NCBI GenBank assembly: GCA_013298545.1
Contig: JAAFIA010000010.1
Span: 1-64,000 of the forward strand
Reading direction: 5' to 3'
Origin: Bacteroidota bacterium
Lineage (GTDB): Bacteria > Bacteroidota > Bacteroidia > Palsa-965
DNA length: 64,000 nt
Made by a program: the position numbers and the translations under genes. Every line of letters begins with the position of its first letter. Position 1 is the stretch's first letter. The notes under the pieces were generated by a model. That model saw only the letters and a list, made by a program, of their open reading frames with translations, was not told the origin of the DNA and ran no database searches. Of the stretch, positions 1-64,000 are shown piece after piece.

Positions 1-87
1 AACACAAAGAAACCGTACTTCAAACCTCACGAGTATCTGCGGGGGGACGTCCACAAATCGTGCGAAGTTGTAATGAAAATGAGCTAA
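1..87 (+). CDS. C-terminal end of an ORF running in from the left edge (…NTKKPYFKPHEYLRGDVHKSCEVVMKMS*)
   Basis: Open frame from base 1 to TAA at 85-87, convergent with the recombinase; product unknown. Confidence 0.35.
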   Translation, partial: NTKKPYFKPHEYLRGDVHKSCEVVMKMS

Positions 88-117
88 CCGGCCTCAATCG
101 TCAGGCTCATTTTCATT
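72..117. repeat. 13-bp inverted repeat AATGAAAATGAGC / GCTCATTTTCATT
   Basis: Perfect arms at ~72-84 and ~105-117, 20-nt loop, spanning the recombinase 3' end. Confidence 0.8.
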
Positions 118-1712
118 GCAATTTGGCAATAAAAAACAAACCCGCTACCTAATTCCTTGATATACTTAAAACCGTCTGTATTAGGCGTTATTCCTGAGAT
201 TAACGCCACTACGCTATTTACTTTTTCGGTCAGAACTGTATTGTTTTTCTTATCGAAGGTAAAACCATCGGGGAAAAGGAATTTTTGCAACGTATTACGG
301 GCCATAAAATCCCCATTTTGCCACAATAGCGGTAGATTCAGAGCAAGTTCGATGTATTTATTTATCTGTTTTTCGCGGTCAGAAGTTTTTTTGTTGCTTT
401 TGTTCATTTGGTGTTCAATTTGCTCTTTTTCGGCTGAATATTTCCCCCCAAAGGTGGCAAACTGATCCTTTGTGATTTCGCCCAAAACAAACCTTTCTTC
501 AATCAACGAAATTTTGTTTTCTAGTTCTGCTTTTGCTTTGCGAAGCAGGGTAATTTGTTCGCCGTTTGTTTGCGTGAGCTTTTCCACCTTTTCCAAAATC
601 AGGTTTTTTATTATGGCTACGTTTTGGGGGCGCAACTGAAACAGGCTAAGTATTTCTAAAAAGGCAGTATTCACTTTTTTCGCGGAATAGTTGCTTTGGC
701 ATCCCTTCGTATAACATTTGTAATAGTCGATATTCTTACGTTTATCTATGAAGCCTGAAAGCGGCTTACCACAGATTGCACATTTAGCCGTTCCCTTTAG
801 GGCTATTTCTTTGCGCTGCGTATTCCATTTGCGACACTTCAAGGGGATTCTTTTTTTTGCGTTTACGGCTAAAAATAAATCCATCGAAACAAGCGGCTCG
901 TGTTGGGCCTTGAAAATTTCGTTTGGTTGGTGTAAGGAAGAAATATACCCGCAATAGATGGTATTTTTAAATAACCAGTTCAAGGTCGAAACTCCCATGC
1001 GTTTTTTTTCCCATCCGGCAGCCAAAAGCCGTTCCCGTATTTCCGTATCGGTAATTAATTCGCTCGCTTTCCATTGGAAGGCTAATTTAATCAAGGGAGC
1101 ATATTTAGGGCAAGGGATCATTTCCCGTTTAGCTATTCTTTTATAGCCTATGGGTGTTTTCATACACCAGATACCCTCTTTCATTCTAGCTTTTGATCCC
1201 GCTACGATTCTTTCCCGTCTTAACTGGTTATCCTGATGGGCCATTAAAAACATGATATTTTGCATAAACTCCCCGTTATGTGTACGGGAATCGAAATCCT
1301 GCAAGACGGAAATAATAAAAATTCCATGCTCACGTAATTTTGTGGCAATACTTATGGCACTAATACCCGAACGGGAAAACCGTTCGATAGAATAAACGAT
1401 AATGTATGTAGCCTTGTGTTTTTTAGCAAAGGCGATCATTTCCGTAAACTCCTTACGTTCGTCGGTTTTAGCAGATTCAAACGTACCGCCAAAAACTGCA
1501 ATAACGTTCAGTTTTTTTTCGATTCCTTTTTTCTCGCACCCTTCCAACTGTGTAGCAAGCGAAGTATTTGTAATTTGTACGACATCCGATACACGGGTAT
1601 AAATTACTGCTAAATTATTTTCAATCACTTGTACTTTATCTTTTCCTTTTGCGAACTGCAAAAGCAAATTATTCGGGTCTAATTTTTGGATTGAATTATT
1701 GGTGTTTTTCAT
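84..1712 (-). CDS. Large serine recombinase / site-specific integrase
   Basis: N-terminal resolvase domain (AVIYTRVSD...YSIERFSRSG), recombinase domain, zinc-ribbon (CAICGKPLSG...YYKCYTKGC), C-terminal coiled coil. Confidence 0.93.
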   Translation of the reverse strand: MKNTNNSIQKLDPNNLLLQFAKGKDKVQVIENNLAVIYTRVSDVVQITNTSLATQLEGCEKKGIEKKLNVIAVFGGTFESAKTDERKEFTEMIAFAKKHKATYIIVYSIERFSRSGISAISIATKLREHGIFIISVLQDFDSRTHNGEFMQNIMFLMAHQDNQLRRERIVAGSKARMKEGIWCMKTPIGYKRIAKREMIPCPKYAPLIKLAFQWKASELITDTEIRERLLAAGWEKKRMGVSTLNWLFKNTIYCGYISSLHQPNEIFKAQHEPLVSMDLFLAVNAKKRIPLKCRKWNTQRKEIALKGTAKCAICGKPLSGFIDKRKNIDYYKCYTKGCQSNYSAKKVNTAFLEILSLFQLRPQNVAIIKNLILEKVEKLTQTNGEQITLLRKAKAELENKISLIEERFVLGEITKDQFATFGGKYSAEKEQIEHQMNKSNKKTSDREKQINKYIELALNLPLLWQNGDFMARNTLQKFLFPDGFTFDKKNNTVLTEKVNSVVALISGITPNTDGFKYIKELGSGFVFYCQIAMKMSLTIEAG

Positions 1713-1723
1713 ATTGCTTGGTT

Positions 1724-2155
1724 TTAAATGGTGTTTACTTGACTTGTTGCCCAGTTTGGTTGAAATATATCGGCCACATATAGTATTTTAGTTCCTTTCA
1801 GATTGCACAAATCCCACAAGCGCACAAATCGACGACAATTAAATTTGGGCAAATTGTCGAACGTATAAACAAGAATATAGTTGATATTATTTTGCGCTAT
1901 AAAAAGTAGCATCTTATCAAACTCTTTAAGGTTCTCATCTCTAGTAGTACCGCCAAAATTTGCGGTAATTTTTAAATTATGCCGATCCCCGAATTGGTTA
2001 AACTCCTTTAATTGCGATTCAATACATACTTGCCCAGCCCGTAAATGGTCGCCAGTTTTGATATAAGTAACGGCAAGTTTTTGTTTTGGGGTCTTACAAA
2101 CTTCTACACCTTTTGTAGATTGGAAGTTTTCGGATGTACTTAGGTTGTTTTTCAT
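1724..2155 (-). CDS. Resolvase N-terminal-like protein lacking catalytic residues
   Basis: Aligns by eye with the recombinase N-terminus (FGGTTRDENLKEFDKMLLFIAQNNINYILVYTFDNL), but YTRVSD is YIKTGD and ERFSRSG is DNLPKFN. Confidence 0.75.
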   Translation of the reverse strand: MKNNLSTSENFQSTKGVEVCKTPKQKLAVTYIKTGDHLRAGQVCIESQLKEFNQFGDRHNLKITANFGGTTRDENLKEFDKMLLFIAQNNINYILVYTFDNLPKFNCRRFVRLWDLCNLKGTKILYVADIFQPNWATSQVNTI

Positions 2156-2173
2156 GTTATTTGGTTTTTTGGT

Positions 2174-2329
2174 TTAAAGATTTTCGTTTGGAGGATCAAC
2201 AGCCAAGAGAATATCAACAAACTGGTTAAGTTGTTGCATAAGTTCGTTTACTTGTTCGTCTGATAGATCCGACAAGCCGTATTTTGTTTTAATGGCTTGT
2301 AAGTCGATTTGATTTTTTGAATTTTCCAC
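2174..2329 (-). CDS. Possible 51-aa ORF with GTG start (VENSKNQIDLQAIKTKYGLSDLSDEQVNELMQQLNQFVDILLAVDPPNENL)
   Basis: Read manually from the minus strand; overlaps the 3' end of 2248..2529 in another frame. Confidence 0.4.
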   Translation of the reverse strand: MENSKNQIDLQAIKTKYGLSDLSDEQVNELMQQLNQFVDILLAVDPPNENL

Positions 2330-2529
2330 TTGTCAACTTCACTAAAACGCAATCCTATTTTTAAGGTCTTGCATTTTTTTCGTCTTCGTCGCGCCGATTG
2401 GTCGGAGCGTTTTTCTTTTCTATTTCTTTCTACACTTGGAAGGTATTTTATTTGCTTTTCAAAGAACGAAACGGGCCATTTTGCCCCCTTTTGTCCTTTT
2501 AAATTACGCAATAAAAATAGCCTTACCAA
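2248..2529 (-). CDS. Small basic hypothetical protein
   Basis: 93-aa ORF; contains KIGLRFSEVDKWKIQKI, weakly reminiscent of mobilisation/ribbon-helix-helix proteins. Confidence 0.35.
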   Translation of the reverse strand: MVRLFLLRNLKGQKGAKWPVSFFEKQIKYLPSVERNRKEKRSDQSARRRRKKCKTLKIGLRFSEVDKWKIQKIKSTYKPLKQNTACRIYQTNK

Positions 2530-2717
2530 TTAATCTGCTTCGGGTTGAATTTCAGCAGTTTAGAGCTTGTTAAATGTGCCCTAGTCAATGCCTAAAAAAT
2601 GCTGATTTGTCAATAAATACAACCCAATCAGCCGTTTTCAATTGCTCTGTTTCGCCCCCTTTTTTCCTTGCTTGGCTCTCTTTCTGTTTCTCTTTCTTTC
2701 GCTCTCTTTTTGTTTCT

Positions 2718-3638
2718 CTAAAGTTTGATTTTTACCGTGTTCTGAATCTTTACAATTTCGCCGTTATGTTTTACGATGGAAATACTTTGGTAGTTACTTT
2801 CAGCCAAAATATCCACGATCTTTTTTTGTGTATCAACTTCGCGGATTAATTCTACACAATCTATTTTTTTGTTTGAGAATTTTACGGTGATGGATTTATA
2901 TTTTTTGCTTTGAATGAGGGTTAAAATTTGTTGTTCCTCAAGGGAGTAATATTTTAGTGCCGTAGCAATTTGGGAAAATCGTTTTTCGCCGAGTATATCC
3001 GCAAGAAGTCCGGTAATTGATATTTTTAAATGTGTGCTTGTATTAAGTTTTCGGATTTCGTTTTTGTCTAGTTGATTCAATCCGTCTTCGGGTAGCGGTA
3101 AAAATGATCCGTCTATAAAAACGGCTAAGGAAACGAACTGCTTTTTTTGGATCGCTTCTGCGATTAGCAATTGAAAAATAGAAATCGTTTTTTCGCCGTG
3201 TTTGTGCTTTTTCCATTCCCCCGCGTTGATGTAGTGTTTAAGGTTTTCTGCTTCTCTTTTGTCAATATCCAATTTGTCAATAAAGGAGGGTAGCTTTTCG
3301 AGTTTCTCAAAAATAGAAAATTCGGTTTCGGAGTGTGTGATGGATTGGCGTAGGGTAACGATGGCGGCAACGTTTAAACCAAAACCGCGAAGCTGTTGTA
3401 CAAGCCGAAGCCAAATAAAATTCTCAAAGGTGAATTTGTGGCGTTTCCTAATAGTTGGGTCGTGGTCAATTGGAACAATTAATCCGCTCCTAATCCATTC
3501 TTTTAAAAGTTGTGGCGAAATATCTAAATCGGAACTGCTTAACGTGTAGTCTTCCGTTAAGAGGCTTAAAAGTTCTTTTGCTTTTTGGGTGGTTTTGTTA
3601 TCAAAAAACCGAGCCAATGTATTTTCTGTCTGCTTCAT
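2718..3638 (-). CDS. MerR-like HTH transcriptional regulator
   Basis: ISPQLLKEWIRSGLIVPIDHDPTIRKRHKFTFENFIWLRLVQQLRGFGL resembles MerR-type winged HTH. Confidence 0.65.
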   Translation of the reverse strand: MKQTENTLARFFDNKTTQKAKELLSLLTEDYTLSSSDLDISPQLLKEWIRSGLIVPIDHDPTIRKRHKFTFENFIWLRLVQQLRGFGLNVAAIVTLRQSITHSETEFSIFEKLEKLPSFIDKLDIDKREAENLKHYINAGEWKKHKHGEKTISIFQLLIAEAIQKKQFVSLAVFIDGSFLPLPEDGLNQLDKNEIRKLNTSTHLKISITGLLADILGEKRFSQIATALKYYSLEEQQILTLIQSKKYKSITVKFSNKKIDCVELIREVDTQKKIVDILAESNYQSISIVKHNGEIVKIQNTVKIKL

Positions 3639-3840
3639 ATCAAATTCCTTTGTATAAAGTTAATAAAAGTATTTTTACTAACCAAGTTTACGGCAATTTA
3701 TTTTACAAAAAGAAAACTAAAACCAGTTGATTTATGGATTATGTAGCAGCAATTCAGCAGCACAATAAAACAACCGTCCGCCATTGTTCTACCTTTGCGC
3801 TACCATTGTTCGCTTATGGGCTTAAAGACGGCTTAGGGAC

Positions 3841-4126
3841 ACACCCTAGAACATCAATAAAATCAAGGGTTTTATGTTTTGGACCGTCTTTGGAACACAA
3901 GTCTTGCACCAAGAACGCTCCAAGAACACACCTAGAACATTTAAAAAGTCCGTATTTGTTGGGTGGTGCGTTCTTAGATTTCTCTTGGAACATTGTTTTG
4001 CGTGTTTTTGTGTTCCAAAGCCTTTGGGTGCATCCTTGAGGACATTAAAAACGGGTTTGAGGGGCTAAAACTGGGGGTCTTTTCGTGTTGTGGAGTTCTA
4101 GGATAGGCGGGAACGGTTCTAGGGTG
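3841..4126. repeat. Dispersed CACC(C)TAGAAC / GTTCTAGG(GTG) repeats and a 13-bp inverted repeat CTTTGGAACACAA / TTGTGTTCCAAAG
   Basis: Copies at ~3841-3854, ~3928-3940, ~4095-4102 (rc), ~4116-4126 (rc); 13-bp IR at ~3888-3900 and ~4008-4020; non-coding. Confidence 0.65.
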
Positions 4127-4224
4127 CTTTGATCCGCCGTTGGAATTGAACGCATAAACCGTAAAAGGATTGTTTTCTTGCTTGTTTGGTTCTGTGGTGT
4201 TTGTGGATTGTTCCAAATGGATAT

Positions 4225-4252
4225 AAAAAAAGCCAACTTATTAAAAGTTGGC
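4225..4252 (-). terminator. Intrinsic terminator
   Basis: Stem GCCAACTT/AAGTTGGC, 5-nt loop, T-run on the minus strand. Confidence 0.8.
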
Positions 4253-4341
4253 CTTAGACCCGGACTAAAAAAGTAGTTTATTTTCTGCAAAGCTGCATGA
4301 TGGATCAGCCGTAAGTCAAAACGGGTCTTGCGTAAGGGTAT

Positions 4342-4368
4342 AAAAAAACCGCCTGAACGATCAGGCGG
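4342..4368 (-). terminator. Intrinsic terminator downstream of the LPD1 gene
   Basis: Perfect stem CCGCCTGA/TCAGGCGG with ACGA loop, T7 on the minus strand. Confidence 0.9.
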
Positions 4369-4394
4369 CGGTATGCAATAGCGAAAAAATAAAC

Positions 4395-5621
4395 TTAGTG
4401 GATTATCTGCCGTGCTTTGTTGGCAGCGTTTGGCGTTAGCTTGCTTCGGATTGCGGCTATTAGCGTGTCAAAATCCTTTTCAAGTTTAGCAATTTCGTTT
4501 AGACTGAGGTAGTAGGCGTTTTCGTATTTCAGTTCTTGCAGATACAAATTAAGCCAGCCTCGTTTTTTTAATTTGTAGAGGATATATATTTCAAAAGCAC
4601 GGGCAAAAATTTCGTTTCGCCGATACCAGTAGTCATTTGCTTTTGCCTTTGCTTTTAATCGAATGTAATAGGTGGACAGTTCGTTACCGGACGAGGACCA
4701 GATAATGCCTTTCAAAATTTTCTCCATCAAACCGCGAAGGTTCTTTTTTGCGATTAAGCTATTATTTACGTTCGTACTGGTTGACCCGCCACCCGTAAGG
4801 GCTTCTTTTCCATTGGACATCGGATCAATATAATATCCGGCAAAATAGTCTAAAGCATGGCCGTACTCGTGTGCAAGAGATCCAACACCACCCGAACGCA
4901 TCAACCGCTCTTCGCGTTTTACTTTACTGGCCTTAATCCTTGCCGCAGATTCACGTTTAAAGCGCGTTAAATTGATAACAAAGGTACTCGGCTCAAAGTG
5001 TGCTAATGCTTTTCCTGATCCACGCGCACCGAATGCCATTGACAAAATTTTATGAAATCCGATTTGTTTGGAAGAAAATCCTAGAATAGTTTGCAAATCA
5101 AAAAAAGCAAGAGCCGCCCCGTTTAGATAATTTAGGCGGTCTAACTGATTCAACCAGTTTCCATACTCAATGCCGGAGATGGCAAAGTAATCTTGAAAAT
5201 ATCGTTCGCTCGATGGATCAAAGTTGGATGGTATTTTTTGCCCCTTTCTTATATCGGTATTTTGATCGTTAAACAAAACTTTCATATCCTTTTTATTCCA
5301 GTATCGGTCAATCATTCCTCGTGGGGCTGTTTTGCCGCGATCCGTTAGTTTACCAAGTTGGTTGTTTGGTAACAAACGTTCTAGGTCTTGATAGGTTTCT
5401 AGTTCCTCGACTTGATTGGAAAACGCTAGATTAATTAGCCCGCCTTGTGGCATGGCGGAAATAGCCAAATTCAGTTTAAAGATCATGTAATCTTTTTTCA
5501 CCTTTTCGGATTCATTTCTTACGGTTGTGTTTTTGATTTTGACAAGCGCGGCGCGAATTTCTCTAACGCCTCTTTTTCCCTCTAGCCTGTAAAATTCTTG
5601 TTTAGCTTGCTCGATGTTCAT
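4395..5621 (-). CDS. LPD1 (large polyvalent protein-associated domain 1)-type zinc metalloprotease-like protein
   Basis: GARGSGKALAHFEPSTFVINLTRFK ... GVGSLAHEYGHALDYFAGYY motifs. Confidence 0.8.
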   Translation of the reverse strand: MNIEQAKQEFYRLEGKRGVREIRAALVKIKNTTVRNESEKVKKDYMIFKLNLAISAMPQGGLINLAFSNQVEELETYQDLERLLPNNQLGKLTDRGKTAPRGMIDRYWNKKDMKVLFNDQNTDIRKGQKIPSNFDPSSERYFQDYFAISGIEYGNWLNQLDRLNYLNGAALAFFDLQTILGFSSKQIGFHKILSMAFGARGSGKALAHFEPSTFVINLTRFKRESAARIKASKVKREERLMRSGGVGSLAHEYGHALDYFAGYYIDPMSNGKEALTGGGSTSTNVNNSLIAKKNLRGLMEKILKGIIWSSSGNELSTYYIRLKAKAKANDYWYRRNEIFARAFEIYILYKLKKRGWLNLYLQELKYENAYYLSLNEIAKLEKDFDTLIAAIRSKLTPNAANKARQIIH

Positions 5622-6337
5622 TTTTTTCGTTTTTTAAAGGTTGACTTTTTACTACTTCTGCTTACTAATTTACTTGCGCCCCACAGGGCTAAAGCTGTTA
5701 GCCCAAGTCCAAGTCCTAGATTTGAGTTTGGCTTTTCTGTTGGGCTTTCTTTTTTTGGGCTTGTTTGTGGTGGCGGTTGGTTTGATGGTGATTTGTTTTC
5801 CTTGCTTACTTGAATGGGTGGGCCACCGCGAATTTTGGAAATGGTCGCCGCGTTTTTTTCAATGCCTATACGGTAGTGTTCGCGGTTATCCCCGTTTGCT
5901 TCGCTGATATAGGGCGAAAGGGAAATACTTTTAGCGTAGGCGTTGACATCATTGGAAAGGGCCGCACTAGATTTGTATTTGCTCGAAATTAACCGTGCAT
6001 GATCGGCAAAGCCATCGGCAGCATTTTTATACTTGCGAAACTTCAGCCCTGAAGATTTAGAGGTATAGGACTGACCGTCCCAAAACGTATTTGGATTTCC
6101 CCCTGCTGTAATGCCGAAAAAATTAAAAATGTTCTTTGCCATGTACGATGTACCCCACCCGCTTTCTAGTGCGGCCTGGGCCATGATTACAAGCGGATTT
6201 AGGCCGAACTGCTTTGCAGCAATTTCGGCCTGTGGATAATAGGTATGTACAAAATTCTGTTGATCGCTTGCGGTGATTCCCGCCAAGCCTATGGCCTCAT
6301 GTGTGCCAAGTAGTGAAACTCGTTGCTCGTCTTCCAT
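5618..6337 (-). CDS. Glucosaminidase (FlgJ-like endo-beta-N-acetylglucosaminidase) with C-terminal TM helix and basic tail
   Basis: FGLNPLVIMAQAALESGWGTSYMAKNIFNFFGITAGGN; C-terminal LGLGLGLTALALWGASKLVSRSSKKSTFKKRKK. Confidence 0.85.
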   Translation of the reverse strand: MEDEQRVSLLGTHEAIGLAGITASDQQNFVHTYYPQAEIAAKQFGLNPLVIMAQAALESGWGTSYMAKNIFNFFGITAGGNPNTFWDGQSYTSKSSGLKFRKYKNAADGFADHARLISSKYKSSAALSNDVNAYAKSISLSPYISEANGDNREHYRIGIEKNAATISKIRGGPPIQVSKENKSPSNQPPPQTSPKKESPTEKPNSNLGLGLGLTALALWGASKLVSRSSKKSTFKKRKK

Positions 6338-6368
6338 CCCCTCAGTTTTTTAGTTGGTGAATTTTAAT

Positions 6369-6761
6369 TCAATTCCATTCCATTGGATAGCCCCATATTG
6401 GCGCGTGTGTTCGTAATTCAAACGCATTAAAATTTGTATGATGCAAAACGATGTTGTAATTATTTAAAAAAGTTACCGCTTCGGTCATGCTATACGGGTC
6501 GAAGGTCAAGCACTTGTATTTATGAACTAAGGCTAAATCAATGCGTTCTTTTGAGGTAATTACATGGGCGATCAACTGCGTAAATCCATCGCGATCATAT
6601 AAACTTTTTGTACTAGTGTCGGTAAACTTGGCCACGATGTCGATAGAATGTAAATCGCAAAACTGTTTGATGGCTTTGTATTGTTCTACAAGTTCTTCGG
6701 CCTTGTTTTCATCATCGACACATAAATAAATTACGGCACGGTACTTCATGTTGATTCTCAT
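6369..6761 (-). CDS. Second resolvase N-terminal-like protein lacking catalytic residues
   Basis: RAVIYLCVDDENKAEELVEQYKAIKQFCDLHSIDIVAKFTDT...DGFTQLIAHV aligns with the recombinase domain, but catalytic Ser and the Arg motif are absent. Confidence 0.65.
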   Translation of the reverse strand: MRINMKYRAVIYLCVDDENKAEELVEQYKAIKQFCDLHSIDIVAKFTDTSTKSLYDRDGFTQLIAHVITSKERIDLALVHKYKCLTFDPYSMTEAVTFLNNYNIVLHHTNFNAFELRTHAPIWGYPMEWN

Positions 6762-6779
6762 AGGGCATAAGTATTAAAA

Positions 6780-7745
6780 TTAGTTTATTGCTAATTGTTC
6801 TTTTAAATGCTTGGGTAAGACTAAAAACACATCTTTGGCCTTGCACCAGTATCTATTTCCATCGGGTGCAAGAAAGCACACAAACAAGCCCTTTAACGTA
6901 TTGACACAACCAAGCGGAAAACCAAGTAGCACCCGATCCCTCATGTGTGTAATGGGTTTTAACTGGTCATCCAAAATATAGGTTGCTTTGCGTGTAGCAA
7001 TTTGCGGCTGCTCTTGCTCAATGCCTGAGAGTTGGGCGTGCATGAATTTTTCGCCCCTTTTTCTACGCACGTCCATTTGTTTTGGGTTGATAAATTCAAC
7101 TTGCGATTTTGCTACCCAAACCTTGCGTTTGTGCTTTTCAAAAACCGTTTCTACTTCAACAAATATTACGTCTTTGCCCACATCCGTTTTAGCATTTCCG
7201 GTGGTCAATCCAATAAGCCGCGAATGTGGAACGGTTTTAATAATATTAGAAATCTCAAACAGACTGGTTTTGTTTGGGGTGCTTCGGATATTGGTTTCAT
7301 TGTTGGTCAAGACCCAATCTAATTTGGGTACACCGTCGCGTTCAACAGCATAGTTTACACTTGAATCTGTTGAAACACGAGCCATAGCATAAAACGCATT
7401 TAATACCGATGGCTGCAATTTTTTCAAATCCTCATTGAGCGAACGGCCATAACGTGCGTTATAGGAATCTACAACAGCTTGAAAATTGGTTATTTCCTTG
7501 CCTATGTTTATCAGAGCTTGTGTATCTGTTGCATCCAGTAAAAACAGACTTTGAAACCCTACACGGTTTAAGGTGTTATAGATTCTAACGGCTTGGCTGT
7601 TAGCCTGATCTTCGGTAAAGGTTTTATCCTCTTTTTGCTGTCTTCCAGTATCTCTTTTTTTGCCAAAGAAACGCCACAAGAAAATACCACCACCAACCAG
7701 TAAACCGTATTTTAATAATTGTCCGATAAGTGCTACCTGTAACAT
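6780..7745 (-). CDS. N-terminally membrane-anchored hypothetical protein with an annexin-like segment
   Basis: TM at residues ~8-25; TDTQALINIGKEITNFQAVVDSYNARYGRSLNEDLKKL. Confidence 0.6.
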   Translation of the reverse strand: MLQVALIGQLLKYGLLVGGGIFLWRFFGKKRDTGRQQKEDKTFTEDQANSQAVRIYNTLNRVGFQSLFLLDATDTQALINIGKEITNFQAVVDSYNARYGRSLNEDLKKLQPSVLNAFYAMARVSTDSSVNYAVERDGVPKLDWVLTNNETNIRSTPNKTSLFEISNIIKTVPHSRLIGLTTGNAKTDVGKDVIFVEVETVFEKHKRKVWVAKSQVEFINPKQMDVRRKRGEKFMHAQLSGIEQEQPQIATRKATYILDDQLKPITHMRDRVLLGFPLGCVNTLKGLFVCFLAPDGNRYWCKAKDVFLVLPKHLKEQLAIN

Positions 7746-7746
7746 T

Positions 7747-7983
7747 TTAAAGTAGGTGTTTGTAAGCCTTTGCTTTCGCTACAAGGCTAGGTTTTTCTTT
7801 TATGATTTGTGCTAGGCTTATCGTATCTGCATTACCAAGCATATTGTAAATGGTTTGTAATGCTTGAGCGATGGCGGCGGCTTCGTTCTCGTCCTTTGCC
7901 TGTACGCCGGAGATTTCTAAATTGAAGTCCATATTTTTTAGTTTTTGTCTGTTTTCAAATCGTTTGTTTTGGCTTTTTTGCAC
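7747..7983 (-). CDS. Small hypothetical protein
   Basis: 78-aa ORF in a tightly packed operon. Confidence 0.5.
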   Translation of the reverse strand: MQKSQNKRFENRQKLKNMDFNLEISGVQAKDENEAAAIAQALQTIYNMLGNADTISLAQIIKEKPSLVAKAKAYKHLL

Positions 7984-7998
7984 ACATCACATTTACAG

Positions 7999-9345
7999 TC
8001 ATCCGTCGGCCTCAAAATCGGTATCATCTTCAAAAGGGTTTTCTGCCGTTTCTTGTTCAGGGTTGTCTGTTAGTTCCTGTTCAATATCGTCTGTTTCTTG
8101 AGTTTCGGGGTCTTGTGGTGCATCGTATTCAGGTGGGTAATTTTCCGAATTGGTTTGTACAGGTTGGGGGGCTTGCGTTTTGGGGGCTTGCGCCTGTGGG
8201 GTGGGGTTTGCTTGTTTTACCGTTTGGGCGGTTTTTTGTTGCGCTTGATTCGTAACTGGTGCGTTTTGTTGTACCACTTTCAAAACGGGTTTATTAGTCG
8301 GTGCGCCGCTCACGTTTTGCGCCGGTGTGTTTTTTTCAACATAGTTAAAAATCGCTGCCGCTCCTTTTGGGTTTGTTTGCAAAAAGTAAAGCAGTCCATG
8401 TATCTGTAAATAGTTTTGGAAAGGCAAAGACTTTAACGAGGCACAGACCTGATCTGCCGCCTCAAACTGTTTACGCTGCTCCTCACTCGTGTATGTGGGT
8501 TTAGGCGTAGAACTTCCAACCTTTACACTTGCGTTTGCTTTTTGCTCTACGGGTTGGTTTTGTTCGTCTGTTGGCGTTGGTACGTTGATAATACCCGCTA
8601 ACTGCTCATCATTCAAATTAAACGCGGCTTTTAGCAGTTTGGGATTACGTTTGACGAATGATTCCAACCAGTACGATCCCACTTCTACCAAATTCACCCC
8701 GCCAACACTTCCAAACTGCGGTCGTTGTTTGATTTCCTTTTCGAGTTTTTCAATATACTCGTCCCTATCGCTGATTTCTTCTTTTAGGTTTTTAATTTCT
8801 TTGTCTTTATCCTCTAGCCGAATTTCTTTAATAGCAATATCCATACGGGCGGCGTATTGCTGTGTAAGTAGATCAATGTGCTGCTTGTTTTTCGCTTCGG
8901 TCAGTTTCAATAGTTCTTCGCTATTGCTCGTGTTATTGAAGGGAAGTTGAAAAGGCTTTTGTAAATAGTGTTGTTCAGGCCCTGCAAAATAATTTCCGCT
9001 CATGGGTTGGGAGTTTTCAAATACTCCTGCAAATCCTTGTACTTGGGTTTGGCTAAAGGCATCTTCGCCAAGTTCAATATAAAAATTGGCCTCTGAATCT
9101 TTTACCTTACGCGAATAGCCGCGATATACTTCAATGGTCAATGCCTGTGGACGGTGTGTACGAATAACGTGTGTAATGTCGTTTTGAAAACTAGAAACGC
9201 CCATCTTACGCGAAATCACACAAACAGAGTTTCCATGTTTTTCGAGTGAAACGGAATAGTAAGAAGGCAAGCCCCTTGCCTCACGTTCGCGCATCAATTG
9301 CGCGATGTCGTCCAATTGTTTAACGGCGGCTTGTTGCTGATTCAT
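7999..9345 (-). CDS. Coiled-coil hypothetical protein with Q/P-rich and acidic C-terminus
   Basis: KDKEIKNLKEEISDRDEYIEKLEKEIKQ coiled coil; acidic tail; operon position. Confidence 0.65.
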   Translation of the reverse strand: MNQQQAAVKQLDDIAQLMREREARGLPSYYSVSLEKHGNSVCVISRKMGVSSFQNDITHVIRTHRPQALTIEVYRGYSRKVKDSEANFYIELGEDAFSQTQVQGFAGVFENSQPMSGNYFAGPEQHYLQKPFQLPFNNTSNSEELLKLTEAKNKQHIDLLTQQYAARMDIAIKEIRLEDKDKEIKNLKEEISDRDEYIEKLEKEIKQRPQFGSVGGVNLVEVGSYWLESFVKRNPKLLKAAFNLNDEQLAGIINVPTPTDEQNQPVEQKANASVKVGSSTPKPTYTSEEQRKQFEAADQVCASLKSLPFQNYLQIHGLLYFLQTNPKGAAAIFNYVEKNTPAQNVSGAPTNKPVLKVVQQNAPVTNQAQQKTAQTVKQANPTPQAQAPKTQAPQPVQTNSENYPPEYDAPQDPETQETDDIEQELTDNPEQETAENPFEDDTDFEADG

Positions 9346-9682
9346 GGCAAAGTATTGTTTTTGTTGTGCTTTGAATATGTATCCGTACTAAACGGATCAG
9401 TTGGGGTGTATCAAATCCTGTTGCAGTCCGGTAAGAGATTAGCCCTGAAAATTCAGGTGTTGGATTTTCCGCTTGGCCGCGATCTGAGCCGATATAAAAA
9501 CTGGTATCGCTTTCAATTTCGATGCTTGAAGGATTCCCCACCAAATACACAAAACCATTATCCACACGAAAACTTTTTGCAGTCGGTTCTACATACAAAC
9601 TCATCGGCTCGTAATAAAAACTCAAAACGCCCATCTGCTGCATTCGCTTGTTTAAAAATTCGATCCAAAAATTTTCGTTCAT
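9320..9682 (-). CDS. Small beta-rich hypothetical protein (candidate structural protein)
   Basis: 120-aa ORF, beta-strand-rich pattern; start codon preceded by an octamer array. Confidence 0.6.
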   Translation of the reverse strand: MNENFWIEFLNKRMQQMGVLSFYYEPMSLYVEPTAKSFRVDNGFVYLVGNPSSIEIESDTSFYIGSDRGQAENPTPEFSGLISYRTATGFDTPQLIRLVRIHIQSTTKTILCHESATSRR

Positions 9683-9689
9683 ACTTTTT

Positions 9690-9846
9690 TGAATTAGTGA
9701 ATTAGTGAATTGGTGAATTGGTGAATTGGTGAATTGGTGAATTATTGAGTTGGTGAGTTGGTGAATTGGTAAATTTTTTAATTGGTAAATTTTTTTAATT
9801 CGCTAATTCACCAACTTTCTAATTCACTAATTTTCTAATTCGCCAA
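9690..9846. repeat. Inverted array of 8-bp units (GAATTRGT then ACYAATTC), array A
   Basis: gaattagtgaattagtgaattggtgaattggt... followed by ...aattcaccaactttctaattcactaatt. Confidence 0.9.
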
Positions 9847-10210
9847 CTTTTAAAACTCGTAGGTATATTTTTACTTTGTGTGTGATGGATGCAAAGCCGC
9901 TTTTGTCTTGATAATAGCCGCTCAGTAAACAGGCAGGGGTTGTATGTTCGTCCAGCTTTATGTAACTAATTTTTTTCTTTGGTAGCCCGCTAAAGGCCCG
10001 AGCTTGAAAACGTGTTAAGGGTGCGCTCGTACCTTCTGAAAACTTTACGCATAATTCACCGCGTAAAGGGGCTATTTGTGCAATGGAAATATAAATCCCA
10101 ATCACACGGCAAACCTCTAAGGGTAAGCGAAATTCAAAGGCTTTAAAGCCATTGCGGACGGCCTCGATTTCATAAATTAAATAGCCTTGTGTTTGCTTGC
10201 AGGTTTTCAT
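9827..10210 (-). CDS. Small beta-rich hypothetical protein, similar in pattern to the product of 10210..10569
   Basis: ORF overlaps its neighbour by 1 nt; shared pattern L-x-R-hh-G-hhI ... YLR(L/V) at the C-terminus. Confidence 0.6.
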   Translation of the reverse strand: MKTCKQTQGYLIYEIEAVRNGFKAFEFRLPLEVCRVIGIYISIAQIAPLRGELCVKFSEGTSAPLTRFQARAFSGLPKKKISYIKLDEHTTPACLLSGYYQDKSGFASITHKVKIYLRVLKVGELEN

Positions 10211-10569
10211 TATGCGGATAGTCTTAAATAAATTACTGCGGTATAGGGGTAACTAACTGCTAGTCCTGAATCACGGTAAAGCGTTTTAAATTTCAATCCT
10301 GCCGCTTGGTTATCCAGTTCGTAATACAATTCGTCAACTGGTACGCCCAAATCAGCAGTTAGCATCCGAACCTCATACCCATCAGGGAAAATTTCGGTAC
10401 TGCCGATTGTAACCTTTGAAAGTGTCGAGTTTGCAGCCTCTTTGACTACGTTAATAAAAACACCTGTCAAACGTGCAAAAAGTTTATCCGTTTCAACTTC
10501 AATTTGTACTTGCTCGTTTGCAAATTGAATCGTTACCGGAACGGGTTGATATTTGATATTACCGACCAT
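10210..10569 (-). CDS. Small beta-rich hypothetical protein (candidate structural protein)
   Basis: 119-aa ORF; by-eye paralogue of 9827..10210; preceded by array B. Confidence 0.6.
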   Translation of the reverse strand: MVGNIKYQPVPVTIQFANEQVQIEVETDKLFARLTGVFINVVKEAANSTLSKVTIGSTEIFPDGYEVRMLTADLGVPVDELYYELDNQAAGLKFKTLYRDSGLAVSYPYTAVIYLRLSA

Positions 10570-10585
10570 TGTTTTTGATTTTTAG

Positions 10586-10748
10586 AATTGATAAATTTTT
10601 GAATTGGTGAATTGGTGAATGAATTAGTGAATTTTTGAATTAGTGAATTACTGAGTTAGTGAATTGATAAATTTTTAATTCACCAACTTGCCAATTCACT
10701 AATTCGCCAATTTTCCAATTCGCCAACTTTCCAATTCACCAATTTTCA
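10586..10748. repeat. Octamer inverted array B
   Basis: gaattggtgaattggtgaatgaattagtgaa ... aattcaccaacttgccaattcactaattcgccaatt. Confidence 0.9.
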
Positions 10749-10874
10749 TTTCGCTCTGTTTCTCTTTCTGTTTCTTCGCTCTAAAAGGTGGGGGCGGGCG
10801 GCGCAAAAACTACGCTGATCCACATCTCAAATCCATATCCACCGACTTCCGCCCCCGTTTCCCTTTGTCCTTGT

Positions 10875-11585
10875 TTAGAATGGAATTACGGATGTTCCGA
10901 TAAACGTAACACGCATCCAACAAACCGTCGCAGCAGCAGCCGTCGCAAATTTGAACGGCATTTTAATCTCTACTTGCGGTTCAATTACTTTTGCATTTTC
11001 CAACTTGAAACTGCAAACCTCTACGTCTTGACGGTCGCGGGTATTGAAAATTTCCGCGTCGATTTGCGGCAAAATTTTCTTGCCCCCCGCTTCGAGTTCA
11101 AAATCACCGTTGCGGATAAAGGGCGGGATTAAATAAAAATCTGCCGCTTCTTTTGTTGGGCTTACGGCATAGGCCGTTTTCAATCCTGCAAGCAAAAACC
11201 AGTTATCCTTTTCCAGTTTTGAATTGGCAATACTCGCCAACCCCGTCGCTTTCTGATCAGTACCGATAAACATATCAATACTCGATTTGCTTGTTACTTC
11301 TTTCACCACATAAAAGCGTTGATCGACTAACTGCAAACGTTTTTTTAATAGTCCCATCCGCACATCTTCGGGCAATTGCCCAAAACGCATTTCCATTTCA
11401 TAACGGCTTCCGCGTTGCAGGGTGATCGTTTGACCTTGCAAGAGTTTTTTAGCGGCCTTGTACCGCTTGGCAGGGGGCAATTTTTTAATTGCGCCCAAAA
11501 GTGAATTAAACGTGTCTGTTTCGATACCGAACAATTCTCCAACGTTTCCAAACTCACCGTCCAACAACATTTCTACTTCATTCAT
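10875..11585 (-). CDS. Hypothetical protein (candidate major structural protein)
   Basis: 236-aa ORF in the structural-type operon; preceded by array C; no recognised family. Confidence 0.6.
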   Translation of the reverse strand: MNEVEMLLDGEFGNVGELFGIETDTFNSLLGAIKKLPPAKRYKAAKKLLQGQTITLQRGSRYEMEMRFGQLPEDVRMGLLKKRLQLVDQRFYVVKEVTSKSSIDMFIGTDQKATGLASIANSKLEKDNWFLLAGLKTAYAVSPTKEAADFYLIPPFIRNGDFELEAGGKKILPQIDAEIFNTRDRQDVEVCSFKLENAKVIEPQVEIKMPFKFATAAAATVCWMRVTFIGTSVIPF

Positions 11586-11619
11586 CGTTTTCGGTTTTTT
11601 TAAATTTGTTTAATTTTTT

Positions 11620-11770
11620 GAATTGGCGAATTTTTGAATTTTTGAGTTAGTGAATTTTAGAATTGGTGATTTAGTGATTGGGTGAATTGGTGATTTTTAA
11701 TTCACCAACTGTCCAATTCACTAATTTTTTAATTCACCAATTCACTAATTTTCCAATTCACCAATTCGTT
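11620..11770. repeat. Octamer inverted array C
   Basis: gaattggcgaatttttgaatt...ttcaccaactgtccaattcactaattttttaattcaccaattc. Confidence 0.88.
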
Positions 11771-11771
11771 C

Positions 11772-12299
11772 CTAGATAATGTCAGCCGTCGATTCTTCTT
11801 CTACTTCGTTCCCTGCGAAGGAATTTTCCGAATAAGCATAGTTAGCTGAATTTGATCCTTGCGGGTCTTGCAGGTTTACATCAACTGCGGGGGCGGCATC
11901 AATACTGTAATGCGCCTGTCCGTTTTGGATGCCTACCAGTCCCAAGTCGATTACTTCCAAATTATTGGTTTGGGTTGAACCAAGACCGGAAAAAAACTGG
12001 TCAACTGCCGGAATCAATCGTGCGCCGGACATAAAACCCGATGCAGCAACGCCATAGCCGACCATTTTGATTTTTGGATTATCGTTCAGCGAAGAAATCA
12101 CCACGCCCGCCGCCACTTGTACGGCTGCTTTAATCGGGCCGATATACTGCTTTGCTGTTGGCAGGTAGTTATCTACTGCCTTTTCAATCAAACGATCCAA
12201 AAGCGATGCACCAAGCAACCCACCTGCTACACAAGCCGAGTTTACAAACTCGTCCTTCATCCTCACGAGCGTTAAACGCTCTTTCCAATTTGCTTTCAT
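11772..12299 (-). CDS. Hydrophobic/membrane hypothetical protein
   Basis: Several hydrophobic Gly/Ala-rich segments (ACVAGGLLGASLL, AAVQVAAGVVISSL, GYGVAASGFMSGARL). Confidence 0.6.
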   Translation of the reverse strand: MKANWKERLTLVRMKDEFVNSACVAGGLLGASLLDRLIEKAVDNYLPTAKQYIGPIKAAVQVAAGVVISSLNDNPKIKMVGYGVAASGFMSGARLIPAVDQFFSGLGSTQTNNLEVIDLGLVGIQNGQAHYSIDAAPAVDVNLQDPQGSNSANYAYSENSFAGNEVEEESTADII

Positions 12300-12376
12300 T
12301 GCTTGTTTTTGTTTTTAACTGCTTCCGCTTATCTTTTGCACGGGTGCGGAAATTAACCCTGCTTTTTTTATCCCGC

Positions 12377-14398
12377 CTAGAGATAAAGTGTTTTCGTTTT
12401 GCCGTTTTTAGTTTTTGGTTTGGATTTGCTTTTCGGTGTGTGGTTTTTTTTACGCGGTTTGGCAGACCCCGTTTTTGTTCCCACCAGTCGAAAAGGTTCT
12501 GGTTTTATTTTTTTTGTTTTGACAACCTTACGCGGTTTAGGCGTGGGCTTTTTTGTTTGTTTGGGTTTGGGCTTTGCAGTAGGTTTCTTTTTTGCGCTTG
12601 GTGCTGTTTTTGTTTTTCGCGTTGTACTTGCGCTCTGTTTCTGTTTCTTGTTTCTGTTTCTTTTAATCGTACCCAATCCCGAAATCCCTGATAGTTTTTC
12701 TTTGCCGCTACTCATCAAAAGCAAACCGCCACTTACAAGAAGAGCCGCCGGAACTGCCCACGCGGGTAAGCCTGTTTCTTCGTTTGGCGGTGGTGGTGGT
12801 GGATTTTCACCCGCCCCCTGTCCATCGTTTATAAGTTTTTCGTTTTGCTTTGGTGTTTTTTCGTTTTGATCGCTTGCGCCCGATTTTTTCAAAAGTCGTG
12901 AAGGATTTACCTTACTGAGTAATTTTTTTACGTTGACTTTCGAGGCAAAGGCTTTTAGTTTGGCTAAAAAGGGAACACTCGCCGCCGTTGTCGTGGCTGC
13001 GCTCACGGGTTCAACCACACCAAAAGAAATACCATTTAAGCCACCCGCTCGACCGCTTAAAATCGTATGCCGGAACGTTTCAGGGCTTCCCTGCAAGACA
13101 CGCACAAAAATGTGTTCTGCTTCGCTTAATGCGTGTTTGGCTTTGGTATATTCTTCCGTATCGAAACCCTGACTGGCGGCCTGATCGGGCGACAAATAAC
13201 CCCATTTCAACGTTTCTGCAATCTGAAACAGGTTTGTTTTCATGGCAAGCAAAACACCCGCACGGGCGGCAACCGTTAAAGGATTATACTTTACTAAGGC
13301 TTGCCCTGCATCCTTCACGTTCTCTTTTTGATTTTGAACGGCTTCTTTTACACGATCAAAAAATTTACGCTGCCATGCCACACGACCCAAGCCAACAACA
13401 ACGCCCGATAAGTCGGTTTGATAATCCAAGATTATCGTTTCTTCTGAGCCGCTACCAAGTAATCCGTTTATGCGTGTTTCTTGTTCGCTCAGTCGGCGTA
13501 AGGCTTCGTCCCGTTGTGGGGTATGCCAATGCTTTAAGGCGTAGTCGATTAGTTTAAGAAAGGTTTCAGGGTGTTCAACTTCGCGGATCAGTTCGGGATT
13601 GCTTTGTACCAGTTCCCGCGTTTTTACTAAATGGTTGTAAATGGCATCCGGTGTGTCCGTGCTGCCAATCCCCGCAAAATCCGACCCGCTCACTAAATCA
13701 AGGAGCGGCGAAGATTCGCCAACACCTGAAAGTATGGCTATATCAATACCCGATAAATTTGTTTTGCTTGCCATGTTTCTATTTTTTTCTTGTGTATAAA
13801 ATGTTCTTTGGTAGTTCTTATCTTGTTTTACTGAAATCGGAAAATCTCGAATTTCAGCAGGTGGTTTTTCGCTATCGAAATAATCTAACACACAGTCCAG
13901 AATTATATCGCGTTCTCCATCGTGCGCGATAACGTAGATATGTTGAAAGTGTTCTACGCCCTCATACCGTGCAATGCGTAAACGATGGGGGATGCCAAGC
14001 ACAGACAAGCAGCAGGAAAGAGTAATAGAAAAATCGTCGCAATCAATTCCGTAACCTGCTAAATTTCCTTCCCAATAGCTGCGGGCAGGTGTGCGTAACT
14101 GCTCACGTCCTTTTATATCTTCTAAATAATTGCAACGCGAATACCAAAAGTTCCAAAGGTTGCGGCACGTTTGATAAATTGTTTTTGCTCGCTGTGTGGG
14201 TGCAAATTGATTGACTTGATACTGATAGGTTTTTATTACGCCAAATATTTTCTCAATCACTATATCCAAATCCCCATTGGGACGGATAATTGTTTCCTTC
14301 CAATCGCATGGCTCAAATAAGCGATCATAGCGTGTACTTTTTATTACGCGCTTTTCGGTGGTGGACACCAAACCCAAATTTCCCAACTTCACTTCCAT
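12377..14398 (-). CDS. Transglutaminase-like protein with TM helix and long Lys/Pro-rich tail
   Basis: GIDCDDFSITLSCCLSVLGIPHRLRIAR...HFQHIYVIAHDGERDIILDCVLD; AVPAALLVSGGLLLMSS; basic tail KKKPTAKPKPKQTKKPTPKPRK. Confidence 0.8.
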   Translation of the reverse strand: MEVKLGNLGLVSTTEKRVIKSTRYDRLFEPCDWKETIIRPNGDLDIVIEKIFGVIKTYQYQVNQFAPTQRAKTIYQTCRNLWNFWYSRCNYLEDIKGREQLRTPARSYWEGNLAGYGIDCDDFSITLSCCLSVLGIPHRLRIARYEGVEHFQHIYVIAHDGERDIILDCVLDYFDSEKPPAEIRDFPISVKQDKNYQRTFYTQEKNRNMASKTNLSGIDIAILSGVGESSPLLDLVSGSDFAGIGSTDTPDAIYNHLVKTRELVQSNPELIREVEHPETFLKLIDYALKHWHTPQRDEALRRLSEQETRINGLLGSGSEETIILDYQTDLSGVVVGLGRVAWQRKFFDRVKEAVQNQKENVKDAGQALVKYNPLTVAARAGVLLAMKTNLFQIAETLKWGYLSPDQAASQGFDTEEYTKAKHALSEAEHIFVRVLQGSPETFRHTILSGRAGGLNGISFGVVEPVSAATTTAASVPFLAKLKAFASKVNVKKLLSKVNPSRLLKKSGASDQNEKTPKQNEKLINDGQGAGENPPPPPPNEETGLPAWAVPAALLVSGGLLLMSSGKEKLSGISGLGTIKRNRNKKQKQSASTTRKTKTAPSAKKKPTAKPKPKQTKKPTPKPRKVVKTKKIKPEPFRLVGTKTGSAKPRKKNHTPKSKSKPKTKNGKTKTLYL

Positions 14399-14409
14399 CG
14401 CTTTTTTTA

Positions 14410-14632
14410 TTTGGTGATTTTTTGAGTTAGTGAATTGGCGATTTTTTCAATTCACCAATTCACCAACTGCCCAACTTCACGGTTCAACTTCACTAGTCAA
14501 CTCCACTTTCCAACTTCACGGTTCAACTTCACTAGTCAACTCCACTTTCCAACTTCACTTTTTTAATTCACTAATTCAAAAATTCACTAACTCACCAATT
14601 CGTCAATTCACCAACTCGCCAATTTCCTAAAT
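14410..14632. repeat. Octamer inverted array D with an embedded 39-bp direct repeat
   Basis: Octamers at both ends; ccaacttcacggttcaacttcactagtcaactccacttt at ~14471 and ~14510. Confidence 0.88.
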
Positions 14633-15058
14633 CGTGAAAATCTTTTCTGCTTTATATGGAATACCATCAGCCTGAGTAAACACTTCCAGTTTTAGTGTCC
14701 GGTTTGCTTTTTGTCCTTTTAAGAGCAGGGGAGCAAGCGCGGGTATATTTGTTAAAGGAATAAACAGGTTTACTTTCAACTTTGTACGCGCCCTTTTTTT
14801 TATCGCGTGTGTTTCTTCGCTTGGTTCGCTGTTGCCTACCTCGCTATCCATCAAATACACTTTTAAAAGGGGCTGAGTTATGGTAAACGCATGACCCGAA
14901 AAATTATCTATCGTGATTTCAGCCCACATTTTTAAACTCGCTTGCTCTATGCCCACAATGGCAACCTGCGTAACGTTTATACTTAATTTTTGGGCGGCAT
15001 TTGCTAATGAATAAAGCCATGCCGCACCACCCCCGATCAATGCTAATGAAAAAATCAT
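14627..15058 (-). CDS. Membrane-anchored LEA14-like hypothetical protein
   Basis: N-terminal TM (FSLALIGGGAAWLYSLA) followed by a beta-rich domain with INVTQVAIVGIEQASLKMWAEITIDNFSGHAFTI. Confidence 0.5.
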   Translation of the reverse strand: MIFSLALIGGGAAWLYSLANAAQKLSINVTQVAIVGIEQASLKMWAEITIDNFSGHAFTITQPLLKVYLMDSEVGNSEPSEETHAIKKRARTKLKVNLFIPLTNIPALAPLLLKGQKANRTLKLEVFTQADGIPYKAEKIFTI

Positions 15059-15300
15059 TTTTTAATCTCCTTCCCGCATTCCTCACACGTTGCCTTGTTT
15101 TTGGTTTCTCGTACTTCGCGCTGCTTGGCATTGTATCTGTCAATGAGCATACGAATACCAAACCACACAAAACCGCCAATAATGGAACGTATCGTAAAAT
15201 CTAACATCCCGCCGCTCTCCATGCCTGCCAAAAAAATAGAACTACTTAACAAAATGTCGTCCGTCGTTCCGCTCGTTGCTATGCTTCCCATGTTTTTCAT
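15055..15300 (-). CDS. Small membrane protein with C-terminal CxxC
   Basis: TM segment IRSIIGGFVWFGIRMLI; CEECGKEIKK end. Confidence 0.5.
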   Translation of the reverse strand: MKNMGSIATSGTTDDILLSSSIFLAGMESGGMLDFTIRSIIGGFVWFGIRMLIDRYNAKQREVRETKNKATCEECGKEIKK

Positions 15301-15489
15301 TTGACTTAGTTTTTTGTTTAGTCAAAGGTCTTACATCGAAAAATTACGCGGGATAAATTGGAACAACTTAGGACAACTTTTGCAACTTCGTTTTTTGTAA
15401 GTGGTTGAAAAAGTATTTAAACTGGTCATTTTTCACACTCCATTTTTTTCGGTTCAAACATAAAAAATATCTTTTGCTCACGATTTGGC

Positions 15490-15519
15490 ACAAAAAAACC
15501 GGACTTCTTTTGTCCGGTT
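15490..15519 (-). terminator. Intrinsic terminator
   Basis: AACCGGAC/GTCCGGTT stem with T-run on the minus strand. Confidence 0.85.
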
Positions 15520-15543
15520 ATCCTTGCTTGTTTTAGTGTGCAA

Positions 15544-15942
15544 TTACTTCTTTTTCTTTTTACGTTTTTCTGCTTTAGAAAAGGAATCTTGACCCCATTC
15601 CTCGTCGTTGTCTAGCTGATTATCTTTTGTTGCATTTGCAAAGTCTTCCATTTCCTTTTTCTTATTACTCATGTACATACTTTGCAATTCGTCCTCCGTG
15701 TAATTCTCCAGTACCATAAATTCAGGTAAGCCTTGATGACTTATAAAGCGTCGAACATTGTCGATGCTCAAATAATGCGAATGCCTAGCATTGAAAAAAA
15801 TACCCGCATTATGCAACCATTTTTCTATCGTTTTGCGACCAACTTGGTACATACGCTGCAAATCCGCTTTTTTCATAGGCCGGATTCTAAACACAGTTAT
15901 GCGCCGACGGTTGTAGCTGTCTTCGTCATGGAGCGAATACAT
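15544..15942 (-). CDS. Small HTH DNA-binding protein
   Basis: MKKADLQRMYQVGRKTIEKWLHNAGIF HTH pattern; basic C-terminus. Confidence 0.6.
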   Translation of the reverse strand: MYSLHDEDSYNRRRITVFRIRPMKKADLQRMYQVGRKTIEKWLHNAGIFFNARHSHYLSIDNVRRFISHQGLPEFMVLENYTEDELQSMYMSNKKKEMEDFANATKDNQLDNDEEWGQDSFSKAEKRKKKKK

Positions 15943-16223
15943 AAAAGTTATTTTTTGGAGTTTTTGAAACGGATGTTTTAGGTGTCCTCCGTTTTCTAGG
16001 GTTATGCCTTTGAGTAGTTACAATACACGTTCTTTGTTTTTCGTTTGTGCTAATTTTCTCTTGTTCGCCAGTTGTTTCGTTTTGATGGATGTGTAGCCCA
16101 GTTCTACGATTAATTTTGCATCCTCTTGGTATGCAATTAGTATAACGCGGCTAACGTGTTAAGGTTGCTTCTATTGTACAAATGGGGGGGATTATTTCAC
16201 AAGTGTTTGATTTTTTTAACGAA

Positions 16224-16640
16224 TTACAATTTTTTACTATGTACTTCGTTTTGCGAAATTTTATTTTTGGTATTCGTTTCTGCCATACCCGAAATGCAAT
16301 CCAGTTGTATCTGTTCTGTTTTCTCTGTTATCGCAAATTCAGCTCGTATATGCTTTTTTTCTCCCGCGTGTATTGTTTCACCTGTTAATGCTCCATCATG
16401 TGCCAATGTGTCCCCATCTTTTCCCATGCAATAAACTTCTATCAACAGGTTTTTGTAATGCGTGTTTGGGGCTTTATTCGTTATCGAAAATTCTGCTTCG
16501 CATAAGGAATCGTTTAGTTTCTTAAACGATAAAATTTTGCCTTCTAAATAATAACGGGATCGTGTTTCGGGATGGATGGTTTTATTGGTGTTATAACACG
16601 AAACAATAAACGCAATACCCAAAACTAAAAACGTTCTCAT
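16224..16640 (-). CDS. Putative lipoprotein
   Basis: Signal peptide plus lipobox-like FIVSC. Confidence 0.6.
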   Translation of the reverse strand: MRTFLVLGIAFIVSCYNTNKTIHPETRSRYYLEGKILSFKKLNDSLCEAEFSITNKAPNTHYKNLLIEVYCMGKDGDTLAHDGALTGETIHAGEKKHIRAEFAITEKTEQIQLDCISGMAETNTKNKISQNEVHSKKL

Positions 16641-16825
16641 GCGGTTTCGTTTGTAGCATCGTCTATAAAATCATCCGAAAAGTCTTGACACAATTTAATA
16701 AGTCTTATCGCATACTCTTTTTCACTTTCCGAAAGTTCGTTTAGATTTTTCGCCGCTAAAACTTCGTAGCAGTCTTGCAAATCGTTAAAGGTGTTTTCAA
16801 ACCTGCAATGATCCATGTTTGCCAT
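16637..16825 (-). CDS. Small hypothetical protein
   Basis: 62-aa ORF overlapping the lipoprotein start (translational coupling). Confidence 0.5.
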   Translation of the reverse strand: MANMDHCRFENTFNDLQDCYEVLAAKNLNELSESEKEYAIRLIKLCQDFSDDFIDDATNETA

Positions 16826-16876
16826 AGTCGGAATTTTTCAAGGACTGTTTTTAAATCTCTTACCATGTAAATAAAT

Positions 16877-16990
16877 AAAAAATGGCGGCCAAGCCCTAAC
16901 CCCTTAAAACTTGACCGCCGAAATAAACAGCAACGGGAGTTACTGTCTTCTGTTAAGGTGCTTAATTCTCAATAACAGGGCGCAAATGTA
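16877..16990 (-). ncRNA. Candidate leader/attenuator RNA or small RNA
   Basis: TACATTTG (Bacteroidetes TAnnTTTG -7 box) at ~16983-16990 (minus); hairpin GGCGG-CAAG/CTTG-CCGCC at ~16884-16919 followed by T6 on minus. Confidence 0.45.
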
Positions 16991-17116
16991 TTTCCTTTTT
17001 TATTCACACCCACTTTTTTTCTACTTATTTTTTGCACGTATTGAAATCTGATTTACTTTAGCAGAACATTTCTAAAACTAAGACTATCGACTAAATCACA
17101 TATTAACATATCGTAA

Positions 17117-17280
17117 TAACGCATTGGCGTTAGTGTTGCTTGCTTATCAAAACGGCAAATTTTAACTCAAACAAGGAAACACTAAGCGTCGCGCCGGAAG
17201 GCGTGGGCTTTAGTGTACTTGTTTGAGGGGGCTTTGCCGTCCCTGATAAGCGGTTACTAAAGTACCACGCCGATTTTTTT
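17117..17280 (+). ncRNA. Highly structured palindromic element ending in a T-run (candidate ncRNA/terminator)
   Basis: Nested complementary segments around a GGAA loop; each half also folds alone; T7 at ~17274-17280. Confidence 0.6.
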
Positions 17281-17489
17281 GACTATAAACTATTATTTAT
17301 GTGCTTAAAGTGGACATCGGTTTTAATAATTTGGGCATTGATATTGAAACGAAATACCTGAAAAATAAGCATTACCAATGTCAGAAAACAGACCAAAAAT
17401 GAATGTAAATAAATTGTATTAGTAATTTTTTTTTATCAATTTTATTAAAACGTTTAAACATTAAATAAATAAATATGAACTATCAAAAT

Positions 17490-17532
17490 AAAAAAACCAT
17501 ATCCACGCAAAATGTACGTGGTATATGGATTT
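17490..17532 (-). terminator. Intrinsic terminator of a short minus-strand unit
   Basis: CCATATACCACG...CGTGGATATGG stem followed by T7 on the minus strand. Confidence 0.7.
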
Positions 17533-17561
17533 TCACAGGATTAGGACGTACTAAATTACAT

Positions 17562-17630
17562 CTACCAACCACCATTGCCATCAGTACCAATGATACCTAA
17601 TGCTCTTAAAATTGCTTGAATGAGTTCCAT
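17562..17630 (-). CDS. Candidate 22-aa peptide MELIQAILRALGIIGTDGNGGW
   Basis: ATG to TAG read manually; followed by an intrinsic terminator and divergent from the TPR gene. Confidence 0.4.
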   Translation of the reverse strand: MELIQAILRALGIIGTDGNGGW

Positions 17631-17736
17631 TTTTCTTTTGTTTTTGGTTTCTACGAATGTCTAAAAACAGTCGATCCAAATTAGGGTACTTTATTCAACA
17701 AAATGGACATTCAAAAATCATTCAAAACCAAACGAT

Positions 17737-19290
17737 ATGACACGACTACAAAACCTACATAAGTTAGTCCACAAGTTAAAGTCGGAAGAAGTTGAAGTAT
17801 GCAGAAGGCTTCTTACTGCTTTTGATCGGAGAGGAATTAAGTTTGATAACAAAGCGGTTAAACTTTTTGAAACGCTGTTAGAAGATCAAACGGGGGAATA
17901 TACGGAGGTGTTCATATCAGAGAAGATATACGGGGGAATAAAAATTACTGCTATTCAAAAATTACAAGTCCGGCTAAAAGCTAAAATTTTGGAAATGCTG
18001 CAAATGGATATAAACATTGAACGTGAAGATACTTACCCTATTAGATTACAAGTCCTTTATTCCATCCGAAAACAACTTAACTACGCTCAAATTCTTCAAG
18101 CCCGTTCAATGACTTCTATGGTGCTGCATCTATACGACGAAATCATACAGCAAGGTGTACGTTACGAATTATGGGAGGAGGTAATAACTGCTGCTCGTTT
18201 TAAGTGTGGACTAGTGGCAATTTCTATGGGCCAAAGCCAATATGAAAAATGTGCTCAATCATGGAAAGAATACAGGCAAATTTATCGCGCTTGTGCATTT
18301 GCTGAAAGTAAATACAACGAGTTGGTTCTCATCACAAATTATAGATCTTGGACTGAAAAAGATTCTATAAGACTTAGAGAAAACATACTGAAATTGATGC
18401 AACTATTCGAGAAAACAAACTCGGCAACTATTGAATATCATTTAAGGCGTTTAGAGGCGCACTATTATCAGCAGCATTATGAGTATCGAAAAGCCGACGA
18501 ATGTTTGCGACGAATAGTAGTTTTAACAAAAGATTTTGATTCTGTTGCAACAAAATCAAGGCATTCTGGGGCATTACTAGATATTGCTCAAAACAATATC
18601 TATTTGCGCGATTTTGAAACTGCTATCTCTAACACATTTACCGGACTTAAATACGTTCCGGCTACTCACAGCACCTCAGTATTTTTTATGGAACTTCAAT
18701 TTTATTGTAATTTCTATTTAGGTCTATATGAAAAGGCGTTAGGTTGTTTGAAAAAAGTCGTGAAACTTACTGAGAACTTTGGTTGGGGTTTTCAAAAAGG
18801 GAAATGGTCTTATCTTATCGCTTGTTGTGAGTTTGCGCTTGGAAACTATCAGCAAGTAGATACAATTTTACTTGCTGTTAATCCGATAGAAAACGACAAA
18901 AATGGGTGGAATCTTGGAGTTCGTTTTTTGTTAATCCTAAGTAATATAGAACGAGAAAAATTTGATGTCGCTAGTAGTAGATTAGAAACTATTCGTAAAC
19001 AAGTAAATCAAAAATCGCATAAAAATCTATCTCCAAGAAATAAAAGAATTATCAGTTTGTTACTTGCTCTTGACAGAAAAAGTTTTCGCTTTTCTGATCT
19101 TACGATCAAACAGCAAAAAGCATTAGCGGACTTGTCAAGTTCTGAAAATAATTTACGTTGGGAAATACTTAGCCCTGAACTAATACTATTTCACGCTTGG
19201 TTAAGTTGCAAAATTGAGAAAGTTCCTTTTCAGCAAAAAACACCAACCATGTTGGTTCGCTCGTCGGAAGCATTAACAATTGCAGTTTAA
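17737..19290 (+). CDS. TPR-like helical repeat protein
   Basis: Repeated helical pairs (e.g. YYQQHYEYRKADECLRRIVVL, YCNFYLGLYEKALGCLKKVVKL). Confidence 0.65.
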   Translation: MTRLQNLHKLVHKLKSEEVEVCRRLLTAFDRRGIKFDNKAVKLFETLLEDQTGEYTEVFISEKIYGGIKITAIQKLQVRLKAKILEMLQMDINIEREDTYPIRLQVLYSIRKQLNYAQILQARSMTSMVLHLYDEIIQQGVRYELWEEVITAARFKCGLVAISMGQSQYEKCAQSWKEYRQIYRACAFAESKYNELVLITNYRSWTEKDSIRLRENILKLMQLFEKTNSATIEYHLRRLEAHYYQQHYEYRKADECLRRIVVLTKDFDSVATKSRHSGALLDIAQNNIYLRDFETAISNTFTGLKYVPATHSTSVFFMELQFYCNFYLGLYEKALGCLKKVVKLTENFGWGFQKGKWSYLIACCEFALGNYQQVDTILLAVNPIENDKNGWNLGVRFLLILSNIEREKFDVASSRLETIRKQVNQKSHKNLSPRNKRIISLLLALDRKSFRFSDLTIKQQKALADLSSSENNLRWEILSPELILFHAWLSCKIEKVPFQQKTPTMLVRSSEALTIAV

Positions 19291-19296
19291 GCATTG

Positions 19297-19373
19297 AACA
19301 TCCCCGCCCATAAGGGCCAACGGCATAGGGGTTTGTCTGTTGTGTTTGTAAGTGTATTACAACGGGGGATGTT
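19297..19373. other. Candidate structured RNA element between two co-directional genes
   Basis: AACATCCCCG / CGGGGGATGTT closing stem with internal GCCC-ATAA-GGGC and GTTGT/ACAAC helices. Confidence 0.45.
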
Positions 19374-19409
19374 TCCAATTAAAATCTAAAAAGTACCAGC
19401 TACCAACCT

Positions 19410-20033
19410 ATGAAACCTGACGTAATCGAATTGAATAACTTGCTCCAACGGATTCCGATAGAAACATTTCGGTCTTTGAAGTACGCGCAACGTGCGAAGC
19501 CATTTGCATACTTTTTTATCGAATTTGTAAGCAAATCGGGGTTTGATGGCGAAGTGGTTGAAACCCTTATTGCTTTTTCGGTAAGTGGATATAAATTGAA
19601 AAAAACAGCAGCTTTATTAAACCTCGATTTACCAACCCTGAGAAAGAAAATGTTTCGTGCGTTTTCAAAATTAGAGAAAAGAGAACGCGCTTACTTCGCA
19701 TTGCTGCGAAAAAATACAGATTCGATTGAGCATCCGTTAAAAGACACTTTTTTAGCCTTTCTAAAACCAATAAACGAGCATACAGAACTAGGGGACGAAA
19801 TAGTACACATACTTACAAGTAAAGGCATAACAAGTCTTTGGCATCTGAATAAATACACATATTCCAAACTCATCAACTTAGAAATTTTAACACCTAAACA
19901 ATTGGCTACACTTTCCTATTATCTAAACCGAAACCGCTATAACGAGATACTAAATTGGGAAGTCTTAGCGAATTGGTTTGAACAATCGAACCGCCGATTT
20001 ATTGGCGTTACCGACCATGATATGAACTATTGA
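19410..20033 (+). CDS. Putative regulator: HTH (sigma region-4-like) plus RpoA-CTD-like helix-hairpin-helix
   Basis: SGYKLKKTAALLNLDLPTLRKKMFRAFSKLEK; LGDEIVHILTSKGITSLWHLNKYTYSKLINLEILTPKQLATL. Confidence 0.45.
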   Translation: MKPDVIELNNLLQRIPIETFRSLKYAQRAKPFAYFFIEFVSKSGFDGEVVETLIAFSVSGYKLKKTAALLNLDLPTLRKKMFRAFSKLEKRERAYFALLRKNTDSIEHPLKDTFLAFLKPINEHTELGDEIVHILTSKGITSLWHLNKYTYSKLINLEILTPKQLATLSYYLNRNRYNEILNWEVLANWFEQSNRRFIGVTDHDMNY

Positions 20034-20125
20034 AATTCAGGCTGAACCTTGAATAAATAAGTAAACGACCCGCTAAAAAAGGAGGTTTCCCCAAGTGAAA
20101 AAAAACTACAAAAACAGAAAACGCC

Positions 20126-21166
20126 TTGACTACGGCTGCGAATTGTAGTACATTTGATTTACTAAGCAATAACGTGAACAAATCCTTTTTCATAGCGTTA
20201 ATTTTTTTCTTGGGCATCGTCGCGAAGACAGAAGCCCAACAAAACCTTGTGTACAATGGGGATTTTGAATTGTATGATACTTGCCCTATTGGCTTTTCAA
20301 GTCCCCCAAACAATCCACAAATTGAGCATTGTTTGGGCTGGACAATGCCGACGTATGCTACTTCCGACTATTTTAATATTTGTAGTGCTTTTCCAGTTAG
20401 TATTCCGATGAATGGTATTAGTTTTCAATATCCACTTAACGGGAACGGATATTGTGGCTTCTTCGCATTCTCTAAAATACTTGATATTAATGGCGGTTAT
20501 TACTGGTGGGAGTATGTGCAAGGCAATCTAACTCAACCTCTCGAAGCGGGTGTAACATATAATTGTTCTTTCTATGTAAGTAATGGCTATACATTTCAAT
20601 TTGCAGTTGATGAGCTTGGTGTGTACTTTTCTTCAAATGCTATTTCTCGTCCCGATCCTTTACCATTCGATGCGTATAGCCCTCAAATAAAATCCCCTGC
20701 CGGAATATATTTAACAGATACTTTGGGATGGACAAAAATTGAGGGTGAGTTTGTGGCACAAGGTGGCGAGCAGTTTATTACAATCGGGTGGTTTAAAGAT
20801 ACTTTGTCAACAGATTATATTTCTCTCGACACAAACTACATTGATATAGGGGCATATTATTTTGTTGATGGAGTTTCTTTAACCGAAGTATCAAGCAAAC
20901 TCGAAGTGCTAAACGTATTTACACCCAATGCCGACGGCATCAATGATAATTTTTCACCGACTTCTGCCTATTTACTGTCGTACAAATGTCAAATTTTCAA
21001 TAGATGGGGAGAACAAGTAGTAGAACTCAATGCCCCAAACCAATATTGGGATGGTACATCAAACGGTAATCCGTGTTCAGATGGTGTTTATTATTATACT
21101 ATTTATGCCATTGGTAACGATGATAAAGTATATGATTTAAAAGGATTTGTTCAGTTGTTGCGCTAA
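20126..21166 (+). CDS. Secreted protein with gliding-motility-associated C-terminal (T9SS type B) domain
   Basis: C-terminal LNVFTPNADGINDNFSPTS...CQIFNRWGEQVVEL...YWDGTSNGNPCSDGVYYYTI. Confidence 0.8.
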   Translation: MTTAANCSTFDLLSNNVNKSFFIALIFFLGIVAKTEAQQNLVYNGDFELYDTCPIGFSSPPNNPQIEHCLGWTMPTYATSDYFNICSAFPVSIPMNGISFQYPLNGNGYCGFFAFSKILDINGGYYWWEYVQGNLTQPLEAGVTYNCSFYVSNGYTFQFAVDELGVYFSSNAISRPDPLPFDAYSPQIKSPAGIYLTDTLGWTKIEGEFVAQGGEQFITIGWFKDTLSTDYISLDTNYIDIGAYYFVDGVSLTEVSSKLEVLNVFTPNADGINDNFSPTSAYLLSYKCQIFNRWGEQVVELNAPNQYWDGTSNGNPCSDGVYYYTIYAIGNDDKVYDLKGFVQLLR

Positions 21167-21178
21167 ACAACGAACAAG

Positions 21179-23794
21179 ATGAATAAATATTTAAAAGTTG
21201 TACTACTTGGTCTTGGACTAAGTAGTACAGTTGTGCTACACGCACAACCTGTAATCAACAACCCTGCAAATGCCAATGTTGCTGGAGCAAATAGCTTGCA
21301 GTATTGGTCTAGACAAGGGAATACGAATGCCAATGGCACAAACAACGTATTCGGAACACAAACCAATTACAACGCCCAAGTCTGGTCAATGACCAACGGT
21401 TTTTACCGTATGATGATGAACAACGGCGCGGGGGGCAATGCTGACGGCTATATTGGCATGGGCAATAACCTACCCGCCAATTTCGCCCCCGTAGATCGCT
21501 TGCACTTATATCAATCAGGCGGTACTACCGCTATGCGTTTTACAAACTTTGCAACAGGTCTAACCGCAACCGATGGCCTTCAAGTTGGTGTACTGGCTTT
21601 GGGTGCTGCTGTAATCCGCGATTATGATGCAAGTAGAAACATCCTTATCGGTACAAACAACGGTGGTGTTGGTGTTGCTGATCGCATTAAAGTTTGTTCG
21701 TTTGCAGAAAATGGTTTTGTAGCTATGGGCAATGTCAATGCCTTTGGACAACCTAGATCGCAACTGCACATTATGCAGTATGGCCCAAATATGCAAACTC
21801 CATTGCTACGTGGCGAAATAATTAGAACCGATGGCGAAAATAATATTACAAATGCGTGGCGGTTATATACAGGAATAAACTCGGTTGTAAACTCAGAAAA
21901 GTTTTCTATCCAAGCACCCGCAAATTCAAACAACGGAGAACTATACACCACTAGCGGCGATATGCTTTTCTTTACGGAAAGTGTCAATTTTGGCGATTTA
22001 CAACGTTTGCGTTTAACCAACGGTATTGGAAATCAGTTAGGCGTTCCTCAACAAGACGCAACGCGCGTCAACATTAGTTACGGTTCTGTTTATGGCCCAA
22101 TAACAAATCCAGTTGCCCTACTCAATCTCGGTTTTGATCCACCAGTAGGACCAAACGGCGGGCAACGTGCTTGGATGGACGTAGGCGCGTTTATGTGCGC
22201 GGGTAGTGATAACGTGTATTTAGGCTTGAAAAACGAAGACCCGAACGGAAACTTTGGCCCCAACGGAAATAATGACCGTATGGATGCCGTATTGAATTGG
22301 GGTGATAACACACAAAACCAAAATCCGTTTGGCCCTGATAATTTGCGTTTTATTTTTACAATGGTACAAAATCCGGCTACGGCTACTGGCCCTGCTTCTA
22401 CACAAGGACTTGAAGCAATGCGGATTACTCCAGCAGCAGTAAACGCCAATACATATATGTTTACAGGTATCGGCGGCGATCCACAAACAAACCTTTACGG
22501 CCCTGCACAAAACAGCATCAACCCAACACAAACCGTTGAGGTAAATTCTTATGGCCTTACCAATGCAGCAGGTGGAAGTAGCGGCCTTCGGTTTACAAAT
22601 CTCAACACCACTTCGCCAACTATTGCAAATCCCGGACAAGGTGTACTGGCCGTTGATGCAAACGGCGATGTGGTTTATGTACCTGCTCCAACAGGTGTTT
22701 TGTTTGGTGGTGCTTGCGGTAATCAAAACTTGATGCCTTCGGATTGGGAAATCCCAACAAACGGTTTTAATTATGTATTTACAGGCCAAAGTGTAAACGG
22801 CGATAACGTTGGTATTGGCCTTCCAAATGCAAACTGCGCTCCAATTGCCAAACTAGAAGTGTTGCAACAATCAACCGTAAATAATTCAACAGGCGTTTTT
22901 TCGCGCAACCTTGATAATGATGGCGTTGCCCTTCGTGCGAGTGCTTTAGGTACGGCCTCTGGAACACAAACAAAAGTTGCCGGATGGTTTGAAGCAAGTG
23001 TAGGTTTTGGAAGTCAGCAAGTAGCCATTTACGTTCCGCAATTGGGCGGTGTGGTAAATATCGGCTACCCTACACCAAACTCAGGTCAATTTGCACTATT
23101 GAATGTAAACGGTTCAATCACTTCAAACGGTTTAATTGTTCAAACTTCTGATGCTTCAATCAAAACCAATGTAAATACAATACAAAACGCGGGAAGTATT
23201 ATTGATCGCTTGCGCCCTGTCAGTTACAACTATACCACAGCTTCTATTTCTGATTCTTCGATGGTTGGTTTACACTTTGGTTTGATTGCACAAGAAGTTG
23301 ATACCGTTTTGTCTGAGGTGGTACATACAGACGGCAACGGTTTAAAATCGGTTTCTTATATTGAATTGATGCCTTACCTAATTGCGGCCTATCAAGATGA
23401 ACACCGCCGTAACGATTCATTAGCTGCTGCTTTGTCTGCTTTGACCAATACCGTAAATGGTTGCTGTAACAACAACTCACGCACGGCAAATAATGATCCG
23501 TTGACTATTCGTAACATCGAATTGAATAACAACGCGGTTGTTTTGGAACAAAACATTCCTAATCCGTTCGCCGATCAAACTACAATAACTTACACCATTC
23601 CGGCAGATGCGGGTTTTGCTCAAATTGTGTTTTATGATGCACAGGGAAAAATGATCCGTTTAGTTGATATTACCGAAAAAGGGAAAGGCCAGTTGAATGT
23701 TTTTGCAGGTGATTTGTCAACAGGTATCTACACTTATAGCCTTATTGTTGATGGTAAAGTAATTGATACAAAACGTATGGTTAAAACGAATTAG
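21179..23794 (+). CDS. Secreted protein with S74/chaperone-of-endosialidase-like domain and T9SS type A sorting domain
   Basis: SDASIKTNVNTIQNAGSIIDRLRPVSYNY...GLIAQEVDTVLSEVV; LEQNIPNPFADQTTITYTIP...GIYTYSLIVDGKVIDTKRMVK. Confidence 0.8.
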   Translation: MNKYLKVVLLGLGLSSTVVLHAQPVINNPANANVAGANSLQYWSRQGNTNANGTNNVFGTQTNYNAQVWSMTNGFYRMMMNNGAGGNADGYIGMGNNLPANFAPVDRLHLYQSGGTTAMRFTNFATGLTATDGLQVGVLALGAAVIRDYDASRNILIGTNNGGVGVADRIKVCSFAENGFVAMGNVNAFGQPRSQLHIMQYGPNMQTPLLRGEIIRTDGENNITNAWRLYTGINSVVNSEKFSIQAPANSNNGELYTTSGDMLFFTESVNFGDLQRLRLTNGIGNQLGVPQQDATRVNISYGSVYGPITNPVALLNLGFDPPVGPNGGQRAWMDVGAFMCAGSDNVYLGLKNEDPNGNFGPNGNNDRMDAVLNWGDNTQNQNPFGPDNLRFIFTMVQNPATATGPASTQGLEAMRITPAAVNANTYMFTGIGGDPQTNLYGPAQNSINPTQTVEVNSYGLTNAAGGSSGLRFTNLNTTSPTIANPGQGVLAVDANGDVVYVPAPTGVLFGGACGNQNLMPSDWEIPTNGFNYVFTGQSVNGDNVGIGLPNANCAPIAKLEVLQQSTVNNSTGVFSRNLDNDGVALRASALGTASGTQTKVAGWFEASVGFGSQQVAIYVPQLGGVVNIGYPTPNSGQFALLNVNGSITSNGLIVQTSDASIKTNVNTIQNAGSIIDRLRPVSYNYTTASISDSSMVGLHFGLIAQEVDTVLSEVVHTDGNGLKSVSYIELMPYLIAAYQDEHRRNDSLAAALSALTNTVNGCCNNNSRTANNDPLTIRNIELNNNAVVLEQNIPNPFADQTTITYTIPADAGFAQIVFYDAQGKMIRLVDITEKGKGQLNVFAGDLSTGIYTYSLIVDGKVIDTKRMVKTN

Positions 23795-23810
23795 AATAGC
23801 ATTTATAGGT

Positions 23811-23840
23811 AAAAAGCCGTCCAAATTCGGACGGCTTTTT
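23811..23840 (+). terminator. Bidirectional intrinsic terminator
   Basis: AAAAAGCCGTCC AAATTC GGACGGCTTTTT. Confidence 0.85.
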
Positions 23841-23988
23841 TTGTTGCTTTTTAAAATACTCAAATCGTTTACCTTTCAAATAGCCTGTAAGGTTTCGATT
23901 TTCAGACTTTCGGCCTTATCCAAATCATCTAACAAAAAGTCAGAACTGCATACTGTTACCATTTGGTTTCCGTTGTGTCTTTTCTTTG

Positions 23989-24018
23989 TTACTTTCTTTG
24001 GACAAGCAAAGAAAGTAA
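23989..24018. repeat. Palindrome TTACTTTCTTTG-GACAAG-CAAAGAAAGTAA
   Basis: 12-bp perfect inverted repeat in a non-coding gap. Confidence 0.75.
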
Positions 24019-24165
24019 AGAGCAACTTCCTTTTCCAAACCCCAACCGTAAGCCCGCCGCAGGCGAATTGTACGCTGGTTGCGAATAACAAAAAGTATAT
24101 AATTTGTTGCAACGCGCGTTATAAACGCGCATCTCGAGCCACCTCGTTGCAAACGAGGTGGAGAT

Positions 24166-25047
24166 TTACTTTCCTAAATACCCATAAAATTTCAAACTCC
24201 GTTCGCTGTCGCGCCAGTCTTTGTCAACTTTGACGAAGAGTTCGAGGAAAACTTTTTTCTGCAAGAATTTTTCCATGTCGAGGCGTGCGGCAGTTCCAAC
24301 CTTTTTCAACATGCTTCCTTGATGACCAATGAGAATGGCTTTTTGTGAATCGCGCATGCAATAAATGGTGCAACGAATGCGGTCAATGGTTTCTTCTTCG
24401 CGATATGAATCTACAATCACTTCTACGCTGTACGGAATTTCTTTGTCGTAAGTGAGCAAGATTTTTTCACGCACAATCTCGGCCACAAAAAAACGTTCGG
24501 GCCGATCGGTCAATGCGTCTTTGGGATAATACGCGGGATGCTCAGGAAGCAAGGCCATGATGCGGTCGAATAGTGGAATGATATTGTCATTGGTCAAAGC
24601 CGAAACCGGAATCCATTCTGCCGCAGGAAATTCTTTTTTCCAGAAATCGGTTGCTTGCTGCAATTTTTCTTTGCTCACCACATCTGTTTTATTGAGCAAT
24701 CCGAGCACCGGAACTTTTGCGCCTTGAATGCGTTTCATCATGGCCGGTTCAATCGGTGTGTCATCGGTTAGATCGACAACAAAAAGCAATACATCAGCAT
24801 CGGCAATGGCAGAGCCTACAAATTGCATCATGCCTTCGTGGAGCTTATATTTCGGGGCTAAAATTCCGGGCGTATCGGAATAAATCATTTGAAAATCGTC
24901 GCCATTGACAATGCCTAAGATGCGGTGTCGTGTAGTTTGTGCTTTGGAAGTGATGATGGAAAGACGCTCGCCTACAAGTGCGTTCATGAGTGTACTTTTT
25001 CCCGCATTGGGATTGCCTACGATATTGACGAAACCGGATTTGTGCAT
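24166..25047 (-). CDS. era: GTPase Era
   Basis: GNPNAGKSTLMNALVGERLSIITSKAQTTRHRILGI; C-terminal KH-type region ILIGHQGSMLKKVGTAARLDMEKFL. Confidence 0.97.
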   Translation of the reverse strand: MHKSGFVNIVGNPNAGKSTLMNALVGERLSIITSKAQTTRHRILGIVNGDDFQMIYSDTPGILAPKYKLHEGMMQFVGSAIADADVLLFVVDLTDDTPIEPAMMKRIQGAKVPVLGLLNKTDVVSKEKLQQATDFWKKEFPAAEWIPVSALTNDNIIPLFDRIMALLPEHPAYYPKDALTDRPERFFVAEIVREKILLTYDKEIPYSVEVIVDSYREEETIDRIRCTIYCMRDSQKAILIGHQGSMLKKVGTAARLDMEKFLQKKVFLELFVKVDKDWRDSERSLKFYGYLGK

Positions 25048-25142
25048 GATGCAAAGGTAGGTATTTGAAATGGGTGAATTTAGCCTTCAACAAAAAGTCC
25101 GGCAAGCATTGCGCGAGCCGGACTTAAACAAAGCGGTTGTGT

Positions 25143-26849
25143 TTATTTTACAACATGGAAGAAGCCGGTCAATACTTTTTCCAAGTTTGGACCACTCAAC
25201 ACATAGTAGTAAACACCATCAGTTACGTTTGGTTTCCAGTCGTTGCGGTAGTCGCTGCTTTCGTAGATTTTATTTCCCCAACGGTTGTAAACAGTTAAGG
25301 CCGAGTTTGGATGATCGGCGAGGTTGGTAAATTCGAGTACGTCGTTGTTGTTGTCGCCATTTGGAGAAACAACATTGGGTGCAATTACCGGAAGAACAAT
25401 GGGTTCACTTTGTACCAAGTAAGCCAGTGTATATATGCCGCTGCAACCGCCAGCTGTTTCGATGGTGAGTGTTACAGTATAAACACTATCGCTTGTATAG
25501 GTATGTGTTGGGTTTTGCAATGTGCTTGTATCGCCATCGCCAAAATCCCAGAACCAACTTACGGCTCCAACGGAATTGTCAGTAAACTGAACCGTGGTCG
25601 GTGGCGCTTGAGGAGGTTGTGGCGAAAATGTAAACGCAACAGTTGGTGCGGCAACAATATTGACAAAAATATTGGCCGTTGTTGATGCTGCAGGTGTTCC
25701 ATTGTCTGTACCGACAATTTGAATGGAATACAATCCAATATTACTTGCGTCTGCTACTAGCTGGCCCGTAAATACAGCTGGATTTCCAGATGTATTTACA
25801 ATGGTGGTCAAACCAGTAAGTACCGAAGTCATTGTTGCAGAGGTGATTTGTCCTTGCTCTGGAGAGAGGAATGTTGCACTAAAATCAAACGTATCGCCAA
25901 CGCAAAGTGTGAGTGTGTCGCAGACTTCGGCAGAATTGACAATTGGCGGTAAATTATTTCCTGAACCGTTGTTGCAAACATCGAAATAGAATGTTTGGTT
26001 ATCGAGCCAACTTACTTGGTCAACTGTGCCAAATGGGCCATCGTAATTTGTTCCGGGTTGGTCAAATTGGCCAATCTGAATGTAATCGACACCATTGCCA
26101 CGATTGACACCAACAGTAGCGGGCGATCCACCAAAACCATTGACACCATTTGACGCGTCGCCAGTAGTCCATTGCATATCACCATAACAAAACGAAACAT
26201 TATTACCTGGAGGTAAAATTGGATCTGTTCCATCGGTGATGATGAGTTGAAAATCGTTTAGCTTATCGTCGTAGCTGGCATAATAACCAACGGTTTGCCA
26301 ACGCACAATCATGGCTGTTGGTGTTATTTTGTAATACACCAAGCCGCTTCCTGTGCCGCGTGTATCGACATCGGCCCAGAAAGGTGCAATCATGATGAAT
26401 GATGGATCGGGAAATGCGTTTGCAGTAAAGGTAAAATAGGGTGCGCCAAACGAAATATTCCCGTTGTTGTTGATGTAGCAATTGTTTTGATTTTGCCCGT
26501 AAAAACAAAAATTGAAAGGCAATGCAATTGGGTTGGAGTACGAGTCGTCGTTGCGATAATCTGGTGGAGTTCCGCCTTGCATGGGGACAACTTGAAAGGT
26601 ATTGTCAATGGGAATCATGCAATTGCATACAACATTGGATGAGGGTTGCGCTGGATTTGCAGCTTTTATTTCAGGAATAAGCGGTCTGACATCATTGCCC
26701 GTAATTATTACAGGCCCACGCGGGAGTTTGCCTTCGCGTTTTAGTTGATCGTATTCCGATGTGCCGGGTGCAGGAAGCTGCTGACTTGTTTGTGCAAATC
26801 CTGCAAGGCAAAATGCAAGAGCAAAAATAAACGTAATGAGTTGTTTCAT
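25143..26849 (-). CDS. Nidogen-like/PKD secreted protein with gliding-motility C-terminal domain
   Basis: FFYGQNQNNCYINNNGNISFG...APFWADVDTRG (NIDO-like); PKD VSWFWDFGDGDTSTLQNPTHTY; CTD. Confidence 0.85.
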   Translation of the reverse strand: MKQLITFIFALAFCLAGFAQTSQQLPAPGTSEYDQLKREGKLPRGPVIITGNDVRPLIPEIKAANPAQPSSNVVCNCMIPIDNTFQVVPMQGGTPPDYRNDDSYSNPIALPFNFCFYGQNQNNCYINNNGNISFGAPYFTFTANAFPDPSFIMIAPFWADVDTRGTGSGLVYYKITPTAMIVRWQTVGYYASYDDKLNDFQLIITDGTDPILPPGNNVSFCYGDMQWTTGDASNGVNGFGGSPATVGVNRGNGVDYIQIGQFDQPGTNYDGPFGTVDQVSWLDNQTFYFDVCNNGSGNNLPPIVNSAEVCDTLTLCVGDTFDFSATFLSPEQGQITSATMTSVLTGLTTIVNTSGNPAVFTGQLVADASNIGLYSIQIVGTDNGTPAASTTANIFVNIVAAPTVAFTFSPQPPQAPPTTVQFTDNSVGAVSWFWDFGDGDTSTLQNPTHTYTSDSVYTVTLTIETAGGCSGIYTLAYLVQSEPIVLPVIAPNVVSPNGDNNNDVLEFTNLADHPNSALTVYNRWGNKIYESSDYRNDWKPNVTDGVYYYVLSGPNLEKVLTGFFHVVK

Positions 26850-26906
26850 TGGGTCGTTTGAACGTCTAGTTTCTATAACGATTTTTTTGCGATTGGTTAC
26901 AGTTGG

Positions 26907-29225
26907 TTATCGAACAAGGTTGACATGTCCGATGTAGTCGTATTCTTGGCCGTTACGATCAACAATATGTACTTTGTAAACATAGGTATCGGTTTGGCAT
27001 AGCTTGCTTGATCCTTGTACTTTTCCGTCCCATCCGGTGTATTTGTCGTTGGAGGTAAAAATAAGATTTCCCCAACGATCAAAGACATACATCTCGAAGG
27101 TATTGATGTCGGCCACATCGCTAAACGATGGCATGAATTCGTCGTTAAGTCCATTCCCATTTGGCGTAAATGTATTTGGGATGTAGATGAGAATTTCAGG
27201 ACTAATCACCAAACATTCGATGGCGGTATCGGGGCACGTATTGTTTGGTCCGAAGACAACAAGGCGGACGCAAAATGTGCCTGTGTCTTCGTAAGTAAAT
27301 GTTGGACTTTGCAGATTAGACGACGCTGCATTTGATCCAAAATCCCATTCCCAAACACTTGGACTTCCGGTCGATTGATCGGTGAAGGTGATGGTGGGGT
27401 TGTTGATGGTAGCGGGTTGCGGGGTGAGTGTGAAGGCGGCTTGTGGGCCGGGCTGCACAGAAATCATGTTTACAATGGAATCGGTAAACGTACATCCTTC
27501 GGCAGAGGTTGCTGAGAGTGTTACGGTATAAAGTCCATCAACAGGGTAGCAGTAATTGGGATTTTGAACATTGGAGGTTGAGCCATCGCCAAAATTCCAA
27601 GCCCATTGGATAACATTGCTATTGGTAACGGTTGTGAGGTCGGTAAAATCGACGCAGAGTGGTGCGCAGCCAGATGTTGGTGTTGCAGAAAAATTGATAT
27701 CAGGAAGTGGATAAACAAGCACCGTGAAATTGACCGTATCCGAACATCCCAGCGAATCGGTAACGGTTAGATTAACGGTGTACGTTCCTGACGTGTTGTA
27801 AACATAATTTGGATTTTGGAGGTTGGAGGTATCGCTTCCATTGGCAATTGCGGGGTCGTTGAAATCCCAATGCCAAACATTGATTGGCCCGTTTCCTGCG
27901 GGTGCGCTGGAGTTGTTGCTGTTGAAGGGCATTTGTGCGTTGGGGCAAACGCTGGTACTGGTGAAGAGTGCGGTAGGGCCGGGAATGACGTTGACCACAA
28001 CGTTGCCAGAAGTGGTTTGCGCGGGATTGCCGTTGTCTGTTCCCGAAATGATAAGTGTGTTGTAGCCGATGTTGGAATTTAAACCGACAAATCCACCGAT
28101 GAGATTGGCTGTATTTCCGGGCGCATTGGAAATGTTGAAATAGCCTGTGCCACTTGGTGTAACGGTAATGGTTGTAATCTGTGCAGGTTCGGGTGAGAAG
28201 AATGTCGCCGTAATGGGAAGTGTATCGCCTACGCAAAGGGTGAGTGTGTCGCAAACTTGTCCGGCATTCATGATGGGCGGAATATTGTTTCCGTTACCCG
28301 TATTGCAAACGTCAAAAAAGAATTGCTGGTTGTCGAGCCAACTCACACCGCTAGGTGCGCCGAGTGGGCCATTGTAAGTAACGCCGGGTTGATCGAATGT
28401 TCCGATTTGGATGTAGTTGACACCATCGCCGAGGTTTGCACCAACGGTTGCAGCTGTGCCTCCAAAGCCATTGTTTCCGCCAGAAGCATCGCCAGTTGTC
28501 CATTCCATATCGCCATAGCAGAAAGAAACATTGCTACCAACTGGAAGGATTGGATCAACACCGTCTGAAATAATCAATTGGAAATCGTTGAGTTTGTCGG
28601 CATGTTGCGAGAAATAACCAACCGTTTGCCAACGCACAATCAGGTGTGTGGGTGTTACTTTGTAATAGACAACGCCACTGATCGGGTTTTGTGTATCCAC
28701 ATCGGCCCAGAAAGGCGCAATCATGGTAACTTGATTCGTTGGGAAACCTGTTGCCGAAAAAGTGCCATAAGGTGTTCCGAACGAAATATTGCCGTTGTTG
28801 TTGATGTATAAATCGTTGAACGTTTGTCCGTAAAAACAAAAATTAAATGGAATTGGAATGAGTGGTGATGATGCGTCGTCGTTGCGATATTGTGGCGGAT
28901 TTCCCCAAGTAAAAGGAACAACTTGATATGTGTTATCGAGTTGAAACATGCAATTGCAGTTCGCCGCTTGTGTCGATGGTGGTGGTTGATTGATGAGCGA
29001 CAAGAGGGGTTGTTGAATGCGGGCATTGTCGCTTGCCATCACATAAAGACCATTGTTGAGTTGCCCACTTCGCTTCATATCGTCCCATTTTTCGGGGGCA
29101 ATAGCAGTAGGGACTTGCGCATGGAGTGGCAGGCCAAAAATTAGCAACAACAGGAGGAGTCTGAGGTCTTTCAAAATAAAATATGTTAGTTGGTTTAAAC
29201 AAAAGTTGAGTTTGCCGTTCAACAA
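26907..29225 (-). CDS. Nidogen-like/multi-PKD secreted protein with gliding-motility C-terminal domain (paralogue of 25143..26849)
   Basis: APFWADVDTQNPISGVVYYKV; WAWNFGDGSTSNVQNPNYCY; IPNTFTPNGNGLNDEFMPS...FDRWGNLIF. Confidence 0.87.
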   Translation of the reverse strand: MLNGKLNFCLNQLTYFILKDLRLLLLLLIFGLPLHAQVPTAIAPEKWDDMKRSGQLNNGLYVMASDNARIQQPLLSLINQPPPSTQAANCNCMFQLDNTYQVVPFTWGNPPQYRNDDASSPLIPIPFNFCFYGQTFNDLYINNNGNISFGTPYGTFSATGFPTNQVTMIAPFWADVDTQNPISGVVYYKVTPTHLIVRWQTVGYFSQHADKLNDFQLIISDGVDPILPVGSNVSFCYGDMEWTTGDASGGNNGFGGTAATVGANLGDGVNYIQIGTFDQPGVTYNGPLGAPSGVSWLDNQQFFFDVCNTGNGNNIPPIMNAGQVCDTLTLCVGDTLPITATFFSPEPAQITTITVTPSGTGYFNISNAPGNTANLIGGFVGLNSNIGYNTLIISGTDNGNPAQTTSGNVVVNVIPGPTALFTSTSVCPNAQMPFNSNNSSAPAGNGPINVWHWDFNDPAIANGSDTSNLQNPNYVYNTSGTYTVNLTVTDSLGCSDTVNFTVLVYPLPDINFSATPTSGCAPLCVDFTDLTTVTNSNVIQWAWNFGDGSTSNVQNPNYCYPVDGLYTVTLSATSAEGCTFTDSIVNMISVQPGPQAAFTLTPQPATINNPTITFTDQSTGSPSVWEWDFGSNAASSNLQSPTFTYEDTGTFCVRLVVFGPNNTCPDTAIECLVISPEILIYIPNTFTPNGNGLNDEFMPSFSDVADINTFEMYVFDRWGNLIFTSNDKYTGWDGKVQGSSKLCQTDTYVYKVHIVDRNGQEYDYIGHVNLVR

Positions 29226-29268
29226 TGTTTACTCAATACATAGCTATCAAAAATAAGAAAAATACCTG

Positions 29269-30663
29269 TTGCCTAGACATAAAAATTTGCAGAAAGTTAT
29301 TCTTGTGTTTGGGGGCTTATCTTTGCGTATGATTTTTACATCGTGGCGTACGCATTTTCGGGAAACACTTTTGTTGGCGATACCGGTTTGTCTGAGTAAT
29401 ATCGGGCACATGGGGGTTGATTTAGCAGATACTTATTTCATTGGAAAACTTCCGGAACATACCGAAGGGCAGGCGGCAATTGCGCTTGCAGGAGCATTTT
29501 ATGTAACGTTTTTGGTGATGGCGATTGGTGTTTCGTATGGATTGACGCCCTTAGTTGCGGAAGCACAAGCACAACAGAAAACCGCGCGCATTGCAAATCT
29601 GTTACGGCATTCGATTGTTTTAAACGTTTTAACGTCGTTGATTTTGGTGTTGATGTTGCTGGCCATAAATCCCATGTTGGGCAAGCTTGGCCAGCCGGAG
29701 GCGGTGGTACGATTGGCTGTTCCGTTTTTGGGCGTTATTCTTTTGTCGATGATTCCGTTGAGTATTTTTTTCTCGTTCAAGCAGTTTGCAGAAGGCATGT
29801 CGGATACGCGGATGGCGATGTACATTACGTTAGGTTCAAACGCGTTGAATATTTTATTGAATTATGTATTGGTTTTCGGGCATTGGGGATTTCCTGAAAT
29901 GGGCATGATGGGATCTTGTTGGGCCACGTTTATTGCGCGTTGCGGCATGGGTTTGGCGATGTGGTTGTATGTGCGTTATGGGTCGCGTTATGCGGTTTAT
30001 CGCGAGGGGTTTCGGTTTAAAAATTTAGAGTGGTCGTATTTTAAGGAGTTGTTGAAGATTGGTGTACCATCGGGATTGATGTTTGTGATTGAGGTGGTTG
30101 CCTTTTCGATGCCAGCAGCGTTTATTGGTCAGTTGGGTGCAGATCATTTAGCGGCGCATCGGATAGCATTGAGTTTGGCATCTGTTACGTATATGATATC
30201 GAGTGGGTTGGGTGCGGCAGCAACGATTCGTGTGGGGCATTTTTTGGGGATGGGTGAGCGGGAGCAGGTGCGGCGGGCGGGATTTAGCGCGATGGGTCTT
30301 GCTCTGGCATTTATGGTTTTAGCAGCAATTGTATTTGTACTTTTTTCAAAAGAACTGCCTGCCTTCTTCAACGAAGATTATACGGTTCTCGAAATTGCTG
30401 CGCCTTTGTTTTTTATTGCTGCTATTTTTCAGGTGTTTGATGGATTACAAGTTACGGCACAGGGCGCGTTGCGCGGTGTGCAAGATATGGTTGTACCCGG
30501 AATTATTGCGGCGGTTTCGTATTGGTTGATTGGGTTGTTGTTGAGTTATCTGCTTTGTTTTGAAGCAGGGTTAGGTGTGATGGGAGTTTGGTTTGGTTAT
30601 GTTGCGGGCTTGTTTGCTGCTGCAACCGGATTGGTTTGGCGTTTTTACAGCAAGACAAGGTGA
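29269..30663 (+). CDS. MATE-family multidrug efflux transporter
   Basis: ~12 TM segments; THFRETLLLAIPVCLSNIGHMGVDLADTYFIGKL; likely true start at the internal Met MIFTSW (~29329). Confidence 0.92.
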   Translation: MPRHKNLQKVILVFGGLSLRMIFTSWRTHFRETLLLAIPVCLSNIGHMGVDLADTYFIGKLPEHTEGQAAIALAGAFYVTFLVMAIGVSYGLTPLVAEAQAQQKTARIANLLRHSIVLNVLTSLILVLMLLAINPMLGKLGQPEAVVRLAVPFLGVILLSMIPLSIFFSFKQFAEGMSDTRMAMYITLGSNALNILLNYVLVFGHWGFPEMGMMGSCWATFIARCGMGLAMWLYVRYGSRYAVYREGFRFKNLEWSYFKELLKIGVPSGLMFVIEVVAFSMPAAFIGQLGADHLAAHRIALSLASVTYMISSGLGAAATIRVGHFLGMGEREQVRRAGFSAMGLALAFMVLAAIVFVLFSKELPAFFNEDYTVLEIAAPLFFIAAIFQVFDGLQVTAQGALRGVQDMVVPGIIAAVSYWLIGLLLSYLLCFEAGLGVMGVWFGYVAGLFAAATGLVWRFYSKTR

Positions 30664-30753
30664 GTGTGTAAAATGCCTAGTGCAACAAACAGCTTAATCA
30701 TACGTGTTCCAAAATATTAGCTGTGCATCACGTTAGCCTAATTGAGGAGAAAT

Positions 30754-30791
30754 AAAAATCGGCTGACTTCGTAAGAAATCAGCCGATTTTT
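30754..30791. terminator. Bidirectional intrinsic terminator between convergent genes
   Basis: AAAAATCGGCTGA...TCAGCCGATTTTT. Confidence 0.88.
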
Positions 30792-30817
30792 TTGGGGATG
30801 TTCAGACTAAAAAAAAT

Positions 30818-33800
30818 CTATCGAATAATGGAAACGCGTCCGAGTAGTGCTTGCTTTTTACCCGTTTCATCAACTACTTTGATTTTCCAAACATAGGTGT
30901 CGATTTGGCAAAGGACATCGGAGCCTTGCACTTTTCCGTCCCAACCTTTATTCATGTTGTCGGAATAGAAAATCAGGTTGCCCCAGCGATCGAAAATCCA
31001 CATTTCGAATTTGTCGGGATCAATGCCTAAGCCTTGTGCAAAGAACATATCGTTAGATCCATCACCATTCGGTGTGAACGCATTCGGAACATACAACGAC
31101 ATATCTGGATCGATGCAAACAGAGTCGCTGGCCATATCCACACAGCCATCGGCAGAGCGAACGGTAAGCACAACTTCATAACACCCAGATGCCGGATATT
31201 CAAAGCTCGGATTCTGGTCTGTTGAAGAAGCATTTGTCAGATCGCCAAATGTCCAATTCCAAGTGGTTGCATTGATGGATGCATCTGTGAAATTAATTAT
31301 CGGATTCAGAATGGTTGTTGGTTGTGGACCTGCTGTAAATGCGGCGGTTGGTAATGCAAACACATTGATGTAATTGTTCATGACAATGGTGTGCGTACAT
31401 CCGTCGGCTGTTGTTACCGTTAATGTTACATTGTATGGCCCAGCGAGGTTATACGTGTGCGAAGGGTTTTGTTGGTTGCTGGTATTGCCATCGCCAAAAT
31501 CCCAAGCCCATGATGTGATATTGCCTGGAGCAGCAACGGCAGACAGGTCGCTGAAGTTGACCGAAAGCGGCATACAACCAGATGTAACATCGGCTAACAA
31601 ATCAGCAACAGGTACTGGGCTAATTGTTACAACCATTGAATCGAGTGCCGTGCAGCCATTATTATCCGTAGCTGTAATCACGTATGTTGTCGTGGTTGAT
31701 GGAGAAACAGACGGGTTGTTTCCGTTGATATTTCCTGGCATCCAGTTGTACGTGTAATTTGGGCTACCTCCGTTGGCAAGTGCAAAGAGTGGTACTGCCC
31801 CTCCATTACAAACAGCAGGCCACGGTTGTGCCGCAACGTTCACAACAAGTTGAGCGGGTTGGAGAATAACGATATTGACCGTCGTAGAGCAGCCATCGCC
31901 ATCAGTAACAACGCAACTGTAATTTCCGGCACAAAGGTTGTTTTCTGTTGGGTTGTTATTGGCACTAGAAGACCAAGCGTAGCTATACACTGGATTATTT
32001 CCACCGCTTGCACTGATTGTCGCAGAGCCATTACAATCGCCAAAGCATTGTGGATTTGTGCTGGATGTTAATGTTGCAGTAACACCAGAAAGGTTGTTGA
32101 CCGTAATATTGTCTGTGGCGGTACATCCATTAGCGTCTGTTACAACTACCGAATACGAGTTTGCTGGTAATCCAGATCCATTTTGCTGTTGCAGGTTGCC
32201 CGGATTCCAAACATATTGATAACCTGGACTTCCACCACTAGCAATAACGCCAACAGTACCATTCGATTGATTGCAATTTTCATCCGTAGCACTCATGGCT
32301 AAGGTGATTTGTGGTGGTTCTGTGATGGTAAAATTTGCTTGCGCGGTACAACCGTTTGCATCTGTTATCACACACGAGTAATTGCCTGCTTGTAGGTTTG
32401 ATGTTGAGTTTGTTACAGCAGCATTAGACCAGAAGTAGGTGTAGTTCGGTGTTCCTCCAGATGGAGTTACGGTGGCATCTCCTGAGCTTCCACCGAAACA
32501 CAAAACATCGGTTTGTGTATTTTGAGTGGTGAGTTGTGTAGGTTCTGCGATGGTTACGGTAATGGTTGCAATACAACCATTGGCATCTGTTACAGTAAGG
32601 GTATGTGTGCCGGGTGGCATATTGGTTTCTGCTGCTGCCGCACCTCCTGTTGACCAAGCATAGGTGTATGGTGCTTGACCAGAGGATACATTTACAGTAG
32701 CTGTTCCATTGTTTGCACCAAAACAGGTAATATCTGTGAAATTGGCCACTTGAAGCGTTGGCCCAGGTGTATTGGTGAGTGTTACGGTTATGGTCTCAAT
32801 ACAACCATTAGCATCTGTGGCCGTGCAGGTATATGAGCCGGCAGCTAGATTCGATGCTGTATTGGAGTTTCCGGTATTGGCATTTGCCGACCACACCCAT
32901 GAATAATTTGGACTTCCTCCGGCAGCGGCAACAGCTATATTTCCATTTGCACTACTGCACGATTCATTGACGGTACTTGGTGTTAGCGTTAGGTCAGGTG
33001 GTTCTGTTATGGTAATGACCTGCTGCCCCGTACACCCATTCGCGTCGGTTACGGTAACACTATAGGTTCCTGTACATAAATTGAACGCATTGTTCAAAGG
33101 TCCAGCTGTAATGTTGGGTACAAATGGCGACCAAGTATAAGTATATGGTCCATTTCCCGATGTAGCGGTTGTTTGTAACGATCCATTACATTGCCCGTTG
33201 CAGAGCACATTGTTTTGTACTGCGGTCGAAGTAATGTTGCCGCCTACGGCAGGAACGTTGACTGTTGCAGTCATCGTATAGCAAGAGTTTGTTACGGTAA
33301 CCGTATGCGTTCCCGCGCAAAGTCCGCTTGCTGTGGCTGTATTGCCGCCGCTAGGTGCCCAACTGTAATTGTAGTTGCCTGCTGGGACAACATTTACCGT
33401 GGCCGTTCCATTACAAACAGAACATGTTGCAGGCGTAGCACTCATGTTGAGTTGAAGTGCGGATGCTTGAGGACAAACAGCGCAGTTTGTGGTTTGGTAG
33501 TACATGCCAATCACACAAAGATTGAAGCAGTCGCCGCCGGATGTTAAAGTGTAGTTTGCGTTATTTTGGCCAATGTTTACGGTGGTTGCCACAGAAACAT
33601 AATTCCACCAATTCCATACAAATGGAGCATTGGTGCCATTCATAGTGAGTGTTTGGCCATTCAATTGAATATCGCCAACCATACAGAATGCGCGTGCGTT
33701 GACAGTTGTTTGGCAAACATTGAGACCGGTAACGGTTTGTGTTGTCGTTCCACCGTTAACAACCATCGCACCATCATGGATAACCATTGTGCCGCGATAA

Positions 33801-34474
33801 TTGACTGTTGGGTCGGCCCAGATAACCATCAATGTGGCTCCATCCATATCATTTCCAGCGGTTGGTGGATTCGTCAAAATACCACTAATGTTGTAAGTGC
33901 CATTTCCGGTAATACATGCTGTAACGTCGGCGCGGTAGGTGTGCGAGCCAGCATATCCCCAGCATTTGTCAGGGCCACTACCAACAAGCGTCATTGGAAA
34001 TGGAGTTGAAACTAAATTAGGATTAACAATGGTTGCTGTTTGAGCCATACCTGTACCAGATCCTTCTGTCCAGAGGTAGGCACGTTCAATGGTAGCGCAA
34101 GCCGGAATACCTGTAATAACAAAAGGCGCTGGTTGCAAAACACCATTCAAAGAGCCGCGTCGTCCAAGTCGCTGAGAGGCGGTTGAGAAATTTAGCCCGC
34201 ACTTGGAGAAATTATAGATCTGACCAAGTGTTTGGTTGCCGTTTTGCGGATTTTGTGGCGGTCCACCATTACGTTGGTTATTACTGTTGGCAGGGTAACC
34301 ACAAGCGCCTGGAATACCCGGACAGTTTGTAGTTGTTGCTTGCTGTGCCCATACGATTGATACGGGGAGGAGGAAGGCAAGCAGGAGCGAGAACCGTAAA
34401 GATGATCTCATACCAATATGTATTATGTGTGAAATTCCGGTGTGTGTGGTAATTCTTTCCGAAATGTATAACAA
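30818..34474 (-). CDS. SprB-repeat/PKD giant surface protein with gliding-motility C-terminal domain
   Basis: Tandem ...YTYAWSTGG...GTHTLTVTDANGCIATITVTIAEP units; PKD; VPNAFTPNGDGSNDMFF...FDRWGNLIF. Confidence 0.88.
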   Translation of the reverse strand: MLYISERITTHTGISHIIHIGMRSSLRFSLLLAFLLPVSIVWAQQATTTNCPGIPGACGYPANSNNQRNGGPPQNPQNGNQTLGQIYNFSKCGLNFSTASQRLGRRGSLNGVLQPAPFVITGIPACATIERAYLWTEGSGTGMAQTATIVNPNLVSTPFPMTLVGSGPDKCWGYAGSHTYRADVTACITGNGTYNISGILTNPPTAGNDMDGATLMVIWADPTVNYRGTMVIHDGAMVVNGGTTTQTVTGLNVCQTTVNARAFCMVGDIQLNGQTLTMNGTNAPFVWNWWNYVSVATTVNIGQNNANYTLTSGGDCFNLCVIGMYYQTTNCAVCPQASALQLNMSATPATCSVCNGTATVNVVPAGNYNYSWAPSGGNTATASGLCAGTHTVTVTNSCYTMTATVNVPAVGGNITSTAVQNNVLCNGQCNGSLQTTATSGNGPYTYTWSPFVPNITAGPLNNAFNLCTGTYSVTVTDANGCTGQQVITITEPPDLTLTPSTVNESCSSANGNIAVAAAGGSPNYSWVWSANANTGNSNTASNLAAGSYTCTATDANGCIETITVTLTNTPGPTLQVANFTDITCFGANNGTATVNVSSGQAPYTYAWSTGGAAAAETNMPPGTHTLTVTDANGCIATITVTIAEPTQLTTQNTQTDVLCFGGSSGDATVTPSGGTPNYTYFWSNAAVTNSTSNLQAGNYSCVITDANGCTAQANFTITEPPQITLAMSATDENCNQSNGTVGVIASGGSPGYQYVWNPGNLQQQNGSGLPANSYSVVVTDANGCTATDNITVNNLSGVTATLTSSTNPQCFGDCNGSATISASGGNNPVYSYAWSSSANNNPTENNLCAGNYSCVVTDGDGCSTTVNIVILQPAQLVVNVAAQPWPAVCNGGAVPLFALANGGSPNYTYNWMPGNINGNNPSVSPSTTTTYVITATDNNGCTALDSMVVTISPVPVADLLADVTSGCMPLSVNFSDLSAVAAPGNITSWAWDFGDGNTSNQQNPSHTYNLAGPYNVTLTVTTADGCTHTIVMNNYINVFALPTAAFTAGPQPTTILNPIINFTDASINATTWNWTFGDLTNASSTDQNPSFEYPASGCYEVVLTVRSADGCVDMASDSVCIDPDMSLYVPNAFTPNGDGSNDMFFAQGLGIDPDKFEMWIFDRWGNLIFYSDNMNKGWDGKVQGSDVLCQIDTYVWKIKVVDETGKKQALLGRVSIIR

Positions 34475-34566
34475 TTTTACAGAGAACCAAATTTTTTTCA
34501 GAAAAAATATGGAATTGTGTTTTTTTTGGCCCGTATCTGGTTTCGATGTTAAAACATCAATAATAG

Positions 34567-34602
34567 AAAAGCGGCAAATCCATTTTTGAATTTGCCGCTT
34601 TT
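34567..34602 (-). terminator. Intrinsic terminator
   Basis: AAAAGCGGCAAAT...ATTTGCCGCTTTT. Confidence 0.85.
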
Positions 34603-34618
34603 CGGAATAAATCGAAAT

Positions 34619-37600
34619 TTATTTGACGATGCTTACACGTCCCAATAGGTTGTGTTTTTTACCCATTAAGTCCACAGCTTTGATTTTCCAAACATAGGTA
34701 TCAATTTGGCAGACTTCATCTGAGCCTTGAACCTTACCATTCCATCCTTTGTTCAGATCATCCGTATAGAAAATCATGTTGCCCCAGCGGTCGAAAATCC
34801 ACATCTCAAACTGATTTGGATCGATACCAATACCTTGTGGAATGAATATCTCATTAGATTCATCTCCATTCGGCGAAAACGCATTGGGCACATACAACGT
34901 AACATCAGGATCAATGCAAATGAGTTCGCTTGTTGTATCAATACAACCATCAGCAGATGTTACTGTTAAAAGGGCCTGATAGCATTCTGGATTTGAATAC
35001 GTGAAAACAGGATTCTGATCGCTAGAAGACGAACCTGCAATATCGCCAAAACTCCACGACCAAGCAACCGCACCGATAGATTGGTCGGTAAAGGTAATCG
35101 TCGGATTTAATTCTGTTACAGGTTGCGGTCCAGCAATAAATGCCGCAATTGGATTGCTAAACACATTGATGTAATTGTTCATCACAATGGTGTGCGTACA
35201 ACCATCAGCAGTTGTTACCGTTAATGTAATGGTATATGGCCCAGGGTTCGTGTAGGTATGCGACGGATTTTGCTGATTGCTCGTGTTACCATCGCCAAAA
35301 TCCCAGAACCACGAAGTAATCACACCGGGCGACGCAACCGTCGATACATCCGAGAAGTTTACGGTTAATGGTGAGCACCCCGATGTTACATCAGAACTGA
35401 TTGTCGCTACTGGGGTTGGATTGATGGTGATGACCATGCTGTCCAACGAACTACATCCATTGGCATCGGTAGCCGTAATAACATACGTTGTTGTTTGGGT
35501 TGGAGAGACTGACGGATTGTTTCCATTCACATTTCCAGGCGCCCATACATACGAATAGTTTGGAGTACCGCCATTGGCCAATGCAAATAATTGGGTCGAA
35601 GCGCCTACACAAATTGATGGCCAAGGTTGAGCGGCAACATTGACAACCAGTTGTGACGGTTGAAGGATAACAACATTCGATGTGGCTGTACACCCATCGC
35701 CATCGGTAACAACACAACTGTAATTACCAACGCACAACCCGTTTTCGGTTGCGGCATTTCCACCCGAAGACCAGACATAAGAATAAGTTGGGTTATTTCC
35801 ACCACTCGCCAAAACGGTTGCCGAGCCATTGCAATCGCCAAAGCACGTTGCATTGCTAGAGCTTACAATCGCCAGATTGACTCCAGATAAATTCGCTACG
35901 GTAACACTGTCGGTTGCCGTACATCCATTGGCATCTGTTACGGTTACAGCATAAGTATTTGCTGGTAGGCCAGATCCGTTTTGTTGTGCTAGATTGCCCG
36001 GCTGCCACAGGTATTGATAATTGGGGTTTCCGCCTGATGCAATAACACCTACCGTTCCATTCGATTGTCCGCAATTTTCATCTGTCGAACTCATGGCAAG
36101 TGTCATGCCTGGTGGTTCTGTAATGACATACGTTAGTGTTGTCGTACATCCGTTGGCATCTGAAACCACGCAAGAATAATTTCCTGCGATAAGATTCGAC
36201 TCTGTACTACCAACGCCATTTGTGTTCCAGAGGTAGGTGTAATTGGGTGTGCCACCTGCCGCTGTTGCTGTCGCAGATCCCGTATTTGCACCAAAACACA
36301 TTACATCAACCTGCGACGCGGTAGCCGTCAATACTGGCGGTTCGGTAATGGTGTAGGTTGACGTTGCTGTACATCCATTCGCGTCTGTAACCACACACGA
36401 ATAATTTCCTGCAACAAGATTGGATTCTGTACTTCCAACGCCGTTTGTATTCCAGAGGTAAGAATAGTTGGGCGTTCCTCCAGAAGGCGTAATGGTGGCT
36501 GATCCTGTGGTATTTCCAAAACACAATACGTCAACTTGCGAACTGGCAGCCGTTAACTGCGTTGGCTCTGTTATGGTTACTACGGCTGTGTCAGAACAAC
36601 TGTTTGCATCTGTTACGGTAACCGTGTATTGTCCTTGTGTCAAATTATTTTCAGTAGCCGCATTGCCACCCGATGACCAAACATAGGTGTATGGGCCTGA
36701 ACCTCCAACTACATTCACGGTTGCCGATCCGTCATTTCCGCCGAAACAAGAAACGTTTGTCGAACTAGCCATCTGAGCCGTTGGAGAACCCGCATTGGTT
36801 AAAGTTACCGTAATTGTTAGCGAACAGCCATTTTGGTCTGTAGCTGTACAGGTATATGATCCTGCAAGAAGATTACTTACAGTTGCTGTGTTTCCAATAT
36901 TGGGATTCCACGTCCACACGAAGCCCGGAGAACCGCCACCCGGCGTTACGGTAATGCTTCCATTCGCATTGCCACACGTTGTGTTGACAACTGCTGGAGT
37001 TAAGGTAATTGCTGGTGGTTGGGTAATATTGAATGACTGTGTTGTTGTACATCCATTGGCATCCGTAATTGTGCAGCTATATTGTCCGATGATTAGGTTT
37101 GAAGCCGTTGCACTATTTCCGCCCGATGGTTGCCAGTTATATTGATAAGCTCCAACACCACCACTTGCAACAACACTCGCAGAACCTGTATTACCACCAA
37201 AGCAAGCAACATTTATTGAACTTGACGTTGCCGTCAATTGCGGAGGTTGTGTGATGGTAATCGTTTGTTGTACCGAACACCCTTGTGCATCTGTTGCGGT
37301 GCAAGTATAAGACCCAGCCACAAGATTCGATGCGGTGTTCGTATTACTCACATTCGGATTCCAGACATACGTTACGTTACCATTGTTTCCAGTAACTGTA
37401 ACTGTTGCCGATCCTGTTCCACCGAAACAGAGAATATTGGTTACGGCATTGGTCGCCGCAATGGCCGAAGAAGGCGAAACCGTTGCCGTTACTAAAGCCG
37501 TACAACCATTTGCATCTGTAACTTGAATGTTGTAATTGCCCGGTGCAAGGTTGGTTGCTGTATTGGTCGCACTCACATTTGGATTCCACGTGTAAGTATA

Positions 37601-40600
37601 GTTTGGCGATCCACCACCAGCTGTAACGGTAATCGAACCATTGTTGTTGCCGCAGGTTGCCGCAACGGCAAGTGCAGAAGCCGTAAGCGCAGGTGGTTGT
37701 GTGATGGTGAACGAACGTGTTGCTGTACAACCATTGATGTCTGTAATGGTACAGGTATAAGTTCCTGCACATAAGTTAGAAGCAGTAGCCGCATTACCAC
37801 CGCTCGGCGCCCACGCATACGTGTAGCCCGGCGATCCGCCCGATGGATTGACTGTAGCCGATCCTGTGCATTGACCATTACAAAGAACGTTCACTTGCGA
37901 CCCAGTTGATGTTAATTGCGGAGGTTGTGTGATGGTAATCGTTTGTTGTACTGAACACCCTTGTGCATCTGTTGCAGTGCAAGTATAAGACCCAGCCACA
38001 AGATTCGATGCGGTGTTCGTATTACTCACATTCGGATTCCAGACATACGTTACGTTACCATTGTTTCCGGTAACGGTAACCGTTGCCGATCCTGTTCCAC
38101 CGAAACAGAGAATATTGGTTACGGCATTGGTCGCTGCAATGGCCGAAGAAGGCGAAACCGTTGCCGTTACTAAAGCCGTACAACCATTTGCATCCGTAAC
38201 TTGAATGCTGTAATTGCCCGGTGCAAGGTTGGTTGCTGTATTGGTCGCACTCACATTTGGATTCCACGTGTAAGTATAGTTTGGCGATCCACCACCAGCT
38301 GTAACGGTAATCGAACCATTGTTGTTGCCGCAGGTTGCCGCAACGGCAAGCGCAGAAGCTGTAAGCGCAGGTGGTTGTGTGATGGTGAACGAACGTGTTG
38401 CTGTACAACCATTCGCATCTGTTATGGTACAGGTATAAGTTCCCGCACATAAGTTAGAAGCAGTAGCCGCATTACCACCGCTCGGCGCCCACGCATACGT
38501 GTAGCCCGGCGATCCACCCGATGGATTGACTGTAGCCGATCCTGTGCATTGTCCATTACAAAGAACGTTCACTTGCGATCCGGTTGAGGTTATTGCAGTT
38601 GGTTGTGTGATGGCAAATGTGCGTGTTGTGGTACATCCATTGGCATCGGTAACGGTACAGGTGTAGTTTCCTGCACAGAGGTTAGAGGCCGTTGCGGCAT
38701 TACCACCACTTGGTGCCCAAGCGTAAGTATAACCTGGTGATCCTCCTGATGGATTTACCGTGGCTGAGCCAATACATTGGCCATTGCAAACAAGATTGAC
38801 TTGCGATCCCGTTGTTGTTAACGCAGGTGGTTGTGTAATCGTAAACGTGCGTGTTGCCGTACATCCGTTTGCATCTGTAACGGTACACGTATATGTTCCT
38901 GCACAAAGATTTGAAGCTGTTGCGGCATTACCACCACTTGGTGCCCAAGCGTATGTATAGCCCGGCGAACCGCCTGATGGGTTGACTGTTGCGGAACCCG
39001 TACAGAATCCATTACACAACACGTTTACTTGCGATCCAGTTGTTGTTAGTGCGGTTGGTTGTGTGATGGTAAATGAACGCGTTGTCGTACACCCATTCGC
39101 ATCAGTTATGGTACACGTATAAGTTCCCGCACATCGATTTGATGCTGTCGCCGTATTACCACCACTTGGAGCCCAAGAATAGGTATATCCCGGCGATCCT
39201 CCGGCTGCTACAACCGTTGCCGATCCGGTACATTGTCCATTACACAAGATATTCACTTGCGATCCGGTCGATGTTAAGAGTGGCGGTTGTGTTATCGTAA
39301 CGGTTCGCGTCCCTGTACAGCCATTTGCATCTGTTACCGTTACCGTATAGGTACCTGCACAGAGGTTACTTGCGGTATTTGTTGCTCCAACCGTATTGTT
39401 TGGAACGTTTGGCGACCATGTGTACGTATATGGCCCATTACCACCAACAACAGTAGATGTTGCCGTACCGTTGCATTGGCCGTTACATAAAACGCTGGTT
39501 TGCGATCCATTTAATGTTAAGCCGCCACCCGTACTGGCAACGGTAACTGTTGCCGTTGCAGTTTGACAAGCACTTGTAACGGTAACCGTATAAGTTCCTG
39601 GACATAGGTTTGTGGCTGTTGCCGCATTTCCGCCACTTGGAGACCATGAATAGGTATAAGCTCCAGCAGGCACAACGTTAACGGTTGCTGTTCCATTGCA
39701 ATTAGAACAAGTAGCTGCCGTTGAACTCATATTGAGCGTTAAGGATGAAGGGGCAGGACAAACGGCGCATGTTGTTGTCCTATAATACATACCTATGACG
39801 CAGAGGTTGTAACAATCCCCCCCCGAATTGACTGTATAGGCTGATGTGGCCTGACCATTGACAAGCGTTGTTGGTACTGAAACATAATTCCACCAATTCC
39901 ACGCAAAAGGTGCATTTGTACCGTTCATCGTGAGCGAGTTTACGGCAAACTGAATATCACCAAGCATACAAAAAGCCGTTGCTGTATTGGTATTGGCACA
40001 AACCACAGGAGCATAGTTTACATTTTGCGTAGTAACACCACCATTGATAACAACCGCGCCATCATGAATGACCATTGTACCACGATAGTTAACCGTTGGA
40101 TCTGACCAAATAACCATCAGCGTTGCGCCATCCATATCGTTGCCGGAATTTGGAGGGCTTGTCAATAAACCACTGATGTTGTATGTACCATTGCCCGAAA
40201 TACAAGAAGTAACGTCAGCACGATAGGTGTACGAACCTCCATATCCCCAACATTTATCAGGGCCTTGACCAACAATTGTCATTGGGTAGTTAAATGTAGC
40301 AGCGGCAGGATTCACAATTGTGGCTGTTTGCGCTGCACCGTTTCCTGAACCTTCGGCCCATAAATAAGCTCGTTCAATTGTTGCGCAAATAGGAATACCG
40401 GCAATAGGAAATGGCGCTGGCTGAGGCACACCAATTGGATTGAACCGTTGCCCTAAACGCTGCGATGCAGTTGTAAAGTCAAGACCGCATTTAGAAAAGT
40501 TGTAAATCTGACCCAACGTGCCGTTTCCGTTTTGCGGATTTTGTGGCGGAGCATTTCGTTGTGTGCTCACACTCGGGTAGCCACATGCACCCGGGACACC

Positions 40601-40771
40601 CGGACAGCTCGTTGTTGCAGGTTGTTGTGCCCATACAAGCTGGCAGATAAAAATGAAAAATAGGGCAACGGAAGAACGTAGCGTTGTTCTCATAAGCAAG
40701 ATAATAAAACAGGGCGTTTTTGAATTCCGGTGTTGGTGAACGAAAAGTAGAAAAAAAACGGAAACGACCAA
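34619..40771 (-). CDS. 2050-aa SprB-repeat/PKD surface protein with gliding-motility C-terminal domain
   Basis: Many near-identical units (TGSQVNVLCNGQCTGSATVNPSGGSPGYTYAWAPSGGNAATASNLCAGTYTCT...); PKD; CTD. Confidence 0.9.
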   Translation of the reverse strand: MVVSVFFLLFVHQHRNSKTPCFIILLMRTTLRSSVALFFIFICQLVWAQQPATTSCPGVPGACGYPSVSTQRNAPPQNPQNGNGTLGQIYNFSKCGLDFTTASQRLGQRFNPIGVPQPAPFPIAGIPICATIERAYLWAEGSGNGAAQTATIVNPAAATFNYPMTIVGQGPDKCWGYGGSYTYRADVTSCISGNGTYNISGLLTSPPNSGNDMDGATLMVIWSDPTVNYRGTMVIHDGAVVINGGVTTQNVNYAPVVCANTNTATAFCMLGDIQFAVNSLTMNGTNAPFAWNWWNYVSVPTTLVNGQATSAYTVNSGGDCYNLCVIGMYYRTTTCAVCPAPSSLTLNMSSTAATCSNCNGTATVNVVPAGAYTYSWSPSGGNAATATNLCPGTYTVTVTSACQTATATVTVASTGGGLTLNGSQTSVLCNGQCNGTATSTVVGGNGPYTYTWSPNVPNNTVGATNTASNLCAGTYTVTVTDANGCTGTRTVTITQPPLLTSTGSQVNILCNGQCTGSATVVAAGGSPGYTYSWAPSGGNTATASNRCAGTYTCTITDANGCTTTRSFTITQPTALTTTGSQVNVLCNGFCTGSATVNPSGGSPGYTYAWAPSGGNAATASNLCAGTYTCTVTDANGCTATRTFTITQPPALTTTGSQVNLVCNGQCIGSATVNPSGGSPGYTYAWAPSGGNAATASNLCAGNYTCTVTDANGCTTTRTFAITQPTAITSTGSQVNVLCNGQCTGSATVNPSGGSPGYTYAWAPSGGNAATASNLCAGTYTCTITDANGCTATRSFTITQPPALTASALAVAATCGNNNGSITVTAGGGSPNYTYTWNPNVSATNTATNLAPGNYSIQVTDANGCTALVTATVSPSSAIAATNAVTNILCFGGTGSATVTVTGNNGNVTYVWNPNVSNTNTASNLVAGSYTCTATDAQGCSVQQTITITQPPQLTSTGSQVNVLCNGQCTGSATVNPSGGSPGYTYAWAPSGGNAATASNLCAGTYTCTITDINGCTATRSFTITQPPALTASALAVAATCGNNNGSITVTAGGGSPNYTYTWNPNVSATNTATNLAPGNYNIQVTDANGCTALVTATVSPSSAIAATNAVTNILCFGGTGSATVTVTGNNGNVTYVWNPNVSNTNTASNLVAGSYTCTATDAQGCSVQQTITITQPPQLTATSSSINVACFGGNTGSASVVASGGVGAYQYNWQPSGGNSATASNLIIGQYSCTITDANGCTTTQSFNITQPPAITLTPAVVNTTCGNANGSITVTPGGGSPGFVWTWNPNIGNTATVSNLLAGSYTCTATDQNGCSLTITVTLTNAGSPTAQMASSTNVSCFGGNDGSATVNVVGGSGPYTYVWSSGGNAATENNLTQGQYTVTVTDANSCSDTAVVTITEPTQLTAASSQVDVLCFGNTTGSATITPSGGTPNYSYLWNTNGVGSTESNLVAGNYSCVVTDANGCTATSTYTITEPPVLTATASQVDVMCFGANTGSATATAAGGTPNYTYLWNTNGVGSTESNLIAGNYSCVVSDANGCTTTLTYVITEPPGMTLAMSSTDENCGQSNGTVGVIASGGNPNYQYLWQPGNLAQQNGSGLPANTYAVTVTDANGCTATDSVTVANLSGVNLAIVSSSNATCFGDCNGSATVLASGGNNPTYSYVWSSGGNAATENGLCVGNYSCVVTDGDGCTATSNVVILQPSQLVVNVAAQPWPSICVGASTQLFALANGGTPNYSYVWAPGNVNGNNPSVSPTQTTTYVITATDANGCSSLDSMVITINPTPVATISSDVTSGCSPLTVNFSDVSTVASPGVITSWFWDFGDGNTSNQQNPSHTYTNPGPYTITLTVTTADGCTHTIVMNNYINVFSNPIAAFIAGPQPVTELNPTITFTDQSIGAVAWSWSFGDIAGSSSSDQNPVFTYSNPECYQALLTVTSADGCIDTTSELICIDPDVTLYVPNAFSPNGDESNEIFIPQGIGIDPNQFEMWIFDRWGNMIFYTDDLNKGWNGKVQGSDEVCQIDTYVWKIKAVDLMGKKHNLLGRVSIVK
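37241..38596. repeat. Tandem ~678-bp near-identical coding duplication in the SprB-repeat gene
   Basis: cggaggttgtgtgatggtaatcgtttgttgtac recurs at ~37241 and ~37919 with near-identical sequence after each. Confidence 0.85.
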
Positions 40772-40909
40772 ATTTTTTTACCGAAAATGTGAAGCGTAGT
40801 TGATAACTATACCACAGGCATGCTTTCAAATCCGCATGTGTTCGCTATTTCCAGCGACGTATGTTTACTGTGCGTTTTATACCACAAATCAGATGAGTCT
40901 AAATATTAC

Positions 40910-40938
40910 AAAAAAACACGCCCGAAGCGTGTTTTTTT
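40910..40938 (-). terminator. Intrinsic terminator
   Basis: AAAAAAACACGC CCGAA GCGTGTTTTTTT. Confidence 0.85.
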
Positions 40939-40961
40939 GTAATCGAAAAATAAGCGTTTTT

Positions 40962-43439
40962 TTACTTCACGATATTGACATGACCGCGGAATTTCAAGCG
41001 TTTGCCCGTATATAGCTCAGAGCAAGAAACAACATACACATACGTGTCAATCTGTGCAATGTCTTTTCCTCCGTTGGCGCGGCCATCCCAACCTTTATTG
41101 ATGTCGTTCGATTGGAAAATTAAATTGCCCCACCGATCAAAAATCATCATCTGGAAATCGGTTACATAATTGCCGTAAGCAAAGAAGAAATCGTTTTTGC
41201 CATCGCCATTAGGCGTAAATGTATTTGGAATATAAATCGTTGTGTATGGAACAACAATGACATCGCCCCATGCCGTATCGGCGCATCCATATTGATTGAT
41301 GACCACCTGCATCACACTATACATGCCCGTATCTCCATAAGTATGCGAAATATCATTGCAAGTTGGATCAACGATCAATTGCGAACCATCGCCCAAATCC
41401 CAGATGCATGTGTCGCCACCAAGACTTTGATTGTCAAATAAAATATTCGCTTCAATCAATGTAGCGGGTTGCGGCGACGTAATGTTAAATCCAGCAATTG
41501 GATATGGATATACATTGATGTAATTGTTCGTTGTCGTTGTATTGATACAACCATTCACATCTGTAACGGTTAATTGCACATTGTATGTTCCTGGCAACTG
41601 ATAGCAATGGTTGATGTTACATCCGTTGCCAACACCATCACCAAAATCCCACACACAATTGACAGCCGCTGGAACCGAATTGCTCGTAAAGTTGACACAA
41701 ACAGGAGCACATCCTTCTAAGTTATCGCCCGTAAACGAAATCGTTGGAAGTTGATTGACGGTTACTGTAAATGTTGCCGTGTCTTGAGGCGTTCCGCATT
41801 GGTCGCCAAGAATAACGGTGTACGTTGTTGTTACAACAGGAGCAACGGTATTGGTTTGCGTATTGATGTTGCCCGGCATCCAATTGAATGTATAAGGCGG
41901 CCCACTGCCTCCGGCAGGATTTGCCGTTAGGGTTGTATTGCTACCCACACAAATCGTATTGTTTCCCGTAACGTTTACGGCTAAAGGAATCAGTTGCGGT
42001 TCTGTAATGGTAAACGTAAAGCTATTCGAACAGCCAAAAGCATCTGTTACAACAACCTCGTATTGCCCTGCCGATAAATTGCTCGCTGTATTGGTTGCAC
42101 TTACATTCGGTGTCCAAACGTATGTATAAGGCGCATTGCCACTTGTTGGTGTAACTGTTGCAGAACCATTGGTTCCTCCATTGCAAGTAACGTTTGTTGA
42201 CGCTGTGGTTAATGTAACAGTTCCGTTTGCTAAAACAATAACCGTATCGGTAGTGGTACAACCCGTTGATGAATCAATTACCGTAACAATGTATTGTCCT
42301 GGTCCCACGTTGGTGGCTGTTTGGCCAACTTGTGGTGGAACCGTATTCCATGTATAACCAAAAGGACCAGCACCGCCATTTGGTGTTGCCGTAGCCGAAC
42401 CATTGTTGGCCGAGCAAGAACTTGGTACTTGCGTCATATTCAGCGTAAATGGATTCGCACAACAGGTCTGGCAATTCGATTGAAAATAAATTCCCGCAAC
42501 GGTAATGTTGTAACAATCACCCATCGCATTTACATCAAAATAAGAGGTGTTTTGGCCCGGAGTTACAACCGTTGGGTTATCTACCCAATTCCACCAGTCT
42601 TCAACCGGAATGAGATAAGGTGCATTGTTGTTTAAAACAAGTGGCGTAGCCAAACCTTGCAAATCGCCAATACCCATGAAGGCGCGCGAATTGCTCACAA
42701 CACCCGCGCAAGCCGTAAAACCATTGAGTGTAATGGAATTGAAATTCCCGATACCTACAAAACATCCATCCCAAATCACAATATCGCCTTGGAACGTTGC
42801 TGTTGGATCATCCCAGATGACCATGATCGTAGCACCATCCATGTCGTTTGTTCCACCAGAAGAAACACTTGTAGGTAAACCATCAACGATGTAATTGCCA
42901 TTGCCGAGGATGATACTAGTAATATCTGCACGGTACGAATGCGTCCCCTGATATCCCCAACATTTATCGGCATCGCTACCAATTAAGGTCATGTTGTAAT
43001 TCTGAGCAAGTGGTGCGGGATTGGTTACCGTTGCTGTAATGGGCGCACCATTACCAGAACCTTCGCACCACAAAAATGCTTTTACAATATTTGCCGTTGC
43101 TGGAATTCCGGCAACGGTAAATGTTGCTGGCTGCGGAACACCCGGTGGGAACACCCGCTGCCCTAATTTTTGAGAAACCGTAGTATAATTCAATCCGCAC
43201 GAACTGAATTGATAAACAGGTCCAAGGGTTGCACTACCGTCTTGCGGTGTTTGCGGATCGCCGGAGCGCATCGACGATTGCTGTGCCATCGGATTTTGGC
43301 CCACGACTGGGGTCGAGCCATTTTGTGCTTGTGCTACTAACATAGCACACGACAGCATTCCGGTTAGGATGTATCTTTTAATCATGAGGTAAGATGTATT
43401 TGCCGCTAACAAATTTAGAACAAACTTCCTCTTTTCCAA
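40962..43439 (-). CDS. SprB-repeat/PKD surface protein with gliding-motility C-terminal domain (third paralogue)
   Basis: Shared N-terminal region (GPVYQFSSCGLNYTTVSQKLGQRV...) with the two upstream paralogues; IPNTFTPNGDGKNDFFF...FDRWGNLIF. Confidence 0.87.
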   Translation of the reverse strand: MEKRKFVLNLLAANTSYLMIKRYILTGMLSCAMLVAQAQNGSTPVVGQNPMAQQSSMRSGDPQTPQDGSATLGPVYQFSSCGLNYTTVSQKLGQRVFPPGVPQPATFTVAGIPATANIVKAFLWCEGSGNGAPITATVTNPAPLAQNYNMTLIGSDADKCWGYQGTHSYRADITSIILGNGNYIVDGLPTSVSSGGTNDMDGATIMVIWDDPTATFQGDIVIWDGCFVGIGNFNSITLNGFTACAGVVSNSRAFMGIGDLQGLATPLVLNNNAPYLIPVEDWWNWVDNPTVVTPGQNTSYFDVNAMGDCYNITVAGIYFQSNCQTCCANPFTLNMTQVPSSCSANNGSATATPNGGAGPFGYTWNTVPPQVGQTATNVGPGQYIVTVIDSSTGCTTTDTVIVLANGTVTLTTASTNVTCNGGTNGSATVTPTSGNAPYTYVWTPNVSATNTASNLSAGQYEVVVTDAFGCSNSFTFTITEPQLIPLAVNVTGNNTICVGSNTTLTANPAGGSGPPYTFNWMPGNINTQTNTVAPVVTTTYTVILGDQCGTPQDTATFTVTVNQLPTISFTGDNLEGCAPVCVNFTSNSVPAAVNCVWDFGDGVGNGCNINHCYQLPGTYNVQLTVTDVNGCINTTTTNNYINVYPYPIAGFNITSPQPATLIEANILFDNQSLGGDTCIWDLGDGSQLIVDPTCNDISHTYGDTGMYSVMQVVINQYGCADTAWGDVIVVPYTTIYIPNTFTPNGDGKNDFFFAYGNYVTDFQMMIFDRWGNLIFQSNDINKGWDGRANGGKDIAQIDTYVYVVSCSELYTGKRLKFRGHVNIVK

Positions 43440-43546
43440 GTTTTTATTGAATTAAGTAGTAAAAAAAAGTAAACATGCCCTGAAATAGCACAAATTCAAC
43501 TGTTGGTGTTGTAACACCCATTGGCGAGATCAACTGCAAATAAATA

Positions 43547-45229
43547 TTAACCAACTAAAAAACGCCCAATATCCTGCAACAGCACTTCCTGCTCGGCTTT
43601 CGTCAATACCGCATACTGTGCCAACCCGCACCGCTCCCGCAAGGCCAACCACACCCCCAAACGCACCGAATCGCTATACCGATACCGAATATTTTCTACC
43701 GATGCCTCCATCTCCCCAAGCCCCGTCTGCTCACACATCCACAACAATAACGCATGCGCTGCATGTCGCGCCACCAACACGCCATCGGCACGCTTTAAAT
43801 GCAATTCCGCAGCATTAAATTCTTCCTTCCAACTTCCCGAAACAACACCAACGGGCAATGCAACTTCCGCATCCGGCAACTCCTCCGCTTCCTCCAGAAC
43901 AAGTTGCTCCTGCACTTTTCGCGATTGCCGCAACCGATAAAAAATAAACGTACCAACGATCCCCAGAAAAATGAATCCAATGCACAAGAAAAATAAACCC
44001 GACGATTTTTTTTCATCAAACGCATGCTCATCCAAATAATCTGCACTGCTTGATTTTCCGACAGCCGATGGCAATACCTCAAGCGAAAATGCAGGCGTCT
44101 CACGCGTAACATACGTTTGTGTTTGCGGATCGAAATAAACAAAACGCAATCCGGGCAATTGGTACTTTCCTGCTTTTTGAGCAATCACCGTATAACTAAA
44201 TTCTTTACGACCATGTTGCCCACGCAAATCAATGACCGTGTTGTCTTTCACAGTTGGTGCCGAGATTTCAAAATCAGCAGGGAATTTTAATTCAGGGGCA
44301 AACATGGCCAGAAAAAGTCCATCGCCATCAATGCTCACTTTAACGGTAAATCCATCACCCGCATTTACTTTTGCCGCACTAATTTCGGCCATCATGCTAA
44401 ATTGCCCCACATCGCCTTTAAAATCTTCCGGTTTTCCAACTTCTGGATGTGGCAACGCTTCAATAATTGCATTGTCTGTTTCTAAAAGAATATCTTTTCC
44501 GCTTACCGTATAGCTACCATCGGCTTGCTGTATTTTTTCGCGGATGAAGTATTTTCCACTATACGAACGAATGGCCAATAATCCCGGTGTATTTGGATAT
44601 AAAAAATCCCGATGAATCGTAAAAACGCTATACGTCATCCCATCAATCGTTTCTACCGATTCTTCATCAATCTCATCCCAAGGCCCACGCAACAGCCAAA
44701 AATTATTAGCATCTGTCGGCGGTTTGAAATCGGTCATCCGCGCCACCTCGATATCTAAACGCCTGTAAAGTTTTACATCCACCGAAATGCATTCCCCAAC
44801 AATGACTTTTTGTTTGGATGGAACCACACGCATGAAAACATCCTTTCTCAGCGCATCGGCCTTGACGTAGATATGAAGTTCATTGGCGTAAAATGTTTTT
44901 TTACTACTACGCAATGCCGCTGGCTCAATCCGAAATGATCCAACCCGATACGCTTGAAGCGAGTACGTGAAAATATTCCGAACAATACCACGCGCATAAT
45001 CAATGCTCCGATTTTGTGTTTGACCCGCTAATTTAAATCCCGGCAACGATGGTGAGATGTATGTACCATCCAATTCCTCCACAACAACCGTCAACGTAAA
45101 CGATTCGCCCAACCGCACCGTATCATCCGAAATACGCGCATAAATTTTTTGTGCCTGAACGTTCTGCGCAAACAAACACAAAGCAAAAAAAATAAATACG
45201 CTAAATCGCCTCGAGAAAATCATTACCAA
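43547..45229 (-). CDS. batD: BatD-like protein
   Basis: Oxygen-tolerance/BatD pattern (YARISDDTVRLGESFTLTVVVEE...); position at the end of a bat operon. Confidence 0.85.
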   Translation of the reverse strand: MVMIFSRRFSVFIFFALCLFAQNVQAQKIYARISDDTVRLGESFTLTVVVEELDGTYISPSLPGFKLAGQTQNRSIDYARGIVRNIFTYSLQAYRVGSFRIEPAALRSSKKTFYANELHIYVKADALRKDVFMRVVPSKQKVIVGECISVDVKLYRRLDIEVARMTDFKPPTDANNFWLLRGPWDEIDEESVETIDGMTYSVFTIHRDFLYPNTPGLLAIRSYSGKYFIREKIQQADGSYTVSGKDILLETDNAIIEALPHPEVGKPEDFKGDVGQFSMMAEISAAKVNAGDGFTVKVSIDGDGLFLAMFAPELKFPADFEISAPTVKDNTVIDLRGQHGRKEFSYTVIAQKAGKYQLPGLRFVYFDPQTQTYVTRETPAFSLEVLPSAVGKSSSADYLDEHAFDEKKSSGLFFLCIGFIFLGIVGTFIFYRLRQSRKVQEQLVLEEAEELPDAEVALPVGVVSGSWKEEFNAAELHLKRADGVLVARHAAHALLLWMCEQTGLGEMEASVENIRYRYSDSVRLGVWLALRERCGLAQYAVLTKAEQEVLLQDIGRFLVG

Positions 45230-45933
45230 TCCTTTCCATTCGATTTCGGACTGCCACCACTTTTGTTCATGTGCTGCCGTGTTTTTTTCTCCTCCTCGCG
45301 CAAGGCATTCAACATGCGCTCTGCCTCCTCTTTACTCATCTCTTTTTTAGGCTGCTGCTTTTGTTTTTGATCCTGCTTTTTATTGTCCTGCTGCTGTTTT
45401 TGATCCTGCTTTTTCTGATCATTTTCTTTTGGCTTTCCTTTATTGTCCTCTTCATCATTGCCGCCACCTTGCTGCTGTTGTTGTTTCTCTAATTTTTTCT
45501 GCGCATACGCCAAATTATGTCGTGCATCTTCGTCGTTAGGATTTTTGCGCAAGGCTTTTTTATACGATTCAATACTCTCTTCGTATTTTTTTTGCTCCAG
45601 TTGTGTATTGCCCAAATTGTAATTTGTGCGCGCTTCCTCTTCCGGCTTTAAATTTTTGGCCGCTGCCGCACGTTTGTAGGTATTCTCTGCATCTGGAAAA
45701 CGTTTTTGCTTGTACAAGGCATTTCCCAAATTATAACTCGCGGCATTTTTGTCTTCATCTTTTTGCACACCCGCAACATATTTTTTCTCAGCCGCATCAA
45801 AATCGTTTTTCTTGTACAATTCATTTCCCTCCCGCGTATTCGCAAACCGATCGGTCGTGTCCGTTACCTGTTGTGCCAACACATCGGTGCTAAAACACAA
45901 GACCAAAAAAAGCAGAGCTACGAGCTGTTTCAT
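45223..45933 (-). CDS. batC: BatC-like TPR protein
   Basis: Signal peptide, TPRs (AASYNLGNALYKQKRFPDAENTYKRA), Q/K-rich tail; operon position. Confidence 0.82.
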   Translation of the reverse strand: MKQLVALLFLVLCFSTDVLAQQVTDTTDRFANTREGNELYKKNDFDAAEKKYVAGVQKDEDKNAASYNLGNALYKQKRFPDAENTYKRAAAAKNLKPEEEARTNYNLGNTQLEQKKYEESIESYKKALRKNPNDEDARHNLAYAQKKLEKQQQQQGGGNDEEDNKGKPKENDQKKQDQKQQQDNKKQDQKQKQQPKKEMSKEEAERMLNALREEEKKTRQHMNKSGGSPKSNGKDW

Positions 45934-46958
45934 CGTGTAGTTTTTTTAGGTTTTTTTCCGGTAGGAATCAGGGCCTCAAAAACCAATAAAGCCAAGGCCG
46001 CCCACAAGAAATAATAATAAATAGGTTTAAACGAAGTATAACGCCACGTTGTTTTCGACGATTTGGTCAAACTGCGCAAACGATTATACACTTGATCTGT
46101 TCCCATGTCAGCAGCATCCGAATGCGCATAAATACCATCGCCCGCAGCCGCTATTTCTTTCAGCAACGACTCATTCAATTTTGTTGTTATCGTTTGTCCA
46201 TTTTCGTCCTGCTTATCGCCGGTGCGTGTTCCTTCCGAATCGAATTGCGGAATCGTTGCACCCGTTGTTGATCCAATACCAATGGTACAAACCACCACCC
46301 CTTTTGCGCGCGCCCGTTCTGCTGCTTCAACCGCACCTTTTTCAAAATCCTCACCATCCGTTACCACCACAATTGCACGACCATGTTTCTCTTTCGGATC
46401 GTCCAGCTCATCAAACGAAAGCATGGCCTGATCGATTGCTGCTGCAACATTGGTGCCTTGCAACGAAATCATATCAGGCGTCATCGACTCAATTAACATT
46501 TGCGCCGCACCAATATCATTTGTTAGCGGCAATTGCGTGTAAGCATCGCCCGCAAAAGCAACCAAACCAAACCGATCGCCATCCAAGCGATTCGTCAAAC
46601 TCGTCAACGCCATCCGCGAACGCTCAAAACGATTTGGTTTTAAATCATCAGCCAGCATCGAATTCGAGACATCAAAAGCCACCATCAAATCAATGCCCGT
46701 AATTTTTACCGGTTCACGACCGCCCGGAATTTGTGGGCCAGCCGCCGCAATTGTCAGCAAGACCAAGGCCAGCGAAATCGCAATCATACGAATCAATCCC
46801 AATGCCGTTGAGCGACCATGAATCAAACGTCCCAACATGGCCGAATCAGCAAACAACAGCAATTTTTTTTCACGCGCAGTTCGAGCCATGAACCAAATCA
46901 AGGCCGGAATGCCTGCAACCGCAAGCAACAAGAGTAGGTATGGACGTTCAAACTCCAT
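45930..46958 (-). CDS. batB: BatB-like VWA-domain membrane protein
   Basis: VWA MIDAS DLMVAFDVSNSMLADDLKPNRFERS. Confidence 0.9.
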   Translation of the reverse strand: MEFERPYLLLLLAVAGIPALIWFMARTAREKKLLLFADSAMLGRLIHGRSTALGLIRMIAISLALVLLTIAAAGPQIPGGREPVKITGIDLMVAFDVSNSMLADDLKPNRFERSRMALTSLTNRLDGDRFGLVAFAGDAYTQLPLTNDIGAAQMLIESMTPDMISLQGTNVAAAIDQAMLSFDELDDPKEKHGRAIVVVTDGEDFEKGAVEAAERARAKGVVVCTIGIGSTTGATIPQFDSEGTRTGDKQDENGQTITTKLNESLLKEIAAAGDGIYAHSDAADMGTDQVYNRLRSLTKSSKTTWRYTSFKPIYYYFLWAALALLVFEALIPTGKKPKKTTR

Positions 46959-47966
46959 TTATTCCACGCGATTAAAAACAGTATAACGCAATGTTGATTC
47001 AAGGAGTAAAATAATAATTGCGGCAAGCAACAACGGTAAAAAATCTTCTTTTCGTTGCTCCGATTGTTTTCCTTCAATCGCAGTTTTTTCTAAACGATCA
47101 ATCTCGTCGTAAATCGCTTCCAAACTTTTTAAATCCACCGCACGGAAATACTTCCCACCCGTTTCTTTTGAAATTTCGATCAAGGTTTCTTCGTCAATAT
47201 CCGTTTGCCGATAGGTATTGGTCCATGAACCATCTGGATTACGACTCTGCGGTTGCAATGATTTTCCGTAACCACCTACACCAATCGAATAGACTTTGAT
47301 GTTGTATGTCTTCGCCAAACGACCAGCATCTAAGGGCGAAATAAAACCCGAATTATTTTCCCCATCCGTTAACAATACCACCACACGACTTTTTGCTTTG
47401 CTGTCTTTCAGCCGTTCTACTGCTTTGGCCAATCCCAATCCAATCGCTGTGCCCGAATTTAATTCGCCAATCTGAATGCTGTCAATCATTCCACCCAATG
47501 CCGAATGATCGGCTGTGAGCGGACAAAGCGTAAACGTTTCACCACTAAAAATAACCATACCAATCCGATCATTGAAACGCGTATTCACAAAATTGATCGC
47601 TGTTTTTTTAGCTGCTTCTAAACGGTTTGGTTTAAAATCATTCGCATTCATACTCGGCGAAACGTCCATGCTCAACATAATATCAATCCCATCTTTGCGA
47701 ATGCGTTTCCATCCCAACTTCGATTGTGGTCGCGCCAGTGCCGTAATCACCAAGGCCAACACCAGCATTTTTAATACAAATGGAATGTGTCGCAGACGCG
47801 CACGCGGAGGTGTTGGAAGTCCTTGCAAGAAACGCAATGCCGATAAACTCACAACAGGTCGCCGCTGCATCACCACAAAAATGTAAACCGCTATACACAA
47901 CGGTATCAGCAGCAAGAACCAAAAGGCCCACGGATAAACAAAACTTATGTTCGCCCACCAGTTCAT
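46959..47966 (-). CDS. batA: BatA-like VWA-domain membrane protein
   Basis: VWA MIDAS DIMLSMDVSPSMNANDFKPNRLEAAK; VVLLTDGENNSG. Confidence 0.9.
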   Translation of the reverse strand: MNWWANISFVYPWAFWFLLLIPLCIAVYIFVVMQRRPVVSLSALRFLQGLPTPPRARLRHIPFVLKMLVLALVITALARPQSKLGWKRIRKDGIDIMLSMDVSPSMNANDFKPNRLEAAKKTAINFVNTRFNDRIGMVIFSGETFTLCPLTADHSALGGMIDSIQIGELNSGTAIGLGLAKAVERLKDSKAKSRVVVLLTDGENNSGFISPLDAGRLAKTYNIKVYSIGVGGYGKSLQPQSRNPDGSWTNTYRQTDIDEETLIEISKETGGKYFRAVDLKSLEAIYDEIDRLEKTAIEGKQSEQRKEDFLPLLLAAIIILLLESTLRYTVFNRVE

Positions 47967-48934
47967 GATACAACAGGATTAACAGGTGGTAAAATAGGAA
48001 TGGTGCGCTCCACAAACTGAATCGCTAAATTCAAACTCACTTCATTCTCCTCTTTCGTCGGAATTTCTTTGGCAAACTTCACCATGTCGGCAACCCGCAA
48101 AACACGCTGCAAATAAAGCACCTGACTTTCATCCGCTTTCAACCGCCGCAAAGTATGAACCAATTCGTATGTTGTTTGCTCAAGTGCATTCACATGCCAA
48201 CGCAGCGCCACATATTCGCGCAAAATTTCAGCTAGCTGTGTATGATATGTTTTTAAATCGCCCTTTTCCCACGGACGTTCCACACGCATGCGTTGCAAGG
48301 CTTCGAGTGCTTGCTCATGTGGCAATAAAACGCGCGCCGGCACAATCGGAACCTGTTGTCGGTTTTTATATTTCTTAAACGCACGGTAAATGATAAAACC
48401 CAACAAGGTCAAGACACACAAGCCACCACCAATCCAATACCACAAGCTGTAATCGGGCGGAAGAGGGGGCGGTGGCGGAACCTCTGCAATTGTCTTAATA
48501 TCCTTGATCGGAAGCGTTGTATCAACCGGAACTGTTTGCACCCGCAATTCGAGCGGCTGCGAATACACCGTGTCTTGATCTACAATAAACCGAATTGCCG
48601 GAATCTGATAAACACCCGAATCAAAAGAAGTAATCGTGAATGCTTGCGTTTGCTCATACAACACACTGTTGCGATCCACCAAGTTATTTTTAATCGAGTC
48701 GCCCGAAATTTTCTCGATGCCGTACGCCAAACTATCTTTCAATACTGGCCAATTCACCACCGATTTTTGCGAACCCTCGCGGTACAACAATTTTAAATTC
48801 AGTTTCGTCTGCTCCCCAATTTTAATTTCTTTTTTATCCAACGTAGCTTCCGCTTCCACGCGCACCTGCCCGCGCACATCGCTCGAAAACAGCAACGCGC
48901 TCAACACAAACAGCATGGAGAAGATACGATTCAT
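47963..48934 (-). CDS. Bat-operon membrane protein of unknown function
   Basis: Signal peptide, extracytoplasmic domain and a central TM (LWYWIGGGLCVLTLLGFIIY); overlaps batA. Confidence 0.75.
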   Translation of the reverse strand: MNRIFSMLFVLSALLFSSDVRGQVRVEAEATLDKKEIKIGEQTKLNLKLLYREGSQKSVVNWPVLKDSLAYGIEKISGDSIKNNLVDRNSVLYEQTQAFTITSFDSGVYQIPAIRFIVDQDTVYSQPLELRVQTVPVDTTLPIKDIKTIAEVPPPPPLPPDYSLWYWIGGGLCVLTLLGFIIYRAFKKYKNRQQVPIVPARVLLPHEQALEALQRMRVERPWEKGDLKTYHTQLAEILREYVALRWHVNALEQTTYELVHTLRRLKADESQVLYLQRVLRVADMVKFAKEIPTKEENEVSLNLAIQFVERTIPILPPVNPVVS

Positions 48935-48937
48935 CGG

Positions 48938-49813
48938 CTAGACACGTTTTTCGCGTTTACGGAAAAAAGACGACAAGGCCGGAACATACGATTGCCCCGT
49001 TAAAATCTGCGTTACATCCACACCACATTTACGAAACGTATCGTCCAACCACAATTTATGCATGCGCGAAGTACGCTCGTACGCCTTACGCACATTCGGA
49101 TCTGAAGTATCAATCCATTGCGTAAGACCCGATTCCTCATCAACCATTTCTACCAAACCAATATCTGGCAACGCAAGCTCCCGCTGATCTTGAATGTGTA
49201 TGGCCACCACATCGTGCCGTTTATTGGCCACACGAAGCGTATCTTCAAAATTGCCCGCTAAAAAATCGGAAATGATAAATGCCGTACACCGATGTTTCAC
49301 CGCATTCGTACAATATGTAATCGCTGCATTCAAATCTGTTCCACGGCTCGTTGGTTGAAATTCCAACAATTCCCGAATGATGCGCAAAATATGCGGCTTT
49401 CCTTTTTTCGGCGCAATGAATTTCTCCACCTTATCGCTGAAAAAAATCACACCCGCTTTATCGTTATTCGTCAATGCAGAGAAGGCCAGCACCGCACAAA
49501 TCTCTGTAATCAAATCGCGCTTACTTTGTCCACGCGTTCCAAAACTTCCCGATTGGCTCACATCTACCAACAGCATCACCGTCAACTCACGTTCCTCTTG
49601 AAAAACTTTCACATACGGATGATTGAAACGCGCTGTTACATTCCAATCAATCGTTCGCACCTCGTCGCCCGGTTGGTATTCTCGCACCTCGCTAAACGTC
49701 ATGCCACGCCCTTTAAACGCACTGTGGTATTCGCCCGAGAAAACCTGATTGGTCAACCCTCGAGTTTTTAACTCAATGCGCCGGACTTTTTTTAGCAGTT
49801 CGCTCGTTTCCAA
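48938..49813 (-). CDS. DUF58-domain protein
   Basis: GEYHSAFKGRGMTFSEVREYQPGDEVRTIDWNVTARF. Confidence 0.93.
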   Translation of the reverse strand: METSELLKKVRRIELKTRGLTNQVFSGEYHSAFKGRGMTFSEVREYQPGDEVRTIDWNVTARFNHPYVKVFQEERELTVMLLVDVSQSGSFGTRGQSKRDLITEICAVLAFSALTNNDKAGVIFFSDKVEKFIAPKKGKPHILRIIRELLEFQPTSRGTDLNAAITYCTNAVKHRCTAFIISDFLAGNFEDTLRVANKRHDVVAIHIQDQRELALPDIGLVEMVDEESGLTQWIDTSDPNVRKAYERTSRMHKLWLDDTFRKCGVDVTQILTGQSYVPALSSFFRKREKRV

Positions 49814-49842
49814 AATCAGGAAGTGTGTAGATGAAAATTAAA

Positions 49843-50832
49843 TTAAGGAACTTGAACCACGCTAAGAATATCGTGGATCATGTGTTCGCTCGTAATATTT
49901 TCTGCTTCTGCTTCGTAAGTAATGCCAATACGATGACGCATCACATCATAACACACCGCCCGTACATCTTCAGGAATCACAAAGCCGCGATGTTGCAAAA
50001 ACGCATACGCTTTCGCAGCTAAAGCAAGATTGATACTAGCACGCGGCGATCCTCCAAACGAAATGAGTGGCTGTAATTTATTCAAACGATATTCTTGCGG
50101 AAAACGACTTGCAAAAACAATGTCAACGATATACCGTTCAATTTTTTCATCCAAATAAACATCGCGCACAATGTTGCGCGCACGTAAAATATCGTTTGTC
50201 GTAACAACCGGTTTGATTTTTGGAATATCTGCTGAAAGTTGTTGGCGAATAATTTTTTGTTCCTCCTCGCGGCTCGGATATTTAATGACCGTCTTCAACA
50301 TAAACCGATCCACTTGCGCTTCCGGCAACGGATACGTTCCTTCTTGTTCTACCGGATTCATTGTTGCCAACACCAAAAACGGTTCAGGCAATTTAAATGT
50401 CTGTTCGCCAATGGTAACTTGCCGCTCTTGCATCGCTTCGAGCAAGGCACTCTGCACCTTTGCTGGCGCACGGTTAATCTCATCGGCCAAAACCAAATTG
50501 GCAAAAATGGGTCCCTGACGCACCGTAAACGCCTCTTGTTTTTGGCTATAAATCATGGTGCCAACAACATCGGCAGGAAGCAAATCCGGCGTAAACTGAA
50601 TGCGACTAAATTTCGCCTCAATCGCCGAAGCCAACGATTTTACCGCAAGTGTTTTGGCCAGCCCCGGAACACCTTCAAGTAAAATATGTCCGTTAGAAAG
50701 CAAGGCAATCAGCAAACGCTCAATCATGGGCTTTTGACCCACAATGACTTGATCCAGTTCGTTATGAATACGTTCAATAAATGCACTTTCCTCTTTGATG
50801 CGCTCGTTCAGCGCTTGAATGTCGATGGCCAT
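49843..50832 (-). CDS. MoxR-family AAA+ ATPase
   Basis: LLEGVPGLAKTLAVKSLA; LADEINRAPAKVQSALLEAMQERQVTIG. Confidence 0.96.
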   Translation of the reverse strand: MAIDIQALNERIKEESAFIERIHNELDQVIVGQKPMIERLLIALLSNGHILLEGVPGLAKTLAVKSLASAIEAKFSRIQFTPDLLPADVVGTMIYSQKQEAFTVRQGPIFANLVLADEINRAPAKVQSALLEAMQERQVTIGEQTFKLPEPFLVLATMNPVEQEGTYPLPEAQVDRFMLKTVIKYPSREEEQKIIRQQLSADIPKIKPVVTTNDILRARNIVRDVYLDEKIERYIVDIVFASRFPQEYRLNKLQPLISFGGSPRASINLALAAKAYAFLQHRGFVIPEDVRAVCYDVMRHRIGITYEAEAENITSEHMIHDILSVVQVP

Positions 50833-51012
50833 AGGAGAATATTGGATTCAGGCAAAGGTAATGCACCCACCCGCGCAACCGCCGCCCACGCTGTAAAAAA
50901 ATGTTAAGGTGCATTTGTTGATACAAGACAAGCCATAATCGTTAGTGAGGACTTTATGTCAAATCACCCGCCAATCTGGTTTATCTGCCTATTTTAGAGC
51001 CAAAATAAACCC

Positions 51013-52092
51013 ATGCGAACCCTCTTTTTTTTACTCCTTTTAACGAGCAACCTCCGCGCACAGACATTGAAAGATGCTGCAAGCACAAACATAAAAACAA
51101 TAGCACATTACCGCAGTCAAGTTTCTTCCGAAACCAATGAACTGGAAAAAACGCTAATCGAATCCGTTGCTTACAACAAGGATGGAAAGTTAATCGAACG
51201 AACACTCCATCTCAAAGGCGTTCGCTGGACAACCTCATTTGATCCATCAGGAAAAATTAAAACACAAGCCACTTGGTATCAAAACGAAAACCAGATTTGG
51301 GAACGCACAGACTCCCTCGTTTGGTTTTACGACGAGTTGAAAAATGGGTACACGCATTATCCCTCAAAAGCAAAGACCGTTTTTTCGTACACTAAAAACA
51401 AGCAACTGATTTCCAAAGTAACAACGCTCGAAAATGGTAATGAAGACGAACGTTACACCTGCGGTTATGATGCACAAAAACGAATGCTCTGGGAAGAAAC
51501 AAGAAAAAATCAAGCTTGGCTCGATTCAAGCATTTGGTCGTACAAAAATGGTTTGGCGTATAAAAAAACAACATGGGCATTGCCCAGCGACGAATACAGC
51601 ATCGAAGTCTATAATCAAGAGATGAATTTAATAAGCCTCAAAAACTATAAACGCAAGAACGAAGACCCAACAAGTTTTGTAGCACAAGCAGATAGTTTGA
51701 TTTATAAGTACGATAAGCAAAATAAATGCATCAAAGCAACCCTGTATGTCGATTTGACCAAACAAGCCTCAGCGTATGTTTTTGATGCCATCATGCCTTT
51801 TGAGCGATCAACACGTTTTGCGTATGATGAAAAAGGAAATGTTATTTTAATGCAAGATAGTGCTGTCAATAGTATTGTTCCCGATTGGCATTGGACCATC
51901 ATGGAAACAAAATACAGATACGACAACAACGGAAATGTGATCGAAGAAATGATGACAGATACGCCAAGTCAATTGAATTTTAGGGACGCATACACGTATA
52001 ATGACCAAGGCGATTTAATCGAACACAATACATATACCGATATGGGAGAATTGCTTGTGAAAAATGAATACAGCTATGTATATCACGAGTGA
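51013..52092 (+). CDS. Secreted YD/RHS-like repeat hypothetical protein
   Basis: Signal peptide; YDNNGNVIEE, YNDQGDLIEH-type repeats. Confidence 0.6.
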   Translation: MRTLFFLLLLTSNLRAQTLKDAASTNIKTIAHYRSQVSSETNELEKTLIESVAYNKDGKLIERTLHLKGVRWTTSFDPSGKIKTQATWYQNENQIWERTDSLVWFYDELKNGYTHYPSKAKTVFSYTKNKQLISKVTTLENGNEDERYTCGYDAQKRMLWEETRKNQAWLDSSIWSYKNGLAYKKTTWALPSDEYSIEVYNQEMNLISLKNYKRKNEDPTSFVAQADSLIYKYDKQNKCIKATLYVDLTKQASAYVFDAIMPFERSTRFAYDEKGNVILMQDSAVNSIVPDWHWTIMETKYRYDNNGNVIEEMMTDTPSQLNFRDAYTYNDQGDLIEHNTYTDMGELLVKNEYSYVYHE

Positions 52093-52292
52093 TTTTTATA
52101 ATCTCTGAGGCGCAATTTTCTCCGACTTTTTCTTCTCTTCGTCCTTTTTTTTGATGCGCGCTTTTAGCGTTGTGCCATTTTTAATATTCTGATTCATTTG
52201 GAATCGTCTAAAACATACATTTAAGTATATGTAGGCTTCGTAATCAAAGGATAAAACTTAAGCAGGCTCTTACTTGGTTTTCAACTACAAAC

Positions 52293-53060
52293 TCACACGT
52301 TACTTCTTTTTTTAATGCGCTGATTCATTTGAATATAAAGGCCAGCACCCACCACAATATTGGAATAATCAACGTTTGAATTATTGACTAATGCTTGCTG
52401 TAGCCCAACTTGAGCCATTGCTTTTATATGTTTGTAACCAACACGTATGAAACACATAGGCTCGTATAAAAAATCATTCGTAAAACCTTTGTACTCCAAC
52501 ATCGAAATACGAAACGCAACACCATAGTCAACATGACGCGAATTTCGGCCAATGGCGGGTTGAAGGAAATACCGATTACTAAGCCCAATGCGCCTGATCC
52601 TTTCCTCGATCGTTTTTTGATAATCTGTATATTGTATATAATTTATCCTACTCCATGTGCTTTTTTGCGAAGCAAATCCAATACCTCCATAGACTTCAAA
52701 ACAAAACCGCTCATCTATGACTGTCGAATAACCACTAGCAAGCTCTAAATCACGAAAAGCAGTTCCACTTTCGATCAGTTGATAATGGACTCCATTGTTG
52801 CTGAGTAGAATGGTCGAATCAATGTTGAACTTGCCCCTGTAAGATCCTGTTAAGGATACAGCCCAATGATCGGTTAGCGCGTATGCAGCATGCCCTTCAA
52901 TGCCAGCATCAGAAAAATTGAATGAAATTTCAAAATCATGTTTGTGTTCAAAGAAAGCAACTTTCTGAGTTGTTCTTAGCCATGGACGATTTTGTGCCAT
53001 TGCCCAACTAGGTATAAAAAGAGCTAGAATAAGCCCAAGTTTAAGATATAGTTTACGCAT
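52293..53060 (-). CDS. Secreted/outer-membrane hypothetical protein
   Basis: Signal peptide; beta-rich pattern. Confidence 0.55.
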   Translation of the reverse strand: MRKLYLKLGLILALFIPSWAMAQNRPWLRTTQKVAFFEHKHDFEISFNFSDAGIEGHAAYALTDHWAVSLTGSYRGKFNIDSTILLSNNGVHYQLIESGTAFRDLELASGYSTVIDERFCFEVYGGIGFASQKSTWSRINYIQYTDYQKTIEERIRRIGLSNRYFLQPAIGRNSRHVDYGVAFRISMLEYKGFTNDFLYEPMCFIRVGYKHIKAMAQVGLQQALVNNSNVDYSNIVVGAGLYIQMNQRIKKRSNV

Positions 53061-53117
53061 CTGCTAGTGTATTAGTACTCAGCAATAAAACAGTTTAGCA
53101 AAACAATTGTTTACACA

Positions 53118-53918
53118 TTGCAAAAACAAGTCTGTATCTTTGCATCCTATTTGCAAATGACACTTACGCGGTATTTTCTTCGTCTTTCATACAACGGAAG
53201 CAGTTTTTGCGGCTGGCAATTTCAGCCCGGTGTAGAAACCGTGCAAGAAACCCTCAATACAAAAATTGGTATGCTCCTGCGCGAGAAAATCGAAGTGGTT
53301 GGATGTGGCCGCACCGATTCGGGCGTTCATGCCAGTAAATATTACGCACACTTCGACAGCGAGCACACCGATCTCGATACCAACGAAAAAGTCATGTTTC
53401 GGCTCAATAAAATTTTACCCAAAGCCATCGCCATTCAGGAAATCAAAAAAATGCCCGACAATGCCCACGCGCGCTTCGCTGCCACCGCACGGAGTTACGA
53501 ATACCACATCACCCGCGTGAAAAATTCGTTTGGACCCGATTTAGCTTGGGAACTCCACGAGCCACTTCACGTTGATGAAATGAACAAAGCCGCGCAAGCC
53601 TTGTTGCAATACCAAGATTTTGCCTCGTTTTGTAAAGCCGGCGGAAATAGCAAAACAACCATTTGCCATTTAAAAGAAGCCTACTGGAAAGAAGAAGGCC
53701 ACAAACTTGTTTTTCACATCACCGCCAACCGCTTTTTGCGCAATATGGTTCGCGCCATTGTCGGAACATTGGTCGATGTGGGCCGCGGAAAATTAACTGT
53801 CGAGCAAGTTCACGAAATTGTACAATCCCAAAAACGGTCGCAGGCCGGAATGTCTGTACCGCCACAAGGGTTATTTCTCACCGATATTCAATACCCATCC
53901 CATTTGGGACTTTCATAA
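53118..53918 (+). CDS. truA: tRNA pseudouridine synthase A
   Basis: LSYNGSSFCGWQFQPGVETVQ; GCGRTDSGVHA; NRFLRNMVRAIVGTLVDVGRG; true start probably the internal Met of MTLTRYF. Confidence 0.95.
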   Translation: MQKQVCIFASYLQMTLTRYFLRLSYNGSSFCGWQFQPGVETVQETLNTKIGMLLREKIEVVGCGRTDSGVHASKYYAHFDSEHTDLDTNEKVMFRLNKILPKAIAIQEIKKMPDNAHARFAATARSYEYHITRVKNSFGPDLAWELHEPLHVDEMNKAAQALLQYQDFASFCKAGGNSKTTICHLKEAYWKEEGHKLVFHITANRFLRNMVRAIVGTLVDVGRGKLTVEQVHEIVQSQKRSQAGMSVPPQGLFLTDIQYPSHLGLS

Positions 53919-55706
53919 ATGAGTGAAGTAAGCGGAAAATCTTTTGACTGGAAATTACTGAAACGCATCTTTCAGTACGTTAAACCGTATTCCGGTTTAT
54001 TTGCCACAGCCATATTTTTAACCATCACCCTTTCGGTTTTATCCGTGGTTCGTCCACTCCTCATTCGTTATACCATCGATGAATTTATTCATCCCGCGCA
54101 AACACAAACGCAAGCCGATTTAGCACATGGTTTACTGCTCACGTTTACTGTGATTATGTTTGCTACACTTTTGCTAGAAGCATTTTTACAGTTTAGCAAT
54201 ACAACCACAACAGGCAAGCTCGGCCAACGCATTGTCAAAGATTTGCGCGTACAACTGCACCGTAAAATTATTGGCTTTCGCTCCCGTTATTTCGATCAAA
54301 CACCCATTGGTACACTCGTTACACGCGTTATCGCTGATATCGAAGCCATCAACGATGTGTTTTCGCAAGGATTTATTGTCATTGCGGGCGATCTGCTGAC
54401 CATTGTTGTTTTACTCATTGCCATGCTCGCCGTGAGTTGGAAAATTACACTGGTTGTATTGACCACCATTCCCATTATGTTTTTGGCAACATGGTGGTTT
54501 AAAAATTCCGTCAAGCAATCGTTTACCGATGTGCGCAATCAAGTATCGCGGCTCAATACGTTTGTGCAAGAACACATCACCGGCATGAAAATCGTTCAGG
54601 TATTCAACCGCGAAAAGGTGGAGATGGATCGTTTTCAAGAAATCAATGCCAAACACCGCGATGCCAATGTACGTTCGGTTTGGTACTATTCTGTTTTCTT
54701 TCCCGTTGTCGAAATTTTAATTTCCGTTTCGCTCGGCTTACTCGTGTGGTATGCCGGAAAACAAATTTTTGAAAACTTTGCCAATCCAGGCGATGTTACA
54801 TTTTTCGTACTGCTCATCAATCAATTTTTTCGCCCTATCCGTATGCTGGCCGATCGCATCAATACCTTACAAATGGGCATGGTTGCTGGCGAACGGATGT
54901 TTAAAGTACTCGATACCGAAGAACAAATTGCCAACAACGGAACACGCGATGCCGCACATTTGCGCGGCGATCTCTCCTTCAAAAATGTTTGGTTTGCTTA
55001 CAACAACGAAGATTGGGTGCTGCGCAACATTTCGTTTGATGTGAAAGCGGGTGAAACGGTTGCACTTGTTGGCGCCACAGGCTCTGGGAAATCATCAACC
55101 ATCAATTTGCTCGGACGTTTCTACGATTTCAATAAAGGCGAAATTCAAATCGATCAACACGATATTCGCTCGTATGAATTGTCTTCGCTACGCAGCAATA
55201 TCGGTGTGGTGTTGCAAGATGTGTTTTTGTTTTCCGATACGATTTACAACAACATTACATTAGGCAACACAAGCATTTCGCGCGAGCACGTGATCGAAGC
55301 GGCAAAAGCAGTAGGCGCACACGATTTCATTTCCAAACTTCCCGGAACGTATGATTACGATGTAAAAGAACGTGGCGGCATGCTTTCTGTGGGCCAACGT
55401 CAACTCATCGCCTTCATTCGCGCGTATGTCTATAACCCACGCATTTTAATTTTAGACGAAGCCACATCTTCCATTGATACGGAATCGGAACAACTCATTC
55501 AACAAGCAACCGAAGTGCTTACACGTGGGCGCACATCTGTGATTATCGCGCACCGCCTCGCTACGATTCGTCACGCCAGTCGCATTTTAGTCGTCGATCA
55601 CGGCGAAATTATTGAATCAGGATCGCACGACGAATTGTTGCAATTGAATGGCCAATACCGCAAATTGTTTGAATTGCAGTTTAAGGAAGAAGAACGGTTG
55701 GGGTGA
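53919..55706 (+). CDS. ABC transporter, fused permease and ATPase (MsbA/MdlB-like)
   Basis: Walker A GATGSGKSS, LSVGQRQL signature, ILDEATSSID. Confidence 0.95.
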   Translation: MSEVSGKSFDWKLLKRIFQYVKPYSGLFATAIFLTITLSVLSVVRPLLIRYTIDEFIHPAQTQTQADLAHGLLLTFTVIMFATLLLEAFLQFSNTTTTGKLGQRIVKDLRVQLHRKIIGFRSRYFDQTPIGTLVTRVIADIEAINDVFSQGFIVIAGDLLTIVVLLIAMLAVSWKITLVVLTTIPIMFLATWWFKNSVKQSFTDVRNQVSRLNTFVQEHITGMKIVQVFNREKVEMDRFQEINAKHRDANVRSVWYYSVFFPVVEILISVSLGLLVWYAGKQIFENFANPGDVTFFVLLINQFFRPIRMLADRINTLQMGMVAGERMFKVLDTEEQIANNGTRDAAHLRGDLSFKNVWFAYNNEDWVLRNISFDVKAGETVALVGATGSGKSSTINLLGRFYDFNKGEIQIDQHDIRSYELSSLRSNIGVVLQDVFLFSDTIYNNITLGNTSISREHVIEAAKAVGAHDFISKLPGTYDYDVKERGGMLSVGQRQLIAFIRAYVYNPRILILDEATSSIDTESEQLIQQATEVLTRGRTSVIIAHRLATIRHASRILVVDHGEIIESGSHDELLQLNGQYRKLFELQFKEEERLG

Positions 55707-55711
55707 TTGGG

Positions 55712-56674
55712 TTAATTGCCTGAAGCCTCGTCAATCGGTTGTTCTTGTTTTGTTGATTTTCCTTTTTCGGCAAGCAGTATAAATGTTCCTATGAGCAAGA
55801 TTAAAAATAGGAGAGGAAGGATAATTAGTGTAAACATAGGATGCTTTTTGGCTATACCAACATAATAAGTCTTGAACTCAGCACGCAATTGTAAATTTTT
55901 AAAGTGATTTTCTCTTTTGAAAAAAATCGAGGAGGAGTAACCATATTCTTTTGCTTTTTCAAAAATCTGCATGCCACTTTTCGCATCCTTAGTAATTGCT
56001 CGGGCATTGCCTAAGTCGAATAGCAATTGAGCAATAATCGGGTCTTTGGGTTTAATGAAACTCATTCGTTCGTTCAGTTGAAAATGGAGTTGTACATCAA
56101 GTACATTTATATCAATATTGTTTTTATATATCGGTTCTTCACCATCACCGAAATCTAGGCCCAAAATATTTGATTTCCATAAGTAGGATTCGTCGCCATT
56201 GGCTTTGACCTTAGCCTCCAGTATTTTTAAATGGATCCATTCAGAGCCGGCGTGCGAAGTAGGATCAATTTCAATACCTCTTTTAATCCAGAAATAGGCA
56301 GAATCATTCTTTCCTAGCAATTCGTATGTTGTTCCTAGATTCGATGCGGTTGCATATAATCCCGGAGATTTTGATTCTATATCAATAAACACCGCTTTTG
56401 CATTTTCGTATTGACCAACGTAGAGCAACGCAACACCAAAATCATTATAGTTTTCCATGGAGTTACTATCACGATACAAGCTGTCTGCAATGCGTAGTTT
56501 TTTATATAAATAGTTTTTGCTGAACGCGTCTAATTTTCCGCGAGGCGTAGCATCATAAGCTTCGGTGAATTCAATTTTCCCATTTAGTTTTGCTCTGTAT
56601 TCATTGATGCAGCAATGACTTTTCTGAACAAATGATAGACAGAAGAATATGAAAAGCGTGATTGTATTTTTCAT
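55712..56674 (-). CDS. TPR-containing hypothetical protein with C-terminal TM
   Basis: TPR-like repeats; MFTLIILPLLFLILLIGTFILLA. Confidence 0.6.
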   Translation of the reverse strand: MKNTITLFIFFCLSFVQKSHCCINEYRAKLNGKIEFTEAYDATPRGKLDAFSKNYLYKKLRIADSLYRDSNSMENYNDFGVALLYVGQYENAKAVFIDIESKSPGLYATASNLGTTYELLGKNDSAYFWIKRGIEIDPTSHAGSEWIHLKILEAKVKANGDESYLWKSNILGLDFGDGEEPIYKNNIDINVLDVQLHFQLNERMSFIKPKDPIIAQLLFDLGNARAITKDAKSGMQIFEKAKEYGYSSSIFFKRENHFKNLQLRAEFKTYYVGIAKKHPMFTLIILPLLFLILLIGTFILLAEKGKSTKQEQPIDEASGN

Positions 56675-56688
56675 GTTTCATAATGTCA

Positions 56689-57489
56689 TTAATCGTATTG
56701 AAATATAGATGCTTTGTTTTGGAGAATGTAATTAAGGCTGTTTTCAAAATCTTTCTTGATAGTTTTATTCAAATATCCAGACCAAGTTGGAGCTTCTTCA
56801 TTTCTCATAAATGCTAAAATTGCCATACTGTAGGCCCAATCTTCTTGTTTTAAATAGCCCTGATTTTTATAAGACCAACGATCGGTAGTTTTATTAAATT
56901 GAAATGCAGCGTTTGCATTAAACACCCCGAAGCCAAAGAAAACAGTTGTTAGATCAGTTAAATGCTCATCGTTAAAATCAAGCTCTTTGTGTCCAAGTAA
57001 TTTAACATGCGCAAGTTCATGCGCGAGTACACCAATTGTATCCTGAGGTTTGTCGAGAAGACCTCTGCTGATCGAAATTTCGTATTTCCCATGCTCATTT
57101 TTGTGGTGGTATAAACCTGCTGGAGTAATTTGTTGCGGGTCGTTTTCAATAAAAATTACAGAAGTACCCATGTTGATCTCCCTCAGATTATCATCGAAAA
57201 AATGCAGTTCGACTTCATCTCTGTCTATTTGCATTGCATCTGCCACAATATGCATTGCCGCTATCGCCGACTCCTCGGAAACCGTCCACTTAATTGGAAT
57301 GTCAATTTTTGTAGGTGTAAATATTTTTCGTTCAGCTAATGTCGGCTCAGGAAACTGTTCTGCTAACCATTGCATATTTTGTTCAAAATACTGCCGAGCA
57401 CTTTTGTTTAATGGCTCTTTGATATTGCCAGATTTGAATAAATTAAACATGAGAAAAAGGGTTGGAGTTAATGCATTTATCAACTGCAA
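56689..57489 (-). CDS. Hypothetical protein with HExxH metalloprotease motif
   Basis: DTIGVLAHELAHVKLLGHKEL. Confidence 0.6.
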   Translation of the reverse strand: MQLINALTPTLFLMFNLFKSGNIKEPLNKSARQYFEQNMQWLAEQFPEPTLAERKIFTPTKIDIPIKWTVSEESAIAAMHIVADAMQIDRDEVELHFFDDNLREINMGTSVIFIENDPQQITPAGLYHHKNEHGKYEISISRGLLDKPQDTIGVLAHELAHVKLLGHKELDFNDEHLTDLTTVFFGFGVFNANAAFQFNKTTDRWSYKNQGYLKQEDWAYSMAILAFMRNEEAPTWSGYLNKTIKKDFENSLNYILQNKASIFQYD

Positions 57490-57506
57490 AATACAAATTT
57501 TACAGG

Positions 57507-58139
57507 TTACCCCTTCCTCCCCATCAAAATCAAATCCACAACCTCCGCGCCATCGCCGCCCACGGTAACAATGCGTTTGACTTCAATATCAATAAGTCCA
57601 GCCAATCGCATCGCTTCAACTAAATACTTTTCTTCGTGGAAGTGCATGTAAATTTCATCGCCCGTACTGCCTTTTTTCCATCCCGATTTGCTGTACGCAT
57701 CTTCCATTGTACTGATGTAAATTACGCCAGTTGCATGTACACGCAACGCCGCATCTGCAATCAATTTTATGGCTTCTTCTTTGGATAAATAAGGCAAACA
57801 AAAACCGCACATCACCGCATCAAATACTTGTGGCAACCGATCAATTGCACGGCAATCCATAACCTGAAAATTTGCAGTTGGATTATTTTCTTGCGCCAAA
57901 GCAATCATGTTTGGCGCTAAATCAATTCCTAAGATTTTGAAGTCTGGGCGTTGTTGTAAAAGATACTTTGTAATGTTGCCCGGCCCGCAAGCCAATTCCA
58001 GAATAGACGCATTGGGCCTATTGACCCACGCGCAAAACAAATCAAATGAATCGTGATACAACGAAACATCCATAAATTTTTGCGCATACAGATCCGCCAA
58101 TTTATCAAAAATCGCTGCTGCTTGTTCCGATTTGTCCAT
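57507..58139 (-). CDS. SAM-dependent methyltransferase
   Basis: SILELACGPGNITKYLLQ; FKILGIDLAPNMIALA. Confidence 0.88.
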   Translation of the reverse strand: MDKSEQAAAIFDKLADLYAQKFMDVSLYHDSFDLFCAWVNRPNASILELACGPGNITKYLLQQRPDFKILGIDLAPNMIALAQENNPTANFQVMDCRAIDRLPQVFDAVMCGFCLPYLSKEEAIKLIADAALRVHATGVIYISTMEDAYSKSGWKKGSTGDEIYMHFHEEKYLVEAMRLAGLIDIEVKRIVTVGGDGAEVVDLILMGRKG

Positions 58140-58142
58140 GTT

Positions 58143-59285
58143 TTATGATTGAAGAATCCGAATCAAATCATCATTGATATAATAAACATCTCGGCCATCC
58201 GCACGATAGGATAAAACACCAATCTTAACCAGTTGTTGCATGTATTTTGTCAATGTTGTTCGACTACTTACTCGGCAAACTTTTCCAACCAGTTGTGGTC
58301 TTACATACGGCTGAGAAAACAATGTCTGATTCAATTCGAGTGAGTACCATTTCAATTTTTTCGACGCATGTTTGTGTGTAGCTTCCATCTGTGAAAGCAT
58401 CTCATCGATTTTTTGATTCGTAATTTTCGATGTACTTTCAACCGCATTCAACATATACATAATCCAAGGCTTCCACGCTTTTCGTTGAGTAACACCTGCT
58501 AAATGATTGTAGTAGTCGTCTTTATTTTTAATGATGTAATTGCTCAAATACAAAACAGGATGTGAGAGTAAATTTTGTTCAACTAAGTAAAGTTGATTTA
58601 AAATTCTTCCTGTACGACCATTGCCATCTGTAAATGGATGAATAGCCTCAAATTGATAATGCCCAATTGCCATTTTGAGCAAAGGATCAAAATCGTTTTT
58701 AGCAGCTAAAAACGTGAACAAATTCGTCAGTTTTTTTTCAATCAAGGCGATGCCACGCGGTGGAGTATAAATAATTTCTCCAGCCTTAAATTCGCTCTGT
58801 CCACGCTTGATAACTACTTGCGATTGTGGTGGCCGTATCCCTTGTCGTGTATTTTTTATCTGCTGAAACATTTTGATCGCTACCGAAGTGTCTAGCTTCT
58901 TCTGCTTTAATAACGTCGAATACCCTTTCCATAGCGCTTCTCTGTATTTTAGTACCTCTTTCGTTGCCGGACTAGCATATTCTTCCTTTATCGTATCTGA
59001 AACCGCCTTGTATAAATCATCTTCCGTTGTAAATATATTTTCAATCGCAGTCGAATTTTGTGCCTCTTGAAGTGAAATGGTATTGATTAGCATAGATGGA
59101 TTGGGGATGCGCAAAATGTTTTTATTCAGCTCTGCCAATGCTCTAGAAGCATAGCCCCATTTCAGTAAAATTTCTTTATCAATGATGTCAATTGAAGGTG
59201 GTAAGTCAGGAAGCCCATTGAAAGGTATATTACGATCAAATTTTACAATTTTCGTGGTGTTCATGTTTTTGGATATTCTGGACAT
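58143..59285 (-). CDS. Fic family protein with C-terminal winged-HTH-like region
   Basis: Canonical Fic motif HPFTDGNGRTGR; C-terminal VGKVCRVSSRTTLTKYMQQLVKIGVL; start may be the internal Met at ~59264. Confidence 0.92.
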   Translation of the reverse strand: MSRISKNMNTTKIVKFDRNIPFNGLPDLPPSIDIIDKEILLKWGYASRALAELNKNILRIPNPSMLINTISLQEAQNSTAIENIFTTEDDLYKAVSDTIKEEYASPATKEVLKYREALWKGYSTLLKQKKLDTSVAIKMFQQIKNTRQGIRPPQSQVVIKRGQSEFKAGEIIYTPPRGIALIEKKLTNLFTFLAAKNDFDPLLKMAIGHYQFEAIHPFTDGNGRTGRILNQLYLVEQNLLSHPVLYLSNYIIKNKDDYYNHLAGVTQRKAWKPWIMYMLNAVESTSKITNQKIDEMLSQMEATHKHASKKLKWYSLELNQTLFSQPYVRPQLVGKVCRVSSRTTLTKYMQQLVKIGVLSYRADGRDVYYINDDLIRILQS

Positions 59286-59525
59286 ATAGCAAATATAAGG
59301 TCAGATTTAGGAATAAACAAACAATATGTCCATATCCAATCTAAAATCTGGACATATTCGCAAAACCTGTCCACTTCATGAACATAAAATATCTATATGT
59401 TCATTTCTGGAAAAAATATGAACATATTACTAAAGTGTGTCCACTTGTTGAACAGGAATTATCAATCTGTTCATTTTTTTGAAAAATATGAACAGATAAC
59501 CAAAATATGTCCACTCACTAGACAG
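59258..59525. promoter_or_regulatory. 70-bp-period array of TGTYCA/TGRACA inverted repeats upstream of fic
   Basis: Motifs at ~59258, 59279, 59327, 59349, 59368, 59379, 59398, 59419, 59438, 59449, 59468, 59489, 59508. Confidence 0.8.
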
Positions 59526-59592
59526 TAAATGCCAATACTTTCGCTTGTTATAGGATGTGGACGTGTGGCTGCGCTTAACGATGATGAATCTA

Positions 59593-61173
59593 CTACAAAT
59601 CTAGATCTTCCAATTGTCCTTGCTGAATCAACACATTCAGTTTACCGTAATCGATCTTTGAAAAATGGCGTGGGTCGCGTGGCATTTTTGCAATGAAATA
59701 AACCGCGTTGATGGCGTATGCGTAATGCAATAAAATATTTTCTTGAATCGCTTTTTTGTCGGCATGAGGCGTTGCCTCAATTACGGCAAATACATTCGTG
59801 CGTTCATGTAAAACCGTTCCTGAAACAATCCCTTCTTGTTGTGATAAAGCGTACTCTACTGCAAATGTTACGAGATAACCATCTGGAAAAGGAATGAGTG
59901 TAGAACACCGTCCGCACAAAAACAATTCTCCCGCCGTATTGAAAAATCCCGAATCGCCTGTTCGGTGCCAAACGTTTTCTCCAATAAAAATTTTTGCCAG
60001 TTTTTCGGCTTCAGGATTATCTACATAATGCCTTAACACGTGCGGGCCGCTCACCACAATTTCACCAATTTTTCCAACAGGTAAACACGTTTGTTCCAAT
60101 GCTTCTTCCGAAGCAAAAGAAAGCGGCTCGGTTGTAATGGGAAGAATTTTTACGCGTGTGAGACGATATGGAAAACCCACATTCAACCCATTGTTCGCGA
60201 TGTTTTCTTCGCCAGAAAACAAGCCCTTACGTTGTTTGTCAACCAAGTCTGTTGCTGTAATACTACTGATCGGTTCGGCTTCTGTTGATCCATAAACGAT
60301 AATACTTTCGCTATTCGGAAATGCTTTTGCAAACAAACTCGCCTCGCGCGGAAACACAGGCGCGCCACCCGTAAACATCCGTCGGAAGGACACATCTATA
60401 TTTTGCGCCAGCACATATTCCGCCAACCGCTGCAACACATAAGGCGATGACGTAAACCGATTGACACCCGCAGCACGAATTTGTTCTACCAAACGTTCGG
60501 GTTTTAACGATAACGGTTTACGCGAATTGTAATCAGCGATGACTGAAGTAACACCTGTTCCTAAATTGAGCAACAACACAATTGGTAAAACAGGCATGTC
60601 GATATCCGAAGGCTGTGGTTGAATTTTATCGACCAATGCTTCAAATTGTGCTTGCAAGAAACCGTGTGTACGCTTTGCCGCTTTTGGAATTCCTGTGCTA
60701 CCTGTTGTAAATGTAATCAGTGCTAAATCATCCGCTTGCACCGTATCTGGTGTGTGTGTTGAACTAACAGGTTTGCTTTTCGGACCAAGCCAAACTGGCA
60801 CACGACGCAATGCAGGCGAAAGTATAAATGCCAACGCACGAATTTTCCAAGACGCAATAAACGCCTTGCATTTGGCCAGTTTGCAACAAAGCTCTAGTCG
60901 CTCACGGCTCACCCATTCATCCAAAAAAACGGATGTTGCACCAAGGTGAAAAATAGCAAGCACAGCAATGTACAAATCCAAACTCATGGGGACGAAAACC
61001 AACACCCGATCGTTTTTCCCGATTCCTTTGGCATGATAATACGCAGCCATTTCTTTTACCGCATTCGCCAATTCGCCAAACGTAAGTTGCTTTCCATCGC
61101 GATCAATAATGGCGATGTGCTCAGGCTTTTTGAGTGCTTGTGCAAAAAATAAATCGGCGATATTGCTGCTCAT
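59593..61173 (-). CDS. AMP-dependent synthetase/ligase (fatty-acyl ligase, possibly OleC-like)
   Basis: LITFTTGSTGIPKAAKRTHGF; SIIVYGSTEAEPIS; WHRTGDSGFFN. Confidence 0.9.
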   Translation of the reverse strand: MSSNIADLFFAQALKKPEHIAIIDRDGKQLTFGELANAVKEMAAYYHAKGIGKNDRVLVFVPMSLDLYIAVLAIFHLGATSVFLDEWVSRERLELCCKLAKCKAFIASWKIRALAFILSPALRRVPVWLGPKSKPVSSTHTPDTVQADDLALITFTTGSTGIPKAAKRTHGFLQAQFEALVDKIQPQPSDIDMPVLPIVLLLNLGTGVTSVIADYNSRKPLSLKPERLVEQIRAAGVNRFTSSPYVLQRLAEYVLAQNIDVSFRRMFTGGAPVFPREASLFAKAFPNSESIIVYGSTEAEPISSITATDLVDKQRKGLFSGEENIANNGLNVGFPYRLTRVKILPITTEPLSFASEEALEQTCLPVGKIGEIVVSGPHVLRHYVDNPEAEKLAKIFIGENVWHRTGDSGFFNTAGELFLCGRCSTLIPFPDGYLVTFAVEYALSQQEGIVSGTVLHERTNVFAVIEATPHADKKAIQENILLHYAYAINAVYFIAKMPRDPRHFSKIDYGKLNVLIQQGQLEDLDL

Positions 61174-61742
61174 TGTTCCAAGTTGCGTTTAACGTTGGCG
61201 ATGTTTTGTTCAAAAACAGATTTTACTTTCCAAGCACCCAAGTGCATCTTTATCAGTTCCCAAAACGAAGGTTGGTAAGTGTCGTAAAATAGTGTAAATG
61301 TAAGCCTACAACGTCTTCCGCCATCTAAAGACTCATAAAGTTGTTCCGTAGATAAACCATCCGATGTCATGGGGAAATTTTTCAAATCGTAAGTAATGAG
61401 TTGTCTGCGTTTGTTTGGCTCAACTTCCGTAATGGTTTCGTCCCAACGGATTCCGGTTTCATCTTTTTCTTGAAAGCAACGACGGCGAGAGCCGGGCAAA
61501 CCATCGGCAATGCTATCGTTATTTAACGGTATGATGTGATCGACGTAAACAGACCATTTTCCGGCATTGGCCGAATTTCCGAGGTAAGCAAATACTTTTT
61601 CTGGCGAAGCATTGATTTCAACGGTTGCCGCAACGGCTTTGTATGGAAGATTGTCGTGCTTTTTGTACGGACTCAATCCCCAAATTGCAAAAGGGCAAAT
61701 CAGTAGTAAAATCAGTAGTGCGCGAAGTAGTTTCTTTTTCAT
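61170..61742 (-). CDS. SRPBCC-like membrane-anchored protein
   Basis: N-terminal TM; AATVEINASPEKVFAYLGNSANAGKWSVYVDHI. Confidence 0.7.
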   Translation of the reverse strand: MKKKLLRALLILLLICPFAIWGLSPYKKHDNLPYKAVAATVEINASPEKVFAYLGNSANAGKWSVYVDHIIPLNNDSIADGLPGSRRRCFQEKDETGIRWDETITEVEPNKRRQLITYDLKNFPMTSDGLSTEQLYESLDGGRRCRLTFTLFYDTYQPSFWELIKMHLGAWKVKSVFEQNIANVKRNLEQ

Positions 61743-62764
61743 AACACTTTTTGAAAGAGAGCATAGCGTTTCCAGACTTCACCGGAAAATAATTCGGATA
61801 ATTTTACAGAACGATTGCGTTCGTGCATAAACGCATGAATCACCGCATCGAATTGATGTTGCTTGGCATAACGTGTAGCAAAATTGCCCATCACTTGCGG
61901 CAAACCCCGATAGCCTGGTGCCGGATGGCGAGCAACAGTTTTGATAATCAATCGTTTTTCCGAGATCGAAAAATGATCGGCAAAACAAAAAATTAAGCCC
62001 ACAATTTCACCGCTACTATTTTCTGCAATCAAGGTTGTCTCGTTGTGCATGTAGGTGTTTAATCCGGCATGCTTCTCAACGAAACGCGCTTCGCTAATTC
62101 CTGAATACAAGACATTGGCTTGAAATGTGTGTGTGCAAAATTGAAAAATACGCGGCAACTCAGTTGTGTAATTTTCTCCCGCAATGGTACGCATCCGTAT
62201 GCCTTGAGTGGCTAACGATTGCTCGCGCTCCAAAATTTCTGAAGCATCGCAAACGAGTTTTCGGTCGATTGTGGTAACGTAATTTTCGCGCACCTGAAAT
62301 CCGTTTGCTTGCCATTGCTCCGAAAACCAAGTCATGCAAGGTTGCTCCGAGAAATAATCGGGCAAGGCATTTCCCAAACAAAAACGATAGCTGTCCCAAG
62401 TAGTACCATTCATAGGGCCAAGTAGGTGCGTGCAATTCAGTTCTTTGGCAATTTCCTCGGCACGATTCAGCATCAATTGTGCAGCATCGAGATCGTTGAT
62501 ACAACAATAATTGCCAAGCATTAAATACCGTGTATCGTTTTGGTCTAATTCAAGATTGCGGTAAAGTGCCAATACGCCGACGGTTTGCGTTTCGTCAGTA
62601 AGTGCTAGAAAACGTATTTTATGTTCAGGGTGAATGGTATTTGAACTTTTGAAAATGGCCGCTTGTTGTGGCTGAAACACCCGATCAATGCATTGCTTCG
62701 CATGAATCAGGAAATCGGCTTCTTGATCGCGCGAAAATTCGAGCAGGTTGTATTTCGTTTCCAT
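61739..62764 (-). CDS. GNAT-like acyltransferase
   Basis: LGPMNGTTWDSYRF and N-acyltransferase-like architecture. Confidence 0.55.
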   Translation of the reverse strand: METKYNLLEFSRDQEADFLIHAKQCIDRVFQPQQAAIFKSSNTIHPEHKIRFLALTDETQTVGVLALYRNLELDQNDTRYLMLGNYCCINDLDAAQLMLNRAEEIAKELNCTHLLGPMNGTTWDSYRFCLGNALPDYFSEQPCMTWFSEQWQANGFQVRENYVTTIDRKLVCDASEILEREQSLATQGIRMRTIAGENYTTELPRIFQFCTHTFQANVLYSGISEARFVEKHAGLNTYMHNETTLIAENSSGEIVGLIFCFADHFSISEKRLIIKTVARHPAPGYRGLPQVMGNFATRYAKQHQFDAVIHAFMHERNRSVKLSELFSGEVWKRYALFQKVL

Positions 62765-62767
62765 CGA

Positions 62768-63505
62768 CTAAGAATTTACGGGATAGTAAATGCAAATGAT
62801 ATGACTTTGAAATTCGTAAAGAGACGTAAATTCAATAATCATCCAAAGAATCAGTATCGCAATACCCGGAATGGTTAAGTTATCAAGGCCATTGATGCTG
62901 AGTGCTTCGGTGAGCGACGTGAGTATGCCAAGAATCAAGGCGATGATGATTGCTGAAGACAAAGCTGTTTTTGAAAGTAAAAGCAATAAGAGCAACGCAA
63001 TTCCAGTCGCTGTGAGGGCAAATAAAATAGAACCCGTCATGGTTTTGTTGCTCTTGCCCGATTTGTATTTTCCCCAAGGCCAACGCTTGCCGCAAAGTGC
63101 CGCCACCGGATCGCAAATGGCCAGAATTAAAATCGGAATGTAATACAAGGCAAGTTGCGGGTCATTTTTTTGTGAGAGAAAACTGTAAAATAAAAACGTT
63201 CCATACACCGCAACCGGATACGAAATACTACCGTGCGATTTGCGGTCGATGGCATTGATGGATTTTAATAAATTGAATTTTAAACTTAAAATCAAAATCA
63301 AGGCAAACGAACTGCACAGCAATAAAACATACCAATGGTTGCTCAGAATAGGAAATAACAACGTGAGCAAGCCCGTGCCAATATGAACCAGTTTGCGCGT
63401 GTACTCGGCTTGTATGTTGAATTTATGATACAGCAACTCGGCAAGTCCGAATAGTGCTAAAAAGCATCCACTCAACCAGAGGCAATTGAAGAGATCGTTG
63501 TTCAT
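62768..63505 (-). CDS. Diacylglycerol/polyprenol (phytol/dolichol) kinase-like or cytidylyltransferase-like membrane protein
   Basis: EYTRKLVHIGTGLLTLLFP; DPVAALCGKRWPWGKYKSGKSNKTMTGSILF. Confidence 0.7.
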   Translation of the reverse strand: MNNDLFNCLWLSGCFLALFGLAELLYHKFNIQAEYTRKLVHIGTGLLTLLFPILSNHWYVLLLCSSFALILILSLKFNLLKSINAIDRKSHGSISYPVAVYGTFLFYSFLSQKNDPQLALYYIPILILAICDPVAALCGKRWPWGKYKSGKSNKTMTGSILFALTATGIALLLLLLLSKTALSSAIIIALILGILTSLTEALSINGLDNLTIPGIAILILWMIIEFTSLYEFQSHIICIYYPVNS

Positions 63506-64000
63506 TTTTTTTCTTCCAATAGGAAACGGTGATAGAAAAAACCATTGTCCGTTTGTGTAAATTGTTCGGAACGTTCTTTATGCCAGTAAAATTTTTCGGG
63601 ATTTAATGCAGCTAACGTTCGGGGCACCATCAAATTCCAGAAACCAAAACGTGCACCAGAACTCGCTTTATCTGCAAGTTTACTGGCTGTTTCGATGGCA
63701 ATGGATTGTGGCATATATTCAAAGATATTGGATAAATTGAATGCTTGAAATACGCCATGCGCTTCTTCGGCATAGCCACAAATAAAATGAATGCGTTTGA
63801 TGTTTTGTTTGATGGTGTCGAAATTTTCTTTGCGCGCATAATGCGGCAAGCGTTCGCCAAACTGCCCCGTTAAAATGTGTTTGAGGTAAAGGTTTTTTTG
63901 AGCCGCAACCTGTTTCAAATGATTTTCTGCTTTGCCAAAAATATATTCCGATACTTTGACTTTCACTTCATTCATAAACTCGGGATCGCGTCCATAACGG
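63502..64000 (-). CDS. DUF3419 (BtaA-like) protein, N-terminus beyond the window edge
   Basis: FQAFNLSNIFEYM; frame stays open to base 64000 (…RYGRDPEFMNEVKVK), so the Met at 63975 is probably internal. Confidence 0.7.
   Translation of the reverse strand, partial: RYGRDPEFMNEVKVKVSEYIFGKAENHLKQVAAQKNLYLKHILTGQFGERLPHYARKENFDTIKQNIKRIHFICGYAEEAHGVFQAFNLSNIFEYMPQSIAIETASKLADKASSGARFGFWNLMVPRTLAALNPEKFYWHKERSEQFTQTDNGFFYHRFLLEEKK

Follow-up and report, generated by a model that had tools for sequence, protein, structure and literature searches.

A 64,000-nucleotide stretch of a Bacteroidota genome (hereafter the window; G000:C2:1-64000, from an assembly of 4.53 Mb in 154 contigs) carries, from a serine recombinase gene at position 84 to about 16 kb, what is very likely an integrated provirus: a compact (~16 kb) member of a lineage of tailless Bacteroidota viruses that contain a membrane and are relatives of Salisaeta icosahedral phage 1 (SSIP-1). 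Sequence comparison and structural modelling show a conserved operon, a predicted capsid-type protein with a jelly roll, homologues of gp34 and gp44 of SSIP-1, a peptidoglycan hydrolase and a serine recombinase; this subtype has no packaging ATPase. The family to which the element belongs is apparently undescribed and widespread, with SSIP-1 as its sole isolated relative; the lineage was absent from the literature that we searched, and a paper elsewhere may treat it.

Gene content and extent of the element

An initial annotation of the sequence had proposed a tailless, membrane-containing virus-like element at 4395-16825. The nature of the element is supported by the jelly-roll fold of its 236-aa protein and by the homology of three families to SSIP-1 proteins. 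As for its extent, the element begins at the recombinase and runs to ~16 kb. Contig C2 starts at window base 1, so that the recombinase gene sits at the contig edge, 84 bases in, and the left boundary is not visible for this reason. Attachment repeats were sought around tRNA genes and not found, and an empty integration site could not be located in genus mates because the flank of the element matches nothing in those genomes.

Every open reading frame that the annotation had named is present (Table 1), including the serine integrase (PF00239/PF07508), the glucosaminidase with its C-terminal transmembrane (TM) segment, the transglutaminase-like protein with a TM segment and basic tail, the TM proteins, the hydrophobic 175-aa protein, the 236-aa protein and three proteins of ~120 aa. 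Pfam recognises only the serine recombinase, the MerR regulator, the LPD1 protein and the glucosaminidase, and PHROGs and NCBIfam provide no additional assignment for the structural genes. Nevertheless, protein-family profiles from which the window was left out match 14 of its genes (E from 1e-103 to 4e-7). These matches, the gene order shared with relatives and the low dN/dS (medians of 0.04-0.09 in the relatives, reflecting strong purifying selection) indicate that the reading frames are genes and not chance ORFs.

Table 1. Predicted genes of the window element, in window coordinates (F numbers denote protein families)
Position	Strand	Product	Evidence
84..1712	-	Large serine recombinase (integrase), last gene of the element, 542 aa	PF00239 4e-24, PF07508 6e-9
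1724..2155	-	Recombinase N-terminal-domain-like ORF, without catalytic C-terminal part	PF00239 weak, E=0.006; BLAST match to the 542-aa recombinase
2718..3638	-	MerR-type HTH regulator, 306 aa	PF13411 1e-6
4395..5621	-	LPD1 polyvalent-type protein, conserved HEYGHALDYF zinc-peptidase motif	PF18796 2e-11; family F25 E=1e-103; alignment A7
5618..6337	-	Glucosaminidase (peptidoglycan hydrolase), C-terminal TM; putative lysis or entry enzyme	PF01832 1e-20; F22 1e-60
6369..6761	-	Second recombinase N-terminal-domain-like ORF, 130 aa	PF00239 5e-5
6780..7745	-	TM-anchored protein F1, putative membrane or virion component	E=4e-22, family built without the window
7747..7932	-	Small conserved 60-aa protein F7 (longer start at 7983 possible)	E=1e-11
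7999..9345	-	Coiled-coil protein F5	E=2e-24
9320..9682	-	120-aa protein F6, beta-rich according to the initial annotation, putative minor capsid protein	E=4e-11; conserved operon place
9827..10210	-	127-aa protein F9/F56, beta-rich according to the initial annotation, putative minor capsid protein	E=4e-7
10210..10569	-	119-aa protein F2, putative minor or second capsid protein	AlphaFold beta sandwich; family E=4e-24
10875..11585	-	Putative major capsid protein F3, 236 aa	AlphaFold, Foldseek, weak SSIP-1 gp45 profile match
11772..12299	-	Hydrophobic 175-aa membrane protein F26, homologue of SSIP-1 structural protein gp44	hhalign E=9e-4
12377..14398	-	Transglutaminase-like protein F0, TM and basic tail, homologue of SSIP-1 virion protein gp34	Profile E=3e-16; triad
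14627..15058	-	TM and LEA2-like beta domain, F4	E=2e-20; LEA_2 6e-4 in one relative
15055..15300	-	Small TM protein F15	E=7e-11
15544..15942	-	HTH regulator F11, upstream end of the module	E=5e-10; conserved place in relatives

A putative jelly-roll capsid protein

The initial annotation had recognised no capsid gene, a gap that arose because the gene is unrecognisable by sequence alone; a PDB sequence search with the 236-aa protein gave no match. AlphaFold modelling with 47 natural homologues (pLDDT 79.8, pTM 0.72) predicts a helical N-terminus followed by a single jelly roll. Foldseek matches to this model in the PDB are mainly viral capsid proteins (those of PBCV-1, SGIV, EhV and circoviruses, the FLiP penton and SPV1 VP4), led by the PBCV-1 capsid and the FLiP penton, and furin is the main non-capsid protein among them. 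TM-scores to solved capsids are modest, at 0.2-0.45, with SPV1 VP4 at 0.45. The BFVD search returned capsid proteins and many unnamed entries. Judging by length (211 aa) and accession order, its match I1ZBH9 probably corresponds to gp46 of SSIP-1. The model thus suggests that the 236-aa protein is of jelly-roll capsid type and is the putative major capsid protein. The 119-aa product of the neighbouring gene F2, put forward for the same AlphaFold and Foldseek check, is modelled as an eight-strand beta sandwich (pLDDT 78, pTM 0.71), although its Foldseek matches are unspecific (E>=0.007).

Relationship to SSIP-1

SSIP-1 has an icosahedral, membrane-containing virion with two types of capsid protein (PMC6356626, PMC5332951) and has been described as an orphan, its genome being hardly similar to any other (PMC6356626). 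The virus-like reading of the window element is supported because its transglutaminase, its 175-aa protein and the ATPase of its full-size relatives are homologous to proteins of SSIP-1, a phage whose virion has been observed to be tailless and to contain a membrane. The transglutaminase profile matches the structural (virion) protein gp34 with E=3e-16, compared with only 9e-7 for the generic transglutaminase Pfam model. Among the SSIP-1 and Rhodothermia-type proteins tested, no clear match emerged other than gp34 and its homologues, and the triad of Cys120, His153 and Asp168 is invariant across the family, gp34 included. The ATPase family of the full-size elements (F18) matches gp40 with E=6e-20; gp40, one of the structural proteins of SSIP-1, is its predicted packaging ATPase (PMC4124505). 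We rejected generic P-loop similarity as the source of this match, which is specific relative to other ATPases in the loci; hankyphage-type ATPases do match weakly.

For gp44 and gp45, we built profiles with the help of proviruses (L211-L216) that carry gp45 homologues and reside in other families of the phylum, a host group that we infer to be Rhodothermia. The 175-aa protein aligned with gp44 in hhalign at E=9e-4, with a score of 29.2, the best of 12 profiles; none of 150 column shuffles scored above 18.3. Its top outside matches are the Rhodothermia-type gp44 homologues, and its gene adjoins the capsid gene, as does gp44 in SSIP-1. The putative capsid protein matched gp45 over its full length in the profile-profile comparison, but weakly (E=0.013, not significant alone); this match too was the best of 12 and exceeded 150 of 150 column shuffles. 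Single-sequence hhalign of this protein against SSIP-1 proteins gave nothing useful, and hmmsearch of its profile against gp45 did no better than shuffles.

These proviruses form a bridge between SSIP-1 and the window lineage. They have homologues of gp34, gp40, gp43, gp44 and gp45, whereas genes of gp45, gp47 and gp54 type take the place of the F3/F2/F9/F6/F5/F1 set of the window lineage. SSIP-1 and the window element share the gp34 transglutaminase virion protein and a membrane-type structural protein (gp44) encoded directly upstream of the capsid genes; gp45 may be a jelly-roll capsid relative. With the full-size relatives SSIP-1 shares, in addition, the RecA-like ATPase gp40 and a large helicase/methylase protein. 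The window element, unlike SSIP-1, is without ATPase or helicase; the SSIP-1 genome, at 43.8 kb compared with ~16 kb, also encodes a primase, an RNA polymerase sigma factor and other proteins. Neither gp47 nor gp48 has a detectable counterpart in the window lineage.

Distribution and full-size relatives

Homologues of the 236-aa protein (profile A1) occur in 42 of 395 genomes of the class (~10.6%), in up to five copies each. A DNA pattern search of named genomes yielded 107 stretches; the module is present in about 90, and these all come from Bacteroidota as named. The module has a constant order, F15-F4-F0 (transglutaminase)-F10/F26-F3 (236 aa)-F2-F9-F6-F5-F7-F1-lysis genes, and is also carried by the 53-kb Persicobacter plasmid pPP10, which encodes Rep and ParAB. 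Searching 50,697 phage records with the capsid and transglutaminase proteins gave no match except the distant SSIP-1 proteins. Roughly one sampled genome in ten within this major class appears to harbour proviruses related to SSIP-1, missed by Pfam, PHROGs and NCBIfam. If this is true, tailless membrane viruses are a common, overlooked part of Bacteroidota biology, an ancient capsid lineage gains many members with cultured hosts (Chitinophaga, Puia and Ohtaekwangia), and the existence of satellites of tailless viruses becomes testable.

The full-size relatives span ~23-24 kb and carry a serine recombinase beside a tRNA gene, the same place within the element that it occupies in the window. Past the module lie genes for amidase, PG-binding and endolysin-like proteins, for holin-like and spanin-like TM proteins, and for a Dam methylase, a Strawberry-notch helicase, the RecA-like ATPase and the large serine recombinase. 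In one genome with two copies, the shared DNA (~23-24 kb, recombinase first) runs from the 3' ends of two different tRNA-Ser genes to an XRE gene; past the XRE gene the gene content differs, and components of Gabija, CBASS-type cyclase/TIR and restriction-modification are found there. Other hosts have the recombinase at tRNA-Arg or tRNA-Met.

A compact subtype and alternative readings

Together with elements in two other genomes (G491 and G619:C41), the window element defines a compact subtype that has the gp44-like protein, the F22 glucosaminidase and the LPD1 metallopeptidase (F25) in common and in which we found neither helicase nor ATPase. The claim that no A32/FtsK-type ATPase is encoded holds for the window element, in which no Walker A protein was found; the ATPase of the full-size relatives is RecA-like, not A32/FtsK-like. 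Two Walker A motif matches in the complete G491 element, in its F1 and transglutaminase proteins, are presumed false. The LPD1 family and the module occur together in 3 of the 395 genomes, those of the compact subtype, and all three hold another copy of the capsid gene (chance of ~0.001 under independence).

The initial annotation had suggested a satellite or a new lineage. A satellite lifestyle is plausible, and we entertain only tentatively the specific case in which the compact element supplies its own capsid and lysis genes and takes the packaging ATPase, perhaps with replication or delivery proteins, from a co-resident full-size relative. The lack of a P-loop ATPase in both the window element and the complete G491 element is consistent with such dependence, as is the co-residence of a larger relative in three of three genomes when ~10.6% of class genomes have any copy; the partner in the window's own genome, on contig C121, has helicase-type and RecA-like ATPase genes. 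The cases number no more than three, however; genomes with many mobile elements would give the same co-occurrence, and the G491 partner was followed over part of its length. A missing ATPase is, moreover, no proof of dependence, because FLiP and viruses of the Odin group are believed to encapsidate their DNA although they encode none (PMC5894146). Still somewhat more doubtful is the broader picture of a two-tier tailless-virus system in Bacteroidota, in which full-size SSIP-1-related proviruses coexist with compact 16-kb satellites that have their own jelly-roll capsid, membrane and lysis proteins and borrow the packaging ATPase of a co-resident relative.

The same genes might instead be a domesticated capsid operon, a former provirus kept by its host as a gene-transfer or cargo-release particle. 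Loci of the Cyclobacteriaceae type fit this: they consist of structural and lysis genes among ordinary chromosomal genes, lack recombinase, regulators and ATPase, are often multi-copy and are under purifying selection. We nonetheless consider domestication unlikely here, where recombinase and regulators are retained and the distribution within the genus is patchy (the capsid gene is absent from six of six other genomes examined); the full-size elements, furthermore, carry a tRNA-linked recombinase, a DNA methylase and defence cargo, like mobile elements. LPD1 polyvalent proteins and large serine recombinases are also found in integrative conjugative elements (PMC5512222), but an element of that kind, or another non-viral island with a secretion apparatus, is very improbable given the predicted jelly-roll capsid fold, the homology to SSIP-1 virion proteins and the lack of any relaxase, coupling protein or T4SS family in the genes examined. 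The annotation's failure to recognise a portal, terminase, tail, conjugation or Rep protein is borne out by the genes scanned, none of which belongs to such a family. We give almost no credence to a remnant of an ordinary tailed prophage: the lysis genes are of types common in tailed phages, yet no terminase, portal, HK97 capsid or tail family appears among the module families or window genes (Pfam, PHROGs and NCBIfam), and the conserved structural module is of a different kind.

Proposed life cycle

As an SSIP-1-related provirus, the element would be inserted and excised by its serine recombinase, at a tRNA gene in the relatives. On induction, the operon may yield a capsid that consists mainly of the 236-aa protein and to a minor extent of the ~120-aa proteins. 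This capsid would enclose a membrane vesicle holding TM proteins, among them the 175-aa and LEA-like ones. Maturation or cross-linking could be the role of the membrane-anchored transglutaminase/cysteine-protease-like protein, and the glucosaminidase would open the cell wall at exit or entry. In the larger relatives, the RecA-like ATPase would package the DNA and the helicase/methylase 'polyvalent' protein would probably be delivered; the compact form would manage without the RecA-like ATPase or borrow one. We infer the virion, its membrane, the maturation role of the transglutaminase, excision and any satellite dependence, whereas the analysis itself shows the conservation, the fold model, the homology, the recombinase and, in the relatives, its linkage to tRNA genes.

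Comparison with other virus groups

The analysis turned up no Rep, PolB or double jelly roll, and the likeness to tectiviruses or FLiP that had been suggested is not supported. Neither marker of the Tectiviridae, the protein-primed PolB or the FtsK/A32-type ATPase, was detected in the window element. With FLiP and phiCjT23 (Finnlakeviridae), the element would share a membrane-containing Bacteroidota phage type without a packaging ATPase, and the FLiP penton is among the Foldseek matches; Finnlakeviridae, however, have a double jelly-roll capsid protein of ~310 aa and a rolling-circle Rep, as opposed to a 236-aa single jelly roll and no Rep family among the scanned genes. We also set aside Charybdis elements (4.6 kb, archaeal host, different fold) as relatives (PMC12324425).

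A single jelly-roll capsid and an internal membrane also characterize viruses of the Sphaerolipoviridae type (P23-77, SH1 and HCIV-1), a structural analogy only. These viruses use an FtsK/HerA-type packaging ATPase, which was not found in the window lineage. Of the three virus groups initially named, sphaerolipoviruses come nearest, because the literature places SSIP-1 with them, each having a pair of capsid proteins of the single-barrel kind (PMC5332951, PMC6356626).

Relatives of SSIP-1 and possible mobile forms of the module

Proviruses closely related to the tailless, membrane-containing Salisaeta icosahedral phage 1 (SSIP-1) were found in 16 of 398 genomes that belong to the same phylum as the window but to a different class. 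These proviruses (L211-L216) encode homologues of gp33, gp34, gp40, gp43-gp45, gp47 and gp54. A further gene related to F18, the RecA-like ATPase family that matches gp40, lies on a different contig of the window's genome.

The full-size elements (~23-24 kb) carry interchangeable anti-phage defence genes at the end opposite the recombinase; across four loci these comprise a CBASS-type cyclase with TIR, Gabija GajA and GajB, and components of restriction-modification systems of types I and III. At three others, the recombinase ORF overlaps the adjoining tRNA gene in antisense, so that integration may alter the C-terminus of the enzyme. Two ORFs in the window are limited to the recombinase N-terminal domain, one of them inside the structural operon.

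In Persicobacter psychrovividus, the module is carried by the 53-kb plasmid pPP10 (L071/L072), which has Rep and ParAB, and again by the 1.07-Mb replicon pPP1 (L020), possibly representing a phage-plasmid form. Cyclobacteriaceae chromosomes hold several copies (L096, L101, L127 and L138 on JAIBBC010000001.1; L178, L180 and L140), some of them fragmented, and neither recombinase nor regulators were found at the related loci L016 and L017. These multiple or broken copies, together with L016 and L017, may reflect decay or domestication.

Coordinates of cargo, recombinase-related, repeat and ATPase features
Feature	Locus	Positions
Defence genes	L057	16404-18676
Defence genes	L058	16801-18720
Defence genes	L080	1368-5365
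Defence genes	L052	16286-18867
Recombinase N-terminal domain ORF	window	1724-2155
Recombinase N-terminal domain ORF, in operon	window	6369-6761
Recombinase ORF antisense into tRNA gene	L075	12362-14263
Recombinase ORF antisense into tRNA gene	L079	13928-15607
Recombinase ORF antisense into tRNA gene	L089	12293-14161
8-bp periodic arrays, operon spacers	window	9683-9826, 10570-10744, 11586-11771, 14399-14626
F18-related ATPase gene	L226 (G000:C154)	3894-5738

Other features of the window's genome

Arrays of 8-bp periodicity, with units GTGAATTG / TCACCAAT, fill the inter-gene spacers of the window operon, where they make up long inverted arms. Dozens of further sites in the genome hold arrays of a similar kind. 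Large, repeat-rich, surface-protein-like genes of 772, 1218, 2050 and 825 aa occupy window positions 26907-43439 and resemble each other in their C-terminal region.

Follow-up and report, generated by a model that had tools for sequence, protein, structure and literature searches.

Introduction

Transcription attenuators, among them trp-type four-strand leaders, T-box leaders and transcriptional riboswitches, are promoter-proximal 5' leaders in which four strands form the exclusive pairings 1:2, 2:3 and 3:4 and a GC-rich stem followed by a U-run stands ahead of the gene. The palindrome described here lies in a 64,000-nt stretch of DNA, called the window throughout (positions 1 to 64,000, forward strand, of contig JAAFIA010000010.1 in the Bacteroidota bacterium assembly GCA_013298545.1). 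It belongs to a family that resembles the attenuators in these respects. The family differs from them in that the leader is an almost symmetric palindrome whose two long arms are complementary to each other and free in sequence, that one and the same leader module stands before unrelated genes, and that no recognised aptamer, T-box or regulatory peptide is present in the leader. At the family level the leaders have the structural make-up of a transcription attenuator, and on comparative sequence evidence we consider it likely that the palindrome is a copy of a Bacteroidota 5'-leader RNA family acting as an attenuator-type switch. The element family as a whole is probably a portable genetic switch.

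Several RNAs of the same phylum invite comparison. The 6S-flavo RNA (RF01685) is a long imperfect hairpin RNA in Bacteroidetes; the leader is like it in this general shape, is unlike it in giving no cmscan match, and occurs in 1-14 copies next to genes. Flavo-1 RNA (RF01705) and other Bacteroidetes motifs of Weinberg et al. 2010 were found by comparative genomics and have no known function (PMC2864571); the leader likewise is a Bacteroidetes RNA from comparative genomics and, unlike Flavo-1, has no Rfam match. The FopS sRNAs of Bacteroides consist of a single-stranded 5' seed and a terminator hairpin, are present in 14 mostly intergenic copies with sigma-ABfr promoters and terminators, and are said to be deposited in Rfam (PMC11697453). 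The leaders share with FopS the character of a multicopy RNA family with promoters and terminators; the family is nevertheless distinct from FopS, being set apart by the description in PMC11697453 and by the absence of an Rfam match.

Integron attC sites are also palindromes with variable stems and conserved ends; unlike them, the leader has its own promoter and terminator, stands before genes and is mostly single. An attC assignment was rejected on the R' core GTTRRRY: columns 27-33 of the family read GTTAGCT, and the sixth position is C in 76/115 and T in 25/115 copies, not a purine.

Structure of the palindrome

The palindrome arms named in the original prediction were all found in place (Table 1). 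The minimum free energy of 17117-17280 folded as RNA is -71 kcal/mol, compared with -44.4 +/- 4.1 kcal/mol for dinucleotide shuffles (z -6.4; 0/200 shuffles as good). In the long fold, 17123-17135 pairs with 17255-17274, 17138-17149 with 17244-17254, 17152-17163 with 17229-17240, 17166-17175 with 17218-17227, and 17179-17195 with 17200-17216. The left half folds by itself through 17126-17142/17172-17190 (-16.9 kcal/mol), and the right half through 17200-17225/17247-17271 with an inner helix 17227-17232/17239-17244 (-40.7 kcal/mol), the T7 run coming directly after. From 5' to 3' the strands run A i A' B i' B'; A-B', i-i' and A'-B make up the long fold, and A-A' and B-B' the half folds. Arm i varies in sequence across the family, with its pairing preserved.

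A GC-rich stem followed by a U-run, as in an intrinsic terminator, is present in the window (GGCGTGG/CCACGCC, then T7). Across the family, T occupies columns 173-177 in 83-91% of the 115 copies, and the first bases of this T-run can pair with an upstream A/T stretch in the long fold. The sequence TAACGC-ATTG-GCGTTA (17117-17132), earlier taken for a flank of the palindrome, proved to be the 5' end of the element itself; this exact form is confined to the copies in the genome of the window, the consensus elsewhere being TAACATATCAGCGTTAG.

Table 1. Positions of the leader element and of neighbouring features in the window
Feature	Position	Strand	Remarks
Large serine recombinase	84-1712	-	In virus-like/mobile segment
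Resolvase-like fragment	1724-2155		In virus-like/mobile segment
MerR-like	2718-3638		In virus-like/mobile segment
LPD1 protein	4395-5621		In virus-like/mobile segment
Glucosaminidase/endolysin	5618-6337		In virus-like/mobile segment
TTTG, -33-like element of a Bacteroidota-type promoter	17031-17034	+	Putative; 19-nt spacing to the -7-like element
TACTTTAG, -7-like element	17054-17061	+	One mismatch from TAnnTTTG; 63 nt 5' of the palindrome
Presumed untranslated leader, promoter to structured element	17062-17116	+	AAGACTATCGAC..TAACATATCGTAA conserved with the C154 copy (alignment)
Whole structured leader RNA element	17117-17280	+	Covariance model R1 173 bits, R2 117 bits
Strand A (GGCGTTAGTGTT)	17126-17137	+	Partner A' (left hairpin) or B' (long-hairpin base)
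Arm i, left arm of long hairpin	17138-17175	+	Blocks 17138-17149, 17152-17163, 17166-17175; partner 17218-17254
Strand A' (ACACTAAGCGTCGCGCC)	17178-17195	+	Partner A (left hairpin) or B (long-hairpin apex)
Strand B (GGCGTGGGCTTTAGTGT)	17200-17216	+	Partner A' or B' (terminator stem); triple covariation
Arm i', right arm of long hairpin	17218-17254	+	Also inner right hairpin 17227-17232/17239-17244
Strand B' (..ACTAAAGTACCACGCC)	17255-17271	+	3' arm of terminator stem with B, or long-hairpin base with A
T7 run, intrinsic-terminator-like end	17274-17280	+	Read in the sequence
Small ORF, 41 aa, putative	17475-17600	+	No annotation; downstream of the element
First long downstream ORF, 517 aa	17737-19290	+	Starts 457 nt after the T-run

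Copies and distribution

A search of the window's own genome for copies, proposed at the outset as a check, showed the element to be multicopy, with four diverged copies including that of the window; the relatives match the window copy at 80% (C154), 79% (C103) and 70% (C103). A low-level match at 12539-12580 of the window (E 0.03) was set aside as chance. Among 99 related genomes BLASTN gave one more, more distant relative, and six sister species held no copy of the element. Compensatory changes were already seen at 15 pairs in five sequences. Covariance model R1 was built from five sequences and R2 from 82 relatives. Full-length relatives were recognised by R1 in 88/395 genomes of the class, belonging to 54/197 genera, and relatives were recognised by R2 in 110/390; in a phylum sample, 31/395 genomes matched R1 (E <= 1e-4), four of them outside the class. 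Under full scoring of 12 deeply searched genomes, most of them chosen for richness in copies, 1 to 14 copies per genome were counted, with the maximum in a 1.9-Mb genome. A composite DNA pattern run over named genomes gave 28 loci, Bacteroidota assemblies in every case.

The plasmid search yielded only two records with the element, both from gut Bacteroidales: one of Parabacteroides distasonis (69.8 bits, 52 nt before a hypothetical protein) and one of Phocaeicola massiliensis (58.1 bits). Two scans of viral contigs with 17-20-mers returned nothing, or chance matches without the palindrome; six such 17-mer matches, used as a negative control, were not recognised by R2, and a viral signature was rejected at the sensitivity of these scans. 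Phages searched by BLASTN with the consensus and one leader gave nothing, or spurious short matches.

No match was returned by cmscan against Rfam release 15 (4227 families, gathering threshold) in the window, or over the element in 19 loci (7 + 12) with relatives. A search of largely open-access literature found no description of the leader family; this absence is weak evidence of novelty. The original prediction had named a single-copy, unconserved sequence lacking covariation as the outcome that would speak against it. The element is multicopy, conserved and, as set out below, covarying.

Covariation of the two folds

All column pairs were scanned without bias in a MAFFT alignment made from sequence alone (115 copies, effective number 106). 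The arms i/i' were recovered as diagonals 188/189 with z about 20, the base of the long hairpin as diagonal 193 and its apex as 192-194, while the right hairpin appeared as diagonals 267 and 265 and the left hairpin as 114 and 111. The weakest signals were those of the left hairpin and the apex. A further diagonal, 358, joins the 3' arm of the terminator to a segment beyond the T-run (GTCCC with GGGAC).

A second alignment, of 82 sequences, was scored for both sets of helices. For the arms with the left and right hairpins, 92% of cells were paired vs 37-46% when the columns were slid by 1-3, and 487 cells were changed on both sides vs 151 in shuffles; for the arms with base and apex, 89.8% were paired and 499 cells were changed on both sides, all such counts ignoring the relatedness of the sequences. 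The paired fraction was 96% in the terminator helix and 94% in the left base, with changes on both sides present, and 88% in the long-fold base and 93% in the apex. G-U pairs were common among the helix variants. Model R1 contained the arms and the apex, with the left, right (terminator) and base helices outside it, and the copies were therefore not selected for these latter helices.

In four sequences from different families, a U-to-C change at column 126 of strand B is accompanied by A-to-G changes in A' as well as in B'. Two response-regulator leaders have C replaced by G at column 124 of this strand, and both of its partners there carry C in place of G. One strand keeping two partners is what alternative pairing predicts, and such triple covariation is the sharpest evidence for two folds. 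A conserved pairing that excludes the terminator, the mark of an antiterminator, is present in the family. The mutually exclusive folds first read in the window alone, for which a covariance model had been suggested as a check, are in this way supported by crossing helices that both covary and by the A'-B-B' triples.

Over the family the right half of the palindrome shows strong stability (mean z -3.4), and the left half is barely above shuffles (z -1.2). The long fold exceeds the two half folds in stability by 13.9 kcal/mol on average, so that formation of the terminator would have to be kinetic or assisted. Certain bases that are unpaired in the long fold are invariant or nearly so: A48 and A49 in 115/115 copies, C140 in 113/115, C141 in 110/115 and T142 in 106/115. 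These flank helices of constant length and free sequence.

Position between promoter and gene

The family set comprised the 115 collected copies; between L028 and L029 homology runs 100 nt upstream of the element. An exact TAnnTTTG, the -7 element of Bacteroidota, is found 40-80 nt upstream in 65/115 copies, vs 3.7 expected and a maximum of 12 in 200 Markov-shuffled sets. Downstream, an ORF of 100 aa or more begins on the same strand within 160 nt in 81 of the 110 copies with enough downstream sequence, vs 12/110 for divergent ORFs upstream and 18% at random positions. The distance to the ORF start clusters at ~40-50 nt and is most commonly about 45 nt. The family lies between promoter and gene, as attenuator leaders do; for the window copy this applies to the promoter-like element only.

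A constitutive, terminator-ended structured sRNA of ~210 nt, acting in trans or bound by protein, with the downstream gene reached through leaky read-through, could be made from promoter, structure and T-run alone. The window copy, those of C103 and some others have no close downstream ORF, and a 14-member paralogous sRNA family exists in Bacteroides (FopS, PMC11697453). We regard this account as unlikely, because in most copies a start codon follows on the same strand at most ~50 nt after the T-run and because the covarying downstream helix on diagonal 358 needs read-through.

A leader-peptide attenuator of the trp-like kind, in which ribosomes on a mini-ORF of 1-2 codons (ATGTAA, ATGAAATAA) ~20-30 nt upstream would choose the fold, has in its favour an excess of short reading frames: an ATG and a stop within 6 codons are present in 48/115 leaders vs a null of 30 +/- 4.3, clustered 20-29 nt upstream. 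These frames are absent from over half of the copies, any ATG at all is present in only 59/115, and the mini-ORFs end upstream of strand A, all of which makes such control highly improbable. A trp-type attenuator was rejected, since no regulatory ORF overlaps strand 1 and the enrichment is modest and not general. ATGTAA was counted 12 times and ATGAAATAA 8 times in the interval 20-30 nt before the element.

The downstream proteins are varied and include N4/N6 DNA methylases, other restriction-modification proteins, response regulators, PKD/T9SS proteins and lipoproteins, among others. In 51 of 62 leader pairs with an identity of 77% or more across 180 bp or more, the proteins that follow are unrelated, a count in which the pairs are not independent and a few 'related' assignments depend on alignments that are very short. 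Before unrelated genes the identity of leaders reaches 90%, and the unit of homology typically begins close to the promoter and stops shortly ahead of the start codon. Similar leaders before unrelated proteins therefore point to a promoter-plus-RNA module common to unrelated genes. It may be, though we lean against it, that this module is a portable gene-independent cassette, one RNA switch class with its own promoter placed before unrelated genes across Bacteroidota and answering one common signal or trans-acting factor. The genes under such a cassette would be those for DNA methylases, response regulators, lipoproteins and type IX-secreted proteins.

Some variants of the leader were recorded. 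Four response-regulator leaders (L083, L085, L090, L115) share a variant 3' end, CCACCCCTCTTTTTTGAGGGG, and the three strands all carry corresponding changes. In another subtype (L050, L055, L072, L089, L093, L096, L102, L108, L124) the terminator is prolonged by GCAGRTTTTTTGTGGCT..AACACAAAAA a short way ahead of the start codon; it is common before DNA methylase and restriction genes and occurs also before other genes. L140:2842-5699 holds two nearly identical tandem leaders 2.3 kb apart, each with a different downstream ORF, and the 94% identity within the pair begins 615 nt upstream of the element and extends 48 nt beyond it.

Proposed mechanism

The module would consist of a promoter, a leader of about 45 nt, the palindromic RNA of ~165 nt and the U-run, with A, A', B and B' as the four pairing strands of the RNA and i and i' as two variable arms complementary to each other. 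During transcription the left hairpin A-A' could form first. If A-A' were kept, B would be free to pair with B' beside the U-run, giving an intrinsic terminator and a stop before the gene. If instead A' were captured by B, and A by B', with i-i' holding, the long hairpin would result, the terminator stem would be dismantled and the U-run partly paired, and RNA polymerase would go on to transcribe the gene, which starts some 45 nt further on. At the base of the long hairpin B' is predicted to be paired and, in the family consensus, the initial residues of the U-run as well, their partner being the A/U-rich 5' edge (TATCAGCG with CGCTGATTTT). The sign of the switch could also be reversed, the long hairpin terminating, because a hairpin whose base pairs the U-run can itself terminate.

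The folds would alternate during transcription and the choice between them would answer a signal. The site for this signal is probably the invariant unpaired AA, A-ATTT and CCT positions, through a ligand or protein, or else the upstream leader. The downstream genes have no common function that points to a ligand. Of the riboswitch-like RNA originally proposed, with a right-hairpin terminator and a long-fold antiterminator, the architecture is upheld by covarying folds in promoter-proximal 5' leaders; ligand sensing and switching by this RNA are putative.

RNA-based regulation in Bacteroidota is poorly charted, and the leader precedes restriction-modification, signalling and surface genes. If the attenuator reading is true, a leader RNA found in about a quarter of the class genomes sampled, in up to 14 copies, would represent a sizeable missing regulatory layer. 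Its occurrence in the gut species Parabacteroides distasonis and Phocaeicola massiliensis makes it directly testable. The independently covarying alternative folds, triple covariation included, would offer a clear-cut natural example of a bistable RNA that evolution has maintained.

Mobility and element boundaries

A folded single-strand recombination site and an element boundary had also been proposed for the palindrome; neither is supported, since relatives have unrelated neighbours and lie at a fixed distance from gene starts. Next to the window palindrome lies a virus-like or mobile segment that includes a serine recombinase. Positions 1-17.1 kb of the window showed no protein similarity to the C154 and C103 neighbourhoods, and a boundary or phage att site was rejected on the different surroundings of these copies. 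Since the other copies have no related segment alongside, the palindrome is not the boundary of the virus-like or mobile segment. The idea of a mobile palindromic unit fared partly better: a promoter-plus-RNA module does recur before unrelated genes, but no transposase or transposon ends were found.

Were the element a mobile DNA module, of the MITE/REP-like kind or a gene-cassette recombination site, its palindrome would be kept for a DNA transaction, and the promoter and terminator would be by-products driving cargo. The patchy distribution with absence from six sister species, near-identical leaders (up to 90%) before unrelated genes, occasional tandem copies (C103, L066, L140) and the mobile or defence genes that are sometimes neighbours would fit such a module. 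Against it, the promoter, the spacing to the start codon and the T-run are conserved, as for an RNA; the terminator and long-fold helices covary separately, with G-U pairs common among the variants; no transposase or recombinase family is common to the flanks (for transposases, as judged by eye); and most loci are without array structure. On balance we think a mobile DNA module very unlikely and retain the attenuator-type RNA leader. No empty sites could be identified in the sister genomes, because the flanking genes there are paralogous or absent, and a test at genus level with an L065 gene gave a large paralogous family.

The window copy and its surroundings

The window copy still has its promoter-like elements, the two folds and the T-run; unlike in its relatives, a close downstream gene is absent. 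For want of an adjacent gene, it may be a relict that lost its gene or a stand-alone short RNA. The C103 copies are also without the usual close ORF, and the C154 copy, which has an exact -7 element (TACTTTTG), is followed only by a 123-aa ORF ~120 nt downstream. The 517-aa ORF downstream of the window copy gave no Pfam or NCBIfam match; it is a member of a paralogous family in this bacterial family, with no clear orthologous locus in the sister genomes.

Positions 1-16640 of the window form the virus-like or mobile segment, which contains many ORFans; no capsid family was recognised by Pfam or PHROGs in its scanned ORFs. A tract of 13-nt and 8-nt tandem repeats occupies 14440-14634, just upstream of the ORF at 12377-14398 on the minus strand. 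At L017:175-5738 the C154 copy is preceded by an island that carries a phage-type tyrosine integrase and a DnaC/IstB-like ATPase of 614 aa. Two of the four copies in the window's own genome, C154 and one of those of C103 (L002, L004, L018), are followed by another hairpin that they share, TTGCCTA..TGT..AGGGGTTATGC..TAGGC.
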